Shown here: positions 1 through 64,000 of the stretch, in pieces | How the letters are laid out: the number at the start of each line of letters is the position of its first letter | Position numbering within the stretch: the stretch's first letter is position 1 | Origin: Archangiaceae bacterium | GTDB lineage: Bacteria > Myxococcota > Myxococcia > Myxococcales > Myxococcaceae | Assembly: GCA_016879935.1 (NCBI GenBank) | Contig: JAACJQ010000307.1 | Span: 1-64,000 of the forward strand | Length of the DNA: 64,000 nt | Direction: 5' to 3' | The notes under the pieces: model-generated | Seen by the model: only the letters and a program-made list of their open reading frames with translations | Told to the model about the DNA's origin: nothing | Database searches by the model: none | Translations under genes and position numbers: made by a program

Positions 1-20
1 CGCTGAGACACCTACCTTCG

Positions 21-42
21 CCTCCCTGCTGAAAGCAGGAGG
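21..42 (+). other. Stem-loop containing an AGGAGG sequence, ahead of the kinase gene
   Basis: Bases 21-30 (CCTCC, one bulged C, TGCT) pair with 34-42 (AGCA, GGAGG) around a three-base GAA loop. The 3' arm contains a perfect AGGAGG at 37-42. Six bases later an ATG at 49 opens a five-codon frame (MRGAC) that stops at 66. The kinase start at 79 has no good ribosome binding site of its own. The fold could be the terminator of a gene left of the window (no T-run is visible) or a leader controlling the kinase. Both readings are inference. Confidence 0.35.
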
Positions 43-78
43 CTCACGATGCGTGGCGCATGCTAGCCTGCGCGTCCC

Positions 79-2304
79 ATGGGTTCGGCCAAACCCTCCT
101 CGGACTTCGACCGCGGAAGGCTCATCGGAAAGTACGAGATTCTGACCCGCCTCTCGATGGGCGGCATGGCCGAGCTGTACCTCGCGTTTCTGCCCGGCCC
201 CGGTGGCTTCAAGAAGTTCGTCGCGGTGAAGCAGATTCTGCCCGACGTGAAGCGCGACGAAGCGTTCGTGAAGATGTTCCTCGACGAGGCGCGCATCACG
301 GCCGCCTTCAGTCACGCGAACATCGGCCAGGTCTTCGATCTCGGTGAAGACGCCGAGTCGGGTGAGCTGTACCTCGCGATGGAGTTCATCGCCGGTCAGA
401 ACCTCGAGCAGGTCTTGAAGCGCGCCGCGAAGAAGGAAGTTCCGATTCCCGTCGGCTTCGCGGCCCGCGTGATTCGCGACACCGCCCTCGCGCTCCACTA
501 CGCGCACCACTTTCAGGAGCCCTCGACCGGCATGGCAATGCCCGTCGTGCACCGCGACATCAGCCCGAAGAACGTGATGATCACGTACACGGGCGACGTG
601 AAGGTGATCGACTTCGGCATCGCGAAAGCGCGCGGCCGGTTGAACCGCACACAGGTCGGCATCGTGAAGGGCACCTCGGGGTACATGGCGCCCGAGCAGG
701 TGAAGAACGAGCAGCTCGACGGCCGGGCCGATCTGTTCGCCACCGCCGTGATGCTCCACGAGATGCTCTGCGGCGAGCGGCTGTTCACCGCGCCCACCGA
801 CGCCGGCATGATGCTCAAGATCGTCGAGGGCGAGGCCACGCCGCCTTCGTCGGTCAACGGGTACATCACCGAGGAGTTCTCGAACGTCGTCTTGAAGGGC
901 CTCGAGAAGTCGCGCGATCGACGGTTCTCGACGGGCAAGGAGTTCGCTCGCGCCATCGAGCAGTCGTGCGGCGAGATGTTCGAAGAGGAGCAGGTCGCCG
1001 AGTTCATGAAGCAGCTGTTCGACGACAAGATCGCGTTGACGCGATCGATCCTCGACATGGCGAACGAGGAGAAAGACGTCAGCAGCCTCTCGCGCGCCGT
1101 CGAAGGGCTGACGCAAGAGGAGCAGGAGAACGCGTCGGGCGGCCGCAAGAAGGTGACCAACGGCGCCGGCATCAAGAACGTCGCCACGCCAGCGCCTCGC
1201 CCCGGTCTTGGGAAGGCGGGCGCGTCGAGTCAGCGCCTGCCGAAGGTGGGCACGAAGGGCGCGTCGAGCCAGAAGCTCCCGCCCGTCGACGCGCGCTCCA
1301 GGTCTTCGCAGCGGCTGCCGAAAGTGGGCGAGTCACGGCGCTCGTTGCCCTCGATTCCCATCGACGAGGAAGCTGGTTCGAAGAAGTCGAAGGCCAGGCT
1401 CCCGGCCGTCGACGAGACGATTCCGCCGACCTCGCGGGCGAAGTCGAACCCGAAGGGCGTGGTCCCAGCAGAGCTGAGCCAGCGCGGCACCGAGCAGGCC
1501 TCCGAGACGCCAGCGGGTGGCGGTGGCAGCAAGGCCCTGATGATCGTCGGCATCGTCTTCGTGCTCGCGGTGCTCGGCGGTGGTGGTTGGGCCGTGACCA
1601 AGGGGCCGCTCGCGCAGCTCACGAAAGACGACACGATTCCCATCGACACCGGGCCGTCGAAGATCGACCTCGGCGCCACCACGCCCTCGGGTGCCAAGCC
1701 CGCGTGGCTGATCGAGAAGGAAGAGCAGGATCGCAAAGAGGCGGAAGAGAAGGCGCGCCAGAAGGAGATCGAAGAGGCCGCCGCCGATCCTGATCGTCTG
1801 CAGCTGCTCCAGGAGATCACCGCGCAGATCGAGCAGCTCAATCGCCTCGAAGAAGAGCAGCGCCAGCTCAAGATCGAAGCGCGGCAGGGCAAACAGAACA
1901 CCGAGAAGAACGCGAAGAAGATCGAAGACCTTCAGAAGCAGATCAACGATCTGAAAGACGCGCTCAAAGAGAAAGAGGAGCGCAAGAAGGCGACGCCCGT
2001 GAGGCGGAATGGCCGGGGCGCCGACCCTGAGGGCGTCACGGTCGTCAAAGATGCTCGCGGCGCGAAGGCCAACGAGCTCGGCTACCTCACGCTCAAGACC
2101 GTGAACCCGTCATCGGCCGCCGTGTTCCTCGGCAAGACCGAGCTCGGCTCGACGCCCTTCGTGAAGATGCCGATCGAAGCCGGCATTCACGAGCTGCGCA
2201 TCGTCGACTCCGATTCGAAGAACCGCTCGTACACGGTCACGATCACCTCCGGGAAGACCGAAGAGAAGACGGTGAACGTCGGGTCGCTGCCGCTCGGTCC
2301 CTGA
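79..2304 (+). CDS. Membrane Ser/Thr protein kinase with C-terminal PEGA domain
   Basis: This is a eukaryotic-like (Hanks-type) kinase of 741 residues. The kinase domain covers about residues 17-290. It has a glycine-rich loop (LSMGGMAE), the ATP lysine at K51 (FVAVKQ), a catalytic loop HRDISPKN and a DFG motif (VIDFGIAK). A Ser/Lys/Pro-rich linker with repeated SSQ-LP units follows (about 380-460). A single membrane segment lies at about 484-508. After it come a Glu/Lys-rich coiled coil (about 540-650) and a C-terminal PEGA-type beta domain (from about 675, NPSSAAVFLGKTELGSTPF). Such proteins phosphorylate cytoplasmic targets in response to envelope cues. Here the coil and PEGA part would lie outside the inner membrane. 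The substrate is unknown. The ATG at 79 is the first start giving the intact kinase fold; it lacks a clear ribosome binding site. Confidence 0.9.
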   Translation: MGSAKPSSDFDRGRLIGKYEILTRLSMGGMAELYLAFLPGPGGFKKFVAVKQILPDVKRDEAFVKMFLDEARITAAFSHANIGQVFDLGEDAESGELYLAMEFIAGQNLEQVLKRAAKKEVPIPVGFAARVIRDTALALHYAHHFQEPSTGMAMPVVHRDISPKNVMITYTGDVKVIDFGIAKARGRLNRTQVGIVKGTSGYMAPEQVKNEQLDGRADLFATAVMLHEMLCGERLFTAPTDAGMMLKIVEGEATPPSSVNGYITEEFSNVVLKGLEKSRDRRFSTGKEFARAIEQSCGEMFEEEQVAEFMKQLFDDKIALTRSILDMANEEKDVSSLSRAVEGLTQEEQENASGGRKKVTNGAGIKNVATPAPRPGLGKAGASSQRLPKVGTKGASSQKLPPVDARSRSSQRLPKVGESRRSLPSIPIDEEAGSKKSKARLPAVDETIPPTSRAKSNPKGVVPAELSQRGTEQASETPAGGGGSKALMIVGIVFVLAVLGGGGWAVTKGPLAQLTKDDTIPIDTGPSKIDLGATTPSGAKPAWLIEKEEQDRKEAEEKARQKEIEEAAADPDRLQLLQEITAQIEQLNRLEEEQRQLKIEARQGKQNTEKNAKKIEDLQKQINDLKDALKEKEERKKATPVRRNGRGADPEGVTVVKDARGAKANELGYLTLKTVNPSSAAVFLGKTELGSTPFVKMPIEAGIHELRIVDSDSKNRSYTVTITSGKTEEKTVNVGSLPLGP

Positions 2305-2355
2305 GCGCGTTCCTCCTCGCTCCAGCGGGCGCGCGCATGTAGGGTGCTCGCCGCC

Positions 2356-3331
<976 letters not shown>

Positions 3332-3339
<8 letters not shown>

Positions 3340-5428
3340 GCTGTTGTTCGAACTCGGCTCCGAGGAGCTGCCCGCCCGATTCGTCGTGCCCGTGCTGAAC
3401 GACCTCGAGAAGCTCTTCGTCGAGGGCTGCAAAGCCGCGCGCATCAACCACGGCGCCATCAAGACGTACGGCACGCCGCGCCGCATCGCTCTGGTCGTCG
3501 AGGGCCTGTCCGAGAAGACCGAAGACGTCGTGAAGGAAGTGCAGGGCCCTTCGGTGAAGGCGGCCTTCGAGGCCGACGGCACGCCCAAAGTGCCCGCGAC
3601 GAAGTTCGCCGAGTCGGTGAAGCTGCCCGTCGAAAAGCTCAAGCGGGTGACGACGCCGAAGGGCGAGTACCTGGCGGCCGACGTCGAAGAGAAGGGCCGT
3701 CGCGTCATCGAGCTGCTGCCGGAAGTGCTCGGCGCGTGCGTCAAGAAGCTGCCGTTCCCGAAGTCGATGCGCTGGGGCGACGTCGAGGCTGCGTTCGGCC
3801 GCCCGCTGCAGTGGATCGTGGCGTTGTTCGGCAGCGAAGTGGTGCCGGTGATCTTCTCCGACGTGAAGAGCGGCCGTGAGACGCGCGGTCATCGCTTCCT
3901 CTCGCCTGGCTGGATCACGATCGCGAAGCCGTCGGACTACGAGAGCGCCCTCGAGAAGGCGCATGTCGTCGCCGACTTGAGCAAGCGCCGCGCGATGCTG
4001 GTCGAGCGTCTGGCCGTTGCTGCGAAGAAGGCGAACGGCACGCTCATCTCCGATGACGGCCTCGTCGATCAGGTGCTCAACCTCGTCGAGCTGCCCAACC
4101 CGGTCGTCGGAACGTTCGAGGAGCGTCACCTCGATCTGCCGCCCGAGGTGCTCATTCAGGAGATGAAGAGCCACCAGCGATATTTCTCGCTCACCGATGC
4201 AAGCGGGAAGCTGCTGCCCCGTTTCATCGCCGTGTCGAACACGCCCGTGAAGAGCGAAGCCTTGTCCGTGAAGGGCTACGAGCGCGTGTTGCGCGCGCGC
4301 CTCACCGACGGCCGCTTCTTCTTCGACGAAGACCGGAAGATTCCGCTGCAAGACCGATTGCCCAAGCTCGCGCGCCGCAACTGGGTGCAGGGCCTCGGCA
4401 GCATGGCCGAGAAGACCGATCGCATTCGTGCGCTCGCGATGAAGTTGGCCGACCTGGCAGGGAAGGGTGCTCAGCGCGCGACCATCGAGCGCGCAGCCTC
4501 ACTCGTGAAGTGCGACCTCGAGACCGGCATGGTCGGCGAGTTCCCCGAGCTGCAGGGCGTGATGGGGCGCGAGTATGCGCTCCATGGTGGTGAGCCGAAG
4601 GAGGTCGCCGTCGCGATCTTCGAGCACTACCTGCCGCGCGGCGCGAACGACTCGCTGCCCACGCAAGACGCAGGAGCGCTGATCGGCCTCGCCGATCGCC
4701 TCGACTCGCTCGTCGGTCTCTTCGCCATCGGCAAGCGGCCCACGGGCGCGAAAGACGAGTTCGCCCTGCGGCGTGCCGCGATCGCCGTCATCAACCTCGT
4801 CATCGGCAAGGGCTATCGGTTCTCGCTCTCGGCTGCGCTCGACGCATCGCTCGAGCTGCTCGGGCCCGTGCTCGCGAACTCGAAGGCCAAACCGGCGAAC
4901 CCGCCCGTCAAGGTGCAGGTGCTCGAGTTCATCCAGGACCGGCTCCGCCCGCTCTGGGGTGAGCAGCACCGCGCAGACATCATCGAAGCCGTCGTGGCCG
5001 CGGGCATCGACGATCTCGTCGCCACGCACCAGCGCCTGACTGCGTTGTCGGCGTACGTCTCGCGCCCCGACTTCTCGAAGCTCGCCGCGACGTTCAAGCG
5101 CGTGGGCAACATCGTCGAGAAGCAGGCGAAAGACGTGACGAAGGCTCCGGTCGACGCCTCGAAGCTGACCGACGACGCCGAGAAGGTGCTGAACACCGAG
5201 GTCTCGAAGGTGCGTGACGCCGTGCACGCCGCCATCAAGGCCGACGACTACGCGGGCGCGCTCGCAAAGGTCGTTCCGCTCGGGCCCTTCGTCGACACGT
5301 TCTTCGACAAGGTGATGGTGATGGCCGAAGACAAGGCGCTGCGTGAGAACCGCGTGCGTCTGCTGATGGAGATCGGCGGCCTCTTCGGCACCGTCGCCGA
5401 CTTCTCCAGAATCCAGTCGGAGTCCTGA
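3332..5428 (+). CDS. glyS: Glycine--tRNA ligase, beta subunit
   Basis: GlyS supplies tRNA recognition to the alpha2-beta2 glycyl-tRNA synthetase. The protein has 698 residues, the usual length. It starts [18 protein letters not shown], the standard GlyS opening. It includes the family stretches [21 protein letters not shown] and [12 protein letters not shown] helical C-terminal region resembles the anticodon-binding domain. The start codon is GTG at 3332, inside the 3' end of glyQ. This order and overlap are normal for bacteria with the two-subunit enzyme. The following lipoprotein gene begins one base after the stop, so all may share a transcript. Confidence 0.97.
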
Positions 5429-5429
5429 C

Positions 5430-6923
5430 GTGACCTTCCCGAAGTTCCGATGGCTGTTCGCAGTCGTGGCGGTGGGGGCCAGCGCATGCCCCGCCGTCGA
5501 CGTGTCGCTCCCGACGCCGCTCGATCGCTTCTACTTTCCGACGGCCATCACGCACCTCGACGGGCCCGACGGCGGCAACGGCGTGCTCGTCGTCGCCTCG
5601 ACGAACTTCGACAAGCGCTTCTCGGCGGGCTCACTCATCGCGGTGAACCTCGACGCGTTGCCGCTGCCCGCGTTCGGCGCCACGCCGACGTCTCCGGTCA
5701 CGCAGATTCCCGTCATTCGCACGACGCCGCTCGAAGCCGATGGTGGTGCGCCCGACGCCGTTCGTATCGCCGCGTTCGCCGGCCAGATGGCGGCTCTGCC
5801 GCTCTCGAATGACCGTGTTCGCCTCTTCGTCGCGACCCGCTCGGAGAAGCAGCGTGTTCACGCCGTCGATCTCACCATCGGCAACACCGGAGCCCTCACC
5901 CTCACGTGTCTCAACTCGAACGAGCGCGACTGCAGCCTGAACGCGACCTCGCTCAACGGCTTTGAGCAGACCGAGACGGGCATTCCACGCGCCCCCGGTG
6001 CTTTCGGAGTCGCGCTCCGTGCCCGCACCTGCTCGAAGGCCGAAGAGTGCGGGGCTTCGCGTGACGGCGGCTCGTACGAATGCACCCAGAACCGTTGCCT
6101 CGCGACGTTCGACGGTCGTCCGCAGGAGCCCGTCTCCGACGTGATGGTGACGCACATCTCGCAGGCCGACACGCCACTGGGGTCGGCGAAGGATCCTCGG
6201 GGCTACCTCGTGAAACTCGGCTCCGAATCGATGACCGTCTCCGAGCGCAACTTCGTGAACCTGAGCACCGGCGCCTCGCACGCCATCGCCGTCGGCGCCC
6301 GGTGGAACTACGTCAGCGGCCGCTTCATCAGCCCGCTCGGCAACCTCATTCGCCTCGTCGATCGCGCCTCGTGGGACAGCGACAGCCCCACGGTGGTGTC
6401 GACCCAGGTCGAGTCCGTCTTTCGCGTGGCCGAGGCGCGTGGCATCGCGCTGAGCGCAGACGAGAAGCGGGTCTATCTGCTTGGTCGCTCGCCTGACGCC
6501 CTGCTCGTCGCCAGCATCGACGACCCGGGCAGTGACGCCCCGAAGCTGAGCGTCGTGCGAGGCATTCCGCTCCCGGCCGAGCCGAACGAGATCGTGGTGC
6601 TGTCGCGCCCGGGCATGGCCGACTTGCTGGCCATCACGTGCACGGCCGCTGGCGTCATTGCGCTGTACGACGATCAAAACGATGTGCTCACGCAGGTTCC
6701 CGGGGTGGGGATTCAGCCCTTCGGTCTGGCGGCCGATCGTCGGGGCGCAGGCGCTCGCCTCTACGCGACGAACTTCCAGGATGGACGCGTCGCGGTCATC
6801 GACCTGCCCGACCTCGCGACGCCGCAGTCTGCGCGCGTCGTTGCCCACCTTGGGCGTCAACAGCTGTGCCTCGTTCGATCCACCGACGTCTCGTGTGCGA
6901 CCGATGGCGGAGTCGCTCCATGA
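5430..6923 (+). CDS. Putative outer-membrane lipoprotein, beta-propeller-like
   Basis: This is a 497-residue protein of unknown function. It starts at GTG 5430, immediately after the glyS stop. The N-terminus has a basic start, a hydrophobic segment and a lipobox-like ASAC with the candidate lipidated Cys at position 20. The mature part is rich in short beta-like segments and mentions like GVLVVASTNFD and RLYATNFQDGRVAVIDLP, which resemble blades of YVTN/NHL-type beta-propellers. It contains two close Cys pairs around residues 155-225. Its stop overlaps the ATG of the next gene (ATGA), and the next product has the same architecture, so the two probably act together. I do not recognise the family more precisely. 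Confidence 0.75.
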   Translation: MTFPKFRWLFAVVAVGASACPAVDVSLPTPLDRFYFPTAITHLDGPDGGNGVLVVASTNFDKRFSAGSLIAVNLDALPLPAFGATPTSPVTQIPVIRTTPLEADGGAPDAVRIAAFAGQMAALPLSNDRVRLFVATRSEKQRVHAVDLTIGNTGALTLTCLNSNERDCSLNATSLNGFEQTETGIPRAPGAFGVALRARTCSKAEECGASRDGGSYECTQNRCLATFDGRPQEPVSDVMVTHISQADTPLGSAKDPRGYLVKLGSESMTVSERNFVNLSTGASHAIAVGARWNYVSGRFISPLGNLIRLVDRASWDSDSPTVVSTQVESVFRVAEARGIALSADEKRVYLLGRSPDALLVASIDDPGSDAPKLSVVRGIPLPAEPNEIVVLSRPGMADLLAITCTAAGVIALYDDQNDVLTQVPGVGIQPFGLAADRRGAGARLYATNFQDGRVAVIDLPDLATPQSARVVAHLGRQQLCLVRSTDVSCATDGGVAP

Positions 6924-8863
6924 TTCGCCGCCTCCTCGCCGCAACGGCCGTGTTGCTCTTCGGTTGCCCGCAGAACACCACCAGCGCCGCGAACGCGTTC
7001 GTCGGGGCCAACGCCATGGTGCTCGTCGATCTGCTCGACGGCGGCGTTCGCGAGACTGACGACAACTTCAACCGGTTCCTCTTCGTCACTTCGACGAACA
7101 CGAACGAGCTGCGCGTGCTCGACCTGAAGCCCGCCTCGGCGACGGGAACGGCGGCCACCAAAGAGCCGCTCCGTGCACCGAACCCCCTCGAGACCCTGTC
7201 GATTCCAGTCATCGATCGGCCCACCGGTTTGTCGCTCGACACCCGCTACGAGGCTGGCATTCGCAAGAAGGGCTCGCTGCTCTACGTGATTCGGCAGGGC
7301 GGAGCCGAGCTGTCTGTCGTCGGGGTCGAGCCTTCGGAGCTGCGCGAGGTGCGCCGTATTCCGGTCGGTGCTCCCGTGACCGCGGTGACGAACCTCATGC
7401 CGGACACCTCGACAAGCCGCGTGTGGATCGCGACGTTCGATGGTTCCCGCTCGACCGTGCTCGAGCTCACGCTCCCGGCCTCGGCCCGCGACCTGCGGCA
7501 GCGCTCGACGGCGCAGCTGGTCTCGAGCCTCACGGTTCGACTGCAGATTCAGGGTGAGGCCATCTCGGCGTTGCTCGCCGTGCCCGGCCTCGAGAACCGC
7601 ACGGCGGGTGGCCGGCCGTTCTGCAACGACCCGTCGAAGGCCTGCCTCGCGATCGCGACGCGCAGGCTCGCGGGCGTCGACGGTTCTGCCTCGCTCGTCG
7701 ACCCCTCGACGCTGAGCTCGGTCGCGCTCGGCTTCCCGGGGCCCATTCGTGGGCTCTCGATGATCGACAGCAAAGTCGACGATCGCCCGGAGTCGTCGCC
7801 AGGCGCGCTCCTCTTCGGAGTGCTCGACGAAGAGGCGTGTGGCAGCTCGACGTGTGGCGGTCTCGCGGCGGTCGACACCCGCACCGCCGCTTCTTCCCGG
7901 TTCCCCGCCGTCGATCAGCAGCCCATTCGTGGCGGCGCAGGCCTCGTTCGCAGTGTGTCGATCGTCGCGGGTGCTCAGGTTCGGAACCTGAGCGTCGACG
8001 GCGGCATCGACGCCGCGCCCGTCGTGGGGCTGATCTCGCGGAGCAACGGCGAACTCAGCTTCTTCGATCCCCTCACCCTCAAGTCCATCGATCTCGATCC
8101 CGCTCAGTCGTCGCTCGGCGAGGGCACCTGGTCTGTCGACCCGACCGGCTGGCTCGAAGGGCCCAGGGTCTCGAGCGGGCGGCAACTCACCGCGACCATT
8201 CGTGACGGGGCGCTTCGTTCACAGACGATCTCGGTGACCTGGCAGGGCGAGGTGGGGGCGGTCGCACTCTCTGGCGATGTCAGCAGCTCGTTCGTCGCCG
8301 GCACTCTGGCGCGCCACCTCACTTCGGGTGACGCGCTCACGTTCACCGGTGGAGCAGGGTGCCCTGCCGCGACGATCACCGGCATCGTGGGCGACGTCGT
8401 TCAGTTCACGCCCTCCATTGGCTGCGGGGCGACGGGGGTTCAGGTTCGTGCCGGCGGCTCCCGGCCCTACGTGATTCGCGGCGCCCTCGACGGTCTGCTC
8501 GGTCGTGCCGCCTCGGGCACCACGTTTCAGGCCGCCGGTCTGGTGATCCCATTCGGGACAGCGGCCGACACCCAACCACCCGCGGCTGGCGCCTCGTGGA
8601 CGTTCGACGTGCTCTCGGGCACGACGCCGCTCACCTCGGTGATCGACCCGAACCTCTTCAGCACCAGCACCACCACCACCACCTGTCCCCTCAACGTCAA
8701 CGTCGTCGGAGCGCTCCAGCTGCCAGGCGGCGTGGTCTTCGAGCCGCTGCGTGGTCGCGTTCTCGTGGCTTTCCCGTCGACCAACGTGGTGGCCGAGTTC
8801 GACCCGCTTCGCGTGGGAGCTGGTCCCATCGGGCCGAATGAGGGGGTCATCTGCCATCGGTAG
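6920..8863 (+). CDS. Putative lipoprotein coupled to the preceding gene
   Basis: This 647-residue protein of unknown function starts at ATG 6920, inside the stop of the upstream lipoprotein gene. The frame is open much further upstream, but this start gives a classic lipoprotein signal with lipobox LLFGC and lipidated Cys at 16. The following segment (RFLFVTSTNTNELRVLDL) echoes the first blade of the upstream protein, suggesting a related beta-propeller N-terminal half. The C-terminal half is Ser/Thr/Gly-rich and includes a short Thr/Ser run near residues 580-590 encoded by CACC-type repeats. The product is likely attached to the outer membrane. A paired structural or binding role is inference. 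Confidence 0.75.
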   Translation: MIRRLLAATAVLLFGCPQNTTSAANAFVGANAMVLVDLLDGGVRETDDNFNRFLFVTSTNTNELRVLDLKPASATGTAATKEPLRAPNPLETLSIPVIDRPTGLSLDTRYEAGIRKKGSLLYVIRQGGAELSVVGVEPSELREVRRIPVGAPVTAVTNLMPDTSTSRVWIATFDGSRSTVLELTLPASARDLRQRSTAQLVSSLTVRLQIQGEAISALLAVPGLENRTAGGRPFCNDPSKACLAIATRRLAGVDGSASLVDPSTLSSVALGFPGPIRGLSMIDSKVDDRPESSPGALLFGVLDEEACGSSTCGGLAAVDTRTAASSRFPAVDQQPIRGGAGLVRSVSIVAGAQVRNLSVDGGIDAAPVVGLISRSNGELSFFDPLTLKSIDLDPAQSSLGEGTWSVDPTGWLEGPRVSSGRQLTATIRDGALRSQTISVTWQGEVGAVALSGDVSSSFVAGTLARHLTSGDALTFTGGAGCPAATITGIVGDVVQFTPSIGCGATGVQVRAGGSRPYVIRGALDGLLGRAASGTTFQAAGLVIPFGTAADTQPPAAGASWTFDVLSGTTPLTSVIDPNLFSTSTTTTTCPLNVNVVGALQLPGGVVFEPLRGRVLVAFPSTNVVAEFDPLRVGAGPIGPNEGVICHR

Positions 8864-8939
8864 TTTGGACGAGCGGCGAATTGGAGCTATCGTCGCCGTC
8901 GTTCGCCGCCTTCAGGCGGTGCCCCGAGAGCCGACAGAC

Positions 8940-9713
8940 ATGATGGATCCGAGCAGCCGCCCACCGCGAAAAGTCTCGATCGCCGACCATATCTGGCAGG
9001 CGTACGAAGACATGGCCTCGCAGATGGGCTCCGATCGCGACGCGCTCATCAATCAAGCGATGTTCATGTTCGCGCGACTCAATGGGTTCCTCGACCCTGC
9101 GGGCGCAGCGAATGGAGCAGCCCCCGGCCCACGGCCTGTTCCCGTTTCGAACGGCACGCCTGCGCCTCGTCCACCTTCGCAGCGTGCTGGCGCTCCGCCG
9201 ATGCTCCAGCCAGCGCCGAAGCCGCCTCCGCGCGCCGCGCCCGAGCCCGCCCAGCAGTCGATGGACGACGACCCGGTTCGTCGCGAGGTCCAGGAGCGCG
9301 TGCTCGAGACGGCTGCCGAGCTCGAGCGCCTCATTCAGAACAAGCGGGGCGGCAACGCTGCACCCCCGCCGCCTTCAGAGCCTGAAGGCGACGGCATCGA
9401 CATCGACGATCCGGGTGGTGATGCCTCCGGTGCGCCCGCGCTCTACATGATGGTCGAAGGCGGCGAGCTCGATCGCATCGCGAAAGATCGGTTCGTGATC
9501 GGCCGCGGCAAGCACTGCGACTTCGTCATCAACTCGGGCAAGGTCTCTCGCGAGCACGCGGTGATCACGCGCGAGGGCAACGACTACTTCGTCGAAGATC
9601 TCGGCAGCTCGAACGGCACCTGGTTCAACAAGCAGCGCATCAAGCGCCGCAAGATCGAAGACGGCGACGAGTACTTCATCTGCAGCGACAAGGTGAAGTT
9701 CGTCTACCGCTGA
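8940..9713 (+). CDS. FHA-domain protein at the head of the Tad-like locus
   Basis: The 257-residue cytoplasmic protein has an FHA (phosphothreonine-binding) domain at about residues 170-257. Its FHA motifs are GRGKHCDFVI, SREH and GSSNGT. The first 45 residues (RKVSIADHIWQAYEDMASQM, then DALINQAMFMFARLNGF) look like a compact helical, ribbon-helix-helix-like module. A Pro/Ala-rich linker joins the two. ATG 8940 was chosen, with a second ATG directly after it; the frame is open further upstream but loses coding character there. The prepilin peptidase gene follows after one base. FHA proteins usually read out Ser/Thr kinase signalling, so this one may link kinase activity to pilus or secretion assembly. 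Confidence 0.85.
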   Translation: MMDPSSRPPRKVSIADHIWQAYEDMASQMGSDRDALINQAMFMFARLNGFLDPAGAANGAAPGPRPVPVSNGTPAPRPPSQRAGAPPMLQPAPKPPPRAAPEPAQQSMDDDPVRREVQERVLETAAELERLIQNKRGGNAAPPPPSEPEGDGIDIDDPGGDASGAPALYMMVEGGELDRIAKDRFVIGRGKHCDFVINSGKVSREHAVITREGNDYFVEDLGSSNGTWFNKQRIKRRKIEDGDEYFICSDKVKFVYR

Positions 9714-9714
9714 C

Positions 9715-10314
9715 GTGCCTCCTCCAGAGTTCGTCCTGTGGCCGCTGATCGGAATCTCCGCAGTGGCCGCGGCCGTGTTCGACGTGAAGAAGGGCTCGAT
9801 TCCCGCGCCGCTCGCGTGGGGAACGCTCGTGGTGGCGCTCGTGCTCCGCCTCGCTTTCGGTGGCGTCGGCACCATCGAGACGGGTCTGCTCTCGGGGCTG
9901 CTCGGCGCCCTGGCGTGCGCCGTTCCTTTCGCGGTGCTCGCGCTCAGTGGTCCGCGCGTCGGGTGGAACGACGTGAAGCTGCTCGCAGCGGTCGGCGCCG
10001 GCTTCGGCGTGCCACGGGCGCTCGCCGCGGTGCTGCTGATCTCGGTCGTCGGCGCGCTCGCCGCGATCTTCTTCGTGGTCATCAGGCGGGGTGGGTCTGC
10101 TAGCGTCCGCCCTCCGGAATCGAACGCAGTACCGCGCGCGGCCGTCGACAGCGCACGGTCGATTCCCTACGGTGTGCCCATCGCGCTCGGAGCGCTCTGG
10201 GCGATGGTGTGGGCGGGACCAGCCGTACCGGACGTCGACGTGGCGCCGGAGGTCGAGGTCGTGGCTGATGGCGGGGTGCCTGCTGATGAAATGGTCGAAC
10301 CTGAATCTCAGTGA
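9715..10314 (+). CDS. A24-family prepilin peptidase (CpaA/TadV type)
   Basis: This is a small membrane aspartyl protease that cleaves and matures Flp/type IV-like prepilins. The 199-residue protein has about five hydrophobic segments in the first 130 residues. The two expected active-site aspartates are visible in AVFDVKKGSIP near the N-terminus and in GWNDVKLLAAVG, a variant of the usual GxGD-x-KL signature in which GxGD reads GWND. A Pro-, Arg- and acid-rich tail of about 70 residues is longer than in typical CpaA proteins. The start is GTG 9715, directly after the FHA gene. The following secretin gene supports a Tad-type role. No pilin gene is present in the window. Confidence 0.82.
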   Translation: MPPPEFVLWPLIGISAVAAAVFDVKKGSIPAPLAWGTLVVALVLRLAFGGVGTIETGLLSGLLGALACAVPFAVLALSGPRVGWNDVKLLAAVGAGFGVPRALAAVLLISVVGALAAIFFVVIRRGGSASVRPPESNAVPRAAVDSARSIPYGVPIALGALWAMVWAGPAVPDVDVAPEVEVVADGGVPADEMVEPESQ

Positions 10315-10330
10315 TTTCTCGGAGGGGATG

Positions 10331-11773
10331 ATGCGCACCGGGTGGACTCGAACCTTCACCGCGCTTGCCGTGCTGACGTTGTCGACGTCGGCGCTCGCGC
10401 AAGAAGGCGGCAACATCAGCCTCGGCGTCGGCACGCAGAAGGTCATCACCGTGCCCGGCATCAACCGTGTCGCCGTCGGTGACGCGTCGGTCGCCGACGT
10501 GAAGACGATCGGCAACAACCAGCTGCTCATCATCGGCTCGTCGGAAGGCAAGACGACGCTCCTGATCTGGAAGAGCTCGGGCCAGCGCATCAGCTACCTG
10601 CTCAGCGTTCGCAAGCAGGACCCGAACGAGGTCATCACCGAGATCAAGAAGCTGCTCGGCGAGATCGAAGGCGTGAACGTTCGTATGGTCGGCGACCGCA
10701 TCTACCTCGACGGTCAGGCGTACACGCAGGCCGACGCCGATCGCATCGACCAGGTCGTGGGCCTGTACCCGAACGTGAAGAGCTTCGTGAAGATCGCGCC
10801 CAACGCGAAGAAGCTCGTCGCGCAGAACCTCAACGCCGCCTTCCAGAAGGCCGGCCTCAAGAACGTGCAGGCCAACGTCGTCGGCTCGACGATCTTCCTC
10901 GAGGGGTCGGTCGAGTCTCAGCAGGATCTGCAGAAGGCCGAGCTGATCACCAAGGCCATCGGCGAGAAGGTGGAGAACCTGCTCACCGTCGGTATCAAGC
11001 GCATGATCTTGAGCGAGGTGCAGTTCGTCGAGATTCGGCGCGAGTCGAAAGACCGCTACGGCATCAGGTACCCCCTCGACATCTCGGGCACTGCGAACGC
11101 CACCGTCAGCATCACGCGCGATCTCTTCCCCGGAAACTTCGGCGAGGGCTTCTTGCGCTCGTTCGGTCTGGGCCAGGCGCAGTTCAACATCGGCTTCCAG
11201 AACAACGACGGCTACGGCCGACTGCTCGCCCAGCCCAAGCTCGTCTGCGCCTCGGGTGAGCAGGCCGAGTTCCTCGCTGGTGGCGAAGTTCCGATTCCGC
11301 TCATCACGAACAACCAGTTCGCGGTGGAGTTCAAGCCGTACGGCGTGATTCTGCGCCTCAAGCCCACCGCCGATCGCACCGGCAACATCCAGACGAACAT
11401 CGAGGCCGAGGTGTCAGAGGTCGACCAGTCGGTCGCCGTCTCGCTCGGTGGTGGTGCGTCGATTCCCGGCTTCCGCACGCGCAAGGTGAAGACGAACGTG
11501 ACCGTGCGCCACGGTGAAACGATCGTTCTCTCGGGCGTCTTCGCCCACGACGAGCAGAAGTCGGTCTCGAAGATCCCCGGGCTCGGTCACATTCCGATCA
11601 TCGGCGAACTCTTCAAGAACCGCGCGTTCGACTCGAACAAGCGCGAGCTCGTCATCTTCGTCACGCCCCGAATCGTGAACCCCGACTCCGAGAAGATTCG
11701 CACGATCATCGAAGACGTGAAGAGCCGCTACAAGCAGGCGCGCGGCGAAGTCACCTTCGGCATCTTCGACTGA
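10331..11773 (+). CDS. cpaC: Outer-membrane secretin, CpaC/RcpA-like
   Basis: CpaC forms the outer-membrane channel of Tad/Flp pilus or related type II-like systems. The roughly 480-residue protein has a cleavable signal peptide ending near TSALA. It then has the pilus-assembly N-terminal domain (SLGVGTQKVITVPGINRVAV), two BON-like segments and a C-terminal secretin core. The secretin signatures are LLAQPKLVCASGEQAEFLAGGE, then VRHGETIVLSGVFAHDE, then IPGLGHIPIIGELFK, ending LVIFVTPRIV. A ribosome binding site GGAGGGG at 10321 fits ATG 10331 best; ATG 10328 is also possible. It follows the prepilin peptidase within 20 bases, consistent with one operon. Confidence 0.92.
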   Translation: MRTGWTRTFTALAVLTLSTSALAQEGGNISLGVGTQKVITVPGINRVAVGDASVADVKTIGNNQLLIIGSSEGKTTLLIWKSSGQRISYLLSVRKQDPNEVITEIKKLLGEIEGVNVRMVGDRIYLDGQAYTQADADRIDQVVGLYPNVKSFVKIAPNAKKLVAQNLNAAFQKAGLKNVQANVVGSTIFLEGSVESQQDLQKAELITKAIGEKVENLLTVGIKRMILSEVQFVEIRRESKDRYGIRYPLDISGTANATVSITRDLFPGNFGEGFLRSFGLGQAQFNIGFQNNDGYGRLLAQPKLVCASGEQAEFLAGGEVPIPLITNNQFAVEFKPYGVILRLKPTADRTGNIQTNIEAEVSEVDQSVAVSLGGGASIPGFRTRKVKTNVTVRHGETIVLSGVFAHDEQKSVSKIPGLGHIPIIGELFKNRAFDSNKRELVIFVTPRIVNPDSEKIRTIIEDVKSRYKQARGEVTFGIFD

Positions 11774-11930
11774 TTCTCCCCAGAGCAGCGCTTCGACGCT
11801 CGCGCCGAGCTTCGCGCTCGTGTGGGCTCAGGTGTGTCTCGTGCGCGTCGGTCATCTGGCCGCGCGTGCCGCAATTTCCGAGCGGTGTCGAAGCCTTGTC
11901 ACAGGGGCTTCTCTGCTACGATGCCGCCGC

Positions 11931-13733
11931 ATGTTTCTCATCACGCTGACCGAGAAGGGCGGCGAGTCCGAGCAGCTGACCTTCGAGAAGGAAGAGGTCA
12001 CGATCGGCCGGCTCGCGGGCAACGACATCGTCCTGAACAAGGGCAACGTGTCGAAGTACCACTCCCGCATCGTCCTCAAGGACGGCAAGTACATCGTGGT
12101 CGATCTCAAGTCGACGAACGGCACGTTCGTGAACGGCAAGAAGATCGGCGCGCCGCAGGTGGTGCGGCCCTCCGACAAGATCTACGTCGGCGACTACATC
12201 ATCAACGTCGAGGCTCCCGAAGAAGGCGCTGAAGAGGGCGGCGACGAGACGGGCTACGCGCCCGACGACGAAGAAGAGCAGCCGCAGGACGAGGAGTACG
12301 AAGAAGACGCGGCCGAAGACGAAGAGCCGCAGGACGAAGAGCCTCAGGAAGACGAAGAATACGAAGAGGAAGAAGAAGCGCCGGAAGAGAAGAAGAACAT
12401 GCCGGCGTCACTCGCGGCTGCGCTGCGGAAGAACCGCAAGCACATCGACCCGCGCCTCGAGGCCTACGCCAACCTGCAGAAAGACATTCACGACCGGCTC
12501 ATCGAGTACCTCGACCTGCGCCGCCTCGACATGGATCGCCTCGGCGACGAAGAGCTCTGGCGTCGCACCGAGAAGGCCATTCGCGACATCGTCGACCAGA
12601 TGGAGGCCGACCAGGAGATTCCCGAAGACATCGATCGCGAGATGCTGCTGACCGACGTGCTCAACGAAGCGCTCGGTCTCGGCCCCCTCGAGGCGTTCCT
12701 CGCTGACGACGAGATCAGCGAGATCATGGTGAACCACGCCAACCAGCTCTACATCGAGAAGAAGGGCAAGCTGATCTTGTCCGACAAGATCTTCTCGTCG
12801 AATCAGGCGGTGCTCGGCGTCATCGAGCGCATCGTGGCCCCCATCGGCCGCCGCATCGACGAGTCGAGCCCCATGGTCGACGCGCGCCTCAAAGACGGCT
12901 CGCGCGTGAACGCGATCATTCCGCCGCTCGCGCTCAAGGGCCCGTGCATCACCATTCGCAAGTTCAAGCGTGACGCGCTCGCGATCGAAGATCTCATCAA
13001 ATACAAGACCGTCACGCCGATGATGGCCGAGTTCATCGAGATGTGCGTGAAGGCCAAGCGCAACATCGTCATCTCGGGAGGCACTGGCTCGGGCAAGACG
13101 ACGACCCTCAACGTCGTCAGCTCGTTCATTCCCGAAGACGAGCGCATCATCACCGTCGAAGACGCCGCCGAGCTGCAGCTGCGCCAGGAGCACTGGGTGC
13201 AGCTCGAGTCACGCCCGCCCAACCTCGAAGGCAAGGGCGCGATCACCATTCGTGATCTCGTGAAGAACTGCCTGCGAATGCGCCCCGAGCGCATCGTGGT
13301 CGGTGAGTGCCGCTCGGGTGAGGCGCTCGACATGTTGCAGGCCATGAACACCGGCCACGACGGCTCGCTCACCACGCTGCACGCCAACACGCCGCGCGAC
13401 GCGCTCGCCCGCATGGAGACGCTCGTGCTCATGGCCGGCATGGATCTGCCGGTGAAGGCGATTCGCGAACAGATCGCCTCGGCCGTGCACATGATCATTC
13501 AGCAGACGCGCTTCAACGACGGCAGCCGTCGCATCGCGTACATCACCGAGATCTCCGGCATGGAGGTCGACATCATCACCCTCCAGGACATCTTCTATTT
13601 CAAGCAGGAGGGCTTCACCGAAGACGGCCGCGTGCGCGGGCGTTACGTGGCCACCGGCTTCGTGCCCAAGTTCTACGACGAGCTGCAACGCCGTGGCGTG
13701 CCCGTGAACATGGGCATCTTCCGCGAGGAGTGA
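11931..13733 (+). CDS. cpaF: FHA-domain CpaF/TadA-type secretion ATPase
   Basis: The 600-residue protein combines an N-terminal FHA domain (about 1-92; IGRLAGNDIVL, SKYHSR, STNGTFVNG), an extremely acidic Glu/Asp linker (about 95-150) and a CpaF/TadA ATPase that powers pilus assembly or secretion. The ATPase shows Walker A GGTGSGKTT at 383-391 with K389. It also shows the conserved ITVEDAAELQL, RMRPERIVVGECR and GHDGSLTTLHAN stretches. ATG 11931 begins the FHA domain; upstream in-frame sequence has no coding sense. A weak promoter-like pair (TTGTCA at 11896, TACGAT at 11917, spacing 15) lies just before it in the 157-base gap after cpaC. The fused FHA suggests direct phospho-control of the motor. 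Confidence 0.93.
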   Translation: MFLITLTEKGGESEQLTFEKEEVTIGRLAGNDIVLNKGNVSKYHSRIVLKDGKYIVVDLKSTNGTFVNGKKIGAPQVVRPSDKIYVGDYIINVEAPEEGAEEGGDETGYAPDDEEEQPQDEEYEEDAAEDEEPQDEEPQEDEEYEEEEEAPEEKKNMPASLAAALRKNRKHIDPRLEAYANLQKDIHDRLIEYLDLRRLDMDRLGDEELWRRTEKAIRDIVDQMEADQEIPEDIDREMLLTDVLNEALGLGPLEAFLADDEISEIMVNHANQLYIEKKGKLILSDKIFSSNQAVLGVIERIVAPIGRRIDESSPMVDARLKDGSRVNAIIPPLALKGPCITIRKFKRDALAIEDLIKYKTVTPMMAEFIEMCVKAKRNIVISGGTGSGKTTTLNVVSSFIPEDERIITVEDAAELQLRQEHWVQLESRPPNLEGKGAITIRDLVKNCLRMRPERIVVGECRSGEALDMLQAMNTGHDGSLTTLHANTPRDALARMETLVLMAGMDLPVKAIREQIASAVHMIIQQTRFNDGSRRIAYITEISGMEVDIITLQDIFYFKQEGFTEDGRVRGRYVATGFVPKFYDELQRRGVPVNMGIFREE

Positions 13734-13739
13734 CGAACG

Positions 13740-16046
13740 ATGCCCACCCTCGTCATCAAGAACCCCGACGGGACGGAGCAGGAGCAGGACTTCGGAGACC
13801 AGCTGACGATCGGTCGAGCCGAGGGCAACGACCTGATCCTCGCCGAGGGCGGCGTATCGCGAAAACACGCGCGCTTCTTCCTCGAGGGCGACGATCTCAT
13901 GGTCGAAGACCTGGGCTCGGCCAACGGCACCATCGTCAACGGCGAGCGCATCGAAGGCCCGACGAAGCTCGAGCCCGGCGCCGCAATCGTGCTCGGCGAC
14001 TACGAGGCGAGCGTCAAGACGGGCTCGAAGGCCCGCCCGAAGGTCGACAAGTCTCAGGCGAAACCGTCAGGGCGCGCGACCGGCCAGCTCAAGCGGCCCG
14101 CCTCACTGGCGAAGGCGGGTGAAGGTCGCTCGACGAAGGTGATGCCGGTGGTGAAGCCGCCGTCGTCTCCTGGCGCCAAGCGGCCGTCGCGCGCTGGCTC
14201 GTCGGGGCCTGCGCTGCGCGGGCTCTCGGGCACCGTCACGGGCAAGAGCTTTCCCCTCTCCGGGGTGATGGTGGTCGGGCGCGTGGCTGGCGTCGACGTG
14301 CGTGTCGATGACGACTCCGTGAGCCGCCGGCACGCCGAGCTCGAGGCGAAGGGCGGCGAGGTGGTGCTGCGCGATCTCGGCAGCGCGAACGGCACGACGG
14401 TGAATGGCAGCCCGATCGCCGAAGACACCACGCTCGCGCCGGGTGACATCATTCAGTTCGGCGTCGTCGAGATGATGTTCGAAAACGGCGCCGCGTCTGG
14501 CGTGAAGCCTGCCGTTCGCCCCTCGCGCGGTGGTCCCCGCCCGCGCCGCGGAGGCATGGACGAGGAGCCCATCGAGTCGCTGGCGACCGAAGCCACCTCG
14601 ACGATGGACCCGAAGAAGAAGCGGCTCTTCATCATCGGCGGCGCGGTGCTCTCGCTGCTCTTCGTCGCGGTGCTGGTGAAGGGCCTCACCTCGGATGGTG
14701 GTGGCCCCGCACAGCCCAACAACCCCGGAACGCCCGGGCCCCCGAAGCCGCCTCCCGACCCGGCAGACGAGATCGAAGAGCTGCTGAAGGTCTGCCGCAC
14801 CTACGCGAGCTGCGAAGGCCGCGTCGCCGACTGGGGCAAGGCCGAGGCCGCCTGTTCGCGCATTCTCGACATCGAGCCGATTCACGGGCCGGCGAACGAT
14901 CTGATGAAGCGCATCAAGTACGAGCGCGCCGCCGAAGACGCCTTCCTGAAGGGCAAGGATCTGGCCGCGTCGGGCCGGCTCGAAGAGGCGCTCGACTCGT
15001 TCGCGAAGGTGAAGCCCTACTCGAAGGAGCTGGTGGGCTGCTTCTTCCTCGACACGCTCTCGGCCGCGAAGCCCGTCGTCGAAGAGGTGAAGAAGGGCGT
15101 CGGCGCCGAGTGCAAGACCTACGCGTCGAACGCCCGCTGGGAGAACGCGCTCAAGCGCTGCGAGGTCTACATGCGCCTTGCCTGCCAATCGATGACGCCC
15201 GACGAGCTCGACCCGCCGTACCCGCTCAAGGTGAAGCTCGACGGGCCCGTGGGCAAGAACGACTGGCGCCCGAAAGACCCGAACCACATCAACTTCCGCA
15301 AGGCGCGAGAGAAGCTCCGCCCGGGTGACGCTCCCTGGAAGTGCCCTGACATTCCCGCGTTCCGGCCGCCTGCTCCGCCGCCCGACCCCAGCAAGATCGC
15401 GATTCAGGAGTTCAAGGATCGCTACAAGGAAGAGGCGATGGGCCGCTCGCTCATTCTCTACTACCAGGGCGCTTTCGCAGAGGCGGCGGTGCCGCTCCAG
15501 AAGGTGATCGAGAACGTCAACAAGTCACAGCTGCACGACGAGGCCCGTGGGCTGCTGCTCGACGTCACCAACGCCATCTCGTACTTCAAGACGGGCCAGA
15601 CCGAGCTCTCGAACGATCGCCCCGAGAAGGCCGAAGAGCCCATGCGCAAGGCGCTCGCCCTCGACGAGAAGCTCGTGCTCGGTGAGCGCTACGGAAAGCT
15701 GAAAGACGACGAGAAGCGCAAGGCCCTCGAGAACCGCTCCTCGTTCGTGCGCAAGGGCATCATCGAGGGCATGTCGAGCACCTGCTACCTGAAGGGAAAG
15801 ACCCAGGCCGACAAGAAGGACTTCCGCGCAGCCTGCAAGGTGTGGAAGCTGGGGCTCTCGTTCTCGCGCGCCAATGCCGATCTGCTCAAGGCGGGCTACT
15901 TCTGCACGCAGCGCGCGAAGGAGGCTCTCGACAAGGCGATGAACTCGGGCTCGTGCGAGCAGCTCAAGGCGGTGCTCGATCTCGCGGTCGACGGTGACGG
16001 CTACCGTGAGCAGGTGCAGGAGATGCTCGACCAGAACTGCAAGTAG
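13740..16046 (+). CDS. Double-FHA membrane protein with TPR-like C-terminal region
   Basis: The 768-residue protein has two FHA domains: FHA1 at about 1-90 (IGRAEGNDLIL, SRKHAR, GSANGTIVNG) and FHA2 at about 159-248 (GRVAGVDVRV, SRRHAE, GSANGTTVNG). A basic linker separates them. A single membrane helix follows at about 297-318 and then a Pro-rich hinge. The roughly 430-residue C-terminal part is helical and TPR-like, with regularly spaced Cys residues, and probably lies in the periplasm. The gene starts six bases after the FHA-CpaF gene, so it is almost certainly co-transcribed. By topology it could carry a phosphorylation signal across the membrane to the secretion apparatus; this is inference. 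Confidence 0.85.
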   Translation: MPTLVIKNPDGTEQEQDFGDQLTIGRAEGNDLILAEGGVSRKHARFFLEGDDLMVEDLGSANGTIVNGERIEGPTKLEPGAAIVLGDYEASVKTGSKARPKVDKSQAKPSGRATGQLKRPASLAKAGEGRSTKVMPVVKPPSSPGAKRPSRAGSSGPALRGLSGTVTGKSFPLSGVMVVGRVAGVDVRVDDDSVSRRHAELEAKGGEVVLRDLGSANGTTVNGSPIAEDTTLAPGDIIQFGVVEMMFENGAASGVKPAVRPSRGGPRPRRGGMDEEPIESLATEATSTMDPKKKRLFIIGGAVLSLLFVAVLVKGLTSDGGGPAQPNNPGTPGPPKPPPDPADEIEELLKVCRTYASCEGRVADWGKAEAACSRILDIEPIHGPANDLMKRIKYERAAEDAFLKGKDLAASGRLEEALDSFAKVKPYSKELVGCFFLDTLSAAKPVVEEVKKGVGAECKTYASNARWENALKRCEVYMRLACQSMTPDELDPPYPLKVKLDGPVGKNDWRPKDPNHINFRKAREKLRPGDAPWKCPDIPAFRPPAPPPDPSKIAIQEFKDRYKEEAMGRSLILYYQGAFAEAAVPLQKVIENVNKSQLHDEARGLLLDVTNAISYFKTGQTELSNDRPEKAEEPMRKALALDEKLVLGERYGKLKDDEKRKALENRSSFVRKGIIEGMSSTCYLKGKTQADKKDFRAACKVWKLGLSFSRANADLLKAGYFCTQRAKEALDKAMNSGSCEQLKAVLDLAVDGDGYREQVQEMLDQNCK

Positions 16047-16061
16047 GCTACGAGCGCGGGC

Positions 16062-18782
16062 ATGGCCGTTCAGGGTGATCTCTTCGCGGCAGCCCCGCCT
16101 CCGCCGCCTCCAAAACCAGCGTCGACTCCCGAGGCCCCCGAGCCGCCGAAGGGCCCGCCCACGCTGACGCTCATCGACGCGTCTGGCTTCGTCTTTCGCG
16201 CGTACCACGCGCTCCCGTCCCTCACGACGTCGAAGGGCCTGCCGACCCACGCGGTGCTGGGCTTCACGCGCATGCTGCTCAAGCTGCTCCGCGAGCGGAA
16301 GCCGACGCACCTCGCGCTCTGCTTCGACAAAGACAGCCGCCGCGGGCGCCTCGCCATCGACCCCAACTACAAGGCCAACCGCGAGGCGCCGCCGCCCGAT
16401 CTCTCGCAGCAGTTCGACCTCATTCGACGGGTGGCCGCGACGCTCGACGTGCCCATTCTCGAGGTGCCGGGCTGGGAGGCCGACGACGTGATCGCGACGC
16501 TGGTGAAGCGCGCTCGCAGCCAGGGCATGGCCACCGAGATCGTCACCAGCGACAAGGACTTCTTGCAGCTGCTCGCGCCCGACGTGTCGATCTACGACCC
16601 GATGAAAGACGCTCCGATCGGCGCCGCCGACGCACGCGAGCGGTTCGGCGTCGAGCCCTCTCAGATGCGCGAGTACCAGGCGCTGGTGGGTGACGCGATC
16701 GACAACGTGCCGAAGGTGCCCGGCATCGGCCCCAAGACGGCGGCCGAGCTCGTGAAACGCTTCGGCACCGTCGAGAACCTCATCGCCCACGTCGACGAGA
16801 TCGAGAAGCCGAAGCTCAAGGCGTCGATCAAGGAGAACGTCGAGCAGCTGCGCCGCGCGTACCAGCTCGTGTCGTTTCGCGACGATCTCGAGGTCGAGGC
16901 CGACCCTTCGGCGCTCGGGGTTCGACCGATTCACAAGCTCGAGGCGCGCGCGCTCTTCACCGAGCTCGAGTTCTACCGGCTCATCAACGAGATGCCGGCC
17001 GCCGACGCGACGCCGCTCACGAGGGAGGCCACGATCGTTCATGACGCTGCTTCGCTCGCCGCGCTGAAAGAGAAGCTCGCGGTGGTGAAACGGCTGTCGG
17101 TGATGCCGCACTACGAAGGTGAGCCGCACACGGCGAACGTGCTCGGCTTCGGCCTCGCGCTGCAGGGTGACGGCGTGTTCTTCGTCGACGTGCGCACGTG
17201 CGGCGCGGCCGAGGTGAAAGACGCGCTGGCGATCGCGCTCGCCCGTCCAGAGTGCGAGGTCGCGACCCACGACGCGAAGGGCCTGCTCCACGTGCTGCGC
17301 CGGCTCGGGCTCGAGCCGAAGCGCGTGTGGGCCGACGTCGAGCTGCTCTCGTACCTGCTCAACCCGTCACGCAAGGAGCACGCGCTCACCGATCTCGCGC
17401 GCGAGCGTCTGCGGCAGGAGCTGCCCACCGTTGCCTCGTTGCTGGGTGGGCGCGATCACGTCGTCGTCACGCAGCTGAGCGCCGGGCAGGTGGCGCCCGC
17501 GCTGGGGGCCTCCGCCGACGCGATCGGCCGCCTGGCCGAAGATCTGTGGACCGAGATCGAAGGTGTCGGCCTGGCCACCGTCGCGAAGGAACTCGAGTTC
17601 CCGCTCATCGCGATTCTGGCGCGCATGGAGCAGGCCGGCGTGTTGATCGATCGCGACGCGCTCAAGGAGATCTCGGCGCAGGTCGATGCCTCGTGCGAGC
17701 AGCTCCTGCAAGAGGTCTACAAACACGCGGGCCGCGAGTTCAACGTCGGCTCTCCGCTGCAGCTCGCGCAGGTGCTCTTCGACGATCTCAAGCTGCCGGT
17801 GCTCAAGCGCAACAAGACCGGTCCCTCGACCGATCACGAGGTGCTCGAGAAGCTGGCCGAAGAGCACCCGCTGCCGAACGCGATCATCGAGTACCGCAAC
17901 GTCGCCAAGCTCAAGAGCACGTACCTCGACACGCTGCCCACCCTCATCGGCGTCGATGGCCGGGTGCGCACCACGTTCCACCAGGCGGCCACTGCGACGG
18001 GCCGCCTCTCGTCGACGAACCCGAACCTGCAGAACATTCCGATTCGCACCGAGCTGGGAAAACAGATTCGCCGCGCGTTCGTCGCAGCGCCGGGCCACGT
18101 GCTGGTGTCGGCCGACTACTCGCAGGTCGAGCTGCGAATTCTCGCGCACATGGCGCACGACGATGGGCTGGTGAAGGCCTTCGCCGAAGCCGCCGACGTG
18201 CACGTGCGCACCGCCGCCGAGGTGTTCCAGGTACCCGAAACCGAAGTGACGGGTGATCAGCGCCGCGCCGCGAAGATGGTGAACTACGGCATCGCGTACG
18301 GGCTCTCACCCCACGGGCTGTCGGCGCGTCTGCGCATTCCCGTCGAAGAGGCCAAGTCGATCATCGACCGCTACTTCGCGCGCTTCCCCGGCATCGCTCA
18401 GTACATCGACGAGACGGTGCTGAAGGTGAAGAAGACGGGCTACGTCGAGAGCCTCTTCGGCCGGCGCCGCTACATGCCCGAGATCGTCAGCCGCAACCGG
18501 TCGATCGCCATGGCCGCCGAGCGCGCGGCGATCAACATGCCCATTCAGGCCACCGCCGCCGATCTGGTGAAGCGGGCGATGCTCGAGATGGAGAAGCGCC
18601 TCGTCGGCTTCAGGAGCCGCATGCTGCTGCAGGTGCACGACGAGCTGCTCTTCGAAGTGCCCGACGACGAGCTCGCCGCCGTCGAGCCCCTCGTTCGTGA
18701 GGTGATGACGAAGGCTGCCGAGCTGCGCGTGCCGCTCCTCGTCGACGTCGGCCACGGGCCCTCGTGGGCCTCGGCGCACTGA
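16062..18782 (+). CDS. polA: DNA polymerase I
   Basis: DNA polymerase I removes RNA primers and fills gaps in replication and repair. The 906-residue protein has a short Pro-rich N-terminal extension and then a 5'-3' exonuclease domain (LIDASGFVFRAYHALP, VTSDKDFLQLL, GVPGIGPKTA-like VPGIGPKTA). The polymerase domain shows motif A VSADYSQVELR with Asp685, motif B RRAAKMVNYGIAYG and motif C QVHDELLFEV with Asp860. In the 3'-5' exonuclease region (about 340-480) the usual DTET motif is replaced by SVMPHYEGE at about 346, and the KYD motif by HDAKG. Proofreading is therefore probably inactive, as in Taq polymerase. The ATG at 16062 lies 15 bases after the preceding stop. Confidence 0.96.
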   Translation: MAVQGDLFAAAPPPPPPKPASTPEAPEPPKGPPTLTLIDASGFVFRAYHALPSLTTSKGLPTHAVLGFTRMLLKLLRERKPTHLALCFDKDSRRGRLAIDPNYKANREAPPPDLSQQFDLIRRVAATLDVPILEVPGWEADDVIATLVKRARSQGMATEIVTSDKDFLQLLAPDVSIYDPMKDAPIGAADARERFGVEPSQMREYQALVGDAIDNVPKVPGIGPKTAAELVKRFGTVENLIAHVDEIEKPKLKASIKENVEQLRRAYQLVSFRDDLEVEADPSALGVRPIHKLEARALFTELEFYRLINEMPAADATPLTREATIVHDAASLAALKEKLAVVKRLSVMPHYEGEPHTANVLGFGLALQGDGVFFVDVRTCGAAEVKDALAIALARPECEVATHDAKGLLHVLRRLGLEPKRVWADVELLSYLLNPSRKEHALTDLARERLRQELPTVASLLGGRDHVVVTQLSAGQVAPALGASADAIGRLAEDLWTEIEGVGLATVAKELEFPLIAILARMEQAGVLIDRDALKEISAQVDASCEQLLQEVYKHAGREFNVGSPLQLAQVLFDDLKLPVLKRNKTGPSTDHEVLEKLAEEHPLPNAIIEYRNVAKLKSTYLDTLPTLIGVDGRVRTTFHQAATATGRLSSTNPNLQNIPIRTELGKQIRRAFVAAPGHVLVSADYSQVELRILAHMAHDDGLVKAFAEAADVHVRTAAEVFQVPETEVTGDQRRAAKMVNYGIAYGLSPHGLSARLRIPVEEAKSIIDRYFARFPGIAQYIDETVLKVKKTGYVESLFGRRRYMPEIVSRNRSIAMAAERAAINMPIQATAADLVKRAMLEMEKRLVGFRSRMLLQVHDELLFEVPDDELAAVEPLVREVMTKAAELRVPLLVDVGHGPSWASAH

Positions 18783-18828
18783 CATTGTGCGTCTGATTGG
18801 AAAGACCCGAGGCTAAGGTGAAACGCGC

Positions 18829-20619
18829 ATGACGGATCGTACGAGAGTTCGCACCGACCCCGGCGCGCTGGTGAGTGGTCTGGCTGCCAAGCTGAACGAG
18901 CTGGAGCAGGCAGTCAGTCGCCAGAACGAGCGCTTCTCGGCCGTCATCGACGTCGGCACCCAGCTGTCGGCGGCGCGCGACGTCGACGCGCTGCTCCGCA
19001 CCGTGATGGACCGCCTCACCGGCCTGCTCGAAGCCGAGGCCGCCACGCTGTTCATGCACGACGCGAAGACCAACGAGCTCTGGTCGCGCGTGCTGAAGGG
19101 CGCGTCGATCAAGGAGCTGCGCCTGCCGGTCGACGCCGGCATCGCGGGGCACGTGTTTCGCTCGGGCAAGACGTTGCTGCTCGGAGACGCCTACGCCGAC
19201 GTGCGCTTCAACCCCGACATCGATCGCCAATCGGGCTTTCGCACGCGGTCGATCATCGCGGCGCCGCTGCGGCACGTCAGCGGCAAGGTGCTCGGCGTGC
19301 TCGAGGTGCTGCACCGCAAGGTCGACGCCTTCACGGCCGACGATCGCTCCCTCGTCGAGGGCGTCGCCACCCAGATCGCCGCCGTGTTGGACAACGTGCT
19401 GCTGCTCGATCAGCTCCGCGCGCGAAGCGACGAGCTCGCCCAGCGCGTGCGTGAACTCGACCTGCTGTACGGGCTCGAGCGCGCGGCCTCTTCGAGCGAT
19501 CAACACGTCGATCTGCTCGAGCGCATTCTGCAGACGGCCATCGACTCGGTGGGCGCGAAGGCGGGCAGCATTCTCGTCGCCGAAGAGGAGCGCGACAGCC
19601 TCTACTTCCGCAACACGAAGGGCGAGAAGAGCGACGCGCTGACCTCGGTGCGGCTCAAGACGGGGCAGGGCATCGCCGGCTACGTCGCTCTGACGGGGCA
19701 GACCGTGCGTGTCGATCGCGCGGACGACAGCGAGCACTACGACAAGACGATCGCCCGAAAGCTGGGTGTGTCGATCGGCGCCGTGCTCTGCGTTCCGATT
19801 CCCGGAGACGAGGGCCGACTGGGCTCGCTCGAGCTGCTGAACAAGAAGGGCGGGTTCAGCGAGGCCGACGAGCGGCTGGCGGTGTTGCTCGCAGGGCAGA
19901 TCGGGCGCGCGTTTGCGTCACGCCAGAGCCGCGAGGAGCAGGAGCGCAAGGCGCGCATGGCGTCGATCGGCCAGATGCTCGCGGGCGTGTTGCACGACCT
20001 GCGTACGCCGCTGACGGTGATCGCCGGCTACGCCGAGATGATGGCCGAAGAGCCGACCGACACGGCCCGCCGCGAGATGGCGCAGTCGATTCTCGCGCAG
20101 CTCGATCACGTAGCGGCCATGCAGCGAGAGACGCTGGCCTTCGCCCGCGGCGAGAAGTCGGTGCTGCTGCGCCGCGTGTACCTGCACGTCTTCATGCGCG
20201 AGCTCGAGGAACAGCTCGCCCGGGAGTTCGAGCAGTCGAAGGCCGAGCTGAAGGTCGTCACGACCTATACGGGCGCGGCGCGCTTCGACGAGAACAAGAT
20301 GAAGCGCGTGATCTTGAACCTCGCCCGCAACGCGATCGACGCCATGCCCGACGGCGGCAAGTTCACGCTCACCTGCGAACGTGAAGCCGACGACGTCATC
20401 TTCCGCGCGGCCGACACCGGCAACGGTGTTCCCGAGGCGATCGCCGATCGGCTGTTCGAGAGCTTCGTCACCTCGGGCAAGAAGAACGGCACCGGCCTGG
20501 GCCTCGCCATCGTGAAGAAGATCGTCGAGGAGCACGGCGGCGCGATCACCTTCAAGTCGCGGCCAGGCAAGGGCACCACGTTCGAGGCGCGAATTCCGGC
20601 GGGCGTGCCGGCCGACTAA
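18829..20619 (+). CDS. Cytoplasmic GAF-GAF sensor histidine kinase
   Basis: The 596-residue protein has no membrane segments. A short helix is followed by GAF1 (about 48-190), a coiled linker, GAF2 (about 225-365) and a HisKA-HATPase core. The phosphoacceptor is His389 in VLHDLRTPL. ATP-binding motifs are the N box NLARNAIDAMPDGG, the G1 box DTGNGVPE and the G2 box GTGLGLAIVKKI. GAF domains bind small ligands or light/redox cofactors; no cofactor Cys is obvious. No response regulator is adjacent, so the partner is unknown. The ATG at 18829 is preceded by a GAGGC-type purine stretch. Its stop overlaps by bases 20616-20619 the stop of the convergent TonB-like gene. Confidence 0.92.
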   Translation: MTDRTRVRTDPGALVSGLAAKLNELEQAVSRQNERFSAVIDVGTQLSAARDVDALLRTVMDRLTGLLEAEAATLFMHDAKTNELWSRVLKGASIKELRLPVDAGIAGHVFRSGKTLLLGDAYADVRFNPDIDRQSGFRTRSIIAAPLRHVSGKVLGVLEVLHRKVDAFTADDRSLVEGVATQIAAVLDNVLLLDQLRARSDELAQRVRELDLLYGLERAASSSDQHVDLLERILQTAIDSVGAKAGSILVAEEERDSLYFRNTKGEKSDALTSVRLKTGQGIAGYVALTGQTVRVDRADDSEHYDKTIARKLGVSIGAVLCVPIPGDEGRLGSLELLNKKGGFSEADERLAVLLAGQIGRAFASRQSREEQERKARMASIGQMLAGVLHDLRTPLTVIAGYAEMMAEEPTDTARREMAQSILAQLDHVAAMQRETLAFARGEKSVLLRRVYLHVFMRELEEQLAREFEQSKAELKVVTTYTGAARFDENKMKRVILNLARNAIDAMPDGGKFTLTCEREADDVIFRAADTGNGVPEAIADRLFESFVTSGKKNGTGLGLAIVKKIVEEHGGAITFKSRPGKGTTFEARIPAGVPAD

Positions 20620-21848
20620 TCCTGCGCGCGGAAGAGGCGCAGGCCCGGGCGGCCACCCATCTCGAGGTAGAAGCCAAACTGGAAGTGCACCGTCTGATCG
20701 GTCGCGATGAGCCCCGCGGGCGGGTTCGGGAACGGCTGAGCGCGCTCGAACGCCTTCACCGCCTCGAGGTCGAGGAAGTCGAGGCCCGACGACTTCTCGA
20801 CCCACGCTTCCTTCAGGTGGCCGTCGGGCGTGAGGGTCACCTGCAGCAAGGTCTGGCGGTCACGCCCGCCGTAGATCTGCAGGGTCGGGTCTCGGAGCCG
20901 CAGCTGCGCGTTCGGGTTCCAATGCTGGCCAACCGACTGCTTCACGCGATTGAAGAACGAGGCGTACTTCCACTCGCGGGTGTTGAGGAACGTGCCTTCA
21001 CCTTCGTCGACGTCCTGCAGGTGATCGTTCGCGGCCGCGCCAGAGACGGAGTCGAGCACCGACGGCGACGGCAGCAGGTTCACACCCACCTCGAGCCCCT
21101 TGCGGCCCTCACTCCCGTCGGTCTGCGCGCCGACCGTGCCCATCTGCAGGTTGAGCCGGTTCGAGTTGCCCTTCATCGCCTCGGTCTCGGTGCGGTTCGC
21201 GATGACGGGCCCGCCCGCTCCGAGCGTGGGCGCCTTGATCGTGAGCTCGGACTGGGCCTTCTGGTTCGGCACCTCGATCGCCATCGCCTTCGGCTGTTCG
21301 GTGAGCGGGCGATCGTCCTGGCCGACGCCGTTGTTGCCGCTCACGATGGCCTGCTCGACGGGGTCGGTGCCTTTCGCGTCGACTGCCTTCGTCGAGGTCC
21401 GCTGGGGCATGGCGTTTCGGTAGAACGCGGTCTGCTCCTTCGCGCGCGTCTCCTTCTTCACGGTGTTGTTGGTCTCGGCGGCGAACTTCGCATCGGGCGC
21501 GACTTCACCGTTGCCCGGCGCGACGTCGACGACCTGACCCGGCGCCTGTTCGGGCACCTTCTTCTCGACCTTCTTCTTCTCGGGGCGCTCCTTCGCCTTG
21601 CTCGCCAGCGAGGGCGCATCGGGGCCGCGGTTCTTCTCGAACTGCGCGGCGGTGAGCGGCCTGAACGAGACGGGTCGATCGGCGACGCGGCCCTGGCGTT
21701 TGAGCGGCGGCGTGTCGAGCTTGAGGTGCGAGAGGAAGAGCAGCACCAGCAGCATCACTCCGTGGCCCGCCAGCGCGAACACGAAGGCCAGACCGGCACG
21801 GAGCAGGGTCGGCTCTTTCGGCGCGTCGTGGCGGGGAACCAACAGCAC
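20616..21848 (-). CDS. TonB-like energy-transducer protein
   Basis: The 410-residue protein has a single membrane helix near residues 18-40 (GLAFVFALAGHGVMLLVLLF). A long Lys/Pro/Asn-rich periplasmic spacer follows, and a C-terminal TonB domain sits at about 310-400. That domain reads VTLTPDGHLKEAWVEKSSG, then LDLEAVKAFERAQPFPNPP, the usual TonB_C pattern. TonB proteins transmit ExbB/ExbD energy to outer-membrane receptors. No receptor or exb pair is adjacent; the nearest ExbB-ExbD-type genes lie about 36 kb away, so the link is uncertain. The start is GTG at 21848; the N-terminus agrees with the expected short cytoplasmic tail. It converges on the GAF kinase gene. Confidence 0.82.
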   Translation of the reverse strand: MLLVPRHDAPKEPTLLRAGLAFVFALAGHGVMLLVLLFLSHLKLDTPPLKRQGRVADRPVSFRPLTAAQFEKNRGPDAPSLASKAKERPEKKKVEKKVPEQAPGQVVDVAPGNGEVAPDAKFAAETNNTVKKETRAKEQTAFYRNAMPQRTSTKAVDAKGTDPVEQAIVSGNNGVGQDDRPLTEQPKAMAIEVPNQKAQSELTIKAPTLGAGGPVIANRTETEAMKGNSNRLNLQMGTVGAQTDGSEGRKGLEVGVNLLPSPSVLDSVSGAAANDHLQDVDEGEGTFLNTREWKYASFFNRVKQSVGQHWNPNAQLRLRDPTLQIYGGRDRQTLLQVTLTPDGHLKEAWVEKSSGLDFLDLEAVKAFERAQPFPNPPAGLIATDQTVHFQFGFYLEMGGRPGLRLFRAQD

Positions 21849-21925
21849 GGGCTCGAAGCATAACGCTGGCGCGCCGCGACGACAGGGCCCGAAAAGGCCG
21901 TGAATTCAGGCGGGTAGGTCGTGGG

Positions 21926-23644
21926 TCAATAGACCCGGCTGACGGTCGCCCCGCCGAAGTAGTGCTCGAGAATCTGCTGGTACGTCTGACCGGCCTCGGC
22001 TCGGCCAATCGCGCCCGTCTGGCACATGCCGACGCCGTGGCCCCAGCCGCCGCCCGTGAAGACCCACGCTGTGGGGCGGCCCTTCGCGTCGCGCTCGGCC
22101 TTCAGCTCGAACATGGCGCTGTTGAGGTTCGAGAAGAGGCGACGAATGACGAGCTCGCCGCGAATCGTGGTCGCGCCTTCTTCGCCCGAGATCTGAAGCA
22201 GCCTTGCGCGCCCCGAGACCCCACGCTCGCTCACCGTCATCGCCATCACGCGGCCGACCGAGAACTGCGCCAGCTTGTCGTCGACCTCTTTTGCCGTGAA
22301 GCGCTTCTCCCAGCGGAATTTCGTGGGCGCCGCGAAGGTCGACAGCCGGCAGGCGTAGGCGCCTTCGGTGGTGAGAAAGCCCTTCAGGTCCTTGCTCGGG
22401 CTGGGCGTCGCGGGTTTTCCAGGCAACAGATCGGGCACACCGCGCAGCGCCTGATTCGGCACGCCACCCCAGACGATCTCGTTGTGCTCGGTGTGGCCAC
22501 CGCACACGGCGCTGTAGACGGCGTCGACGAGGCGGCCGTCGAGATCGAACAGCATCTCTCCGCGCGTGGCGTCGACGGCAGCGTTGGTCGTAGCGGCCTC
22601 GCCCGAGACGCCGCGGTACACGGCGCAGTGCTGCTCGGTGCACAGGAAGTAGGGGTCGGCGACGTGTTTGAGGCCCACCTTCGCGAGCACCTCGGCGCGG
22701 GCGGTGACGGCCTGCGCTTTGAGCGCCTCGAGGTGCGCCTTCGCGAAGATCTCCGAGGGCACCAGGCCCTTGAGCAGATCCTCCATGCCGATCTGGTTGA
22801 TGACGGCGATGCGGCCGGTGCGATCGGGCGAGAACTGAATCGCCCCGCGGTACGAGCGATCTTCGAAGTTGTGAAAGTCGTAGCCAACGCCGAACTCGAC
22901 GCGTTTGACGTCGATGGGCGTGCCGTCTGGCGACTCGGCGACCAGCTTGTCCTGGGCGGTGGCGATGACGGTGCCGGCGCCGTCGAGCAGCTCGAGCGTG
23001 GCCTTCTGCGGGGTCTTCACCTCTTCGAGCAGCGAGGTGCGCACCTGGTACTTCGTGAGGATCTCGGCCTGCTGGGGCGCGAGCGAGGCGGGCGGGGCGG
23101 GGGGTTGATCGACGACCAGGACGTAGCGGCGCGTGTCGATCACCTTGCCGGCGATGCCGTACAGCGCTCCCAGCACCTGCGGCTTCGTCGACAGCCCGCG
23201 CTCGGTCCACTCCTGCTGCGCCGAGGCGAGGCCGACCTTGTCGTTGAACGCCACCTCGGCGATCTGAATGCGCGCGACCAGCTCGGCGGGAGCGCCCTTC
23301 ACGAGCTTCACCTGCCAGTCGGTGCCGGCGGGCCCTTCGACGACCTTCTCGACGGGCTGCCGCTCCACCACCGACGACACACGAAAGCGCAGGCGGCCCT
23401 TCGAGCCGAACGAGACCGCCGCGTTGCCTTCCATCAGCCGCACGGGAATGACGGGGGCTCCGTTGCGGAAGTCGAGGCGGCGCGACTCGGCGGCGCCCGG
23501 CGCGGGGGGAAGGTCGGCGCTTCGCGTGGTGACTCCGGCGTCAGCGGCCTTCGGTGCAGGCGGCGGCGGCATCGGCACGTCGGCCGGAGGTGCAGCGTGC
23601 GCGCAAGCGGCACAGAGGGTGACGAGCAGCGCTCCACGAAACAC
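21926..23644 (-). CDS. SpoIID/LytB-domain protein, probable peptidoglycan lytic enzyme
   Basis: The 572-residue exported protein begins with a signal peptide; the Cys in AACAHA could be a lipobox variant. The SpoIID/LytB domain occupies about residues 280-570. Its typical stretches are YRGAIQF, GMEDLLKGLVPSEIF, LEALKAQAVTARAEVLAK, VYSAVCGGHTEHNE and the terminal GWGHGVGMCQTGA, GQTYQQILEHYF. In spore-formers SpoIID cleaves denuded glycan strands. In myxobacteria such proteins probably remodel the cell wall, though a role in sporulation is only a guess. The start is GTG at 23644, 67 bases downstream of the tRNA-Cys gene on the same strand, so it may sit on a read-through transcript. Cys pairs near CTEQHC could form disulphides. 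Confidence 0.88.
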   Translation of the reverse strand: MFRGALLVTLCAACAHAAPPADVPMPPPPAPKAADAGVTTRSADLPPAPGAAESRRLDFRNGAPVIPVRLMEGNAAVSFGSKGRLRFRVSSVVERQPVEKVVEGPAGTDWQVKLVKGAPAELVARIQIAEVAFNDKVGLASAQQEWTERGLSTKPQVLGALYGIAGKVIDTRRYVLVVDQPPAPPASLAPQQAEILTKYQVRTSLLEEVKTPQKATLELLDGAGTVIATAQDKLVAESPDGTPIDVKRVEFGVGYDFHNFEDRSYRGAIQFSPDRTGRIAVINQIGMEDLLKGLVPSEIFAKAHLEALKAQAVTARAEVLAKVGLKHVADPYFLCTEQHCAVYRGVSGEAATTNAAVDATRGEMLFDLDGRLVDAVYSAVCGGHTEHNEIVWGGVPNQALRGVPDLLPGKPATPSPSKDLKGFLTTEGAYACRLSTFAAPTKFRWEKRFTAKEVDDKLAQFSVGRVMAMTVSERGVSGRARLLQISGEEGATTIRGELVIRRLFSNLNSAMFELKAERDAKGRPTAWVFTGGGWGHGVGMCQTGAIGRAEAGQTYQQILEHYFGGATVSRVY

Positions 23645-23711
23645 ACGGCACCCGGAAACGACGAAGCCCGAAGTGCCGGCCCCGTGAGGCAGGCAACTTC
23701 GGGCGTTTGAG

Positions 23712-23783
23712 AGGCGGCACCCGGATTCGAACCGGGGGATGAGGGTTTTGCAGACCCTTGCCTTACCACTTGGCTATGCCGCC
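23712..23783 (-). tRNA. tRNA-Cys (anticodon GCA)
   Basis: The 72-base gene folds as a complete cloverleaf. The acceptor arm GGCGGCA pairs with TGCCGCC. The anticodon stem AGGGT/ACCCT closes the loop CTGCAAA with anticodon GCA. The T arm is CCCGG-TTCGAAT-CCGGG. The discriminator base is U, the key identity element for cysteinyl-tRNA synthetase. CCA is not encoded. It lies between the SpoIID gene (same strand, 67 bases downstream) and the divergent acyl-CoA dehydrogenase gene. Confidence 0.97.
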
Positions 23784-23872
23784 GAACCGGGGGCGCTTTT
23801 ACGTAGAAGAATTCCGAAACGCAACGAAGCAGACGGGTCGAGGCGGGCGACCTGACCAGCACTGGAGACGCC

Positions 23873-25024
23873 ATGAGCAGCGGCTTTGCCACCTTCACCG
23901 AGGAGCACGAGGCCTTCCGACGCACCGTGCGGGCCTTCGTCGAGCGCGAGATTCTGCCCAACGTGAACGCCTGGGAAGAGGCCGAGGCCTTCCCGCGGGA
24001 GCTGTACGACAAGGCGGCCGAGCAGGGCTTCTTCGGGCTCAAGTACGACGAGAAGTTCGGCGGCTCGAACGCGGGCTACTTCTACGAGGCGGTGCTGCAC
24101 GAGGAGCTCTCGAAGTGCCGCTCCGGTGGTGTGGCAGCGGGGTTGGGCGCGCAGGCCACCATCGCGACCGGTCCGCTCCATCTGTTCGGCAACGACGAGC
24201 TCAAGCAGCGCTTCCTGGCCCCGGCGATTCGCGCCGAGAAGATCGGTGCCTTCGGTGTCACCGAGCCGGGCGCTGGCAGCGACGTGGCCGGGCTCCAGAC
24301 GACGGCGAAGCGCGATGGCGACTTCTACGTGGTGAACGGCTCCAAGACGTACATCACCAACGGCGTGGTGGCCGACTACGTCATCGCGGCCGTGAAGACC
24401 GACCCGTCACGAGGCCACAAGGGCCTCTCGATGTTGGTGATCGAGAAGGGCACGCCCGGCTTCGGGGTCTCGAAGAAGCTCAAGAAGCTCGGCTGGCGGG
24501 CGAGCGACACCGCCGAGCTCTTCTTCGACGACTGCCGCGTGCCGGTGAAGAACCTGCTCGGCGTCGAGAACGACGGCTTCGCGCAGGTGATGGGCAACTT
24601 CGTCTGGGAGCGCATCACGCTCGCGCTCGGCTCGGTCGGCGCCGCGCAGGACATTCTCGAGTTGGCCCAGAAGTACGTCACCGAGCGCCAGGCCTTCGGG
24701 CAGCCCGTGGCGAAGTTCCAGGTGGTGAAGCACGAGCTGGCCGAGATGGCGACCGAGCTCGAGGCGGCGCGGCAGCTCACGTACCACGCGCTCCGGCTTC
24801 ACGCGGCGGGGGAGTGGGCGCTGGGCCCGACGGCGATGGCGAAGAAGTACGCGACCGAGATGTGCTGCAGGCTGGCCGACCGTGCGCTGCAGCTCCACGG
24901 CGGGGCTGGCTACATGATGGAGTACGACATTCAGCGGCACTGGCGAGACGCGCGCCTGGGGCCCATCGGGGGCGGCACCAGCGAGATCATGAACGAGATC
25001 ATCGCGCGGCAGCTCGGGCTGTGA
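23873..25024 (+). CDS. Acyl-CoA dehydrogenase
   Basis: This is an FAD flavoenzyme that oxidises acyl-CoA to 2-enoyl-CoA and passes electrons to electron-transfer flavoprotein. The 383 residues match the family length. Signatures include FGVTEPGAGSDVAGLQT, NGSKTYITNG and the C-terminal LHGGAGYMMEYDIQRHWRD. The short-chain-type catalytic Glu position reads GGGTSEI. A Glu at 246 (FVWERITLALG) instead sits where isovaleryl- and long-chain-type enzymes carry their base. Substrate therefore more likely resembles long-chain or branched acyl-CoA. A nearby ATG at 23873 after GGAGACGCC provides the start. No other beta-oxidation genes are adjacent. Confidence 0.93.
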   Translation: MSSGFATFTEEHEAFRRTVRAFVEREILPNVNAWEEAEAFPRELYDKAAEQGFFGLKYDEKFGGSNAGYFYEAVLHEELSKCRSGGVAAGLGAQATIATGPLHLFGNDELKQRFLAPAIRAEKIGAFGVTEPGAGSDVAGLQTTAKRDGDFYVVNGSKTYITNGVVADYVIAAVKTDPSRGHKGLSMLVIEKGTPGFGVSKKLKKLGWRASDTAELFFDDCRVPVKNLLGVENDGFAQVMGNFVWERITLALGSVGAAQDILELAQKYVTERQAFGQPVAKFQVVKHELAEMATELEAARQLTYHALRLHAAGEWALGPTAMAKKYATEMCCRLADRALQLHGGAGYMMEYDIQRHWRDARLGPIGGGTSEIMNEIIARQLGL

Positions 25025-25029
25025 CGCTC

Positions 25030-25290
25030 TCAACGCCCGCAGGAGACGCAGAAGCGGGCATCAGGCACGGCGCGCAGCCGATCGCGGCCGATGGCGCCAC
25101 CACACTGCATGCAACGCCCCCACGTTCCGGCGTCGATTCGCAGTAGCGCGTCTTCGATGTCTCGCAACTCGATCTGAAGGGCATCGCTGGCGGGTTGAGC
25201 ACGCAAGACCTCGCGACGAGCGACCAACGCACGACGCGCGTCGGCCGTCATCCCTGTGCCATACCCGACATGGTGGTTCCCGCCAGACAT
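25030..25290 (-). CDS. DksA/TraR-type zinc-finger protein
   Basis: The 86-residue protein has an N-terminal helix pair (DARRALVARREVL, QIELRDIEDALLRI) and a C-terminal four-Cys zinc finger, CMQC and CVSC separated by 17 residues, typical of DksA/TraR proteins. These bind the secondary channel of RNA polymerase and adjust promoter responses, often with ppGpp. The coiled-coil tip acidic motif DxxDxA of DksA is absent, and the protein is about half the length of DksA, closer to TraR or stress-type small members. It converges on the acyl-CoA dehydrogenase gene with a five-base gap. The start at ATG 25290 gives a short His/Gly-rich lead. Confidence 0.82.
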   Translation of the reverse strand: MSGGNHHVGYGTGMTADARRALVARREVLRAQPASDALQIELRDIEDALLRIDAGTWGRCMQCGGAIGRDRLRAVPDARFCVSCGR

Positions 25291-25399
25291 GCAACGAACC
25301 TTCGTGCAATTCGTGAACCACGATTCCGTGGCCCGGTCGCGGCGTTGAAACCTTGCTCCCGGTCAAGCCTTGGTAGGCGGGGTTCCATCAGTTCTCAAC

Positions 25400-25879
25400 T
25401 CATTCTGTTGGGGTGAGGAAGCTGACATGGCAGGTGACGCACGTCTGAATGGTCCGGCCATAGGCATCGGCCACCGCGGCGTCGTCGCGGTTCTTTGCGG
25501 CCTCGGCGAGGGCTTTTGCGCGTTCGCGAAGCTCGTCCTGGAGCAAGAAGAAGCGTTCGGGCAGGGCGCTGTTCAGCTCGTCCCTCGTGTCAGGGAGAGG
25601 TCGGGTGATGCGGGGTTCGCCCGAGATGGTCTGGGCGACGGCCACGACGACGTCACGTCTGAGCAACACCACACCCGTGGCGAGCTGATTCAGATCGCGG
25701 CCGTGACGCTCCATGCGCCGTCGGAGCAACTGTCGCGCGAGCTCGTTCAGAATGGGCGGCGCCTTCTCGGTCTTTTCGACCTTCTCGGCGACGGGCCTGG
25801 GCTCCTTCTTCGGAGTCTTCTCGTCCGCGAACGCGGGGGACAGCGACAGCACCACGACTGCCAGGAGGAGAGGTCGCAT
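25400..25879 (-). CDS. Small periplasmic c-type cytochrome-like protein
   Basis: From ATG 25877-25879 the product has 159 residues with a clean signal peptide (MRPLLLAVVVLSLSPAFA). A GTG start at 25909 would add ten residues and spoil the signal. The mature part is helical and charged. A single haem c attachment motif CVTCH lies at 147-151, close to the C-terminus. This is the pattern of four-helix cytochrome c' -like proteins, which carry CxxCH at the end of the last helix. Function is unknown; it may shuttle electrons or bind a gas. It is divergent from the universal stress protein gene. Confidence 0.78.
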   Translation of the reverse strand: MRPLLLAVVVLSLSPAFADEKTPKKEPRPVAEKVEKTEKAPPILNELARQLLRRRMERHGRDLNQLATGVVLLRRDVVVAVAQTISGEPRITRPLPDTRDELNSALPERFFLLQDELRERAKALAEAAKNRDDAAVADAYGRTIQTCVTCHVSFLTPTE

Positions 25880-25972
25880 GACTGCTTTCGGTAGCAAGCA
25901 GACGGCCACGATGTCGCTGTCGGCCCGACATGTGCAAAGCCCTGTAGCGAGGCCCGTAGCCGGAGGAGCACC

Positions 25973-26383
25973 ATGAAGAAGATCCTCGTGGCGATCGATG
26001 GTTCAGAAGCGGCGATGCACGCCGTGCGCACCGCCGTGACGCTCGCGAAGGGGCTGCATGCCGATCTCACCCTCGCGCATGTGGTTCCTCCGACGTTCGT
26101 TCCCCCCGAGGTTCCCTTTGGCGTTCAGCCGTGGACCGACGAGGCCGTTCAGGCCGGCGAGCGGTTGCTCGAAGAGGCCGTCGCCGAGGCCGGCATCACC
26201 TGCGATCGCCTCAACGTCACGGGTTCACCGGCGGAGCGCCTGGCCGACATCGCCGATCAGGGCGCGTTCGATCTCGTCGTCGTGGGCTCGAAGGGACGGG
26301 GCGCGGTGGCTCGGATGCTGGTAGGGAGCGTCACCGACCGCCTCGTCCACATCTGCAAACGCCCGATTCTCGTGGTCCGCTAA
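25973..26383 (+). CDS. Universal stress protein, UspA family
   Basis: This single-domain Usp has 136 residues. It starts [17 protein letters not shown], and the C-terminal nucleotide-binding motif reads [19 protein letters not shown] followed by CKRPILVVR. The G-2x-G-9x-G(S/T) spacing is intact, so ATP binding is expected. Usp proteins support survival under starvation, oxidative or respiratory stress. A strong ribosome binding site (GGAGGA) precedes ATG 25973. The gene is divergent from the cytochrome gene and 51 bases upstream of the NtrC-type regulator. Confidence 0.93.
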
Positions 26384-26434
26384 CCATCTCGCAGAAATTG
26401 CCGCCGCCCCAAGGGGCGCGCAGGAAATGCACTC

Positions 26435-27832
26435 ATGGCACATCGAATCCTGGTGGTGGACGACGAGCAGAACGCGCGTGAAGGGCTCACGACGATCCTC
26501 CGAGAGGAAGGGTACGACGTCGTCGAGGCCGCCGACGGTGAAGCAGGCCTCGAGAAGCTGACGCAGACCAACCCTGACGCGGTGCTCTGCGACATCAAGA
26601 TGCCGAAGATGGACGGCCTGCAGCTGCTCAAGCGGGCGCGCGCCGACGGCTTCGACAACCTGTTCATCATGGTGACGGCGTTCGGGAGCATCGAGACGGC
26701 CGTCGAGGCGATGCGGGGCGGGGCGCACGACTACATCACCAAGCCCGTCGACGTGAGCGCGGTGCTGGTGAAGCTCGAGAAGGCGCTCGAGACGCGGCAG
26801 CTGCGACGCGACAATGCGCTGTTGCGGGAGCGGCTGCACGAGAAGCACCGCTTCAACAACATCGTCGGCGAGAGCGGCGAGCTGCAGGCCGTGTTCGACG
26901 TGGTGAAGCGCGCGGCGCCGACGAAGGCGACGGTGCTGGTGCTTGGTGAGTCGGGTACCGGCAAAGAGCTCATCGCCCAGGCGATTCATGAAGAGTCGCA
27001 GCGGCGCGACAAGCCGTTCGTGAAGGTGAACTGCGCGGCCCTCAGCGAGACCCTGCTCGAGTCGGAGCTGTTCGGCCACGAGAAGGGGAGCTTCACGGGG
27101 GCGGCGGGCAAACGCGAGGGTCGCTTCGAGCTCGCCGATGGCGGCACGCTCTTCCTCGACGAGATCGGCGACGTGACGCCTGCGCTGCAGGTGAAGCTGT
27201 TGCGGGTGCTCCAGCAGAAGGAGTTCGAGCGCGTCGGCGGTACGCAGACGTTGAAGGTCGACGTGCGCGTGGTGGCGGCGACGAACAAGGATCTCGCGGC
27301 CGAGGTGAAGGCCAGCAAGTTTCGCGAAGACCTCTACTACCGCCTCAACGTGGTGAGCGTGACGCTGCCGCCGCTGCGCAAGCGCAAGTCAGACATTCCT
27401 TCGCTCGTGAGCCACTTCATCGAGAAGTACAACGACGCTCACGGCAAGACGGTGAAGGGCCTCGCGCCGGGCACGCTGAACGCCCTCTTGTCCTATGACT
27501 GGCCGGGCAACGTGCGCGAGCTGTCGAACGTGGTGGAGCGCGCCGTCGTGCTTGCCCGTGAGAACGAGCTCACCAGTGACGACCTGCCGGCGACGCTGCG
27601 TGGCCCGCGGCCGAAAGATCGCAGCCCCGACTCCCTCATTCCGGGCGCGACGCTGTACGAGATCGAGCGCGAAGCCATTCTGCGCACGCTCGAGATGGTC
27701 GACGGCTCGACCTCGCGTGCCGCCGACATTCTGGGCATCTCGGTGCGCAAGATTCAGTACCGGCTCAAGGAGTACGCGCAGCAGGACGCGGGTGCGCCGA
27801 TTCCGTCTGACGATCACCACGAGCCGAACTGA
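26435..27832 (+). CDS. Sigma-54-dependent response regulator, NtrC family
   Basis: The 465-residue protein has a receiver domain (1-120; phosphoacceptor Asp53 in [11 protein letters not shown]), a sigma-54-activating AAA+ domain (about 140-375; Walker A GESGTGKE at 171-178) and a C-terminal Fis-type helix-turn-helix ([18 protein letters not shown]). The sigma-54 contact loop reads GSFTGA at 218-223 instead of the usual GAFTGA, a tolerated variant in this family. It should activate sigma-54 promoters after phosphorylation by an unlinked kinase; no kinase is adjacent on this strand. Start ATG 26435; the preceding gap holds a small GCCC-CAAG-GGGC palindrome (26406-26417). Confidence 0.95.
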
Positions 27833-27844
27833 GCGACGGCCGGC

Positions 27845-28750
27845 GTGGCCTCGGGCGACGAGCTGCTGAGCCTCGTGTACCAGTCGCCCGAGCTCGACGA
27901 GCCGCGGCTGGTCTATGGCGACTGGCTGCAGCAGCAGGGCGACGGTCGCGCCGAGTTGCTGGTGCTGCAGCTCGAGGCGAAGCCGGGGAGAGACGAGCTG
28001 GCGCGCGCGAAGGCGCTGGTTCGTCAGTTCGGCCGAAGCTGGCTGGGTCGTCTCGCGCCTGTGATCGCGAAGGGCACCGAGCAATTCTCCCGTGGCTTCC
28101 CCTCGGCCGGGGCCGTCACCTTCTCGACCCAGGCGCTGTGTGACGAGCTGACGGGGCTGCCAGCCTGGAACACCTTCACCGCGCTCGCGGGTGGCGTGCC
28201 TCATTTCTTCGTGGGCACCGAGCTGCGCGGGCTCGAGTCCCTCTCGGTCATGGGTGACGAGGTCGTGCCGCTGCTCGCCCGCCGGCCGTGGCCCTTTCGC
28301 AGACTCGAGCGGCTGTCGGTGCGCTGGTGCTCGTCGTTCACGCTGCCGGCGTTGAACGAGCTCGACGTACCGGCCTTGCGACACCTCGAGCTCGCGCCGA
28401 ACCAGGGCGAACGCGAGCGGCTGCCAGGTGTGTTGGCGAAGCTCGAGCCCGTGGTGGGGCGGCTCGAGTCACTGCGTGTCGAGAGGCTGGGCGACGAGCC
28501 GACCCTCCGCGCGCTGCTGGCGAAGACCCGCTTGCGTCGGCTCGAGCTCGATTCGCCCTCGGTCGTGTTTCATCGGGTGAGGAACGTGTGGGTGCTCGAG
28601 GTGCTGCGCACGCCGAAGCGCCTTCCCTCGTTGAGCGCGTTGTTGCCGCTGGTCGCGGCGATCGTCGAGCCCGACGCGCGGTGGGGTGATCGGCGAGCGG
28701 GCGTTCGCGCCGACCTGCAGCGCCTCGGCCTCGAGCTGGTTCAGCTCTGA
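27845..28750 (+). CDS. TIGR02996-domain protein (first of three)
   Basis: The 301-residue protein starts at GTG 27845. The N-terminus carries the repeat-companion signature of TIGR02996 (LDEPRLVYGDWLQQQGDGRAELLVLQ). The rest has leucine-rich, LRR-like character (LRGLESLSVMGDE, LRHLELAPN, LRRLELDSP). This family is expanded in myxobacteria and has no established function; LRR-like folds usually bind proteins. The gene lies 12 bases after the NtrC-type regulator and may be co-transcribed. Its last ten bases overlap the convergent receiver-kinase gene. Similar genes occur at 41864-42757 and 49837-50823. Confidence 0.8.
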   Translation: MASGDELLSLVYQSPELDEPRLVYGDWLQQQGDGRAELLVLQLEAKPGRDELARAKALVRQFGRSWLGRLAPVIAKGTEQFSRGFPSAGAVTFSTQALCDELTGLPAWNTFTALAGGVPHFFVGTELRGLESLSVMGDEVVPLLARRPWPFRRLERLSVRWCSSFTLPALNELDVPALRHLELAPNQGERERLPGVLAKLEPVVGRLESLRVERLGDEPTLRALLAKTRLRRLELDSPSVVFHRVRNVWVLEVLRTPKRLPSLSALLPLVAAIVEPDARWGDRRAGVRADLQRLGLELVQL

Positions 28751-29829
28751 TGGGGAGCGCGAGGCAGGCTGACGGTGAAGCGTGCGCCGCCCAGCGGCGA
28801 GCGGCTGACCGACATGGTGCCGCCGTGCTGCGTGATGATGGTGTGGGTGATCGGCAGCCCGAGACCTGAGCCCGTCGACTTGGTGGTGAAGAAGGGCTCG
28901 AAGATGCGATCGAGCTGCTCGACGGGAACGCCGGGGCCGTCGTCGTCGACGTGCACCTCGATGGTAGTGGGCTGCTGCTCGACCGACAGCTTCACGTGCC
29001 CGCCCTCGCGGGTCGCATCGAAGGCGTTGAGCAGCAGGTTCATGAAGACCTGGCGCAGCTGATCACCATCACCGAGTACGGCGCTGGCCTGGCCGATGTC
29101 GGCCTCGAGCTTCACCTTTCGTCGCTCGGCGTCGGTGCCGATGAAGGCGATCACCTTCTCGAGCACGGGCCCGAGCGGGAGTGGCCTGGGCGACAGGTGC
29201 AGCGGTCGCGCGAACTGGAGGAAGTCCTGGAGGATGTGCTCGAGGCGGCGAATCTCGTCTCGCACCAGCGTGAGCGGCTCCAGCAGCGGCGCTTGAATGG
29301 AGGGCTCGAGCTTACGCAGGCGTCGCTCCAGCACCGACAGCTGCAGGCCCGCGGCGTTGAGCGGGTTGCGAATTTCGTGTGAGAGCCCGGCCGTCAAGGT
29401 GCCGACCGCGGCGAGCTTCTCGGCCACCTGTGCGCGGCGGGCGAGCTCTCGCTTTTCCTGCTGCGCCTGCACGTGACGCACGGCCTTGTCGAGCGTCGAC
29501 AACAGATCGGGCACGGGTGTGGGCTTGATGAGGTAGGCCCAGACGCCGGCGCGCACCGCCTCGGCGGCCGACTCCACTGACGCGTGGCCGGTGAGCAGAA
29601 TCACTTCACAATCGGGGTTCTCGTTCTTCAGCTTGATGGCGAGCGTGGTGCCATCGCCATCGGGCAGCTTCAGATCGACGAGCGCCACCTGCACCCAGGC
29701 CCGGCCCACCTCGAGCGCCTGGCTGCACGACCCCACCGAGCGCACCTCATGGCCGAGCTCTTCGAAGATCTCGCGCAGGTTCTCGACGTAGGCGCGGTTG
29801 TCTTCGACGAGCAGCAGTCTCGCGGTCAC
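28741..29829 (-). CDS. Receiver-histidine kinase hybrid, third gene of a phosphorelay operon
   Basis: The 362-residue cytoplasmic protein has an N-terminal receiver (Asp52 in VDLKLPDGDG), a coiled linker and a HisKA-HATPase module. The phosphoacceptor is His151 in LSHEIRNPLNA. ATP boxes are NLLLNAFDATREGG, DDGPGVP and GSGLGLPITHTII. The start GTG at 29829 overlaps the stop of the upstream two-receiver gene in a GTGA; the frame is open further up, but that region is coding in another frame. It probably receives phosphate on Asp52 or is gated by it, then signals onward. No DNA-binding output domain exists in the three-gene operon. Confidence 0.9.
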   Translation of the reverse strand: MTARLLLVEDNRAYVENLREIFEELGHEVRSVGSCSQALEVGRAWVQVALVDLKLPDGDGTTLAIKLKNENPDCEVILLTGHASVESAAEAVRAGVWAYLIKPTPVPDLLSTLDKAVRHVQAQQEKRELARRAQVAEKLAAVGTLTAGLSHEIRNPLNAAGLQLSVLERRLRKLEPSIQAPLLEPLTLVRDEIRRLEHILQDFLQFARPLHLSPRPLPLGPVLEKVIAFIGTDAERRKVKLEADIGQASAVLGDGDQLRQVFMNLLLNAFDATREGGHVKLSVEQQPTTIEVHVDDDGPGVPVEQLDRIFEPFFTTKSTGSGLGLPITHTIITQHGGTMSVSRSPLGGARFTVSLPRAPHQS

Positions 29830-30533
29830 GTGGGCTGGTACTCGCGGTAGAGCGCCTCGAGGCGGTTGAGCACCGTGGCCGTGTCGAAGGGTTTGAAGAA
29901 GCACTCCTGCGCGCCGGCGGCCTGCGCCTCGTCACGAAACGCCGTCATCACGATGGTGGGAATGCCGGGCCAGCGCTCGTGCACCCGCTGGAGCGCCTCG
30001 CCAAACCCGGCGTCGGGCAGCTTGAGATCGACCAGCACTGCGAAGGGGCGCGCCGAGACGCGGCCAAGCTCCTTCACGTCTGCAGCAGTGACCGCGGTGA
30101 GCCCGCGAGACGCCAGCGCCTCGGTGAGGTTGTCGGCGAGCGCGACGTCGTCTTCGACCAGCACCACCGCACCGCCGCGGCGCGCCGACTCGAGAATCTG
30201 GATCAGCCGGGGGATCTGCTGGGGCTTCGAGAGCACCGCGAGCAGGCCGTCGCGCCTGGCCATTCGCAGCAGCTCTTCCTGGCTGTAGGCCGAGAGGAGC
30301 ACCGCAGGCAGCTCGCCGTCGATCTTCCTCAGCTCGCGCAACAGCTCGGCCCCGTTCATGCCAGGCATGCGCATGTCGGTGACGAGCGCGTCGTAGCGCT
30401 GTGCCTTCACCCGGGCGATCGCGTTCGGCCCGTCGAGGGCGATGTCGACCTCGGCGCCGGTGTCGCGAAGAATCTCGGCCAGGTTTTCGGCGAACGCTTC
30501 GTTGTCGTCCACCAGCAGGTAGTGACGAATCAT
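29826..30533 (-). CDS. Two-receiver response regulator without output domain
   Basis: The 235-residue protein consists of two CheY-like receiver domains in tandem and nothing else. The first has phosphoacceptor Asp53 (VTDMRMPGMNG) and Lys in LSKPQ. The second has Asp169 (VLVDLKLPDAG) and Lys in FFKPFD. Both carry the paired acidic residues at their N-terminal ends (VDDNE, VEDDV). The ATG at 30533 overlaps the stop of the globin kinase (ATGA), and its own stop overlaps the next gene. Tandem receivers usually act as phosphate relays or sinks between kinases. Placed between two kinases, this one is a plausible relay. Confidence 0.9.
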   Translation of the reverse strand: MIRHYLLVDDNEAFAENLAEILRDTGAEVDIALDGPNAIARVKAQRYDALVTDMRMPGMNGAELLRELRKIDGELPAVLLSAYSQEELLRMARRDGLLAVLSKPQQIPRLIQILESARRGGAVVLVEDDVALADNLTEALASRGLTAVTAADVKELGRVSARPFAVLVDLKLPDAGFGEALQRVHERWPGIPTIVMTAFRDEAQAAGAQECFFKPFDTATVLNRLEALYREYQPT

Positions 30534-31654
30534 GATGTGGCCTCCTGGAGCCGAACGGTGAACCTGGCCCCTCCGAGTGTTCCGCGTGTCGCGTCGATTG
30601 TACCTCCGTGCCGCTCCACGATGCGCTTGACGAGCGCGAGCCCCAGCCCGATGCCCTTGGGCTTCGTCGTCACCAGCGGCTCGAAGAGGCGGCCGACCAC
30701 CGAGGGGTCGATGCCCGGCCCACTGTCTTCGATGGTGAGCTCGATGAAGGGGCCCACCTTCGTCGCGGTCACCACCACGCGACCCTGCGGAGAGGCTGCG
30801 TGAATCGCGTTGTCGAGCAGGTTCAGGAAGACCTGGCGCAGCTGAATCGGGTCGCCCGAGAGCTGGGGCAGCGGGCCCTGGGGGAACTCGATCGTCACGC
30901 CCTCGGGCCTGGTGATGGCCTGGGTGAGTGCGGCGAACAGGTCGTCGAGGCTGACGCGCTGGCGGCCAAGCGGTCGGTCGCGAATGAGATCGAGCAGCTG
31001 CGTGATGATGTCGTTCGCGATGTTCACCTGACCGGCGATGCGATCGAGGTGCTTGGTGACCTTCGGGTCGGCGTCGTTGCGCGACTTGAGAACGTAGATG
31101 CTGGTCTCGATGACGCCGAGCGGGTTTCGCAGCTCGTGGCCGATGCTGCCGACGAGCTGCCCGAAGGTGGCGAGCCGCTCTGCACGAACCTGCCGGGCCT
31201 CGAGATCCTGCCGGTAGGTGTGCAGCATGAGCGCGAGATCGAGATCGAGTACGCGCTCGAGTGCCACGCGGTGCGGCTCGTGCGAGGGCATCGGAACCGC
31301 GCCGAGCAGGTGCTGGCGCACGAGGTTCATGGCCGTCACCATGTAGTGCTGGGGCAGCCCGATGCGCACGTGCATGGAGCCGATGCGTGCGCGGCGCTCG
31401 AGGTAGGCCTCGTCCCACGGGCCGCGAAAGAGCTCGGCCATCCACTGGCGGAGCGTCACCTTCAGCTGGCCGACGCGTCGCTCGCCACGCTCGAGCGCAG
31501 CCCTCGCTTCGTCGTGCGCGAGCACCTGCGCGTAGAAGGTGTCGATCGTCTCGGGAAAGACGTGGGCGACGACGGGCTCGAGCTCTCGCAGGAGCCGCTC
31601 GTCGGCCTCGCTGAACCCGACGTATCGCTTCAGCTCTGCGAAGAGGTTCTGCAT
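30530..31654 (-). CDS. Globin-coupled sensor histidine kinase
   Basis: The 374-residue cytoplasmic protein has an N-terminal protoglobin/globin-coupled sensor domain (about 1-150). It shows FSEADERLLRELEPVV, the proximal haem ligand His95 in IGSMHVRIGL, and PQHYMVTAMNLVRQHL after it. Then come HisKA with His173 (SIGHELRNPLGV) and HATPase (NLLDNAIHAASPQG, EDSGPGID, GIGLGLALVKRI). Such sensors bind haem and detect O2, NO or CO; the ligand here cannot be read from sequence. Start ATG 31654 matches the family N-terminus. It is divergent from cheW with a 60-base shared upstream region, so the relay and the chemosensory operon may be co-regulated. Confidence 0.9.
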   Translation of the reverse strand: MQNLFAELKRYVGFSEADERLLRELEPVVAHVFPETIDTFYAQVLAHDEARAALERGERRVGQLKVTLRQWMAELFRGPWDEAYLERRARIGSMHVRIGLPQHYMVTAMNLVRQHLLGAVPMPSHEPHRVALERVLDLDLALMLHTYRQDLEARQVRAERLATFGQLVGSIGHELRNPLGVIETSIYVLKSRNDADPKVTKHLDRIAGQVNIANDIITQLLDLIRDRPLGRQRVSLDDLFAALTQAITRPEGVTIEFPQGPLPQLSGDPIQLRQVFLNLLDNAIHAASPQGRVVVTATKVGPFIELTIEDSGPGIDPSVVGRLFEPLVTTKPKGIGLGLALVKRIVERHGGTIDATRGTLGGARFTVRLQEATS

Positions 31655-31714
31655 CGTGGGCCCGTGTATCGACTGCTTTCCGCCGAAGCAAACCTGTGCT
31701 GAAACCTCACGCCC

Positions 31715-32140
31715 ATGGCGGAGGGACCGAGGGGACATCTGGTCTTCGCGTGCGGGGGCAGCCTGTACGCGGTTCCTGCCGAGCGGGCGTCTGAGGTCGT
31801 GAACCTGCCGGTGCTCACCCGTGTGCCGGGGGCGGCGCCGCACCTGCTCGGCGTGTTCGCGCACCGCGGCGAGGTGCTGCCGGTGATCGACCTCGCACGG
31901 CTCATCGGCAAGCCCGTCGACGAGATCTTCAAGCGTGTGGTGCTGGTGCGCGTCGGCAAAGGCGCGATGGCCTTCACGGCGACCAAGGTGATCGGAGTCG
32001 CTCCCATCGAGGGCGCGCCGCCGCGGCTCGGAGAGTCGGGCGCGCTCGCCTTCATGCACGGCCCGGCGCGCGTTCCCGCTGGGGAGTGCGCGGCCATCGA
32101 GCCCGAAGGGTTGCTCGAGTACCTCTCGAGGGGGCGCTGA
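31715..32140 (+). CDS. cheW: CheW-type coupling protein
   Basis: The 141-residue protein is a single CheW domain: HLVFACGGSLYAVPAERASEVV, a loop with GAAPHLLGVFAHRGEVLPVIDLARLIG, then RVVLVRVGKGAMAF. CheW couples receptors to the CheA kinase in chemosensory arrays. It is the first gene of a tightly packed operon running to cheR. The next gene begins on the base after its stop. The ATG at 31715 gives the usual short lead before the first beta strand. Confidence 0.9.
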   Translation: MAEGPRGHLVFACGGSLYAVPAERASEVVNLPVLTRVPGAAPHLLGVFAHRGEVLPVIDLARLIGKPVDEIFKRVVLVRVGKGAMAFTATKVIGVAPIEGAPPRLGESGALAFMHGPARVPAGECAAIEPEGLLEYLSRGR

Positions 32141-32494
32141 GTGGCCTCGGTCGACGGGGTGGTGTTGTGCGTCGTCTCTGGCGCCCGCCTCGCCGTCTCG
32201 GCTGATCAGGTCGACGCGATCGCCACTGCCGAGGGGCCCGTCTGGGACGCGGGCGTCGCGTTCGGCGCCACCTCCGACCCGGCAGGGCGTGCGCTCCAAT
32301 GCCTCGGGCGCCTCATTCGTTTCGACAGCATCGACGTGGTGGCCACGGTCGGGTTACCCGTGTTGCCGGTGCCCGCAGCGCTCGTGAACACCGCGCACGG
32401 TGCGCTGACGGGCTTCGTCGAGCTCTCGGGCACGTTGTGGCCGCTCGTCGCGCTCGATCGTCTGCTCGGCTTCCTCGAAGCGAGGTCGCGATGA
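32141..32494 (+). CDS. Shortened CheW-like protein
   Basis: The 117-residue product, starting at GTG 32141, is weakly CheW-like. It has an opening strand (VVLCVVSGARLAVSADQVDAI) and a second-half pattern (VNTAHGALTGFVELSGTLWPLVALDRLLGF). The segment between is shorter than in normal CheW, and the central conserved glycine/arginine loop is not obvious. It could be a divergent second coupling protein or a receptor-specific adaptor. It lies between cheW and the first MCP, with its stop overlapping the MCP start (ATGA). Confidence 0.65.
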   Translation: MASVDGVVLCVVSGARLAVSADQVDAIATAEGPVWDAGVAFGATSDPAGRALQCLGRLIRFDSIDVVATVGLPVLPVPAALVNTAHGALTGFVELSGTLWPLVALDRLLGFLEARSR

Positions 32495-34272
32495 CGACGC
32501 CGCTGCCGAAGGGCCGCAGCCGGTGGATCACGAACCCCTCGACGATCGCGGCGCCGCTCGGCGTGCTGATCGGCGTCTCGTACGTGGCAAGCACCTTGTC
32601 GCTGCCGGAAGGAACCGGCCGTTGGTACGCCGGCCTCATCGTTGCCGTCGTCATCGTCTTCAACGTCTCGGCCGATCTCTGGGAGCAGACACGGCTGAAG
32701 ACGATTCGTGGCCTCGGCGATGGCACGATCGCTCCGAGCCCCGCGACGCTCGAACAGGCCGCTCGCGAAGCGTCGCAAGCCGCTACGACGACCTTCTTCC
32801 TCGCGTTGGGGGCCTTCGTCGTGGGCTCGGGGGTGATCGCCGCGCTCTGGTACGCCATCGCCCATCCTCCGTTGATCGTGGCGGTGCGAATCGGGTTGGT
32901 CGGGCTGTTGGTGGGCCCGATCACGGCCGTGATGGCGAACCTGCTGGTGCTGCCCCGGGCGCGACGGGTGCTGCATGAGCTCGCCGCGGCCGGTTTGAGC
33001 CCCGACGCGCTCGCGCGCGCCGTGCCCGTTCAGTACGCGCTGCGCCGTCGACTGGTGCTCTACGCTGCGGTGGCCGTGTTGACGCCGATGATGCTGGTGG
33101 CCGACGCGAGCCTGGCCCGGTCGAACGAGATCTTCGAGAAGGTGCGGGCGCAGCCTGACGTGGCGAGCGCCAGGGCGGTGATGGAGGCCCAGAAGGCAGA
33201 GGGCTTCGGCGCGCTCTCGGGCCTGGGCGTGGTGACCGTCTTCATGGTGGTGCTCTGCGGGTGGCTGTCGGGCAGCGTGCTGGGCGACCCGCTCAACAAG
33301 CTCGGGCAGGAGACGGAGCGCCTCGCGAAGGGCCGCTACGAGCGTGGGCGGCTGGTGGTGGCGGAGAACGAGATCTGGGCGGCAGCGACCGCCATGACCG
33401 CGATGGAGGCGCACCTGCTCGACGCCGTTGGTGGCGCGAAGGAGGCCTCACGCGGCATTCGTGACGCCGCCGTCGAGCTGGTCGAGAACGGCACCCAGCA
33501 GGAGCAGGGCGCAGCCGAGCAGTCGGCCGCCTTGATGGCCACCACCGCGACGACCGAAGAGCTCGCCCGTAGCGCCCGGCAGATCTCGGCGAACGCCCAG
33601 CGCGTGTCGGAGATCGCGCGGGGAACGCTCGCGGCGGCGCAGGGCGGCAAGGCCAGCGCCGAGTCGTTCACCTCGGCCATGGGAGAGGTGCGCGGCGGCA
33701 ACCAGGCCATCGCCGACTCGGTGGTGAAGCTGAACAAGCGCGTGCAGCAGGTCGGCCGCATCATCGAGTTCATCGACGGCATCGCCGACAAGTCCGACCT
33801 GCTCGCGCTCAACGCCGAGCTCGAGGGCCACAAGGCGGGCGACGTGGGGCAGGGCTTCGGGCTGGTGGCCGCCGAGATGCGCCGGCTCGCCGAGAACGTC
33901 ATGACCTCGACCCGCGAGATCGCTCGGCTCATCGAAGACATTCGTGACGCGACCAACGCGGCGGTGATGGCGACCGAGGCTGGTGTGAAGGCGACGGACT
34001 CTGGCGCGGCCCTGGCGGCGAAGGTGAGCAACTCGCTGGGTGACATCGTCGAGTTCGCCAACCTCTCGGCTGACGCCATGCAGAGCATCAGCCTCGCCAC
34101 GGTGCAGCAACAGGCGGGCAGCGATCAGCTCGTCGCCGCGATGGAGGACATCAACCGGTCGACGCGGAAGAACGTCGAGAGCGCGAAGGAGATGGCCAGC
34201 ACGCAGACGGCGCTGGTGACGTTGTCGAAGGAGCTCGAAGAGGTCGTCGACACCTTCGGAGGCCGCTCGTGA
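32491..34272 (+). CDS. Methyl-accepting chemotaxis protein without large sensor domain (first)
   Basis: The 593-residue protein starts at ATG 32491, overlapping the previous stop. The N-terminal 270 residues carry about five to six hydrophobic segments with short loops instead of a periplasmic ligand domain. A HAMP-like segment (GDPLNKLGQETERLAKGRYER) leads into a long coiled-coil signalling domain. The tip reads DKSDLLALNAELEGHKAG and GFGLVAAEMRRLAENV, so NLLALNA-AIEAARAGE of classic receptors is altered to DLLALNAELEG. Gln/Glu pairs suitable for CheR/CheB modification lie nearby (QEQGAAEQSAA). It probably senses a membrane state or acts through a partner. Confidence 0.9.
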   Translation: MTTPLPKGRSRWITNPSTIAAPLGVLIGVSYVASTLSLPEGTGRWYAGLIVAVVIVFNVSADLWEQTRLKTIRGLGDGTIAPSPATLEQAAREASQAATTTFFLALGAFVVGSGVIAALWYAIAHPPLIVAVRIGLVGLLVGPITAVMANLLVLPRARRVLHELAAAGLSPDALARAVPVQYALRRRLVLYAAVAVLTPMMLVADASLARSNEIFEKVRAQPDVASARAVMEAQKAEGFGALSGLGVVTVFMVVLCGWLSGSVLGDPLNKLGQETERLAKGRYERGRLVVAENEIWAAATAMTAMEAHLLDAVGGAKEASRGIRDAAVELVENGTQQEQGAAEQSAALMATTATTEELARSARQISANAQRVSEIARGTLAAAQGGKASAESFTSAMGEVRGGNQAIADSVVKLNKRVQQVGRIIEFIDGIADKSDLLALNAELEGHKAGDVGQGFGLVAAEMRRLAENVMTSTREIARLIEDIRDATNAAVMATEAGVKATDSGAALAAKVSNSLGDIVEFANLSADAMQSISLATVQQQAGSDQLVAAMEDINRSTRKNVESAKEMASTQTALVTLSKELEEVVDTFGGRS

Positions 34273-36062
34273 CGGCGCAGGCCAACCTGACGGCGTGGCT
34301 GCCCGGGCGAGGCCGATGGCTGATGCTGCCGTCGACGCTGGGCAACTCGTTGGTCGCGCTGCTCGCGGCCCAGTACGCCGCAGCCACCTTCCGGTTCCCC
34401 GAGGGCGTCATCGGCACCTTCTGGATTCTGGTGGTGACGGTGGCGTCGATGGGCGTGGGCCTCGCCGAGGTGGTGGCCTCGCGGCGGCTCGCGACGCTGC
34501 GTGGGCTCGCGGCTGGGCGTCTGCCCATCACCGACTCCAACCGGCTCAAGGCCATCGACGAAGCCCGTCGGTTCCCCGATCAGATCTCACGCCTCGGCGT
34601 GGTGATGTGGCTGCTCGCCGTCTCGTTCGTCGCGGTGCTGCTGTGGTCGATCGAGCAGGTGTCGTGGTCGTTGCTGGTGCGCATCGAGATGATGGGGCTC
34701 CTGTTCGGCCCGATGGCGGCCGTCGTCGTCGGGCTGCTCGTGGGGCGGCGGGCACACGCGGTCGTGGAGCGCCTCGCCGAGGGGCTCTCTCCCGATGCCA
34801 TCGTCAGCGCGCTCGAGACGCCGACCGTCTCGGTGCGAAGCAGGCTGGTCGCCTTCACGGTGGTGATGGTGGCGTTGCCGTCGCTGGTCGCCATCGACGT
34901 GACGCGCGCGCTCGGCACCGACGTCATCGAAGGCTGGGTGGCGAGCACGGCCCCCGATCGAGACGCGGTCGCGGCGGCCGCGCAGACGATGGTGCTGCTC
35001 AAGACGGCCGTGTTGATTCTGCTGACGGCGGTGATGGCGACGGTGGCGGCTGCCGTGGGAGGAGGGCTCTTGGCCGACCCGCTGCAACGGGTGGCGGAGG
35101 AGGCGAGCGGCCTCGCCCAGGGTCGGCTCGATGCGGCGGCCCTGATCGCGGGTGACGGTGAGGTGTGGCTCATCAGCAACGTGTTCTCGCGGCTGAAGGA
35201 ACGGCTCGTCGGGCTGGTGAAGAAGCTCTCGTCGGCCACCCTGGGCATCGCGCGCGCGGCGGGTACGCTCCAGCAGGCCTCGCAGGACTCCGAAGCGGGC
35301 GCTGCCGAGCAGGCCGCGGCGTTGAATCAGACCTCGGCGACGACGGAAGAGCTCGCCCAGAGCGCCCGGCAGATCGCCTCGAGCGCCGCGAGCGTGCAGG
35401 AACTCGCGCAGAAGACGCTCGAAGCGGCAGAGTCCGGGCTCGCGAGCGCCGACTCGTTCCGCGCGGCCATCGAGCGCATGCGGCAGGACAACCGCTCCAT
35501 CGCGGCGGCCGTCGATCGCCTGACGGGCCGTGTCCAGCAGATCGGGCGCATCGTCGACGTGATCAACACGGTGGCCGATCGCAGCGATCTGCTCGCCTTG
35601 TCGGCCGAGCTCGAAGGCACGCGCGCTGGCGAGGTGGGGCGCGGGTTCTCGCTGGTGGCGGCCGAGATGCGCCGGCTCGCCGAGAACGTGCTCGAGTCGA
35701 CGGCCGAGGTCGAAGAGCTGATCAGCGAGATTCGCACCGCCACCAGGCAGACCTCCGACGCGACCGAGCGTGCCCGCACCCTCACCGAGGGCAGCACCTC
35801 GCTCGCCGACGAGGTCGTGCGCTCGCTCACCAGCGTGGCGCAGTCGGCACGGCAGACCTCCGACGCGGTGCGCACCATCAGCCTCGCGACCCAGCAGCAG
35901 CAGACCGGCACCGATCAACTCGCCGAGGCGATGGCCGACATCCTGGGCATCACCCAGCAGAGCCTCGCCAGCACGCGTCAGCTCACCGCCGCCAACGAGC
36001 GGCTCCAGGCCCTCTCGACGGTGCTGGCCGAGGTGGTGAACCGCTTCGAGCAACGCGCATGA
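34269..36062 (+). CDS. Methyl-accepting chemotaxis protein without large sensor domain (second)
   Basis: This paralogue of the preceding receptor has 597 residues. It starts at GTG 34269, overlapping the upstream stop. Layout is the same: multiple N-terminal membrane segments, a HAMP-like stretch (ADPLQRVAEEASGLAQGRLD) and a coiled-coil signalling domain with tip DRSDLLALSAELEGTRAG. The two proteins are alike along the signalling domain and more divergent in the membrane part, as expected after a tandem duplication with different inputs. The following cheA start overlaps its stop (ATGA), so the stoichiometry of receptors and kinase is probably set by translational coupling. Confidence 0.9.
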   Translation: MTAQANLTAWLPGRGRWLMLPSTLGNSLVALLAAQYAAATFRFPEGVIGTFWILVVTVASMGVGLAEVVASRRLATLRGLAAGRLPITDSNRLKAIDEARRFPDQISRLGVVMWLLAVSFVAVLLWSIEQVSWSLLVRIEMMGLLFGPMAAVVVGLLVGRRAHAVVERLAEGLSPDAIVSALETPTVSVRSRLVAFTVVMVALPSLVAIDVTRALGTDVIEGWVASTAPDRDAVAAAAQTMVLLKTAVLILLTAVMATVAAAVGGGLLADPLQRVAEEASGLAQGRLDAAALIAGDGEVWLISNVFSRLKERLVGLVKKLSSATLGIARAAGTLQQASQDSEAGAAEQAAALNQTSATTEELAQSARQIASSAASVQELAQKTLEAAESGLASADSFRAAIERMRQDNRSIAAAVDRLTGRVQQIGRIVDVINTVADRSDLLALSAELEGTRAGEVGRGFSLVAAEMRRLAENVLESTAEVEELISEIRTATRQTSDATERARTLTEGSTSLADEVVRSLTSVAQSARQTSDAVRTISLATQQQQTGTDQLAEAMADILGITQQSLASTRQLTAANERLQALSTVLAEVVNRFEQRA

Positions 36063-38245
36063 GCCTCAACCGCGAAAAGCTGCTCGCGCAGTTTCGTGAG
36101 CTCGTGGTGGAGCGGCTCGCCAAGGTGAACCGCGCGCTCATGTCGCTCGAGGCTGGCGCCGACGTCGAGGCAGGCAAGGCGTCGCTGCGCGAGCTGCACG
36201 GGCTGAAGGGCGAAGCGCGCATGATGGGCTTCGCCGAGGTGAACACCCTGGTGCACCAGATGGAGGAGCTGGTGCGCACCGTCGAGCCGCTCGGCTACGA
36301 GGTGGGCCCCGGGAGCGTCGATGCGCTGCTCGTCGCGTCCGACGCGGTGGGCGTGCTGGCGGGGGCCGTTCAGGGCGCTCCAGTCGAACTCCCGCGCCTG
36401 CTCGAGTGGTTGGGGCAGGCGATCGCGACCGAGAAAGCGCGTGTGGCGCAGGTGATGCCGGCCGCAGCCGCGGTGCCCGTGCCGCAACCTCCGCCGTCGG
36501 CACCCGAGGCGCGGCCAGCAGCTCCCGTCGTCGCCAGGCCGCCTTCGGCACCAGCGGGCTCCGATGCCGCCACGATTCGCATCAGCCAGCAGAGCCTCGA
36601 GGTGCTCACCAGCGCCGTGACGACGCTGCAGCAGGTCGGGCGGCGCCGCGAGCTGAACGCGTCACGACAGCGCGTGCTCGCGAAGGAGCTCGCGGTGCTC
36701 CAGCGCCTCGCGGAAGACCTGGGGCCCGAGGCGCAGGCGCTCGCCGCCCGGCTCGGCAAGGTGAAGGAGCTCTCGGGCGACATCAACCGGCTGCAGACGC
36801 TCATTCAGACCGACGAGGTGCGCGAGCTGACGGTGTTGACCGAAGAGATTCAGGCGCTGCGCATGCTGCCGCTCGGCCTTCTCTTCGACGCGTACCCGCG
36901 CATGGTGCGTGAGCTGGCGCGCGATCTCGGCAAAGAGGTCGAGCTGCGCGTCGACGGCGAAGACGAGCGCATCGATCGCACCGTGCTCGACGTGCTCAAA
37001 GATCCACTGCTCCACCTGGTGCGCAACGCCATCGATCACGGCCTCGAGCCCCGCGAAGAGCGCGTCGACTCTGGCAAGAACGCGAAGGGCACGCTCTGGC
37101 TCTCGGCGCGCCGAGAAGGTGAGCGGCTCGCCCTGCGCGTGCAGGACGATGGGCGTGGGTTGTCGGGGTCGACGCTGCGGCAGGTGGCCGTGCGCAAGGG
37201 GCTCATCGATCAGGCAACGGCCGACGGGCTGACCGATCTCGCCGCCATCGATCTCGTCTTCCTGCCGGGCTTCACCTCGAAGGACGAGGTCACCGACGTC
37301 TCTGGCCGTGGGGTGGGGCTCGACGTGGTGAAGACGCGGCTGCAGCAGATCGGCGGCGAGGTGACGGTGACGTCGTCGCCGGGCGAAGGCTCGACGTTCG
37401 AGCTCAAGGTGCCGCTGTCGCTGACGGTGGCGCCGGTGCTCTTCGTGCAGACGGGTGACGAGCGGTTCTGCGTGCCCGCGGCGAACGTGCTGCGGGCGCT
37501 GCAAGTCGAGGCGACGCAGGTGCGCGAGGTGGCGGGCCGCCCGGCCGTGGTGGTCGACGATGCCGTGCTGCCGTACCAGTCGATCGCCTCCATCCTCGCG
37601 GGAGCTCCGGAGCGGCCCGTCTCGGACGGAGAGGTCGTGCTCGTGGTGCGCGGGCGCGGCCAGACGGCGGCCATCGGCATCGATCGGGTGCTCGATGAAC
37701 GAGTGCAGGCCATTCTTCCCCTCCGAGGGCTGCTCTCGCGCTTCGGGCACCTCTCGGGGGCGACGCAGCTCCCGGACGGCACCCTGGCGATGGTGCTCTC
37801 GGCGCCGCACCTCGTGGCCACGGCGCACGGCCGCGAGCTCAAGCTCTCTGCGCAGCTGAGCGCGAAGGTCGAGGCGCGCAGACGCCGGGTGTTGGTGGTC
37901 GACGACTCTCCGCTGACGCGCGAGCTGCTGGTCTCGCTGCTCGAATCGGTGGGCTACGAGATCGTCCAGGCGGGCGACGGGGCCGAAGCGCTCGACCGGC
38001 TCGCTCGTGAGGTCGTCGACGCCGTGGTGACGGACCTCGAGATGCCCACCGTCGATGGGCTCGAGCTGACGAGGCGCCTCAAGGTGCACCCGACCCTCAA
38101 GAGCCTGCCAGTGGTGATCGTCACGACACGTGGCAGCGAACAGGACCGGCGACGTGGCATGGAGGCAGGCGCCGATGGGTACGTGACGAAGGGCGACCTC
38201 GTGCGACAAGATCTGGTCGACGTCGTCGCGCGGCTGCTCGCCTGA
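36059..38245 (+). CDS. cheA: CheA-CheY fusion chemotaxis kinase
   Basis: The 728-residue protein begins with an Hpt (P1) domain with phosphoacceptor His47 (LHGLKGEARMMGF). A Pro/Ala linker takes the place of a P2 domain. Dimerisation and ATPase domains follow (LVRNAIDHGLEPREER, DDGRGLSG, GRGVGLDVVKTRL), then a CheW-like regulatory domain. A C-terminal receiver begins at about 600 ([15 protein letters not shown], phosphoacceptor in VVTDLEMPTVDG). The arrangement resembles FrzE of Myxococcus xanthus. The frame is open far upstream, but ATG 36059, overlapping the receptor stop, is the start of the Hpt domain. No separate cheY is in the operon, so the fused receiver probably serves as output or phosphate sink. 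Confidence 0.93.
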   Translation: MSLNREKLLAQFRELVVERLAKVNRALMSLEAGADVEAGKASLRELHGLKGEARMMGFAEVNTLVHQMEELVRTVEPLGYEVGPGSVDALLVASDAVGVLAGAVQGAPVELPRLLEWLGQAIATEKARVAQVMPAAAAVPVPQPPPSAPEARPAAPVVARPPSAPAGSDAATIRISQQSLEVLTSAVTTLQQVGRRRELNASRQRVLAKELAVLQRLAEDLGPEAQALAARLGKVKELSGDINRLQTLIQTDEVRELTVLTEEIQALRMLPLGLLFDAYPRMVRELARDLGKEVELRVDGEDERIDRTVLDVLKDPLLHLVRNAIDHGLEPREERVDSGKNAKGTLWLSARREGERLALRVQDDGRGLSGSTLRQVAVRKGLIDQATADGLTDLAAIDLVFLPGFTSKDEVTDVSGRGVGLDVVKTRLQQIGGEVTVTSSPGEGSTFELKVPLSLTVAPVLFVQTGDERFCVPAANVLRALQVEATQVREVAGRPAVVVDDAVLPYQSIASILAGAPERPVSDGEVVLVVRGRGQTAAIGIDRVLDERVQAILPLRGLLSRFGHLSGATQLPDGTLAMVLSAPHLVATAHGRELKLSAQLSAKVEARRRRVLVVDDSPLTRELLVSLLESVGYEIVQAGDGAEALDRLAREVVDAVVTDLEMPTVDGLELTRRLKVHPTLKSLPVVIVTTRGSEQDRRRGMEAGADGYVTKGDLVRQDLVDVVARLLA

Positions 38246-38307
38246 TGGCCGGGTGAACGAGTGGCGGGAGTTCGGGGACCGCAGTACGCAAAGGGTGAGT
38301 GACGACG

Positions 38308-39396
38308 ATGAGCCGCAAGTGTCAGGTGCTGGTGGTCGACGACTCGCCGCTGTGTCGGCAATTGATCGTCGATGCCATCACGCGCGACCCCGACGTCGAG
38401 GTGGTGGGGCAGGCCGAGAACGGTGAAGAGGCCATCGCGAAGACGATCGAGCTCAAGCCGAACGTCATCACGATGGACGTCGACATGCCGGTGCTCGACG
38501 GGTTGGGCGCGTGCGAGCGCATCATGTCGGAGACGCCCACGCCGATTCTCGTGCTCACGGCCGACCCGCGGAACCAGGCGCCCGAGTTGACGCATCGGGC
38601 CCTCGCTGCCGGCGCCCTCGCGTTGCAGGTGAAGCCCGCGATGGATGCGGGCCCCGAGGCGTGGAACCTCGCGCGTGAGGTGAAACTGCTCTCGACGGTG
38701 AAGGTGATTCGGCATCTGCGTGGCGTGAAGAAGTCGACCAGCACCACCGGGGCCTTCTCGTCGGCGGGCTCGTCACCCTCCAGCGAGTCCCACGTTGCGC
38801 CAGGCGCGGCGTCCGCCGTCGGGCTCGTGGTGGTCGCCTCGTCGACTGGCGGCCCGCAGGTCGTGCACAAGCTCGTCAGCGATCTGCCGGCTGATTTCCC
38901 CGCGCCGGTGTTGATCGTTCAGCACATCAACGCGGCCTTCGCCGATTCGCTCGTCGGTTGGCTCGGCACCTCGGCCAAGCTGAAGGTGCGCGGCGCAAAA
39001 GATGGAGATCTGCTGACGCCGGGCACGGTGTTGATCGCTCCGTCGGGGTCGCACCTCACGGTGCCCTCGCGTGGGCGCGTCGCAGTGATGCCCGGTGAAC
39101 CACGAGATGGGCACCTGCCTTCGGCGACGATGCTGCTCGAGTCGGCGGCGAAGGCGTACGGCAAACGCGTCGTCGGCGTGATCCTCACTGGCATGGGCAA
39201 CGACGGCGTCGACGGCCTGGCGGCGATTCGGGCGGCGGGTGGAAAGACGATCGCGCAGAGCCAGGAGTCGTGCGTGGTGTTCGGCATGCCGGGCGCGGCG
39301 ATCGCGAAGGGTGTCGTCGATCACGTGATTCATGGTGACGACGTGGGCAAGGCGCTGGTGCGGCTCGCGCGCGGGCAGGATCCGTCGAGGCCCTGA
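38308..39396 (+). CDS. cheB: Chemotaxis protein-glutamate methylesterase CheB
   Basis: The product has 362 residues from ATG 38308; GTG 38299 would add three. An N-terminal receiver (VLVVDDSPL, phosphoacceptor Asp57 in [12 protein letters not shown]) is joined by a Ser-rich linker to the CheB methylesterase/deamidase domain. The Ser-His-Asp triad is visible in [14 protein letters not shown] and GMGNDGVDG. CheB removes methyl groups from receptor glutamates and so resets sensitivity. It acts on the two receptors upstream, opposed by CheR encoded next. The 62-base gap before it is the largest in the operon. Confidence 0.95.
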
Positions 39397-40605
39397 GTGG
39401 AGGGCGATCTCGACCTGCTCTTCGAGCTCGTCTCCCGGCGCAGCGGCAGCGCGTTGTCGAAGCAGCAGCGGGAGCGTGTGCAGCAGTGCGCCGAGCGGCT
39501 GCGTGGTGGGCGGCCGTGGCCCAGCTTCGTCGACGAGCTGCACGGCCGGCAGGGCGCGATGGCGCTGCTCGAGCTGCTGGCCTCGGCCTCGGTGCACAAG
39601 ACCGATCTCTTTCGCGACGAGCCGCAGCTCGAGGCGTTGGAGCGGTACGTGCTCGCGCCGCTGGCCGAGTCGGGCAGGGCGCTGCAGCTGTGGAGCGCGG
39701 GCTGCGCGACGGGTGAAGAGGTCGCGACCTTGTTGTTGTTGCTGGCGCGCGTGGGCGCGAACCCTGCGAGCCGGGTGTTGGGCACGGACTTGTCGGCAAG
39801 CGCCCTCACGCAGGCGAGGCGGCTGACGTTCTCTGACGAGGCGATGCGGCGGGTGCCGGCTGCTCTCTCGGAGCGGTGGTTTCGGCGCAACGCTGAGGGC
39901 CTCGTGCTCGACCCGAAGCTCTCGGCGCAGGCGCGGTTTCAGCAGCACAACCTGGTCGAGACGCCGTACCCGTTTCCCGAGGTGGGCACCGGCTTCGACG
40001 TGATCGTCTGTCGCAACGTGCTCATCTACTTCACGCCCGAAGCTGCCGAGCGCACGGTGGGCCTGCTGGCGGAGCGCTTGCGGCGGGGCGGCACGCTGGT
40101 GCTGTCGGCGGCCGAGCCGATTCTGAAGCCGCGCGCCGATCTCGAGACGCTGCGAGTCGGGGGCACGTTCTTCTACCGGCCGAGAACGGAGCCGGTGCCC
40201 GAGGTGCGAGCGGTTCCGCCACCGAGGCCGAGCGCTCCCGTTCCGGTGCCGAGGCCGTCAGCGCCGGTGCGGGTCGAGGTTGCAGCAGTCGAGACGAAGT
40301 CTCCCGAGCAGGAAGGTGAAGAGCTGTTCTCGCTGGTGCTCGAGTGGTCGGCCGCGGGTCAGCCCGACAGTGAGACCGAGGCGGGGCTGCGCAAATCGCT
40401 GTACCTGTCGCCCGACCTCGCTGCGGCGCGGTACTGCCTGGGGTTGTTGCTCGACCAGCGTGGGCTGCGGGCCGATGCGACCACGGAATATCGGAGGGCG
40501 TTGTCGGTGCTCCAGTCTGGTCGCGCGCGGCCCACGCCGTTCTTCCTCAACCCCGAGCGATTGGCCGAAGCGTGTCGGCGCGCGTTGAGTCGTTTGAGCG
40601 CCTGA
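39397..40605 (+). CDS. cheR: Chemotaxis methyltransferase CheR with TPR tail
   Basis: The 402-residue protein starts at GTG 39397, directly after cheB. The SAM-dependent methyltransferase domain contains LQLWSAGCATGEEVATLLLLL (SAM binding), FDVIVCRNVLIYF and GGTLVLSAAEPI, all typical of CheR. A Pro/Val-rich linker (about 265-295) leads to a C-terminal TPR-like region (LYLSPDLAAARYCLGLLLDQRG). TPR-tailed CheR proteins occur in several myxobacterial chemosensory systems and probably dock to partner proteins. CheR methylates receptor glutamates. Confidence 0.93.
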   Translation: MEGDLDLLFELVSRRSGSALSKQQRERVQQCAERLRGGRPWPSFVDELHGRQGAMALLELLASASVHKTDLFRDEPQLEALERYVLAPLAESGRALQLWSAGCATGEEVATLLLLLARVGANPASRVLGTDLSASALTQARRLTFSDEAMRRVPAALSERWFRRNAEGLVLDPKLSAQARFQQHNLVETPYPFPEVGTGFDVIVCRNVLIYFTPEAAERTVGLLAERLRRGGTLVLSAAEPILKPRADLETLRVGGTFFYRPRTEPVPEVRAVPPPRPSAPVPVPRPSAPVRVEVAAVETKSPEQEGEELFSLVLEWSAAGQPDSETEAGLRKSLYLSPDLAAARYCLGLLLDQRGLRADATTEYRRALSVLQSGRARPTPFFLNPERLAEACRRALSRLSA

Positions 40606-40606
40606 G

Positions 40607-40867
40607 TCAGGGCCAGTCGACCCAGGCGGGAGCGAGACGCTCATCGCGGCGTGGCTCGAGCGCGAGGAAGCGGGAGTACGCCCGGCGAGCGCACTCCACG
40701 TCGGCGGGATCATGCCGGGCGCACGCGGACGCCAGAACGAGCCAACACTTCGACGCGCTTGCGCGATTCGCCATGCGCGCGCTGGGTTGGTCACGAGCCA
40801 CTGGCGCGCTTCTGCGAGCAACACCCTCGGCGGCGAGCTCGAAGGAGCAGCGTGAGCAGTGCGGAGA
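40607..40867 (-). pseudogene. Possible frameshifted TPR-like remnant
   Basis: On the minus strand two overlapping frames look coding. One reads VLLAEARQWLVTNPARAWRI from about 40824 downwards. The other reads CWLVLASACARHDPADVEC and then ARRAYSRFLALEP, ending with TGA at 40607. Joined by one frameshift near 40755 they would form a TPR-like tail of the kind seen in myxobacterial proteins. A free-standing 64-residue protein starting at GTG 40801 is the alternative. There is no good ribosome binding site. The segment lies directly downstream of the BamE-like gene, and the second frame is in phase with that gene across its TGA stop. Coding status is uncertain. Confidence 0.3.
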
Positions 40868-41203
40868 TCAGTCGACGTAGAACTCGGCGTGCGTGCCGGT
40901 GACGACTGCGTGATCGAACCTGACGAGCCGAAGGTGAAAGTGCGAGTCGCACGCGCTGCGTGAGTAGAACCAGACATCGCCCGAGCGGTGCAGTGGCGCT
41001 CCGAGCCGGTCGGTCACTTCGCGAGCCGTCATTCCCGAGCGAATGGCGCGGAACGCCGAGTCGCTGAAGCCGGGCGCGAACTCGGAGGTGTCATCGAACG
41101 CGAGTGAAGCGACGACCCCGTCGAGGCCTTCGATCGACCAGAGCTGCGCGCCACACAGGACGCTGCAGAGTGCCAGAAGGCTCACGAGCAACGCGCGCTT
41201 CAC
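40868..41203 (-). CDS. BamE/SmpA-like small envelope protein
   Basis: The 111-residue protein starts at GTG 41203 with a hydrophobic signal or anchor (RALLVSLLALCSVLCGA) that could be a lipoprotein signal (lipobox-like VLCG is imperfect). The body has the SmpA/OmlA pattern FRAIRSGMTAREVTDRLGAP followed by short strands WFYSRS and HLRLVRF. The fold is shared by BamE and several periplasmic helper proteins; assignment to the BAM complex itself is not supported. It follows the 41232-41864 lipoprotein gene on the same strand after 28 bases. Confidence 0.65.
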   Translation of the reverse strand: MKRALLVSLLALCSVLCGAQLWSIEGLDGVVASLAFDDTSEFAPGFSDSAFRAIRSGMTAREVTDRLGAPLHRSGDVWFYSRSACDSHFHLRLVRFDHAVVTGTHAEFYVD

Positions 41204-41231
41204 CGGGACATCATCGGCCGCCTGTCGAAAG

Positions 41232-41864
41232 TCAGTACAAGTCGCCGCTGCCGTCGTCGCCGAACTCGAGCAGCTCCCGCACTTCGCCATCGCGCCGTTG
41301 CGACACGACGCCCGAGAGCGGAACCGCTGGATGCACGCCATCGACGCACCCCTCGAACACCCCTGCTGGCACCGTCACGGAGCGTGCTCCACCGTCGGTC
41401 TTCGGCCGCTCGATCGCACGCCACGCGAGCTCGACGATCGCGGCCGGCACGCTGCCCAGGTGGTGAATCTCGGGCTTCTCGTCTTGCCGCACCCAGGCCT
41501 CGCTGAGCGCCGCTTCGAACGACGCGCGATCGACCGGCTGCTTCGTGAAGGTCAGTCGTACCCGCAGCTGTTCGCCGACCCCGAGGCGATCGATCGACAC
41601 GTGCAGATGATCCTGTCGGCCCGACACGGCCACACGCTCGAGGACCGTGCGCTCGTTCTGGGTGAGCAGGTGCACGGTGAACTGCCCGCGCCGCCACGCA
41701 GCGTTGACGTCGCTCGTCGCAGCAATCGTCTCGGGGCGCCGTTGTCGATAGTCGGCCAGCAACGCATCAGCGCGCTCATTCACGCCGGTGGCCACCGTTC
41801 GGCAACCAGACAGCACGACCAGCATCGTCAGCAGCACGCGCACGCGAGGCGCTCTTAGCGCCAT
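41232..41864 (-). CDS. Lipoprotein of unknown function
   Basis: The product has 210 residues from ATG 41864 (a GTG three bases earlier overlaps the upstream stop and is equally possible). The signal ends in lipobox VLSGC, so it is probably lipidated. The mature protein opens with helix ADALLADYRQRRP, as in LolA/VioE-type or YbaY-like outer-membrane-directed proteins, then alternates strands (FTVHLLTQNERTVLERV, LRVRLTFTKQPV). I do not recognise a specific family. It is translationally coupled to the TIGR02996 gene upstream and is followed by the BamE-like gene, giving a three-gene minus-strand unit. Confidence 0.7.
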   Translation of the reverse strand: MALRAPRVRVLLTMLVVLSGCRTVATGVNERADALLADYRQRRPETIAATSDVNAAWRRGQFTVHLLTQNERTVLERVAVSGRQDHLHVSIDRLGVGEQLRVRLTFTKQPVDRASFEAALSEAWVRQDEKPEIHHLGSVPAAIVELAWRAIERPKTDGGARSVTVPAGVFEGCVDGVHPAVPLSGVVSQRRDGEVRELLEFGDDGSGDLY

Positions 41865-42757
41865 CACGACTCGACGGCCTCACCCAACACGAGCGACGAC
41901 AACTTCGGCAGCCTGCGCGACAGCTGCATCACCCGCTTCGCGGCCCGCTCGGTGAGCCCGCTCCGAAGGAGATCGATCGTCGTCAGCCGTTCGATCGACG
42001 CGCCTTCCTCGAGCGCCGCGACGGCATCGACGCCCATCTCGGAGGCCTCGATGGTGAGCGCCTCGAGGGCCGGGAGCGCCAACACGTCTCGCACCGTCGC
42101 CGGCTCCACCTCGCCCGACACGATCAGCTTCACGCTTCGGAGCCGCGCTCCGTTCGACTCGAACAGCTGCTTCGCCGTGGTCTGCGTCCACCCGAGGAAG
42201 GCGATCTCGAGCGACGACAACCGGGCCAGCGCGGGCAAGGTGCCGCTGAGCTCTGGCACCGAGAGATGCAGTTGCTCCAACGCCGGCAGCGTCGTGGGAA
42301 TCGTCGTCAGCTCGAGCGTGCGCGGCGAATAGATAGTCAACGCCAACAACACGCGCGGCGCCGCCTGCTCGAGCACACGAAGCGACTCGGTCATCGGCTC
42401 CTGACCCAACGAGAGCGCGCGCACGAAGCGCATCGACGGGTGCGCCAGCAAGCGCTCGAGCTCGATTCGTTCACCCGGAGCCTGCTGCCGCATCAACGTC
42501 GCCGTGTGCACGAAGCCCCAGCGCCACTGCGCGACCGGCCCCGCGAGACAGCGAATGCCTGGTTCGTAGAGCAACGCTTTCACGCGCTCGCGCTGACGAC
42601 GATCGAGCGACGGCAAGAGCTGCAACGCGATCAACTCACCCCGGGCATCACCCGACTGCGCGAGCCAATCGCCGTACACCGCGAACGCTTGCGGGTCGTC
42701 GGGCGCCGCTTCGATCGCCGCCTCGAACGCATCGCGTTGTCTCACCTCAGCCGACAC
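41864..42757 (-). CDS. TIGR02996-domain protein (second of three)
   Basis: The 297-residue protein starts at GTG 42757 with a GGAG about eight bases upstream; a longer frame to 42826 lacks coding sense. The N-terminus has the TIGR02996 signature (AAPDDPQAFAVYGDWLAQSGDARGELIALQ). The rest is LRR-like (LEQLHLSVPELSGTLPALARL, SLEIAFLGW, LEALTIEASEMG). Function unknown. It heads the minus-strand unit with the lipoprotein and the BamE-like gene and is divergent from the M36 protease gene across 230 bases. Confidence 0.8.
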   Translation of the reverse strand: MSAEVRQRDAFEAAIEAAPDDPQAFAVYGDWLAQSGDARGELIALQLLPSLDRRQRERVKALLYEPGIRCLAGPVAQWRWGFVHTATLMRQQAPGERIELERLLAHPSMRFVRALSLGQEPMTESLRVLEQAAPRVLLALTIYSPRTLELTTIPTTLPALEQLHLSVPELSGTLPALARLSSLEIAFLGWTQTTAKQLFESNGARLRSVKLIVSGEVEPATVRDVLALPALEALTIEASEMGVDAVAALEEGASIERLTTIDLLRSGLTERAAKRVMQLSRRLPKLSSLVLGEAVES

Positions 42758-42906
42758 TTTCCGCGCTCCCAGACCGTGAGAAATCGCGCAACTCGTCGGT
42801 TTTCTGGCGAACACACCTCGGCACACACTGACAGCGCCGCCATGCTGTTATCTGGCTGTCGGCAGAAAACGAGCGCGTAAGTCTATGAAATAACACATCT
42901 ATCACC

Positions 42907-42950
42907 TTGCAATGTGAAGTGCGTGTCGGTATTTCCCGCGCCGCAATGTG
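42907..42950 (+). promoter_or_regulatory. Candidate promoter and repeated GCAATGTG upstream of the M36 protease
   Basis: The 230-base divergent gap is locally AT-richer than its surroundings. TTGCAA at 42907 and TATTTC at 42930 are spaced 17 bases apart, a modest sigma-70-like match (4/6 and 3/6). The octamer GCAATGTG occurs twice, at 42909-42916 and 42943-42950, in the same orientation and 34 bases apart, which could mark an activator or repressor site. Both observations are weak on their own. Confidence 0.22.
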
Positions 42951-42987
42951 GGGCTGTGGAGCAGCCCTTCCGCCACCAGGAGCCATC

Positions 42988-45900
42988 ATGAACACACCGC
43001 TCGCCACTCGACTGTCGATCGCCGTCGCTGCCCTTTGCAGCACGGTGGTGCAGGCGGCTCCCGATGCGTTCCTGTCTCGTGGCGAACGCCGTGAGTTGGT
43101 CTCGCCCGAGACGTTGTCGATTGATGCGCGGCAAGCGTTCGCGAACGGCTTCATCTCATCGACCGAGCCGCGCCTCGGCGTACCCACGTTCTTCTGGGCG
43201 GGCCGTCCGCCTGCGGGAGCCCTCACGCCGCGCGACATGGGTCTCTCCGCCGAGCAGGTCGCGCGCCGCACGTTGTTCACGCACGCCGAACTCTATCGTG
43301 GCGACCGCACGCGGTGGGCCGAGGCTCGCCTGTCGAACCTGCACGAGCTGAACGATCAGGGAGCCGTGATCGCTTCGTTCCAGCAGGACATCGGAGGCGT
43401 GCGCGTCTTCCGCGACGAGGTGAAGGTCGCGATGACGAAGGACTATGTGGTGGTCGCGATCGCCGGCTACCTCACGCCTGAGACGAAGCGCCTGGGCAGC
43501 TGGTCGCTCACGCCGTCGACCGCCGCAGCCTCTGCGGTGAGCATGATGACGGGGCGGGGCGTCGAGGCGTCTGCGCTCAAGCCCATCGCCTTCAAAGACG
43601 GCTACCAGCTCTGGCAGCTCGGTGATGAGCCGACGCCGGTGCGCGGCCGCCGCGTCTGGTTCCCCACGCCCGACGGTCTCGAGCCCGGCTACTACGTCGA
43701 GATCGAGCTCAACGAAGGCGAGACCGACTCGCGCTATTTCAGCTTCGTCATCTCGGCGCGCGACGGGCAGGTGCTGTTCCAGAAGAACCTCACCGCTGAC
43801 GCGAGCTTCAAGGTGTGGGCCGAGGCAGGCGGCATCGGGCTTCCCTCCGACGCCCCGTCTGGCACTTCGCCGACGCCGCACCCCGCTGGCACGCCGAACC
43901 AGTTCCAGCCGCCCTACGTCGCGCCCGAGCTGGTGACCCGCGAGTACGGCCCCATCAGCACGATGGACCCCTGGCTCGCGGCGAACGCGACGCGCACCGA
44001 AGGCAACAACACGTTCACGTACATCGACGCCGCGCGGCCCAATGGGTTCGGCGCAGGCGACGTGGCGCCCACGCCCAACGGAGACCCCGACGCGGGCGTG
44101 CTCGTGTTCGATCGCACCTACGACCCGCTGCAGAACCCCGACGTGAGCGCCGAGCAGCGCATGGCCGCCGCGACGCAGCTCTTCTACGACATCAACTTCC
44201 TGCACGACTGGTACTACGACCGCGGCTTCGACGAGCGCTCGGGCAACGCGCAGACCTCGAACTTCGGGCGCGGCGGCATCGAGAACGACCCCATCAACGC
44301 CGAGGGCCAGGACAACTCGGGCCGCAGCAACGCGAACATGTCGACGCCTGCCGACGGCTCGCGCCCGCGCATGCAGATGTACATCTTCACGGGCACGTCG
44401 ACCGAGCGCCTCAGCTACAACGGCGCCAACGTCGCCGCGAACGGAGCCGCCTTCGGCCCGCAGACATACAACGTCACTGCCGAGGTCGTGTACGTGAACG
44501 ATGGCGACCCGTCGGGCATGGGCGGCTCGGTGAACGACGGCTGCCAGGCGAGCTTCATGGTGCCGGTGATGGGCAAGATCGCGCTCGTCGATCGCGGCAA
44601 CTGCACCTTCGTGCAGAAGGTGCAGATCGCGCAGATGAACGGCGCGCTCGGCGTGATCATCGCTGACAACACCACCTCGCCGCAGCCGCCCGAGCTCGTC
44701 GGGTCTCCCATGCCGCAGACGTTGATTCCGGCGATGTCGCTCACGCGCACGGCGGGCACCACGCTCAAGAACGCGGTAGCCAACGCGCCGATCACGGTCA
44801 CGCTCTTCCGCAACGCCACCACCGATCGCGACGGCACCCTCGACAACGGCATCATCGCGCACGAGTGGGGCCACTACATCTCGAACCGGCTCATCGGTGA
44901 CGGCAACGGGCTCTCGGCCGTGCAGTCGTCGGGCATGGGTGAAGGGTGGGGCGACTTCCACGCGATGCTGCTGATGGTTCGCGCCGAAGACATCAACGTG
45001 CCGTCGAACGCGAACTGGAACGGCACCTGGGCGGTCGGCGGCTACACGACGTCGGCGACTGCAGCCGACGGCCATTACTACGGCGTGCGTCGCATCCCCT
45101 ACACGGTGGACTTCGCGAAGAACGGCCTGACCTTCAAACACATTCAGCGCGGCGTCGCGTTGCCGATCGTTCCCACCGCGTACGGCCTCGATGGCTCGCT
45201 CAACGCCGAGGTGCACTCGACCGGTGAGGTGTGGTGCACGATGTTGTGGGAGGCGTACGTCGCGCTGCTGCGTGACAGCCCGCGGCTCACCTTCGCCCAG
45301 GCGCAGGACCGCATGATGCGGTACCTCGTCGCGGCCTACAAACTGACGCCGATGATGCCGACCTTCGTCGAGGCTCGCGACGCGCTGCTCGCCGCGGCCG
45401 TGGCGCGTGACCCCCAGGACTTCGCGCTCATCTGGGGCGCCTTCGCCCGCCGCGGCATGGGCATGCTCGCGACCGCGCCCGATCGTGACGCGTCTGACAA
45501 CCGGCCCGCGGTCGAGAGTTTCGTGGTGGGCAACGCGCTCGCGATCACCGACGTCACCATCGATGACTCGACGATGAGCTGCGACAACGACGGCGTGCTC
45601 GACACCGACGAGGTCGGCAAGGTGAACGTCACCGTGAAGAACGTCGGCGTCGGCCCGCTCATGGGCACCACCGTCACGCTCTCGACGACGTCGACGGGCC
45701 TCTCGTTCCCCTCGGGGGCGATGGTGACCGTGCCGATGACGCAGCCGTTCGGCTCCACCACGGTGTCGGTGCCCGTCACGCTGCGCGGTGTGCGCGGCTT
45801 CCAGGGCGTGGTGATCACCGTCGCCGCGAACGATCCCTCGCTCGCGATGGCTGGCCCGATCACGAAGGAGTACCGCACCCGCCTCAACAGCAACGTTCGC

Positions 45901-47175
45901 CCCAACGGCACCGCGACCGACGACGTCGAAGCGCAGATGTCGCGTTGGACGACCGGCAGCGATCCCCGGTACTCGCAGGGCGCTGACTGGCGCATCTCGG
46001 CCAACTCGCCCACCTCGCACTGGTGGTTCGGGCCGAACCCCTCGGCGCCTGCCGACAACTACCTCATCTCGCCGCCCCTCGTGGTCGGCACCGGGCCGTT
46101 CACGCTCACCTTCAAGCACCGCTTCGACTTCGAGGCCGACGCGACGACGTTCTACGACGGCGCTGCCCTCGAGATCTCGACCGACGGCCGCACGTGGACC
46201 GACCTCGGCGCGAACGCGATGCCCGGGTACACCGGCGCGTTCCCGAACCAGACGACCAACCCGCTGCGAGGCCGCCGCGGCTACGCCGGCAAGAGCGTCA
46301 ACTACCCGACGTTCAACACCGAGCGCGTCGACATGGGCACGATGTACGCGGGGCAGACGGTGCGGGTGCGGTTCCGCATCGGCTCCGACGACGCCTCGGC
46401 CGTGAAGGGCTGGGAGGTCGACGACATCGCCTTCACTGGCCTCACCGATCTGCCGTTCACCAGCGTCGCGCCCGACCCGAACACCTGCTCGAACAACCGC
46501 GCGCCCACGCTGTCGCCCGTGATGAACCTCACCGTTCGTGAAGGCGACGTCGTCTCGCTCACCGGCATGGGCACCGACCCCGATGGCGACGCGGTCACGA
46601 TTCTCTTCGTGCAGCGCGAAGGCCCGCTCGTCGATCTCAACATGGGCTCGTTCGTCGCGCCGTCGGTCGACACCAACACCCAGCTCGCCTTCGACGTGAC
46701 GGCCAGTGACGGCGCGCTCGAGTCGATGCCCCAGCGGCTGGTCGTCACGGTCGTCGATGGCAGCGGCGCTCCCACCGTGATGGCGCCGCCCTCGCTCGAG
46801 GTGATGGAGGGCCAGGCCAGCAGCGTGACCGCGACGGCCTTCGACCCGCAGGGCGACGTCGTCTCGTTCTCGTGGAAGCAGGTCGCCGGGCCCACGATCA
46901 TGCTGCGCGACGAGACGAGCGACACCGTGAAGTTCACCGCGCCGCCCGTCAACGCCGACGTGGTGGTGGTGCTCGAGGTGGTGGCGAACGACGGCAAGGT
47001 CGACTCGTTGCCGGCGCGCGTGGAGATCACCATTCGTGACGCCGGCCTCGCCCCCGTCTCGGACACGGCGGGCAAGGTGCCGACCGGGTGTGTCGGGTGC
47101 TCCACCGGTATCGACTCGCTCGCCGTGCTCGGCCTGGTGACCCTGCTCGCCCGGCGGAGGCGCACCGCGCCCTGA
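42988..47175 (+). CDS. Secreted M36 (fungalysin-type) metalloprotease with PA insert and C-terminal anchor tail
   Basis: The 1395-residue protein has a Sec signal peptide (cleavage after VVQA), an FTP-like propeptide (about 50-280) and an M36 catalytic region. The zinc motif HEWGH is at 625-629, with the third ligand region GMGEGWGDFHAM after it. A protease-associated (PA) domain is inserted at about 495-568 (GKIALVDRGNCTFVQKVQIAQ). Beyond the catalytic part come a jelly-roll-like region and two Ig/cadherin-like repeats (about 1170-1360). The end, GCVGCSTG then a hydrophobic stretch and RRRR, resembles a MYXO-CTERM sorting tail. A ribosome binding site CAGGAG precedes ATG 42988. Likely role: extracellular protein digestion or predation. 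Confidence 0.92.
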   Translation: MNTPLATRLSIAVAALCSTVVQAAPDAFLSRGERRELVSPETLSIDARQAFANGFISSTEPRLGVPTFFWAGRPPAGALTPRDMGLSAEQVARRTLFTHAELYRGDRTRWAEARLSNLHELNDQGAVIASFQQDIGGVRVFRDEVKVAMTKDYVVVAIAGYLTPETKRLGSWSLTPSTAAASAVSMMTGRGVEASALKPIAFKDGYQLWQLGDEPTPVRGRRVWFPTPDGLEPGYYVEIELNEGETDSRYFSFVISARDGQVLFQKNLTADASFKVWAEAGGIGLPSDAPSGTSPTPHPAGTPNQFQPPYVAPELVTREYGPISTMDPWLAANATRTEGNNTFTYIDAARPNGFGAGDVAPTPNGDPDAGVLVFDRTYDPLQNPDVSAEQRMAAATQLFYDINFLHDWYYDRGFDERSGNAQTSNFGRGGIENDPINAEGQDNSGRSNANMSTPADGSRPRMQMYIFTGTSTERLSYNGANVAANGAAFGPQTYNVTAEVVYVNDGDPSGMGGSVNDGCQASFMVPVMGKIALVDRGNCTFVQKVQIAQMNGALGVIIADNTTSPQPPELVGSPMPQTLIPAMSLTRTAGTTLKNAVANAPITVTLFRNATTDRDGTLDNGIIAHEWGHYISNRLIGDGNGLSAVQSSGMGEGWGDFHAMLLMVRAEDINVPSNANWNGTWAVGGYTTSATAADGHYYGVRRIPYTVDFAKNGLTFKHIQRGVALPIVPTAYGLDGSLNAEVHSTGEVWCTMLWEAYVALLRDSPRLTFAQAQDRMMRYLVAAYKLTPMMPTFVEARDALLAAAVARDPQDFALIWGAFARRGMGMLATAPDRDASDNRPAVESFVVGNALAITDVTIDDSTMSCDNDGVLDTDEVGKVNVTVKNVGVGPLMGTTVTLSTTSTGLSFPSGAMVTVPMTQPFGSTTVSVPVTLRGVRGFQGVVITVAANDPSLAMAGPITKEYRTRLNSNVRPNGTATDDVEAQMSRWTTGSDPRYSQGADWRISANSPTSHWWFGPNPSAPADNYLISPPLVVGTGPFTLTFKHRFDFEADATTFYDGAALEISTDGRTWTDLGANAMPGYTGAFPNQTTNPLRGRRGYAGKSVNYPTFNTERVDMGTMYAGQTVRVRFRIGSDDASAVKGWEVDDIAFTGLTDLPFTSVAPDPNTCSNNRAPTLSPVMNLTVREGDVVSLTGMGTDPDGDAVTILFVQREGPLVDLNMGSFVAPSVDTNTQLAFDVTASDGALESMPQRLVVTVVDGSGAPTVMAPPSLEVMEGQASSVTATAFDPQGDVVSFSWKQVAGPTIMLRDETSDTVKFTAPPVNADVVVVLEVVANDGKVDSLPARVEITIRDAGLAPVSDTAGKVPTGCVGCSTGIDSLAVLGLVTLLARRRRTAP

Positions 47176-47400
47176 GAAATTCGCGCGGGAATTCTGCGCG
47201 CTGAACCCTCGTTCCACTCCCCGAAGCGCAAACGACCAGCGAACCGAGCGGGCCGGTCAGTGCGAGGTGCAGTGGTGACGACGTCCAGCGGGCGCTCCCT
47301 CCCGAATGGGCCACGTCCTGTGCACCGCCATCAGCACTGGCCGGCCCCTCAGGAGGATTCTTCTCTGGAGGCCCGGCACTGTGCTTACAGTGCGCGCCCG

Positions 47401-48216
47401 ATGCGCCGCCTCCTCGTGACTTCGATCGTTTCCATCTCCGTCTTCGGCGGGTGTTTCTTCCCCGCTGATCGTGGCCAGCTGCTCGAAGGCCGCGTCGACA
47501 AGCTCTCTGACGAGAACAAGAAGCTCAAAGCGGCTTTGTCCGAGACGCAGGGCAAGCTCGACGACACGACGGCGCAGCTGAAGACGGCCCTCGAGCAGCT
47601 CGATCAGGCCTCGCGCACCACCGGCGCCAACATCGGCGTGAAGGTCGACAGCGCGATTCAAGACGTCGCCGCGCTCCGCGGGCAGATGGAGAGCTACCAG
47701 TTCAAGATCACCGAGCTCGAGTCGCGGCTTTCGGCTTCTGAGAAGACGGCCGCTTCGAACCCCACGCCCTCGAAGGCCGACGAGCCGAAGAAGGAAGAGC
47801 TCAAGCGGCCCGACGACCCGAAGGAGTTCCTCAAGCTTGCCGACGAGAAGGCGAAGGCTGGCGAGAACGATCTCGCGAAGAAGCTCTACGCCGAGTTCTT
47901 CAAGAAGTGGCCGCGCGACGAGCTCGCTGGTGACGCGCACTTCGGGCTCGGCGAGGTGCACTTCCTCGAGTCGAAGTGTCGCGAGGCGCTCTACGAGTAC
48001 GGCAAGGTGATTCAGGACTTCTCGAAGTCGAAGTCGGCGCCCATGGCGTACCTGCGCTCCGCCGACTGCTTCAAAGAGCTGAAGATGATGGACGAGGCGA
48101 AGCTCGCGCTGAACGAGCTGATCAAGCAGTACGCGAAGACCGAGCAGGCGAAGCTGGCGAAGACCCGGCTGGCCGAGCTCGAGAAGAAGCCGGCTCCCAA
48201 GGGAGGCAAGAAGTGA
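47401..48216 (+). CDS. CpoB/YbgF-like coiled-coil TPR lipoprotein
   Basis: The 271-residue protein has a lipoprotein signal with lipidated Cys18 (SVFGGC). A long coiled coil follows (about 30-120, DKLSDENKKLKAAL and onward), then a linker and a TPR region (about 140-265, KKLYAEFFKKWPRDELAGDAHFGLGEV cut into three repeats). This is the layout of YbgF/CpoB, which links Tol-Pal and peptidoglycan synthesis. No tol or pal gene is adjacent, so the assignment is by architecture only. ATG 47401 gives the signal; the frame continues open upstream. The 225-base gap before it includes a weak hairpin (AATTC/GAATT, 47178-47193). The next gene starts inside its stop (GTGA). Confidence 0.82.
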   Translation: MRRLLVTSIVSISVFGGCFFPADRGQLLEGRVDKLSDENKKLKAALSETQGKLDDTTAQLKTALEQLDQASRTTGANIGVKVDSAIQDVAALRGQMESYQFKITELESRLSASEKTAASNPTPSKADEPKKEELKRPDDPKEFLKLADEKAKAGENDLAKKLYAEFFKKWPRDELAGDAHFGLGEVHFLESKCREALYEYGKVIQDFSKSKSAPMAYLRSADCFKELKMMDEAKLALNELIKQYAKTEQAKLAKTRLAELEKKPAPKGGKK

Positions 48217-49286
48217 GAGTGCTCAGCCTGTCGCTGTTGCTCGCGTTGCCCGTGCTGGCCGCGGCGCCCAAGCAGCTCACCATCGCGTACACCGGAGACG
48301 TGGGCGGCGAAGTCGCGCCCTGTGGGTGACGCGCGAACCCAACTGGCGGTCTGGCCAGACGAAAGACAGTGCTGAACACGCTGACGGGCAAGCCGCTCGT
48401 CATCGACTCCGGAAACGCCCTGTTCCGGACGTTGGGTGGTGCGTCTGACGAGGACAAGCGACGCGCGTCGTTCGTGCTCTCGACCATGGGCGCGCTGGGC
48501 ACCAACGTGCTCGGCGTCGGCCACCGCGATCTGTCGGCGGGCCCTGAGTTCCTGATCGCCGAGGCGAAGAAGGCGAACGTGCAGCTCGTGTCGACGAACC
48601 TCGAGCTCGAGGGCAAGCCTGCCTTCCCGAAGTCGCTCGTCGTCGAGAAGAACGGCGTGAAGGTCGCGGTGCTGTCGGTGACGGGGCTCGGTCCCGTGCC
48701 CGGCGTGATGGGCCTGATGGGCACCGCGCAGCTGCCCGCGCTTCTGGCCGAGCTCAAGAAGCTGCCTGCGCGCGACCTCACCATCGTGCTCTGCACCTCG
48801 GGCTACGAAGAGGCGATGGCGCTCGCGGGTTCGCTCGAGGCCTCGGTCGACTTCGTCATTCAATCGGGCGAGTTCCGCGGAACGGTGCCGCCGCAGAAGG
48901 TGAAAGACCTGTTCCTGCTCGCCTCGGGGCAGCGTGGGCAGGCGGTCGGCAAGCTCGAGCTCTCACTCGGCAAGACGAAGGGCGCCTTCGCCGATCTGAA
49001 CGAAGCCGCGCGCGATCAAGAGCTGCTCACCAACCTCGAGACCCAGCTCAAGTCGGTCGACGAGCGGCTCAAGCTCGCGAAGGATGCCGAGGGCAAGAAG
49101 GCGCTCGAGACGCTCCGCAAAGACATGAAGGCCCGGCGTGACGAGCAGGCGAAGCGGCTCACGAAGGCCGTCGGGGGCCGAACGCTGAAGCTCGACTGGT
49201 TGATGCTCGGGCCGGACGTGAAAGACGACCCCGCGCTCAAGGCCGAGGTGTTGAAGATCGAGCCCAGCTACGAAGGGCTGCACTGA
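48213..49286 (+). CDS. Metallophosphatase-like selenoprotein (in-frame TGA read as selenocysteine)
   Basis: The frame opens at GTG 48213, after GGGAGG, with a signal peptide (LSLSLLLALPVLAAA). It reads LTIAYTGDVGGEVAPCG, then TGA at 48327-48329 (codon 39), then RANPTGGLARRKTVLN in the same phase, and stays open to 49286. UshA-like metallophosphatases carry PCGC-x3-P-x-GGLARR at this point, so TGA stands exactly at a conserved Cys, giving Cys37-Gly38-Sec39. Downstream sequence keeps family features (VIDSGNALF, GALGTNVLGVGHRD, VAVLSVTGLG) and normal codon use. A SECIS-like hairpin follows. The usual metal ligands are eroded (SGN, GHRD), so a redox or metal-binding role is as likely as phosphatase activity. 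Predicted 357 residues, periplasmic. Without read-through only a 38-residue peptide or a truncated protein would form. Confidence 0.85.
48327..48358 (+). promoter_or_regulatory. UGA selenocysteine codon and bacterial SECIS-like hairpin
   Basis: After the TGA (48327-48329) a perfect five-base-pair stem CTGGC (48343-48347) / GCCAG (48354-48358) closes the six-base loop GGTCTG. The loop begins 18 nt after TGA. From memory, the SECIS of E. coli fdhF has the same GGUCU loop and the same spacing. The codons here (CCA, ACT, GGT, AGA, CGA, ACA) break the strong G/C third-position habit of the neighbours. The rare AGA at 48357 supplies the two bases that pair with CT of the 5' arm, which a CGN codon would not. 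The stem is shorter than in fdhF and I see no lower stem. Confidence 0.75.
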
Positions 49287-49289
49287 GAT

Positions 49290-49760
49290 TCAGAGCGTCT
49301 TGAAGTCGAGCGCCTTCGCCCCGAGCTTCTCGGGCAACGTCACCGGCTTCGTCGCGCCCTCGAACCCGCGCGGGCCGCCTTCGTCACCGCGAAAGTCAGC
49401 GAGCTGCCACGCGCCGCCGAGCAGCGCGAGCGTCCACCCGGCGTCCTTCGGCAGGTTCTTCACCAGCTCCCGCGGAGGAACCAGACAGTCGACACCACTT
49501 GCGCCCAGCACCTTCGCCAGCTCGACCTCGGGGTACGGGCCGACGATGCCCACCTCTTGCGTGAAGGCGAGCACGATGACGCACGGCCAGTCGCGGTGCC
49601 CCGAGGGCTCGATGCGAAGCCACACCGTCCACCTGGTGTCGGTGGGAGCTGCGTCACCGACGTGCACGCGCGCCGAGGGGTAACGCTCTTTCAGCCAGGC
49701 GAGCACGGTGTCGGTCGAGACGTCCTTCGAGGTCAGCACCTGCAGCTCGGGAAGCAGCAT
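49290..49760 (-). CDS. Conserved-looking hypothetical protein
   Basis: The 156-residue protein (from ATG 49760; the frame is open to 49838) has no signal peptide or membrane segment. It contains LQVLTSKDVSTDTVLAWLK, then WTVWLRIEPSGHRDWPCVIVLAFTQEVG, and ends in LDFKTL. The alternating strand/helix pattern suggests a small alpha/beta domain. I recognise no family. It converges on the selenoprotein gene with three bases between stops and is divergent from the third TIGR02996 gene, whose start lies 77 bases away. Confidence 0.65.
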   Translation of the reverse strand: MLLPELQVLTSKDVSTDTVLAWLKERYPSARVHVGDAAPTDTRWTVWLRIEPSGHRDWPCVIVLAFTQEVGIVGPYPEVELAKVLGASGVDCLVPPRELVKNLPKDAGWTLALLGGAWQLADFRGDEGGPRGFEGATKPVTLPEKLGAKALDFKTL

Positions 49761-49836
49761 GGCGCATTTGTCTCGCACCCATCGGGCAGGCGCAACCACT
49801 GGCGGCGTCCTGGAGCGGGTCGTAGACACCGGCCTC

Positions 49837-50823
49837 ATGCAGGCGGGCGACTTCTTTCGCGCGGTCTACGAGCGGCCTGAGGACGACGGCGCGAGGCAGG
49901 TGCTGGCCGACCTGTTGATCGAAGCCGGCGATCCGAGAGGCGAGTTCATCGCGCTCCAGATGCAGCTCAAACGGTCGCGCAAGGCCGAGCTCAAGCTCGA
50001 ACGATTGCTCGAACGTCACCGCCACGAGTTCCTCGGGCCGCTCGCCGAGGTGATCTCGAACCGGGGCCAGGTCTGGGAGAAGGGCTTCCTGGTCGCCGCG
50101 CGCATGACGCTCGATGGCCGGCTGGTGAACGAGCCGTCGCTGGCGACGCTGCGATCGATCGAGCTGCTCAACCGTGATGGCGAAGTGCCGACCGAGCTGC
50201 TGAGCGAACACACTCGTTCGTTGCGCGAGGTCTCGGGCCTGCCACGCCAGGCCATGTTGCCGATCTTCGCGGCCGACAGGGCGTTGCCGTTCACCTCGGT
50301 GTCGGTCGATGGGCCGGGCAACGCCGAGGCGTGGACTCCAGGGGAGCTCGATGCCCTGCGCATCGCGCGCGCCTTGCCCGATCTTCGGCTGCTCTCGGTC
50401 GCCATCTGGCGTTTTGGCGTCGACGAACTCGAGTGGTTGTGGACGGCGCCCGTCTTCGGTCGTCTGCGCACCATGGAGCTCGGGCTCCATCGCGTCGCCG
50501 TGAACCTGGGGCAGCTGCGCGATCGCCTCGTCACGCTCGACGATGGCCCCGATGCGCTCGTGCTCAAGGGCCGGCAGCTCGAGGTGAAGCTCAAGCCGGC
50601 AGAGCAGTGGCGGCAGATGCACCTGTTCGTGCGCACGCCGCTCGTCGACCCCGTGATTCACGACGCGGAGTTGATGCTGCAGTCGTTGCCGTCGAACGGG
50701 CTGCTGCGACTCGACGTCACCTGCGACTACCCCGTGACGAACGACGCGCTCGCGCGCCTCAAGGCGATCGTGAAGCGCTTTCCACGGCTGGCGCCGGTGA
50801 CGTGGCCGGTGGGAACGAAGTGA
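49837..50823 (+). CDS. TIGR02996-domain protein (third of three)
   Basis: The 328-residue protein starts at ATG 49837. The TIGR02996 signature is at the N-terminus (YERPEDDGARQVLADLLIEAGDPRGEFIALQ), followed by an LRR-like body (LATLRSIELLNRDGE, LRLLSVAIWRFG, LRTMELGLHRVAV). It is the same type as the proteins at 27845-28750 and 41864-42757, with low direct similarity outside the signature. Its last 65 bases overlap the 3' end of the convergent lipoprotein gene, an unusually long convergent overlap. Confidence 0.78.
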   Translation: MQAGDFFRAVYERPEDDGARQVLADLLIEAGDPRGEFIALQMQLKRSRKAELKLERLLERHRHEFLGPLAEVISNRGQVWEKGFLVAARMTLDGRLVNEPSLATLRSIELLNRDGEVPTELLSEHTRSLREVSGLPRQAMLPIFAADRALPFTSVSVDGPGNAEAWTPGELDALRIARALPDLRLLSVAIWRFGVDELEWLWTAPVFGRLRTMELGLHRVAVNLGQLRDRLVTLDDGPDALVLKGRQLEVKLKPAEQWRQMHLFVRTPLVDPVIHDAELMLQSLPSNGLLRLDVTCDYPVTNDALARLKAIVKRFPRLAPVTWPVGTK

Positions 50824-51352
50824 CGGTTCGCGCCGTGTCGTCGACGAGATAGAGCACCTGACAGGTCGCGACGCCGAGGCAGATCGTCACCGAGCGGTCG
50901 TCGAAGGTGAACTCGAACCCCTCACCGCTCGCCGGTTCGATGACGCGGTTGCGCTGGAGATCGACGATCGAGAGGCCCGTGGGCTGCCCGGTGTCGTGGT
51001 CGGCAGAGATCTTTCGCCCGTCGAAGAAGAGCACCGCCTGCCTCGCCCCTGACACGGGCTTGTCGCGCAGGAGCGCCTCGAGACACGTGGGAAGCGGGCG
51101 ACAGTGGGGGAGCGGACTCGTGTCGACGTCGCCGCGCTCGATGGGCACGACCGGGGCGTCACCCGTCTCCACCCGCTCCACGAGGACGACGCCCGGTGCC
51201 GTCGCGCCCGGCGCCACCTCGGCCTCGTCGATGAACCGCCCGTCGAAGGTGACGTGCTCACAGTCGATGCCGTCGAGGTCCTCTCCGAGCTCCTCCTCTT
51301 CGAGCATCGGGTCACAACCGACGGCCACGACCAGGAGCAGGAGCCAGCGCAT
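50759..51352 (-). CDS. Small Cys-containing lipoprotein of unknown function
   Basis: From ATG 51352 the product has 197 residues. The signal is RWLLLLVVAVGC with lipidated Cys13, followed by an acidic run (LEEEELGEDLDG) that would keep it flexible near the membrane. Several Cys residues (ECH-like CEHV, PHCRPLPTC, CLGVATC) could pair in disulphides. No recognised domain. Its 3' end overlaps the convergent TIGR02996 gene by 65 bases, and its start lies close to the 3' end of the LysR gene on the same strand, so it may be downstream in the same transcript. Confidence 0.68.
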   Translation of the reverse strand: MRWLLLLVVAVGCDPMLEEEELGEDLDGIDCEHVTFDGRFIDEAEVAPGATAPGVVLVERVETGDAPVVPIERGDVDTSPLPHCRPLPTCLEALLRDKPVSGARQAVLFFDGRKISADHDTGQPTGLSIVDLQRNRVIEPASGEGFEFTFDDRSVTICLGVATCQVLYLVDDTARTVTSFPPATSPAPAVESASRSP

Positions 51353-51381
51353 GGCTGTTGGCAGTGCGACGCTCGTGCCGA

Positions 51382-52302
51382 TCACCGCCGCGGGCGCACG
51401 CCCACCGCGTCGACGATGGCCTGTCTGAACGCGCTCGCGGCCGGGTCACGGTTCGTCCGCTCATGCCAGTGGAGGAACATCTCGAACACGAACGGAGCGC
51501 CAGGGCCGCGCAGCACCTGCAGGTGGAACGCAGGCGCGAGCTGGAGCGCGACACTCCGCGGCATGCCGGTGATCAGCTCGGTCGACGAGACGATGCTCGC
51601 GGCAGCGCCGAAGGAGGGCACCGTCATCGCGATCTCCCGGTGGAGCCCCGCTGCGGCGATCGCCCGCTGGACCGAGTGATTGCCTGCACCCGGGCGACCC
51701 AGCACGAGGTGAATGTCGATGTGTCGTTCGGCGTTGAACTGGCGCGCCGAGAGCCGACCCTTCAGCCGCGGGTGGGCGCTGCTCGCGACGTACACCGCCT
51801 CCTGCTCGAACAGCTTCGTGCGGTGCAGCCCCTCACCGGGAAAGGGTGGGCCGATCGCGCAGTCGACGCGCTCGCTCGCCAGGCCTCCTCCCGACACGAG
51901 CGCGTCGATGCTGGTGATGGTGAGCCGTGCGCGCGGCAACGCAGCGACGAACGACTTCACGATCGCCGGCAGCGTCGCCAGTTGGTCCGCGTCAGAGAGG
52001 GCGAGGGTGAAGGTGCGCGTGCAGGTGGCGGCGTCGAACACCTCGTCGCTCAACGACGCCTCCATGGCGACGAAGGCCTGCCTCAGCACGGGGCCCAGCT
52101 CGAGCGCGCGTGGGGTCGGCACCAGGCCCCGCCCTCGGCGCACGAAGAGTGGGTCGTTGAGCGCCGCCCGCAGCCGCGACAGGGCGTTGCTGATGGCAGG
52201 TGCCGTCACATGCAGTCGGCTGGCGGCGCGGGTCACGCTCTGCTCCTCGAGCACTGCCGAGAGCACGAGGAGCAGGTTGAGATCGATCGAAGACAGTTTC
52301 AT
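51382..52302 (-). CDS. LysR-type transcriptional regulator
   Basis: The 306-residue protein starts MKLSSIDLNLLLVLSAVLEEQ, with a typical LysR winged helix-turn-helix (SVTRAASRLHVTAPAISNALSRLR, then DPLFVRRGRGLVPTPRA). The C-terminal substrate-binding domain follows (about 90-300). It resembles the NodD/PcpR-like group with the LNLL start. It is divergent from the FAD monooxygenase gene with about 66 bases between starts, the classic arrangement in which the regulator controls its neighbour in response to a small aromatic or similar effector. A short TTCA-N5-TGAA inverted repeat overlaps its start region (52298-52310). Confidence 0.93.
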   Translation of the reverse strand: MKLSSIDLNLLLVLSAVLEEQSVTRAASRLHVTAPAISNALSRLRAALNDPLFVRRGRGLVPTPRALELGPVLRQAFVAMEASLSDEVFDAATCTRTFTLALSDADQLATLPAIVKSFVAALPRARLTITSIDALVSGGGLASERVDCAIGPPFPGEGLHRTKLFEQEAVYVASSAHPRLKGRLSARQFNAERHIDIHLVLGRPGAGNHSVQRAIAAAGLHREIAMTVPSFGAAASIVSSTELITGMPRSVALQLAPAFHLQVLRGPGAPFVFEMFLHWHERTNRDPAASAFRQAIVDAVGVRPRR

Positions 52303-52368
52303 GGCGTGAATGAATGACTACACGAAGCATCACTGGTCGTGAACAGAGTCGCGATGCACGTTGGCGGC

Positions 52369-53541
52369 ATGACCAAACGAACGGCGGTGATCGCAGGCGC
52401 AGGCGTGGGTGGACCCGTGCTGGCGTTGTGGCTGCGCAAGGCGGGCTTCGAGGTCCGGCTCCTCGAGGGGCGGGGCGCGCCGGCGCTGGTGGAAGGCGCC
52501 TTTCTGGGCGTGTCACCGAATGGGTTGCAGGCGCTCTCGGGCCTCGGGCTCGATCGAGACGTCACCTCGCGGGGGCACGCCTGCCGGGCCTTCGAGTTTC
52601 AGAGTCACACCGGCCGCTCCCTGGGTGGCTTCGATCGGTCGGGCGATGCGACGACCTTCGGCTGGTCGTTGACGATGATTCGGCGCGGCGACCTGCACGG
52701 CCTGCTCGGCGAGGCGTGCGAGCGCGCCGGGGTGGCGATCGAGTACGGCAAGCGACTCTCACGGCTGGTTCCGTCGCCGGCTGACGTCGAGGTGTTCTGC
52801 GAAGACGGCACCTCGCTTCGCGCCGACTTCGTGGTGGGTTGCGATGGGCTGCGCTCGACGACCCGCGCGCTCGGCCTTCCCGACGCACCACCACCGACCT
52901 TCTCGGGGCTGCTCGACGTCGGCGGGTTCGTGCGTACTCCAGACCTGCCCTTCGAGCCCGGCATCAACGTCATGGTCTTCGGGGAGCGGGCATTCTTCGG
53001 CGCGTTCAGCACGCCGACGGGAGAGACGTGGTGGTTTCACAATGGGTCGGGGCAGCTCGGTGCGGTGGAGAACCAAGCGCTCCGCCCCAGGCTGCTCGAG
53101 CTTCATCAACACGATCCCGCGTGGGTTCGCGAACTCATCTCTGCGACGCCGACGCTGCTCGGGCCGTGGGGGCTGTTCGAGCTCGACGCGATGCCGAGCT
53201 GGTCACGCGGTCGCGTCTGTCTCATGGGCGATGCCGCGCACGCGATGTCACCGAGCGCAGGGCAGGGCGCGTCGATGGCGTTCGAAGACGCGCTCGTGCT
53301 CGCCCAGTGCCTGCGAGACGTGAGCGACGTGCCCACGGCGTTTCAGTCGTTCGAGCGACTGCGCCGCCCGCGGGTCGATCAGATCATGAAAGCGGCGCGG
53401 CAGAATTCGAACAGAAAGGCCCCGGGGCCCGTGGGCCGGTGGGTTCGAGATCGAGTGCTGCCCCTCGTGCTGCCGTTCGCAGGCAAGGGGCAATCACGCG
53501 CCTACTCCCACCGGCTCGACTTCGAGCAACGGGTCGGCTGA
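52369..53541 (+). CDS. FAD-dependent monooxygenase
   Basis: The product has 390 residues from ATG 52369; ATG 52354 and 52339 would add short leads. It is a class A flavin monooxygenase (PHBH fold). The N-terminal FAD motif is AVIAGAGVGGPVLALWLRKAG, the DG motif is FVVGCDGLRSTTR, and the GD motif is VCLMGDAAHAMSPSAGQGASM. These enzymes use NAD(P)H and O2 to hydroxylate or epoxidise small organics. The substrate cannot be told from sequence. The adjacent divergent LysR regulator fits induction by the substrate. A hydrophobic, Arg-rich end near VGRWVRDRVLPLVLPF may touch the membrane. Confidence 0.9.
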   Translation: MTKRTAVIAGAGVGGPVLALWLRKAGFEVRLLEGRGAPALVEGAFLGVSPNGLQALSGLGLDRDVTSRGHACRAFEFQSHTGRSLGGFDRSGDATTFGWSLTMIRRGDLHGLLGEACERAGVAIEYGKRLSRLVPSPADVEVFCEDGTSLRADFVVGCDGLRSTTRALGLPDAPPPTFSGLLDVGGFVRTPDLPFEPGINVMVFGERAFFGAFSTPTGETWWFHNGSGQLGAVENQALRPRLLELHQHDPAWVRELISATPTLLGPWGLFELDAMPSWSRGRVCLMGDAAHAMSPSAGQGASMAFEDALVLAQCLRDVSDVPTAFQSFERLRRPRVDQIMKAARQNSNRKAPGPVGRWVRDRVLPLVLPFAGKGQSRAYSHRLDFEQRVG

Positions 53542-55686
53542 TCAGGGCTGGCCGGCGCCGGTCGCGGCGGGCTTGCCCTTGAGTTCATCGACGATGCGCT
53601 GCGCGCCGTAGATCTTCTCGAGGGCCTCGAGAATGGCCGCCGAGTGCACCGCCACCGCGCGGTTCTGCGTCTCGTCGAAGCCGTAGTCACCGCCGAGCGA
53701 CTGAATGTTGCCGTCGAAGATGAGGCCGACGACTTCACGGTCCTTGTTCACCATGGGCGAGCCCGAGTTGCCGCCGATGATGTCGTTGGTGGTGGCCATG
53801 TTGAACGGCGTGTCGAGCGCGAGCTTCGACTTCGCCGAGAGCCAGGTCTTCGGCAGCGCGAACGGGTCGGCGCCGGTGTGACGCTCGAAGGCGCCCGCCA
53901 TCGTGGTGATCGGCTTCACGTCGCGGCCGTCCTCCTGGTAGCCCTTCACCGAGCCGTACGAGAGCCGCAGCGTGAACGTCGCGTCGGGGTAGATGCTCTG
54001 GCCGTAGACGGCGAAGCGGGCCTTGGCGAGCAGCTCCTGCTGCTTCTTGAGCGGGCCTTCGACCTCGTTCTCGAACTTCGTGCGAATCGCGCGCGCCTCG
54101 GCGTCGAAGCTGCGGGCGAACTCGATCATCGGGTCTTTCGAGGCGTCGATGACGGCCTTGCCGCCGTTGAACAGGGCGGTGCGGCTGAAGGTGTCGGGCG
54201 TCGCAGGCAGCGGCTTGCCCGTCTTGGGGTCCTTGCCGGGCTCGGCGGCCGCGAGCTGGTCGAGCCTGGTGCCATCGACGAGCGCCTTCGCGACCTCGGC
54301 GGGCGACTTCTGGCCGAGCATCTTCTTCACCATCGGGTGATCGGGCGAGAGGTCTTCACGAATCTTCGTGAGCGACCAGGTCAGCTTCGCGATCTCGAGC
54401 TCCTTGTACACGGGCGCGTTCGACAGCATCTGCGCCTTGAGCTGCGGCAGGCGCGAGTCGGTGAACTCCTTGAGGCGCTCGCCGTTGGGCTTGCCCGACT
54501 CCTCGGCGTAGCGAACGAGCGTGCGCGCCTTGCCGAACAGGTCGGAGTACGGGCCGCCTTCGAGCGCGCCATATTCCTTGCGCATGGCGTTCGCCTTCTT
54601 CGTGACGGTGGCGATCTCGTCCCACACCGCGCCGAACTCCTTCTTCAGCTTCGGGTTCGCGTTCACCTTCTTGCGGAAGTCGTCTTCGTTGGCCCTCAGC
54701 TTTCCGTAGAAGCCCGAGTCGGCGAGCGCGCCGTGGCGGCCCTTGAGCGCCTTGAACGCGTTCTCGACGCCGAACAGCGTGTCGTTGGAGTGCCGCTTCT
54801 GCTCGGGCCCGCGGTTCTGGTACTCGGTGATGAGGCCGCGAATCTCGCTCAGGCGGAACAGGCGCTGCGGCAGGCGGTAGTCACGATCGTCTTCGAGCTG
54901 CGAGACGGTGAGGCCGCGTGAGGTGCCGCCGGGGTTGCCCGACACGAAGGTGAGCTCGCCTTCCTTCGCGCCACCCGCCGACCACTTGAAGTACGTGTCG
55001 TTCTTCAGCGGTTTGCCGTCGGTGCCGTAGATGCGCACGAACGTCATGTCGAGGTCGTACCGGGGGAACATGAAGTTGTCGGGGTCGCCACCGAAGAAGG
55101 CGATCTGATCTTCGGGCGCCATCACCAGGCGCACGTCCTGGAAGCGGCGGTACTTGTAGAGGTCGTACTTGCCGCCCCGGTAGAGCGTCACGACGTCGCA
55201 GCGAAACTCGTCGCTCGTCGCGCACTCCTTCTCGATCTTCGCGATCTCGGTCTTCTGCGCGTCGGCGAACTTGTCGCCCGCGACGTTCTTCGTCGCGTCT
55301 TGCACGCGCCTGGTCACGTCGGTGATCTCGACGAGCTGGTTCATCTCCATCGCCGGGCACTTGGGCTCGTCGCCCAGCGTCTTGGCGAAGAAGCCGTCGC
55401 GGTTGAAGTCCTTCTTCTGCAGGCCCGAGAGGTTCTCGATGCACGTGCGGGCGCAGTGGTGATTCGTCATCACCAGGCCGTCGGCCGAGACGAGCGACGC
55501 CGAGCAGCCGCCCGCGATGCGCACCGAGGCGAGGCGAACCTGATCGAGCCACTCCTTCGTCGGCTCGAAGCCGTACTTCTTCTTCACCTCGGCCGAGGGG
55601 AAGTTGTTGAACGTCCACATGCCTTCGTCGGCGAGGACGGGCGCGGCGAGCACGAGGCTCGACAGCGCGACGATGCGCAGCTTCAT
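53542..55686 (-). CDS. S46-family dipeptidyl-peptidase
   Basis: The 714-residue periplasmic serine peptidase has a signal peptide ending VLA (19 residues). It opens with the family stretch DEGMWTFNNFP. The catalytic His is His77 in MTNHHC. The Ser is Ser641 in GGNSGSPMVN. The residue 18 positions after the Ser (Gly659 in FDGN) is the one that, in Porphyromonas DPP7/DPP11, is Gly for hydrophobic P1 and Arg for acidic P1, so a DPP7-like preference is expected. Such enzymes release dipeptides for uptake, useful to a proteolytic predator. Start ATG 55686 after TGGAG. It converges on the monooxygenase gene. Confidence 0.93.
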   Translation of the reverse strand: MKLRIVALSSLVLAAPVLADEGMWTFNNFPSAEVKKKYGFEPTKEWLDQVRLASVRIAGGCSASLVSADGLVMTNHHCARTCIENLSGLQKKDFNRDGFFAKTLGDEPKCPAMEMNQLVEITDVTRRVQDATKNVAGDKFADAQKTEIAKIEKECATSDEFRCDVVTLYRGGKYDLYKYRRFQDVRLVMAPEDQIAFFGGDPDNFMFPRYDLDMTFVRIYGTDGKPLKNDTYFKWSAGGAKEGELTFVSGNPGGTSRGLTVSQLEDDRDYRLPQRLFRLSEIRGLITEYQNRGPEQKRHSNDTLFGVENAFKALKGRHGALADSGFYGKLRANEDDFRKKVNANPKLKKEFGAVWDEIATVTKKANAMRKEYGALEGGPYSDLFGKARTLVRYAEESGKPNGERLKEFTDSRLPQLKAQMLSNAPVYKELEIAKLTWSLTKIREDLSPDHPMVKKMLGQKSPAEVAKALVDGTRLDQLAAAEPGKDPKTGKPLPATPDTFSRTALFNGGKAVIDASKDPMIEFARSFDAEARAIRTKFENEVEGPLKKQQELLAKARFAVYGQSIYPDATFTLRLSYGSVKGYQEDGRDVKPITTMAGAFERHTGADPFALPKTWLSAKSKLALDTPFNMATTNDIIGGNSGSPMVNKDREVVGLIFDGNIQSLGGDYGFDETQNRAVAVHSAAILEALEKIYGAQRIVDELKGKPAATGAGQP

Positions 55687-55810
55687 GGGCAGGCTCCAGG
55701 ACGGCGGGGGAGTGACGACGGGCGCCGAAATGCCCTCGCCAGCGCGGCGGGTCAAGGGCTCGTGCAGCGCGCGAACGATCTGCCACTCGACTGGCAGCGA
55801 CAGAAAATCG

Positions 55811-57010
55811 TCAGAAGAACGTCACGAAGCTGTTCACGAGGCCCGCGAGAATGAACGAGAGCACCACGCCCGTGCCGATGATCACCGTCTTCGGGTGTGC
55901 GTCGGCGCGGTGAATCGCCTCCTGCAGCATGCGCTTGGCGAAGGTGCGCTCGCACTGCACGTTCACGCGCCCGTCGACGATCTGCTGCATGGCTTTCAGC
56001 ATCTCAGGCACGTCTTGAAATCGTTTGGCCGGGTCCTTCTCGAAGCCCTTCAGCAGAAACCAGCCCAGCTCGGCCGGCACGCTCGGCTGATGCGGGCTCT
56101 GCTTGATGTCCCACATCTTCGGCGTCACCTGCTGCACCGCGGCCAGAATCTCGGGCATCTGCTCGAGTGAGCCGAGGTAGTGCTCGAGATACAGGAACTC
56201 GTGGAAGACGACCGCGAGCGAGTAGACGTCGCTGCGCACGTCGAGCTTGTCCTGCTCTCCGCGCGCCTGCTCGGGAGACATGTAGAGCGGCGTGCCCATC
56301 ACCGCGCCAGCCTGGGTCTGCAGGAGCGTGCCTTCACGAACGCTGTTGGTGATCGGCATCACCTCGCTCTTCGTGGCGAGGTTGCGGGCCAGGCCCCAGT
56401 CCATCACGGTCACTTCGCCGTACGGCCCCACCATGATGTTCGCCGGCTTGAGATCGCGGTGAATGATGCCCTGCTGGTGCGCGTAGGCCATCGCGTTGAG
56501 CACGCCGATGAAGACCTGCACGCGCACGTGAAACGGGAAGCGCTCGTGCATGGCTTTGTCGCCGGCTTTGAGCTTCTCGATGATCGACTCGAGGCTGTCG
56601 CCGCGCAGGTGCTTCATCACGAAGTAGTACCGGCCGCCTTCGTCGACGCCGACGTCGTGAACCGGAACGATGTTCGGGTGCTCGAGCGAGCCGACGATTC
56701 GAATCTCGTCGACGAAGCGCATCAGCAGGCCGAGATCCTGCTGCTCGGTGAGGCGCTTGATGGCGACGGTGCGCTCGATGTCGTGATCCTTCGCGAGCAC
56801 GACCTCTCCCATGCCGCCGCGACCGAGCGTGCCCAGCTCTTCGAAGCGCACCCGGCTGGTCGGTGTCGCTGTCGGCACCGGCCCGTTCCACTGCAGCCGC
56901 GGCAAGACCGTCGAGCGCCTGGCCTCACCCGGAAGCGTCACGGCCTGAGAGCGTTTTGCAGGGTTCACGACGGTGTCGGTTGGCCCGACGAGGTTGATGG
57001 TGTCGCTCAT
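55811..57010 (-). CDS. Ser/Thr protein kinase with C-terminal membrane anchor
   Basis: The 399-residue protein starts at ATG 57010. It has a short N-terminal lead and then a Hanks kinase domain (about 55-345): GTLGRGGMGEVVLAKD, TVAIKRL with the ATP lysine, and HRDLKPANIMVG. The metal-binding DFG is DWG (VMDWGLARN), a variant common in bacterial kinases. A single C-terminal membrane helix (VIIGTGVVLSFILAGLVNSF) tethers it with only a few residues outside, so it has no external sensor domain. The activation loop is long (EVMPITNSVREGTLLQTQAG). It is divergent from dprA across 110 bases. Confidence 0.92.
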   Translation of the reverse strand: MSDTINLVGPTDTVVNPAKRSQAVTLPGEARRSTVLPRLQWNGPVPTATPTSRVRFEELGTLGRGGMGEVVLAKDHDIERTVAIKRLTEQQDLGLLMRFVDEIRIVGSLEHPNIVPVHDVGVDEGGRYYFVMKHLRGDSLESIIEKLKAGDKAMHERFPFHVRVQVFIGVLNAMAYAHQQGIIHRDLKPANIMVGPYGEVTVMDWGLARNLATKSEVMPITNSVREGTLLQTQAGAVMGTPLYMSPEQARGEQDKLDVRSDVYSLAVVFHEFLYLEHYLGSLEQMPEILAAVQQVTPKMWDIKQSPHQPSVPAELGWFLLKGFEKDPAKRFQDVPEMLKAMQQIVDGRVNVQCERTFAKRMLQEAIHRADAHPKTVIIGTGVVLSFILAGLVNSFVTFF

Positions 57011-57120
57011 GGCACGCCCCGAAAGTGTCCGACGACGAATCGACGTCGGCGCCGACGGTAACACCGGGGCCCTGCACTGGCCGCGCTTACATGTCAGACC
57101 GGTCAGGTATCTGCTCGTGA

Positions 57121-58224
57121 ATGAACGAGCTGGAGCGGCGGGCGGTGCTGGCGTTGTGGTCGTGCGAGGGGGTCGGCCCTCAGGCGTTCGAGCGGCTGAT
57201 GCGGCTGGTGCCGGTCGCGCGGTGGCTGTCGACGCCGTGGCGAGAGCTGGTGGGGTTGCTCGACGTGAGCGCGTCGACGCGCGAGCACCTGCTGGCAGAC
57301 CGAACGCTCGAGGCCCGGCTCGTTGATCTCGAGAAGCGCCTCGCCGAGACCCGGCACCGTGTCTGCTTCAAGGGTGACCCGCAGTACCCGGCAGCGCTCG
57401 TCGCGGTTCGTTCGGCGCCGCCGCTGTTGTTCTACGCAGGGCCTGGCGCGGTCGATCAGATGCGCGGCCGCGTGGCGATCGTGGGCACCCGCAAGACCGA
57501 CTCCGACTGGCTGGCGTGGACGCGACGGTTCGGAACGACCTGCGCCCAGCAGAGCCTCGTCGTCGTCAGCGGCGCGGCCGAAGGCATCGACACGAACGCG
57601 CACCAGGGAGCGCTCGACGGTCGCGGCCTCACCTGGGCATTCGTCGCCAGCGGGCTCGATCAGATCGACCCGACGCCGAAGGAGATCGTCACCGCGCTCT
57701 ACCGTCGCGGCGGCACCGTCTTCAGCGAATACCCGCCCGGCGTGCGCGCCAACAAGGCGTCGTTCGTGCAGCGCAACCGCCTCATCTCGGGCAGCGCGCA
57801 GGTCGTGGTCTGCGTGCGCGGCGCAGCAGACTCTGGTGCACGGCACACGGCCGCTGCTGCGGTGACGCAGGGCAGGGCGCTGCTCGCGGTGCCTGGTGAT
57901 CCCCTTCGGCCGAAAGGCGGTGAGCTGAGTCGGCAGTTGCTCCGCGAAGGCGCGAGGCCCTGCTTCGACGTGAGCGACGTGCTCGCCGCAATGGGGCTGA
58001 TCGAGATGCCGCTGCCCGAAATCGTCGTGCCCGAGAAGGGTGAGGTGAGCGACGAAGCGCGCGCGGTCTTCGACGCTCTGCCCCCCGGCCTCTTCGACAT
58101 GGAGAAGGCCATCGCCGCGGCGCCTGCGTACTCCTCGGGAGCCGTCACGGCCGCGATGATGGAGCTCGAGATCTCAGGTTGGCTGGTCTCACGCAGCGGC
58201 AGGCGTTACGAAAAACGTGAGTGA
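57121..58224 (+). CDS. dprA: DNA-processing protein DprA
   Basis: DprA protects incoming single-stranded DNA during natural transformation and loads RecA. The 367-residue protein has an N-terminal SAM-like helical region, a Rossmann domain and a C-terminal winged helix. The Rossmann domain reads GRVAIVGTRKTD, VVSGAAEGIDTNAHQGAL, FVASGLDQIDPTP, NRLISGSAQVVVCV and LLAVPGDP. The winged helix starts near VFDALPPGLFDMEKA. Residues match the DprA signature closely. No comEC or comM is nearby. Start ATG 57121 after CTCGTGA; no clear ribosome binding site. Confidence 0.93.
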   Translation: MNELERRAVLALWSCEGVGPQAFERLMRLVPVARWLSTPWRELVGLLDVSASTREHLLADRTLEARLVDLEKRLAETRHRVCFKGDPQYPAALVAVRSAPPLLFYAGPGAVDQMRGRVAIVGTRKTDSDWLAWTRRFGTTCAQQSLVVVSGAAEGIDTNAHQGALDGRGLTWAFVASGLDQIDPTPKEIVTALYRRGGTVFSEYPPGVRANKASFVQRNRLISGSAQVVVCVRGAADSGARHTAAAAVTQGRALLAVPGDPLRPKGGELSRQLLREGARPCFDVSDVLAAMGLIEMPLPEIVVPEKGEVSDEARAVFDALPPGLFDMEKAIAAAPAYSSGAVTAAMMELEISGWLVSRSGRRYEKRE

Positions 58225-58242
58225 CCATCGGCCGTTCCTTTG

Positions 58243-58271
58243 TTGACGACCTCAGGGGTGCCAACTAGAAG
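58243..58271 (+). promoter_or_regulatory. Sigma-70-like promoter of the TolQ-TolR operon
   Basis: TTGACG (58243-58248; 5/6 match to TTGACA) is followed after exactly 17 bases by TAGAAG (58266-58271; 4/6 match to TATAAT). It lies about 45 bases upstream of the first motor gene, whose ribosome binding site (GAAAGGAAAT) is at 58297-58307. The gap after dprA otherwise holds nothing. Confidence 0.5.
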
Positions 58272-58315
58272 CTCATGGTCTTTCACCGTCGGGTTGAAAG
58301 GAAATCGACACTTCC

Positions 58316-59059
58316 ATGTCCGCCAGCATGATGGTTCACCAAGTTCTCGATCTGGTGCTGACCGCTGAACCAGCGCACGCAGCCGAAGGGTCCTTCAAGG
58401 ACTCGTTGGTCCTCTTCTTCAAAGAAGGTGGACCGTTCATGTTTGTGAACATCTTCTGGCTCTCGTGCGCGCTCGCGGTCACCATCGAGCGCGTCGTGAC
58501 GCTGATGTTCCGGTACAACCTGAACGCCGGCCCGTTCATGGAGCAGATCACCAAGCTCGTGCTCACCGGCAACCCGGACCGCGCGGTGAAGCTCTGTGGC
58601 GCCGCTCCCAACGCGCCGCTCGCCAAGGTCGTTCGTTCGGGCCTCACCCGCGCGAACCGTGGCGAAGTCGAAGTCGCCAAGGCGATCGAAGAGTCGATCC
58701 TCGAGCAGACGCCGCACATCACCGCCCGCATTCAGTGGCTGTGGTCGCTCGCCAACATCGCCACGCTCTTCGGCCTCATCGGCACCATCATCGGCCTCAT
58801 CGGTACGTTCAAGTCGCTCGGTAACGTGCCCGCCGACCAGAAGCAGGCCCTGCTCTCGAAGGGTATCTCGGAAGCAATGAACAACACCGCCTTCGGTCTC
58901 GGCATCGCCGTGACCTGCATCATCGCCCACCTCTTCCTCACGGCGTACGCGCGCCGCATGATCGAGGTCGTCGAACTGAATGCGATGAAGCTCGAGAACC
59001 TGCTGGCCCGGCGTGCTGCCGGTGAGACCAGCGCGATGGACTTCGAAAAGGCTTCCTGA
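58316..59059 (+). CDS. TolQ/ExbB/MotA-type proton channel subunit
   Basis: The 247-residue inner-membrane protein has three expected membrane segments: about residue 42-62 (FMFVNIFWLSCALAVTIE), about 140-165 (LANIATLFGLIGTIIGLIGT) and about 185-210 (FGLGIAVTCIIAHLFL). The conserved GLIGTIIGLIGTF and NTAFGLGIAVT stretches are typical of ExbB/TolQ. With the two following TolR-like proteins it forms a proton-driven motor. In myxobacteria such TolQ-TolR-TolR sets include the AglRQS gliding motor; others energise Tol or Ton systems. Which one this is cannot be settled from the window. Confidence 0.92.
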   Translation: MSASMMVHQVLDLVLTAEPAHAAEGSFKDSLVLFFKEGGPFMFVNIFWLSCALAVTIERVVTLMFRYNLNAGPFMEQITKLVLTGNPDRAVKLCGAAPNAPLAKVVRSGLTRANRGEVEVAKAIEESILEQTPHITARIQWLWSLANIATLFGLIGTIIGLIGTFKSLGNVPADQKQALLSKGISEAMNNTAFGLGIAVTCIIAHLFLTAYARRMIEVVELNAMKLENLLARRAAGETSAMDFEKAS

Positions 59060-59135
59060 CCGCCCGCTCGGTTGGGTGGGTTGGCTCTGGGGAACCTGAG
59101 CCGCCTCCCGCTGTCAGGGGCTTCAACGGTGCGAC

Positions 59136-59666
59136 ATGGCGTTCCACGTCTCCAAGCGCAAGCTGAAGCCGAAGGAAGAAGAGGAAGCGGGCGAGCTCAA
59201 CATCGTCCCGTACCTCGACATCCTCATGAACCTCATCATCTTCATGCTCCTGTCGATGTCGGGGCTGGCCACGTTCGGCATTCTGAACGTCAGCGCTCCC
59301 TCGTACGGTGGTGGCGGTGGTGGTGGGAACCCCGATGAGAAGCCGCCCCTTCTGCTGACCGTCGCGATCGCGAAGAACGGCTATTACATCGCCGCGACCG
59401 GTGGCGTGCTGCCAGGCATCGAGCAGACCGGAACGGCCGCTGAAGGCGCGCCGCCGACCATCGCGAAGAAGGGCGATGCCTACGACTACAACGCGCTCAA
59501 CGCGAAGATGAAGGAGATCAAGACCTCCTTCCCTGACGAGAGCAAAGTCATCATCGCCGCCGAAGCAGACACCTCGTACGAAGTGCTCATCGGAACGATG
59601 GATTCGACGCGCGAGACGAACGACAAGAAGCTGCTCTTCCCCGACGTCACGCTGGCGAGCTTCTAA
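59136..59666 (+). CDS. TolR/ExbD-type motor protein (first)
   Basis: The 176-residue protein has a short Lys/Glu-rich cytoplasmic lead, one membrane helix and a periplasmic domain. The helix carries the conserved proton-path Asp (ELNIVPYLDILMNLIIFML). The periplasmic part starts with a Gly-rich stretch (GGGGGGG) unlike most ExbD proteins, followed by the usual strand-helix pattern (LLTVAIAKNGYYI, VIIAAEADTSYEVLI). It should pair with the upstream TolQ-like subunit. The 76-base gap before it holds an inverted CAGGGG/CTCTGG-like patch but no strong signal. Confidence 0.9.
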   Translation: MAFHVSKRKLKPKEEEEAGELNIVPYLDILMNLIIFMLLSMSGLATFGILNVSAPSYGGGGGGGNPDEKPPLLLTVAIAKNGYYIAATGGVLPGIEQTGTAAEGAPPTIAKKGDAYDYNALNAKMKEIKTSFPDESKVIIAAEADTSYEVLIGTMDSTRETNDKKLLFPDVTLASF

Positions 59667-59677
59667 GGAACTGCACG

Positions 59678-60262
59678 ATGGCTTCCGCCGCGCACAACCC
59701 CGCCACCGAGCTCACCGAAGAGGACATCGCGCGCAACCGCTTCCGCAAGGCCATGGCCCGGAAGAAGCGCAAAGAGCGCGAGGCCGAAGGCGAGATCAAG
59801 GAACTCAACATCACCGCGATGATGGACATCATGACCATCATCCTCGTCTTCCTCATCAAGTCGTACACCGCCTCGTCGGTGACGATGACTGCCTCGGAAG
59901 ACATTCGTCCGCCGCTCTCGACGACGCGCCTGACGCCGAAAGACACCGTCGCCATCACCGTCACGCCGAAGCACATCATGGTCGGCGACAAGGTGAAGGC
60001 GACGCTCGAGAAGAACATGCAGCCCCGGAAGGAAGACACCCAGGGCAAGCTGATCGTGCCGCTCGATGCCGCGCTGAAGAAGGAAGTCGAGAAGCTCAAG
60101 TACATCGCCGAGCGCAACCCGAGCGCACCCTTCATGCACGAGGTCTCGATCATCGGAGACCGTCGCATTCCGTACGAAGTGCTCAGCTCGGTGCTGTACA
60201 CGGCCGGCCAGAACGAGCTCGAGAACTTTCGCTTCGTCGTGATCTCGAAGGCCGACGACTGA
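59678..60262 (+). CDS. TolR/ExbD-type motor protein (second)
   Basis: The 194-residue paralogue of the preceding protein has a longer, highly charged cytoplasmic lead (EEDIARNRFRKAMARKKRKE). The membrane helix carries the conserved Asp in ELNITAMMDIMTIILVFLI, followed by a periplasmic domain (VSIIGDRRIPYEVLSSVLY). Having two different TolR-type proteins with one TolQ-type protein is the AglRQS layout. It starts 11 bases after the first TolR gene and is the last gene of the motor operon; trmFO follows after 92 bases. Confidence 0.9.
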   Translation: MASAAHNPATELTEEDIARNRFRKAMARKKRKEREAEGEIKELNITAMMDIMTIILVFLIKSYTASSVTMTASEDIRPPLSTTRLTPKDTVAITVTPKHIMVGDKVKATLEKNMQPRKEDTQGKLIVPLDAALKKEVEKLKYIAERNPSAPFMHEVSIIGDRRIPYEVLSSVLYTAGQNELENFRFVVISKADD

Positions 60263-60321
60263 TTTGCTGAACGACCCGCTCCTTCGATGGGGCTTGCGGT
60301 CGAGCGGTCGTCACCTCTACA

Positions 60322-60350
60322 GCTCCTCGGTCGTCAGCACCTCGAGGAGC
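60322..60350 (+). promoter_or_regulatory. Stem-loop occluding the trmFO ribosome binding site
   Basis: GCTCCTCG (60322-60329) is perfectly complementary to CGAGGAGC (60343-60350), giving an eight-base-pair GC-rich stem with a 13-base loop. The 3' arm contains the GAGGAG ribosome binding site of trmFO, whose GTG start is at 60355. When folded, the site would be unavailable. This may limit translation or respond to a ligand, protein or temperature; no known riboswitch is recognised. Confidence 0.5.
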
Positions 60351-60354
60351 ACCC

Positions 60355-61740
60355 GTGTCCAACACTCCCATCACCGTCATCGGCGCCGGCCTCGCAGGGA
60401 GCGAGTGCGCGTATCAGCTCGCCCGGCTGGGCCACGACGTCGTGCTGCGTGAGCAGAAGCCCGTCAAACGGTCGCCGGCTCATCAGAGCAACACGTTCGC
60501 CGAGCTGGTGTGCTCGAACTCGATGCGCTCGGACAACCCCGAGAGCGCCATCGGCATGCGGCACGCCGAGCTGCGCCGAGTGGGCAGCGTCATTCTTCAC
60601 GCCGCCGACGCGAACCGGGTGCCTGCCGGAGATGCGCTCGCGGTCGAGCGTGAAGGCTTCTCGGCCGAGGTCACCCGCAAGCTGACGTCCACGGGGCGCA
60701 TCACGGTGGTGCCAGGAGAGGTGACTGAGATTCCCGATGGTGACGTCGTCTTCGCCACCGGGCCCCTCACCTCTGAGGCGCTCACCAGCGCGCTCGCCCG
60801 CTTCACCGGCGAGAAGCTCTATTTCTACGACGCCATCGCGCCCATCGTCGCCGGTGACTCCGTCGACATGTCGATTGCCTTTCGCGCCAGCCGCTACGGC
60901 AAGGGCGAGGGCGCCGACTACCTGAACCTGCCGATGAACAAAGAAGAGTACCTGCGCTTCGTCACCGAGGTGCGAGCCGGCCAGAAGGTGACGCCGCATG
61001 CCTTCGAAGAGCCGAAGTACTTCGAGGGCTGTCTGCCGATCGAGGTGATGGCCGAGCGTGGTGAGCGGGTGCTCGCGTTCGGGCCCATGAAGCCGGTGGG
61101 CCTGACGGATCCACGCACGGGGCGCTGGCCGTACGCCGTAGTGCAGTTGCGCATGGAGGATCGCGCCGGCACCGCGTGGAACCTGGTCGGCTTTCAGACG
61201 CGGCTCACCTGGCCCGAGCAGAAGCGCATCTTCGGCATGATCCCCGGCCTCCAGAACGCCGAGTGGGTGCGCATGGGCCAGATTCACCGCAACACGTTTC
61301 TCGATAGCCCGCGGCTGCTCACCCCGCAGCTCTGCCTCAAGTCAGAGCCGCGCCTCTTCTTCGCCGGGCAGATCACGGGCGTCGAGGGCTACGTCGAGTC
61401 CACCGCCTGCGGCTACCTCACCGCGCTCGCCGTGCATGCGCGTCGAACGGGCACGACCTTCGCTCCACCGCCGGGCACCACCGCGCTTGGCGCGCTCTAT
61501 CGCCACGTGACGGGAGAAGCCCACCCGCCCGACGCGCCGTACCAGCCCACCAACGTCGTGTTCGCGCTCTTCCCGCCCGTCGAGGGCCGCATGAAGAAGG
61601 CCGACAAACGCGTCGCCTACGCGGCGCGAGGTCGAGAGGCGTTCGATGCGTGGGCTCCGATGGCCCCGCACCCGGTCGCTCCGGCCATCGTCAGAGTGCC
61701 TCCGCCTGCGGCTGCTGCCGCCGTAACCGTCGCGCCCTGA
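60355..61740 (+). CDS. trmFO: Folate-dependent tRNA (uracil-54-C5)-methyltransferase TrmFO
   Basis: TrmFO makes 5-methyluridine at position 54 of tRNA using methylenetetrahydrofolate and FADH2. The 461-residue protein starts at GTG 60355 ([19 protein letters not shown], the FAD motif). Two Cys residues fall at 53 ([10 protein letters not shown]) and 226 ([14 protein letters not shown]), the positions of the catalytic Cys53 and Cys226 known from Bacillus subtilis TrmFO. Other family stretches are [16 protein letters not shown] and [12 protein letters not shown]. The last 25 residues are an Ala/Pro-rich extension. It is not part of the motor operon in function. Confidence 0.97.
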
Positions 61741-61860
61741 AGAGCGCGCCACGCACCCCGGGCAGTGCGCATTCGACGATGCAGCCGAACCTGGCGGCTC
61801 CGGCTGGTGTCTGTGCCTGCGTGGTTTGCGAGCCAGACAAGGTGTGGTTCAAGGAGCGCA

Positions 61861-63504
61861 ATGCAGACCTCCAAGCTGTTGGTCGTGGTGTTCGCCTCGC
61901 TGGCGCTCGTCGCCTGCAAGAAGGAAGGCCAGCCGAAGACGATTCGGCAGAGCATCGAGAAGCCCGTACGGCAGGCGTCGCTCGGCGTACGCAAGGTCGA
62001 GGGCAACGCGGTCGATCTGCGCGTCTCGCCCGACGGGAAGATCGTGACGGCCCTGCTCGACGGCGAGAAGCCGCGTGTCGACGGCGTGCCTCCGACGATG
62101 CGCATGGGGGCGCTGTGGGCCGTTCCCACCGGTGACGCCGCGGCCGTGAAGGTCGCCACCGGCGCGGTGAACGTGCCCGGCGGGCTGCTCTTCACCAACG
62201 ACGGAAAGTACCTGCTCGTGCTCGGCGCGTACGACCCGACGCAGCAGTCGGGCGAGCTGCTCGTGCAAGACCTGACTGATCTCTCGAAGGAGCGGCAGCG
62301 CCTCGCGCCCCACGTCACGTACATGAAGCCGAGCTTCGACGGCACCCGCGTGGCCTACGTCGACGACGGCGTGCTCTTCGAAGGCCCGCTCCCGGCAGGG
62401 CCGTTTCGCCAGCTCGCCGGCGAGGTCGCGACCGTGGAGTTCGCGCCGAACGGCAAGCAGCTCTACTTCCGCCGCAAGTCCGTCGCCGGTGGCGGCGTGT
62501 TCCAGCTCGAGCTCGGTGAAGACAAGCCCACCCCGAAGCGCTTCGTCGACGCCGTCGGCGAGTACGTCGTGTCGGATGACTCGAATTGGGTGATCGCCAT
62601 GGCGCGCACGAACCCGCGGCAGTTCGGCTTCGAACTCTTCGTGGCAGACGCCGCGACGCTCAAGGTGGTGAAGGTGGCTGACGACGTGGTGCGCTTCGCC
62701 ATCAGCCACGACGGCAAGTGGCTGGCGCGCATGCAGGTGCCCAAGAACGTGTCGGCCAGTGCGTCGGCTGCCACCGACCTGCAGATCGGCGAGCTCTGGT
62801 TGGGTCGCACCGGCCAGGCCGATGGACGCAAGGTGGGAGACAAGGTGCGCGAGTTCGAGTTCACGAAGGACTCGCAGAAGCTCATCTTCCGCGACAACTA
62901 CCAGGTGCTCGCGCTCATCGGCGGCAAGTCGGACGAGAAGGTGGGTGACCTCACCACCGTGACGCTGCCCGACGGCCCGCCGGTGGTGCTGCAGAAGCGT
63001 TCACCCAACTACGAGCTCTCTCCCGACGGCACGGCCATCGCCTACACCGCCCGCATCGAGCGCCCCGAGTACTCGCGGCACCTCTTCCTCCGCAAAGAGG
63101 GTGGTGAGCCGGTCAAGCTGCAGGAGTGGCTCTACGACTACGTGTTCTCTCCGCAGGGTGACCGCCTCTTCTTCCGCGCGAACTGCCTGCGTGAGGGTCG
63201 CAGCTGCGATCTGATGATGCAGGAGCTCGCGAAGGTCGGCGTCGAGAAGCCCCGGAAGACCGCGCAGAACACCTTCAACTTCAAGCTGTCGGAGGACGGC
63301 TCGCGGGCGATCACCACCAGCCCCCACATGACGGACGAACTCTTCGACGTGCTGCTCACCAACTTCACGACGGGCGAGACGAAGGTGCTCGACCAATACG
63401 TGATTCAGCCGGTGCATCTGCTCTCGAAGGACGGCACGAAGGCCGCGTGGATCGTCTCGGACAAGAAGAACTCGGGTGTCTACGTGGGCTCGAACCTGCC
63501 CTGA
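61861..63504 (+). CDS. TolB/WD40-like beta-propeller lipoprotein
   Basis: The 547-residue protein has a lipoprotein signal with lipidated Cys19 (LALVAC, then KKEGQ). The rest shows repeated beta-propeller blades of the TolB/PD40 kind with SPDG-type turns: VDLRVSPDGKIVTALLDGEK, LLFTNDGKYLLVLGAYD, VEFAPNGKQLYFRR, ISHDGKWLARM, ELSPDGTAIAYTA, FSPQGDRLFFRA. Six or seven blades can be counted. Function unknown; such proteins often monitor or scaffold in the periplasm. ATG 61861 is chosen because it gives the signal; the 120-base gap after trmFO shows no strong promoter. The lysine after the lipidated Cys favours outer-membrane sorting. Confidence 0.85.
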   Translation: MQTSKLLVVVFASLALVACKKEGQPKTIRQSIEKPVRQASLGVRKVEGNAVDLRVSPDGKIVTALLDGEKPRVDGVPPTMRMGALWAVPTGDAAAVKVATGAVNVPGGLLFTNDGKYLLVLGAYDPTQQSGELLVQDLTDLSKERQRLAPHVTYMKPSFDGTRVAYVDDGVLFEGPLPAGPFRQLAGEVATVEFAPNGKQLYFRRKSVAGGGVFQLELGEDKPTPKRFVDAVGEYVVSDDSNWVIAMARTNPRQFGFELFVADAATLKVVKVADDVVRFAISHDGKWLARMQVPKNVSASASAATDLQIGELWLGRTGQADGRKVGDKVREFEFTKDSQKLIFRDNYQVLALIGGKSDEKVGDLTTVTLPDGPPVVLQKRSPNYELSPDGTAIAYTARIERPEYSRHLFLRKEGGEPVKLQEWLYDYVFSPQGDRLFFRANCLREGRSCDLMMQELAKVGVEKPRKTAQNTFNFKLSEDGSRAITTSPHMTDELFDVLLTNFTTGETKVLDQYVIQPVHLLSKDGTKAAWIVSDKKNSGVYVGSNLP

Positions 63505-63534
63505 AACCTGCGCCGGTGACGCGAGGGCAGTAGG

Positions 63535-64000
63535 GTGTCGCTCGTGGATCTCCACGTCGCCGAGTTCATGAAGCACCTCGAGGTCGCGCGCGCGGCGTCG
63601 AAGAACACGCTCAAGGCCTACGCGCAGGATCTCGCGGCGCTGGCGGCGTACCTCGAGCCGCAGAACGTGCCGCTGTTGAAGGTGACGCACCTGCACCTGC
63701 GCGGGTTTCTCGGGCAGCAGTCGCTCGACAAGGCCGCCTCGACGCGGGCACGTCAGCTCGCCGCCATCAAGTCGTTCTACCGCTACCTCGTTCGGCGCAA
63801 GGTCATCGAGGTGAGCCCTGCGCGCCGTGTGAAGACGCCGAAGCTGCCGCAGCGCCTGCCGCGCGCCGTGCCCATCGACGAGACGTTCGCGATCATGGAG
63901 GCGCCCGACACCGATCAGCTCTTGCAGCTGCGCGACAAGGCCATGCTCGAGGTGCTCTACGGCGCCGGTCTTCGTGTCAGCGAACTCTGTGGCCTCAGCC
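63535..64000 (+). CDS. Tyrosine recombinase XerC/XerD-like (truncated by the window end)
   Basis: The frame begins at GTG 63535 (GAGGG seven bases upstream) or GTG 63544 and runs off the window after about 155 residues. The N-terminal core-binding domain is typical (VAEFMKHLEVARAASKNTLKAY, then YRYLVRRKVIEVSPARRVKTPKLPQRLP). The catalytic domain starts with the first catalytic Arg in LYGAGLRVSELCGL. XerC/XerD resolve chromosome dimers at dif. Distinguishing XerC, XerD or an accessory recombinase needs the rest of the gene. Confidence 0.88.
   Translation, partial: MSLVDLHVAEFMKHLEVARAASKNTLKAYAQDLAALAAYLEPQNVPLLKVTHLHLRGFLGQQSLDKAASTRARQLAAIKSFYRYLVRRKVIEVSPARRVKTPKLPQRLPRAVPIDETFAIMEAPDTDQLLQLRDKAMLEVLYGAGLRVSELCGLS

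Follow-up and report, generated by a model that had tools for sequence, protein, structure and literature searches.

A probable NmpRSTU oxygen-response locus beside a Che3-like chemosensory cluster in an uncultured genus of the Myxococcaceae

The three overlapping genes at positions 28741-31654 of the window (the whole stretch of 64,000 nucleotides that was analysed) are very probably nmpU, nmpT and nmpS of the NmpRSTU oxygen-response system, with the nearby gene nmpR at 26435-27832 (+) as their output. NmpRSTU has been described as a multi-component system of Myxococcus xanthus (MXAN_4240 and MXAN_4244-4246; PMC6211767, PMC11841059). The system is thus already published, and the window holds an ordinary member of it in an uncultured genus of the Myxococcaceae, known here from metagenome bins, which extends a known oxygen-response system to that genus. 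What is new here is the arrangement only, i.e., nmpUTS beside a Che3-like cluster at the place where relatives carry a crdA-ompA pair. The features of the relay and of its surroundings on the side of nmpR are as follows (coordinates, strand, description).

30530-31654 (-), nmpU orthologue (gene 1), 374 aa; Protoglobin, HisKA and HATPase_c (Pfam)
29826-30533 (-), nmpT orthologue (gene 2), 235 aa; two Response_reg domains and no other domain (Pfam)
28741-29829 (-), nmpS orthologue (gene 3), 362 aa, GTG start; Response_reg, HisKA and HATPase_c (Pfam)
27845-28750 (+), gene with a TIGR02996 domain, between nmpR and nmpS
26435-27832 (+), nmpR orthologue, NtrC-like sigma-54 activator; Response_reg, Sigma54_activat and HTH_8, phospho-Asp53
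25973-26383 (+), universal stress protein gene, upstream of nmpR

The three-gene anatomy and the coordinates given in an earlier note on this DNA were borne out by the Pfam domains and by the overlaps of 4 bases each between nmpU and nmpT (30530-30533) and between nmpT and nmpS (29826-29829). The Protoglobin domain of NmpU, a soluble kinase, was recognized with a Pfam E-value of 9.7e-34, and NmpS was found by Pfam to consist of an N-terminal receiver and a kinase without any other sensor domain. The two His and three Asp phospho-sites counted earlier in the trio were all located, namely His173 of NmpU and His151 of NmpS, Asp53 and Asp169 of NmpT, and Asp52 of NmpS. A search of 60 genomes gave a full-length relative of NmpU in 41 of them, which puts the three-gene arrangement far beyond chance. 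Regarding NCBIfam, no equivalog above cut-off was seen for the four Nmp proteins among the matches listed.

The trio had been described as a relay without an output domain. This description did not hold, since an NtrC-like regulator, NmpR, is encoded by the convergent neighbour, one gene and 0.9 kb beyond nmpS; with it, the puzzle of a relay that lacks an output falls away. The window's NmpR shares 70% identity with the regulator linked to nmp in genome G028, whereas with the other NtrC-type proteins encoded there it shares no more than 50%. G028 is labelled Myxococcus-like on residue landmarks, as it carries every M. xanthus landmark that was checked (H96, Q61, Q217 and Q283 of NmpU, D54 and V87 of NmpR, and D59 of NmpS; landmark residues taken from PMC6211767 and PMC11841059). 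The DNA-recognition segment of NmpR (11 residues) is identical in the window and in G028 and is present in 22 of 37 NmpR sequences.

The assignment is based on gene content, orthology, synteny and conserved ligand and phospho-residues. The window shares with the M. xanthus system the four domain architectures, the order U-T-S and a convergent nmpR on the far side of nmpS, and the haem His, the phospho-His, the phospho-Asp and the DNA-recognition segment of NmpR are all kept. It differs from M. xanthus in the Che3-like cluster that flanks nmpU and in the TIGR02996 gene that separates nmpR from nmpS, a counterpart of which was not found by tblastn in 42 relative loci. A further difference concerns the nmpR operon, which is headed by a CBS-domain gene in M. 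xanthus, whereas in the window nmpR is preceded by the universal stress protein gene, with which it probably shares an operon.

The proteins of the window were placed by tblastn on 42 stretches from 40 relatives. Both NmpT and NmpS followed NmpU in 35 of the 42 loci; NmpS without NmpT was found in two (L041, L047), NmpT without NmpS in one (L055), and neither of them in four (L068, L070, L071, L072). At an identity of at least 60%, NmpR was encoded convergently downstream in 29 of the 42 loci and elsewhere in the stretch in five, and it was not seen by tblastn in the stretches of the other eight. Among these eight, L039 has part of an NmpR where the contig ends, and G013 has NmpR on another contig. 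No NmpR of at least 60% identity was detected in the whole genomes G016 and G033, which keep U-T-S; in these two the output of the relay may differ.

The claim of a haem-globin gas sensor at the head of a branched His-Asp relay was supported, and such an arrangement has been published for the orthologous NmpU/AfGcHK (PMC6211767). Loss of the globin residue His95 among orthologues had been named beforehand as one of two observations that would count against the claim. The residue is kept, being His in 42 of 43 aligned sequences, with a gap in the diverged L071, and Tyr41 on the distal side is Tyr in 42 of 43. The globin part of NmpU aligned with the structure of AfGcHK from Anaeromyxobacter sp. 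Fw109-5 (PDB 5ohe; further entries 5ohf and 6otd) over the length of the domain (E-value 2.5e-43), and His95 and Tyr41 fall at the places of proximal His99 and distal Tyr45 of that protein (PMC8697598). By its sequence, the kinase of the window NmpU is of the same type. Haem binding and O2-switched autophosphorylation have been published for AfGcHK (PMC8697598) and haem dependence for NmpU of M. xanthus (PMC11841059). Judged by its residues, NmpU is a protoglobin oxygen-sensor kinase of the AfGcHK type, which is predicted to bind haem via His95.

For the mechanism, the published model is adopted by orthology as the most likely one; signal, direction of phosphate flow, inverted logic and type of regulon are those expected from the published work on M. 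xanthus and Anaeromyxobacter. In NmpU, His95 would bind the haem and Tyr41 would lie on its distal side; the kinase would be on when O2 is bound. From His173 the phosphate would then pass to two places, receiver 1 of NmpT, serving as a sink, and the NmpS receiver, the latter transfer holding the NmpS kinase off. When oxygen falls, NmpU would stop, and NmpS would become active and phosphorylate NmpR at Asp53. Phosphorylated NmpR would finally activate sigma-54 promoters, both at its own locus and at genes of oxygen use. In M. xanthus, the targets of NmpU are receiver 1 of NmpT and, by direct transfer, the receiver of NmpS; NmpR was the sole target of NmpS among the receivers tested, and an nmpR deletion is epistatic to mutations in nmpU (PMC6211767). 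The silencing of NmpS is supported there indirectly, by a D59A variant that is more active, whereas regulation by phosphorylation was not shown directly in vitro (PMC6211767). The same source compares NmpS in its discussion with EsxG (spelling of PMC6211767) and Lvr, receiver-first hybrid kinases which, by description, resemble NmpS in using an N-terminal receiver as the kinase input. Regarding helix 1 of the receivers, the identity in an ungapped comparison was highest between NmpT receiver 1 and NmpS (mean 0.47), whereas NmpT receiver 1 versus NmpR and NmpS versus NmpR both gave 0.22; as a proxy at the level of sequence, this pattern appears to be in line with the published choice of partners.

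Within this scheme NmpT is probably a phosphate sink. The conservation of its phospho-Asp residues (Asp53 in 37 of 37 sequences, Asp169 in 35 of 37) and the presence of nmpT in 36 of the 42 relative loci would also suit an indispensable relay step that links NmpU to NmpS/NmpR, a role that is nevertheless very improbable. In G023 and G050, which belong to different families, nmpS directly follows nmpU and nmpR is kept, with nmpT absent; this fits the sink view held in the NmpRSTU papers (PMC6211767, PMC11841059) and argues against a step through which all phosphate must pass, as does the direct transfer from NmpU to the NmpS receiver reported for M. xanthus. The comparative set thereby bears on an open point of the published system, i.e., whether NmpT is a required step. 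The second phospho-Asp of NmpT is lost as well in G016 and G033, where no NmpR of at least 60% identity was detected; as both belong to one genus, they are counted as a single observation.

On its other side nmpU adjoins a set of chemosensory genes.

31715-40605 (+), Che3-like cluster cheW-cheW2-mcp-mcp-cheA-cheB-cheR; neighbour of nmpU, membership in the relay not claimed

The CheA of the window is 59-62% identical to those of G028 and G015, whose genes stand in clusters arranged in the same way (for G028, 59% over residues 148-727). The likeness to Che3 of M. xanthus lies in a CheW, a second CheW-like protein, two MCPs, CheA, CheB and CheR, in the same order as in G028. We take the G028-type cluster to be, probably, Che3 with crdA and crdB, on the basis of synteny and of the genes listed for that system and not of an annotated record. 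The clusters of G028 and G015 adjoin a divergent pair beside cheW, one gene of NtrC type and one for a lipoprotein with an OmpA domain; in contrast, a crdA-like gene (72%) and an ompA-like gene of the window's genome stand together on another contig (C401). Neither crdA nor crdB (OmpA domain) was found adjoining the che cluster of the window, where nmpUTS is in their place, for which reason no name beyond Che3-like is used. The phosphorylation of CrdA, a sigma-54 regulator that controls when aggregation takes place during development, is determined by Che3 and CrdS (PMC3510030). Judged by this nearest studied relative, the neighbouring cluster is a chemosensory system of the gene-expression type.

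From the exchange of neighbours it could be imagined that the Che3-like array has changed its partner, so that its CheA adjusts how far NmpR or NmpT is phosphorylated, in the way that Che3 acts on CrdA. Such a change is unlikely, though if true it would join oxygen and chemosensory signals on one sigma-54 regulon. A paper that joins nmp and che was not found among those searched; the available text of PMC11841059 contains neither chemosensory nor chemotaxis, and in that of another NmpR/NmpU paper chemosensory occurs in the title of a reference only.

The earlier note had gone further and considered it plausible that the relay, beside the chemosensory operon, feeds motility. Its observation that the trio diverges from a che operon across 60 bases was correct (start of nmpU at 31654, start of cheW at 31715), and a search of other myxobacterial genomes for the trio and its position relative to che genes did find the two together in some relatives. 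These were nine of the 42 loci, with the che genes upstream of nmpU: all six of the same genus and those of G018, G021 (cheW alone) and G023. The pairing is thus kept in the window and in 6/6 same-genus loci, and a 12-base element, GCACAGGTTTGC, lies between nmpU and cheW in 7/7 sequences of the genus and was not seen elsewhere in a scan of 754 kb. In most relatives the two are not together: no che genes were found near nmpU in 33 of the 42 loci, 28 of which have at least 5 kb of upstream sequence and five less than 5 kb, in a tblastn tally that was queried with the che proteins of the window only (E-value at most 1e-8, identity at least 45%) and could miss unlike che genes. Adjacency to nmpR is common in the same set. 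The che cluster is located away from nmp in G015, G012, G016 and G028, and G023 keeps a full che cluster beside nmpU without nmpT, which speaks against NmpT as a CheY-like protein or sink for CheA under the globin kinase. The published partners of NmpU and NmpS are NmpT, NmpS and NmpR, CheA apparently not being among the proteins tested in the available text of PMC6211767. The che link was accordingly rejected as the main reading on the neighbourhood of the 42 loci, and it is highly unlikely that the trio drives motility through the che proteins. Nor does the kind of system concerned support the step from che to motility, since the nearest Myxococcus-like counterpart of the che cluster is a Che3-type cluster flanked by crdA, which acts on a transcription regulator. 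The motility link known from M. xanthus runs via NmpR and the transcription of pilR (PMC6211767). That the globin kinase acts through an output other than NmpR, e.g., the CrdA relative (72%) on contig C401 to which the Che3-like neighbour might direct attention, is extremely improbable, given that NmpR is a linked and conserved NtrC-type protein and given the epistasis of nmpR and the choice of NmpR by NmpS in M. xanthus (PMC6211767).

With NmpR as the output of the relay, NmpR sites were sought in the DNA. Both nmpU and the nmpR operon of M. xanthus carry the operator GCGCA-N5-TGCGC in two copies, together with a sigma-54 site (PMC6211767, PMC11841059). This paired operator was treated as a regulatory trait of M. 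xanthus and not as defining NmpRSTU. A point against the assignment is that, unlike in M. xanthus, no paired operator was found upstream of nmpU in the window, nor one in proper form upstream of nmpR. Genome-wide, paired sites gave 11 matches versus 58 for a reversed-pattern control, and since they were not enriched, no regulon was called from them. The genes of the cbb3 oxidase were considered as an NmpR target and rejected, a single site being weak evidence; ccoN on contig C207 has one perfect consensus site about 0.3 kb upstream, inside the end of a P-type ATPase gene. A sigma-54 promoter for nmpU is likewise not claimed, as the -24-like and -12-like parts of GCACAGGTTTGC stand, by our reading, one base too close together. 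Two elements were noted upstream of nmpR.

26418-26432 (+), single near-match to the NmpR consensus with one mismatch, directly before nmpR
25921-25936 (+), candidate sigma-54-like element, conserved, upstream of usp-nmpR; a lead only

The site at 26418 touches the start of nmpR and overlaps the ribosome-binding region. Over the whole set of loci, consensus sites were in excess before nmpR, which supports the assignment. With at most one mismatch, 15 of 33 loci had a site in the 250 bp ahead of nmpR, where 2.9 were expected, and 9 of 38 had one upstream of nmpU (3.4 expected); perfect consensus sites upstream of nmpR were present in 5 of 33 loci (0.33 expected).

The putative control elements around the nmp genes lie in two regions, one at the usp-nmpR pair and one between nmpU and cheW. 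The features of the first are as follows:

25400-25909, cytochrome c'-like gene, on the other side of the divergent sigma-54-like elements from usp-nmpR
25893-25908, minus strand, sigma-54-like element, divergent partner of the next
25921-25936, plus strand, sigma-54-like element between the usp-nmpR genes and the cytochrome c'-like gene
26418-26432, NmpR-consensus-like site (GCGCA-N5-TGC), immediately 5' of the nmpR start codon

The internal spacing of both sigma-54-like elements was constant in all eight sequences compared. The role of the minus-strand element is doubtful, because the likely start codon lies very near. The NmpR-consensus-like site was also found in the aligned relatives (7 of 7), and most of the sequences have it overlapping the ribosome-binding region. 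The copy in L040, the nmp locus of comparison genome G021, matches the NmpR consensus perfectly and is clear of that region.

In the second region the following element was found:

within 31655-31714, nmpU strand, 12-base element GCACAGGTTTGC, some 45 bases before the start of nmpU

Comparison of the fetched loci showed that the window shares it without change with each of the six loci of the same genus; a scan of the 754 kb of fetched loci yielded no further occurrence. Its target could be nmpU, cheW or both.

On the nmpU upstream side of L040, cheW was the sole che gene found, and the best CheA elsewhere in G021 showed 35% identity; on these two grounds the Che3-like cluster of this genome seems to have been lost except for cheW.

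Regarding nmp gene content in relatives, nmpT is missing from L041 (G023) and L047 (G050), which retain nmpU, nmpS and nmpR. No NmpR of at least 60% identity was found genome-wide in G016 (L063) or G033 (L067), which represent one genus; the second phospho-Asp of NmpT is absent in both. The nmpU-like copies at L055 (G058) and L072 (G052) have incomplete surroundings, and each genome has a second copy; in the L072 copy the phospho-His position is Gln.

Three genes inside this one window encode a TIGR02996 domain, in each case near the N-terminus:

27845-28750, between nmpR and nmpS
41864-42826
49708-50823

The first yielded no tblastn matches against the 42 relative loci.

Follow-up and report, generated by a model that had tools for sequence, protein, structure and literature searches.

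A short UshA-like selenoprotein with a Cys-Gly-Sec motif, predicted from an in-frame TGA in myxobacterial genomes

The window analysed here comprises 64,000 nucleotides of contig JAACJQ010000307.1 from an Archangiaceae bacterium (assembly GCA_016879935.1). It includes two overlapping genes, the second of which forms a single frame of 358 codons with TGA at codon 39 and at the terminus only (Table 1). The encoded product has 357 residues when a selenocysteine (Sec) at position 39 is counted, and the motif around this codon reads PCG-U-RANPTGGLARR. The start codon is GTG; it is preceded by AGGGAGG and overlaps the stop of the gene before it (GTGA). These findings agree with the original prediction, which had described one TGA in an otherwise open frame, in coordinates, in phase on both sides of the codon and in motif. 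With translation table 11 alone, the longest ORF downstream of the TGA starts at GTG 48369 and encodes 305 aa, so automatic annotation could easily mis-start the gene. Upstream of the pair, positions 42907-47175 (+) encode a large secreted M36 (fungalysin-type) metallopeptidase with a PA domain, whose C-terminus, GCVGCSTGIDSLAVLGLVTLLARRRR, by eye resembles a MYXO-CTERM-type sorting signal.

Table 1. Features at the predicted selenoprotein locus (window coordinates)
Feature	Position	Strand	Basis
CpoB/YbgF-like TPR lipoprotein gene, overlapping the start of the selenoprotein gene	47401..48216	+	conserved upstream partner
UshA-like PCGU selenoprotein gene (predicted), short form	48213..49286	+	conserved TGA, relatives, structure model
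Cys37-Gly38-Sec39 (CxU), proposed redox site	48321..48329	+	alignment and model; redox role inferred
In-frame TGA, codon 39, read as selenocysteine (PCG-U)	48327..48329	+	alignment and genome comparison
SECIS-like apical hairpin, CTGGC-GGTCTG-GCCAG	48343..48358	+	conserved loop and stem

The TGA is widely conserved. A search across 60 relatives showed orthologues with one TGA in most close genomes. The alignment that the original prediction had proposed as a check was restricted to the 29 N-terminally complete sequences; in it, 27 sequences have TGA directly after PCG and the other two have TGC. The window protein shares 71% identity over residues 1-357 with a relative from the same genus, and the similarity is unbroken across the TGA. 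Together, the shared codon and the continuous similarity exclude a chance TGA. The TGA form occurs in Myxococcus xanthus, M. vastator, Archangium, Hyalangium, Pyxidicoccus and Anaeromyxobacter and, outside the phylum, in one Marinimicrobia bin.

A survey of 195 genomes of the phylum links this codon to the selenocysteine machinery. A clear TGA orthologue, defined by E <= 1e-100, is found in 83 genomes, every one of which contains a tRNA-Sec; an orthologue with TGC only is found in four (G018, G027, G111 and G130), none of which has a detectable tRNA-Sec (Fisher p = 4.5e-7, a value that ignores the relatedness of the genomes). This association strongly supports the central claim of the original prediction, selenocysteine at codon 39. 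The tree needs five changes between TGA and Cys, and well-supported branches force four of these; because the six Cys rows include two paralogues, some of the changes lie outside the orthologues. The clearest case is G130, a closed genome with TGC that lacks tRNA-Sec and selB and whose selA is reduced to a 23-bit fragment. In the sister genome, G131, TGA occurs together with tRNA-Sec, selA and selB. The selA fragment of G130 (contig C1, 572732-572881, -) is possibly a remnant of recent loss of the Sec trait. Among the other Cys genomes, G018 is a draft with no tRNA-Sec detected, yet with selA and selB present, and its missing tRNA may be a draft gap. Two further drafts (G014 and G030) contain TGA-bearing fragments, and tRNA-Sec was not detected in them. 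As the Cys forms show, Sec is dispensable in this protein.

Several genomes hold additional copies. Beside the TGA copy, G103, G104, G105, G135, G138, G144, G149, G154 and G160 have another one whose frame contains no internal stop. In two Pyxidicoccus sequences (L075 and L083) the second copy is the Cys form, so Sec and Cys versions coexist, and two Archangium paralogues (L067 and L070) have HCGC replacing PCGC.

The genome from which the window comes encodes the components needed to insert Sec: tRNA-Sec (72.3 bits), selA (571 bits), selD (386 bits) and selB (298 bits, on a contig that ends just past the matched part). Thus, the four genes whose presence had been proposed as a check are all found. 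The circumstances named as counting against the prediction, namely a genome without sel genes, homologues without a Cys at this column, and a sequencing error, were each tested, and none of them held. The sole tRNA of the window itself is a tRNA-Cys (GCA) at 23711-23783 (-).

Just 3' of the TGA lies a hairpin with the apical loop GGTCT (GGUCU in the RNA). Each of the 38 distinct GGL-type sequences with TGA has this loop at a distance of 21 nt, counted from the first base of the TGA to the start of GGTCT, and the loop of E. coli fdhF occupies the same place. Within the frame, this loop needs GGT for a glycine that is free to use any codon, and GGT accounts for only 9.4% of Gly codons in these genes; the Cys forms have GGG, GGC or GGA at the loop position, and GGTCT is absent from them. 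Stem pairing is 86.5%, compared with 83.0 +/- 0.8 in shuffles and at most 41% when the stem is slid, and four sequences have exchanged T-A for G-C on both sides of the stem. One relative (L015) has a shifted hairpin register and a 5-nt loop, and the spacing from TGA to loop differs in L092 and L093. These two sequences, from Chloroflexi bins (about 5060), are PCGU proteins with shorter spacing (PCGURPPKGGVARR) and a GGTGTG loop, possibly a further CxU subfamily.

Energy-based and family-based searches were less favorable. The folding energy of the window hairpin sequence is no better than that of shuffles (z 0.08), minimum free energy being uninformative in such GC-rich sequence; a search of Rfam around the TGA at a permissive E-value reported no SECIS family; and RNAalifold retained only 4 pairs of the hairpin. 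The SECIS check proposed earlier is thus answered positively by the conserved loop and stem and negatively by folding energy and by Rfam. The features expected of a bacterial SECIS, a hairpin just 3' of the UGA with a G in the apical loop, are recognized here through conservation and not through energy.

The protein has a signal peptide (residues about 1-18), a metallophosphatase-fold domain and, in the structure model (mean pLDDT 88.5), a long helical hairpin at residues 262-317. The model agrees with the earlier description of the first 38 residues as a signal peptide plus one strand, and the signal peptide and the conserved C37 and U39 support that of an exported protein with a CxU motif. 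A Pfam search of the window protein gave no domain above cut-off. The model, however, matches the N-terminal domain of UshA, CD73 and SoxB with Z scores of 28-29 (UshA 29, SoxB 28.4), and it displays the calcineurin-like fold of the UshA/5'-nucleotidase group, as had been predicted. For UshA, CD73 and the T. thermophilus 5'-nucleotidase, the likeness lies in the N-terminal metallophosphatase domain, with Z 29 and an rmsd of 2.5-2.9 over about 264 residues; unlike these enzymes, the window protein lacks most metal ligands and the C-terminal nucleotide-binding domain, and it would contain Sec. SoxB, a thiosulfohydrolase with protein-bound sulfur as its periplasmic substrate, shares the fold but differs in being a two-domain, di-metal hydrolase and in having no CxU.

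The predicted Cys37-Gly38-Sec39 follows strand 1, in the loop that carries D-x-H in metallophosphatases. The window protein lacks the complete set of di-metal ligands (D-x-H, GD, GNH, H and GH-x-H), the first motif being judged by eye. In alignment with the T. thermophilus 5'-nucleotidase, GD has become GN, GNHE has become GxRD and SHLG has become AAVP, and histidine occurs only twice in the protein, as His104 and as the C-terminal residue, His357. Within the first metal motif Asp29 is invariant, and early-branching members retain DAGD. Judged by their place in the sequence, the conserved residues, which include D29, E33, C37, U39, R50, D65, R105 and D106, lie close to the former active site, C37 and U39 being among the invariant residues of the alignment. 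Model and alignment together support the assignment of the fold to the N-terminal domain of the 5'-nucleotidase/SoxB group of calcineurin-like phosphatases, with most metal-binding residues gone. The earlier term "metallophosphatase-like" therefore fits the fold but probably not the chemistry.

The original prediction had presented the gene as a probable new selenoprotein. As a new family this does not stand: UshA-like CxU selenoproteins were counted in 2008 in Global Ocean Sampling data (PMC2398784), were listed again in 2022 and 2026 (PMC9312934, PMC13188914), and correspond to NCBIfam NF041198 and NF049981 (PMC13188914). The best family match of the window protein is NF041198 (UshA_like_PCGU, COG0737 CxU; E 3.6e-45), but the 154.5 bits that it reaches lie below the cut-off of 275. 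Scores of short-form orthologues range from 131 to 182 bits, none of the 60 relatives exceeds the cut-off, and members above it are held by 5 of the 195 genomes of the phylum. Like NF041198 members, the short form has PCG[C/U] followed by GG..R, the same domain order to about profile position 375, a degenerate metal site, and exchange between Sec and Cys. Since true members also look degenerate at the metal site, this degeneracy belongs to the wider family. Unlike them, the short form falls below the cut-off, is paired with a CpoB-like gene and lacks the C-terminal haem region; its matches end at profile position about 375 and leave the remainder (about 376-519) unmatched.

CxxCH motifs are present in the true NF041198 members examined and in a 541-aa paralogue of the window's own genome. 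Cytochrome_C554 was found in both long proteins tested (L099 and L142) and was not found in the Myxococcus xanthus orthologue (L081) or the window protein. L142 is the window genome's long paralogue (G000 contig C86, 1635-3260, -); it has PCGC and not Sec, with the Cytochrome_C554 haem domain at its C-terminus. NF049981 (UshA-like selenoprotein family 2) also combines a Cys/Sec pair with a UshA-like N-terminal domain, but its reported motif is CxxU, here CxU, and the window protein reaches only 37 bits of the required 140. A literature search, incomplete in its coverage, found no paper on the myxobacterial short form or on Myxococcus selenoproteins. What is novel is the short variant: about 357 aa, below the cut-off, without a haem domain, with metal ligands largely lost, and with a CpoB/YbgF-like neighbor.

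This neighbor is constant. Wherever a Myxococcota orthologue has sufficient sequence 5' of it, the preceding gene encodes a CpoB/YbgF-like TPR protein, in the Cys lineages too; such a gene is absent beside the Cys paralogues of Pyxidicoccus. From gene order, the CpoB-like protein is a possible physical partner of the selenoprotein.

The reading that we consider highly probable is that of an exported UshA-like CxU selenoprotein, in which UGA 39 specifies Sec by way of a SECIS element and a degenerate phosphatase fold carries a Cys-Sec redox pair. UGA 39 would be decoded by the genome's own SelA, SelB, SelD and tRNA-Sec, aided by the hairpin just downstream. The product is almost certainly an exported selenocysteine protein, judging from its sequence, and Sec decoding of codon 39 is strongly supported, firm to the limit of what sequence evidence can give. 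Cys-Gly-Sec would be the present active center, performing thiol/selenol redox chemistry in the periplasm, a role suggested by the motif, the lost metal ligands and the haem domains of the longer relatives. Since those relatives have the haem domain in the same chain, the short form may draw its electrons from a separate cytochrome or carrier.

Other readings of the TGA have little in their favor. Under standard translation the gene falls into a piece of 38 residues and an independent ORF of 305 aa, as would be expected if a nonsense mutation or a sequencing error had split a former Cys-type gene; yet the TGA is retained in 83 genomes, with both flanks conserved, and tracks the presence of tRNA-Sec, so that the chance of a broken gene is negligible. 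Conservation of the TGA across genera refutes it. The UGA might instead be read through by another route, such as a near-cognate tRNA or a regulatory stop, to give another residue or a mixed product. Bacterial Sec insertion is often incomplete, making some 38-residue product likely, but in the closed G130 genome the change from TGA to Cys accompanies the loss of tRNA-Sec, selA and selB, and the SECIS loop is fixed in TGA forms only; we regard this route as very improbable.

The alternatives that accept Sec concern its function. The fold similarity to UshA, CD73 and SoxB (Z 28-29), the invariant Asp29 and the DAGD of early-branching members would suit a selenoprotein that is still a metallophosphatase or a thiosulfohydrolase-like hydrolase (UshA/SoxB-like), with CGU in a modulating or structural role. 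This is quite unlikely given the three altered motifs relative to the T. thermophilus enzyme, the presence of His104 and His357 as the only histidines, and the lack of a C-terminal substrate domain. CxC and CxU motifs can also bind soft metals, and the longer relatives carry haem domains, so Cys-Gly-Sec could be a binding site for a metal or some other ligand, as in a metallochaperone, with no thiol/selenylsulfide cycling; the constant neighbor, however, is a TPR lipoprotein, and we hold such binding to be unlikely. A bolder extension of the redox reading, to which we assign a low probability, is that a metal-free, Se-dependent pseudo-phosphatase acts with the CpoB-like protein (Tol-Pal, cell-envelope division machinery) to place the myxobacterial envelope under selenol redox control.

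The short-form selenoprotein is kept in most of the Myxococcaceae/Archangiaceae genomes examined, and at current curated cut-offs it is missed, including in Myxococcus xanthus, which is genetically tractable. The four lineages with Cys in place of Sec, one of them represented by a closed genome with a Sec-keeping sister, constitute a natural experiment on the need for Sec. Finally, metal ligands have been lost next to a Cys-Sec pair that is conserved, suggesting that a phosphatase fold has been converted into a redox protein.
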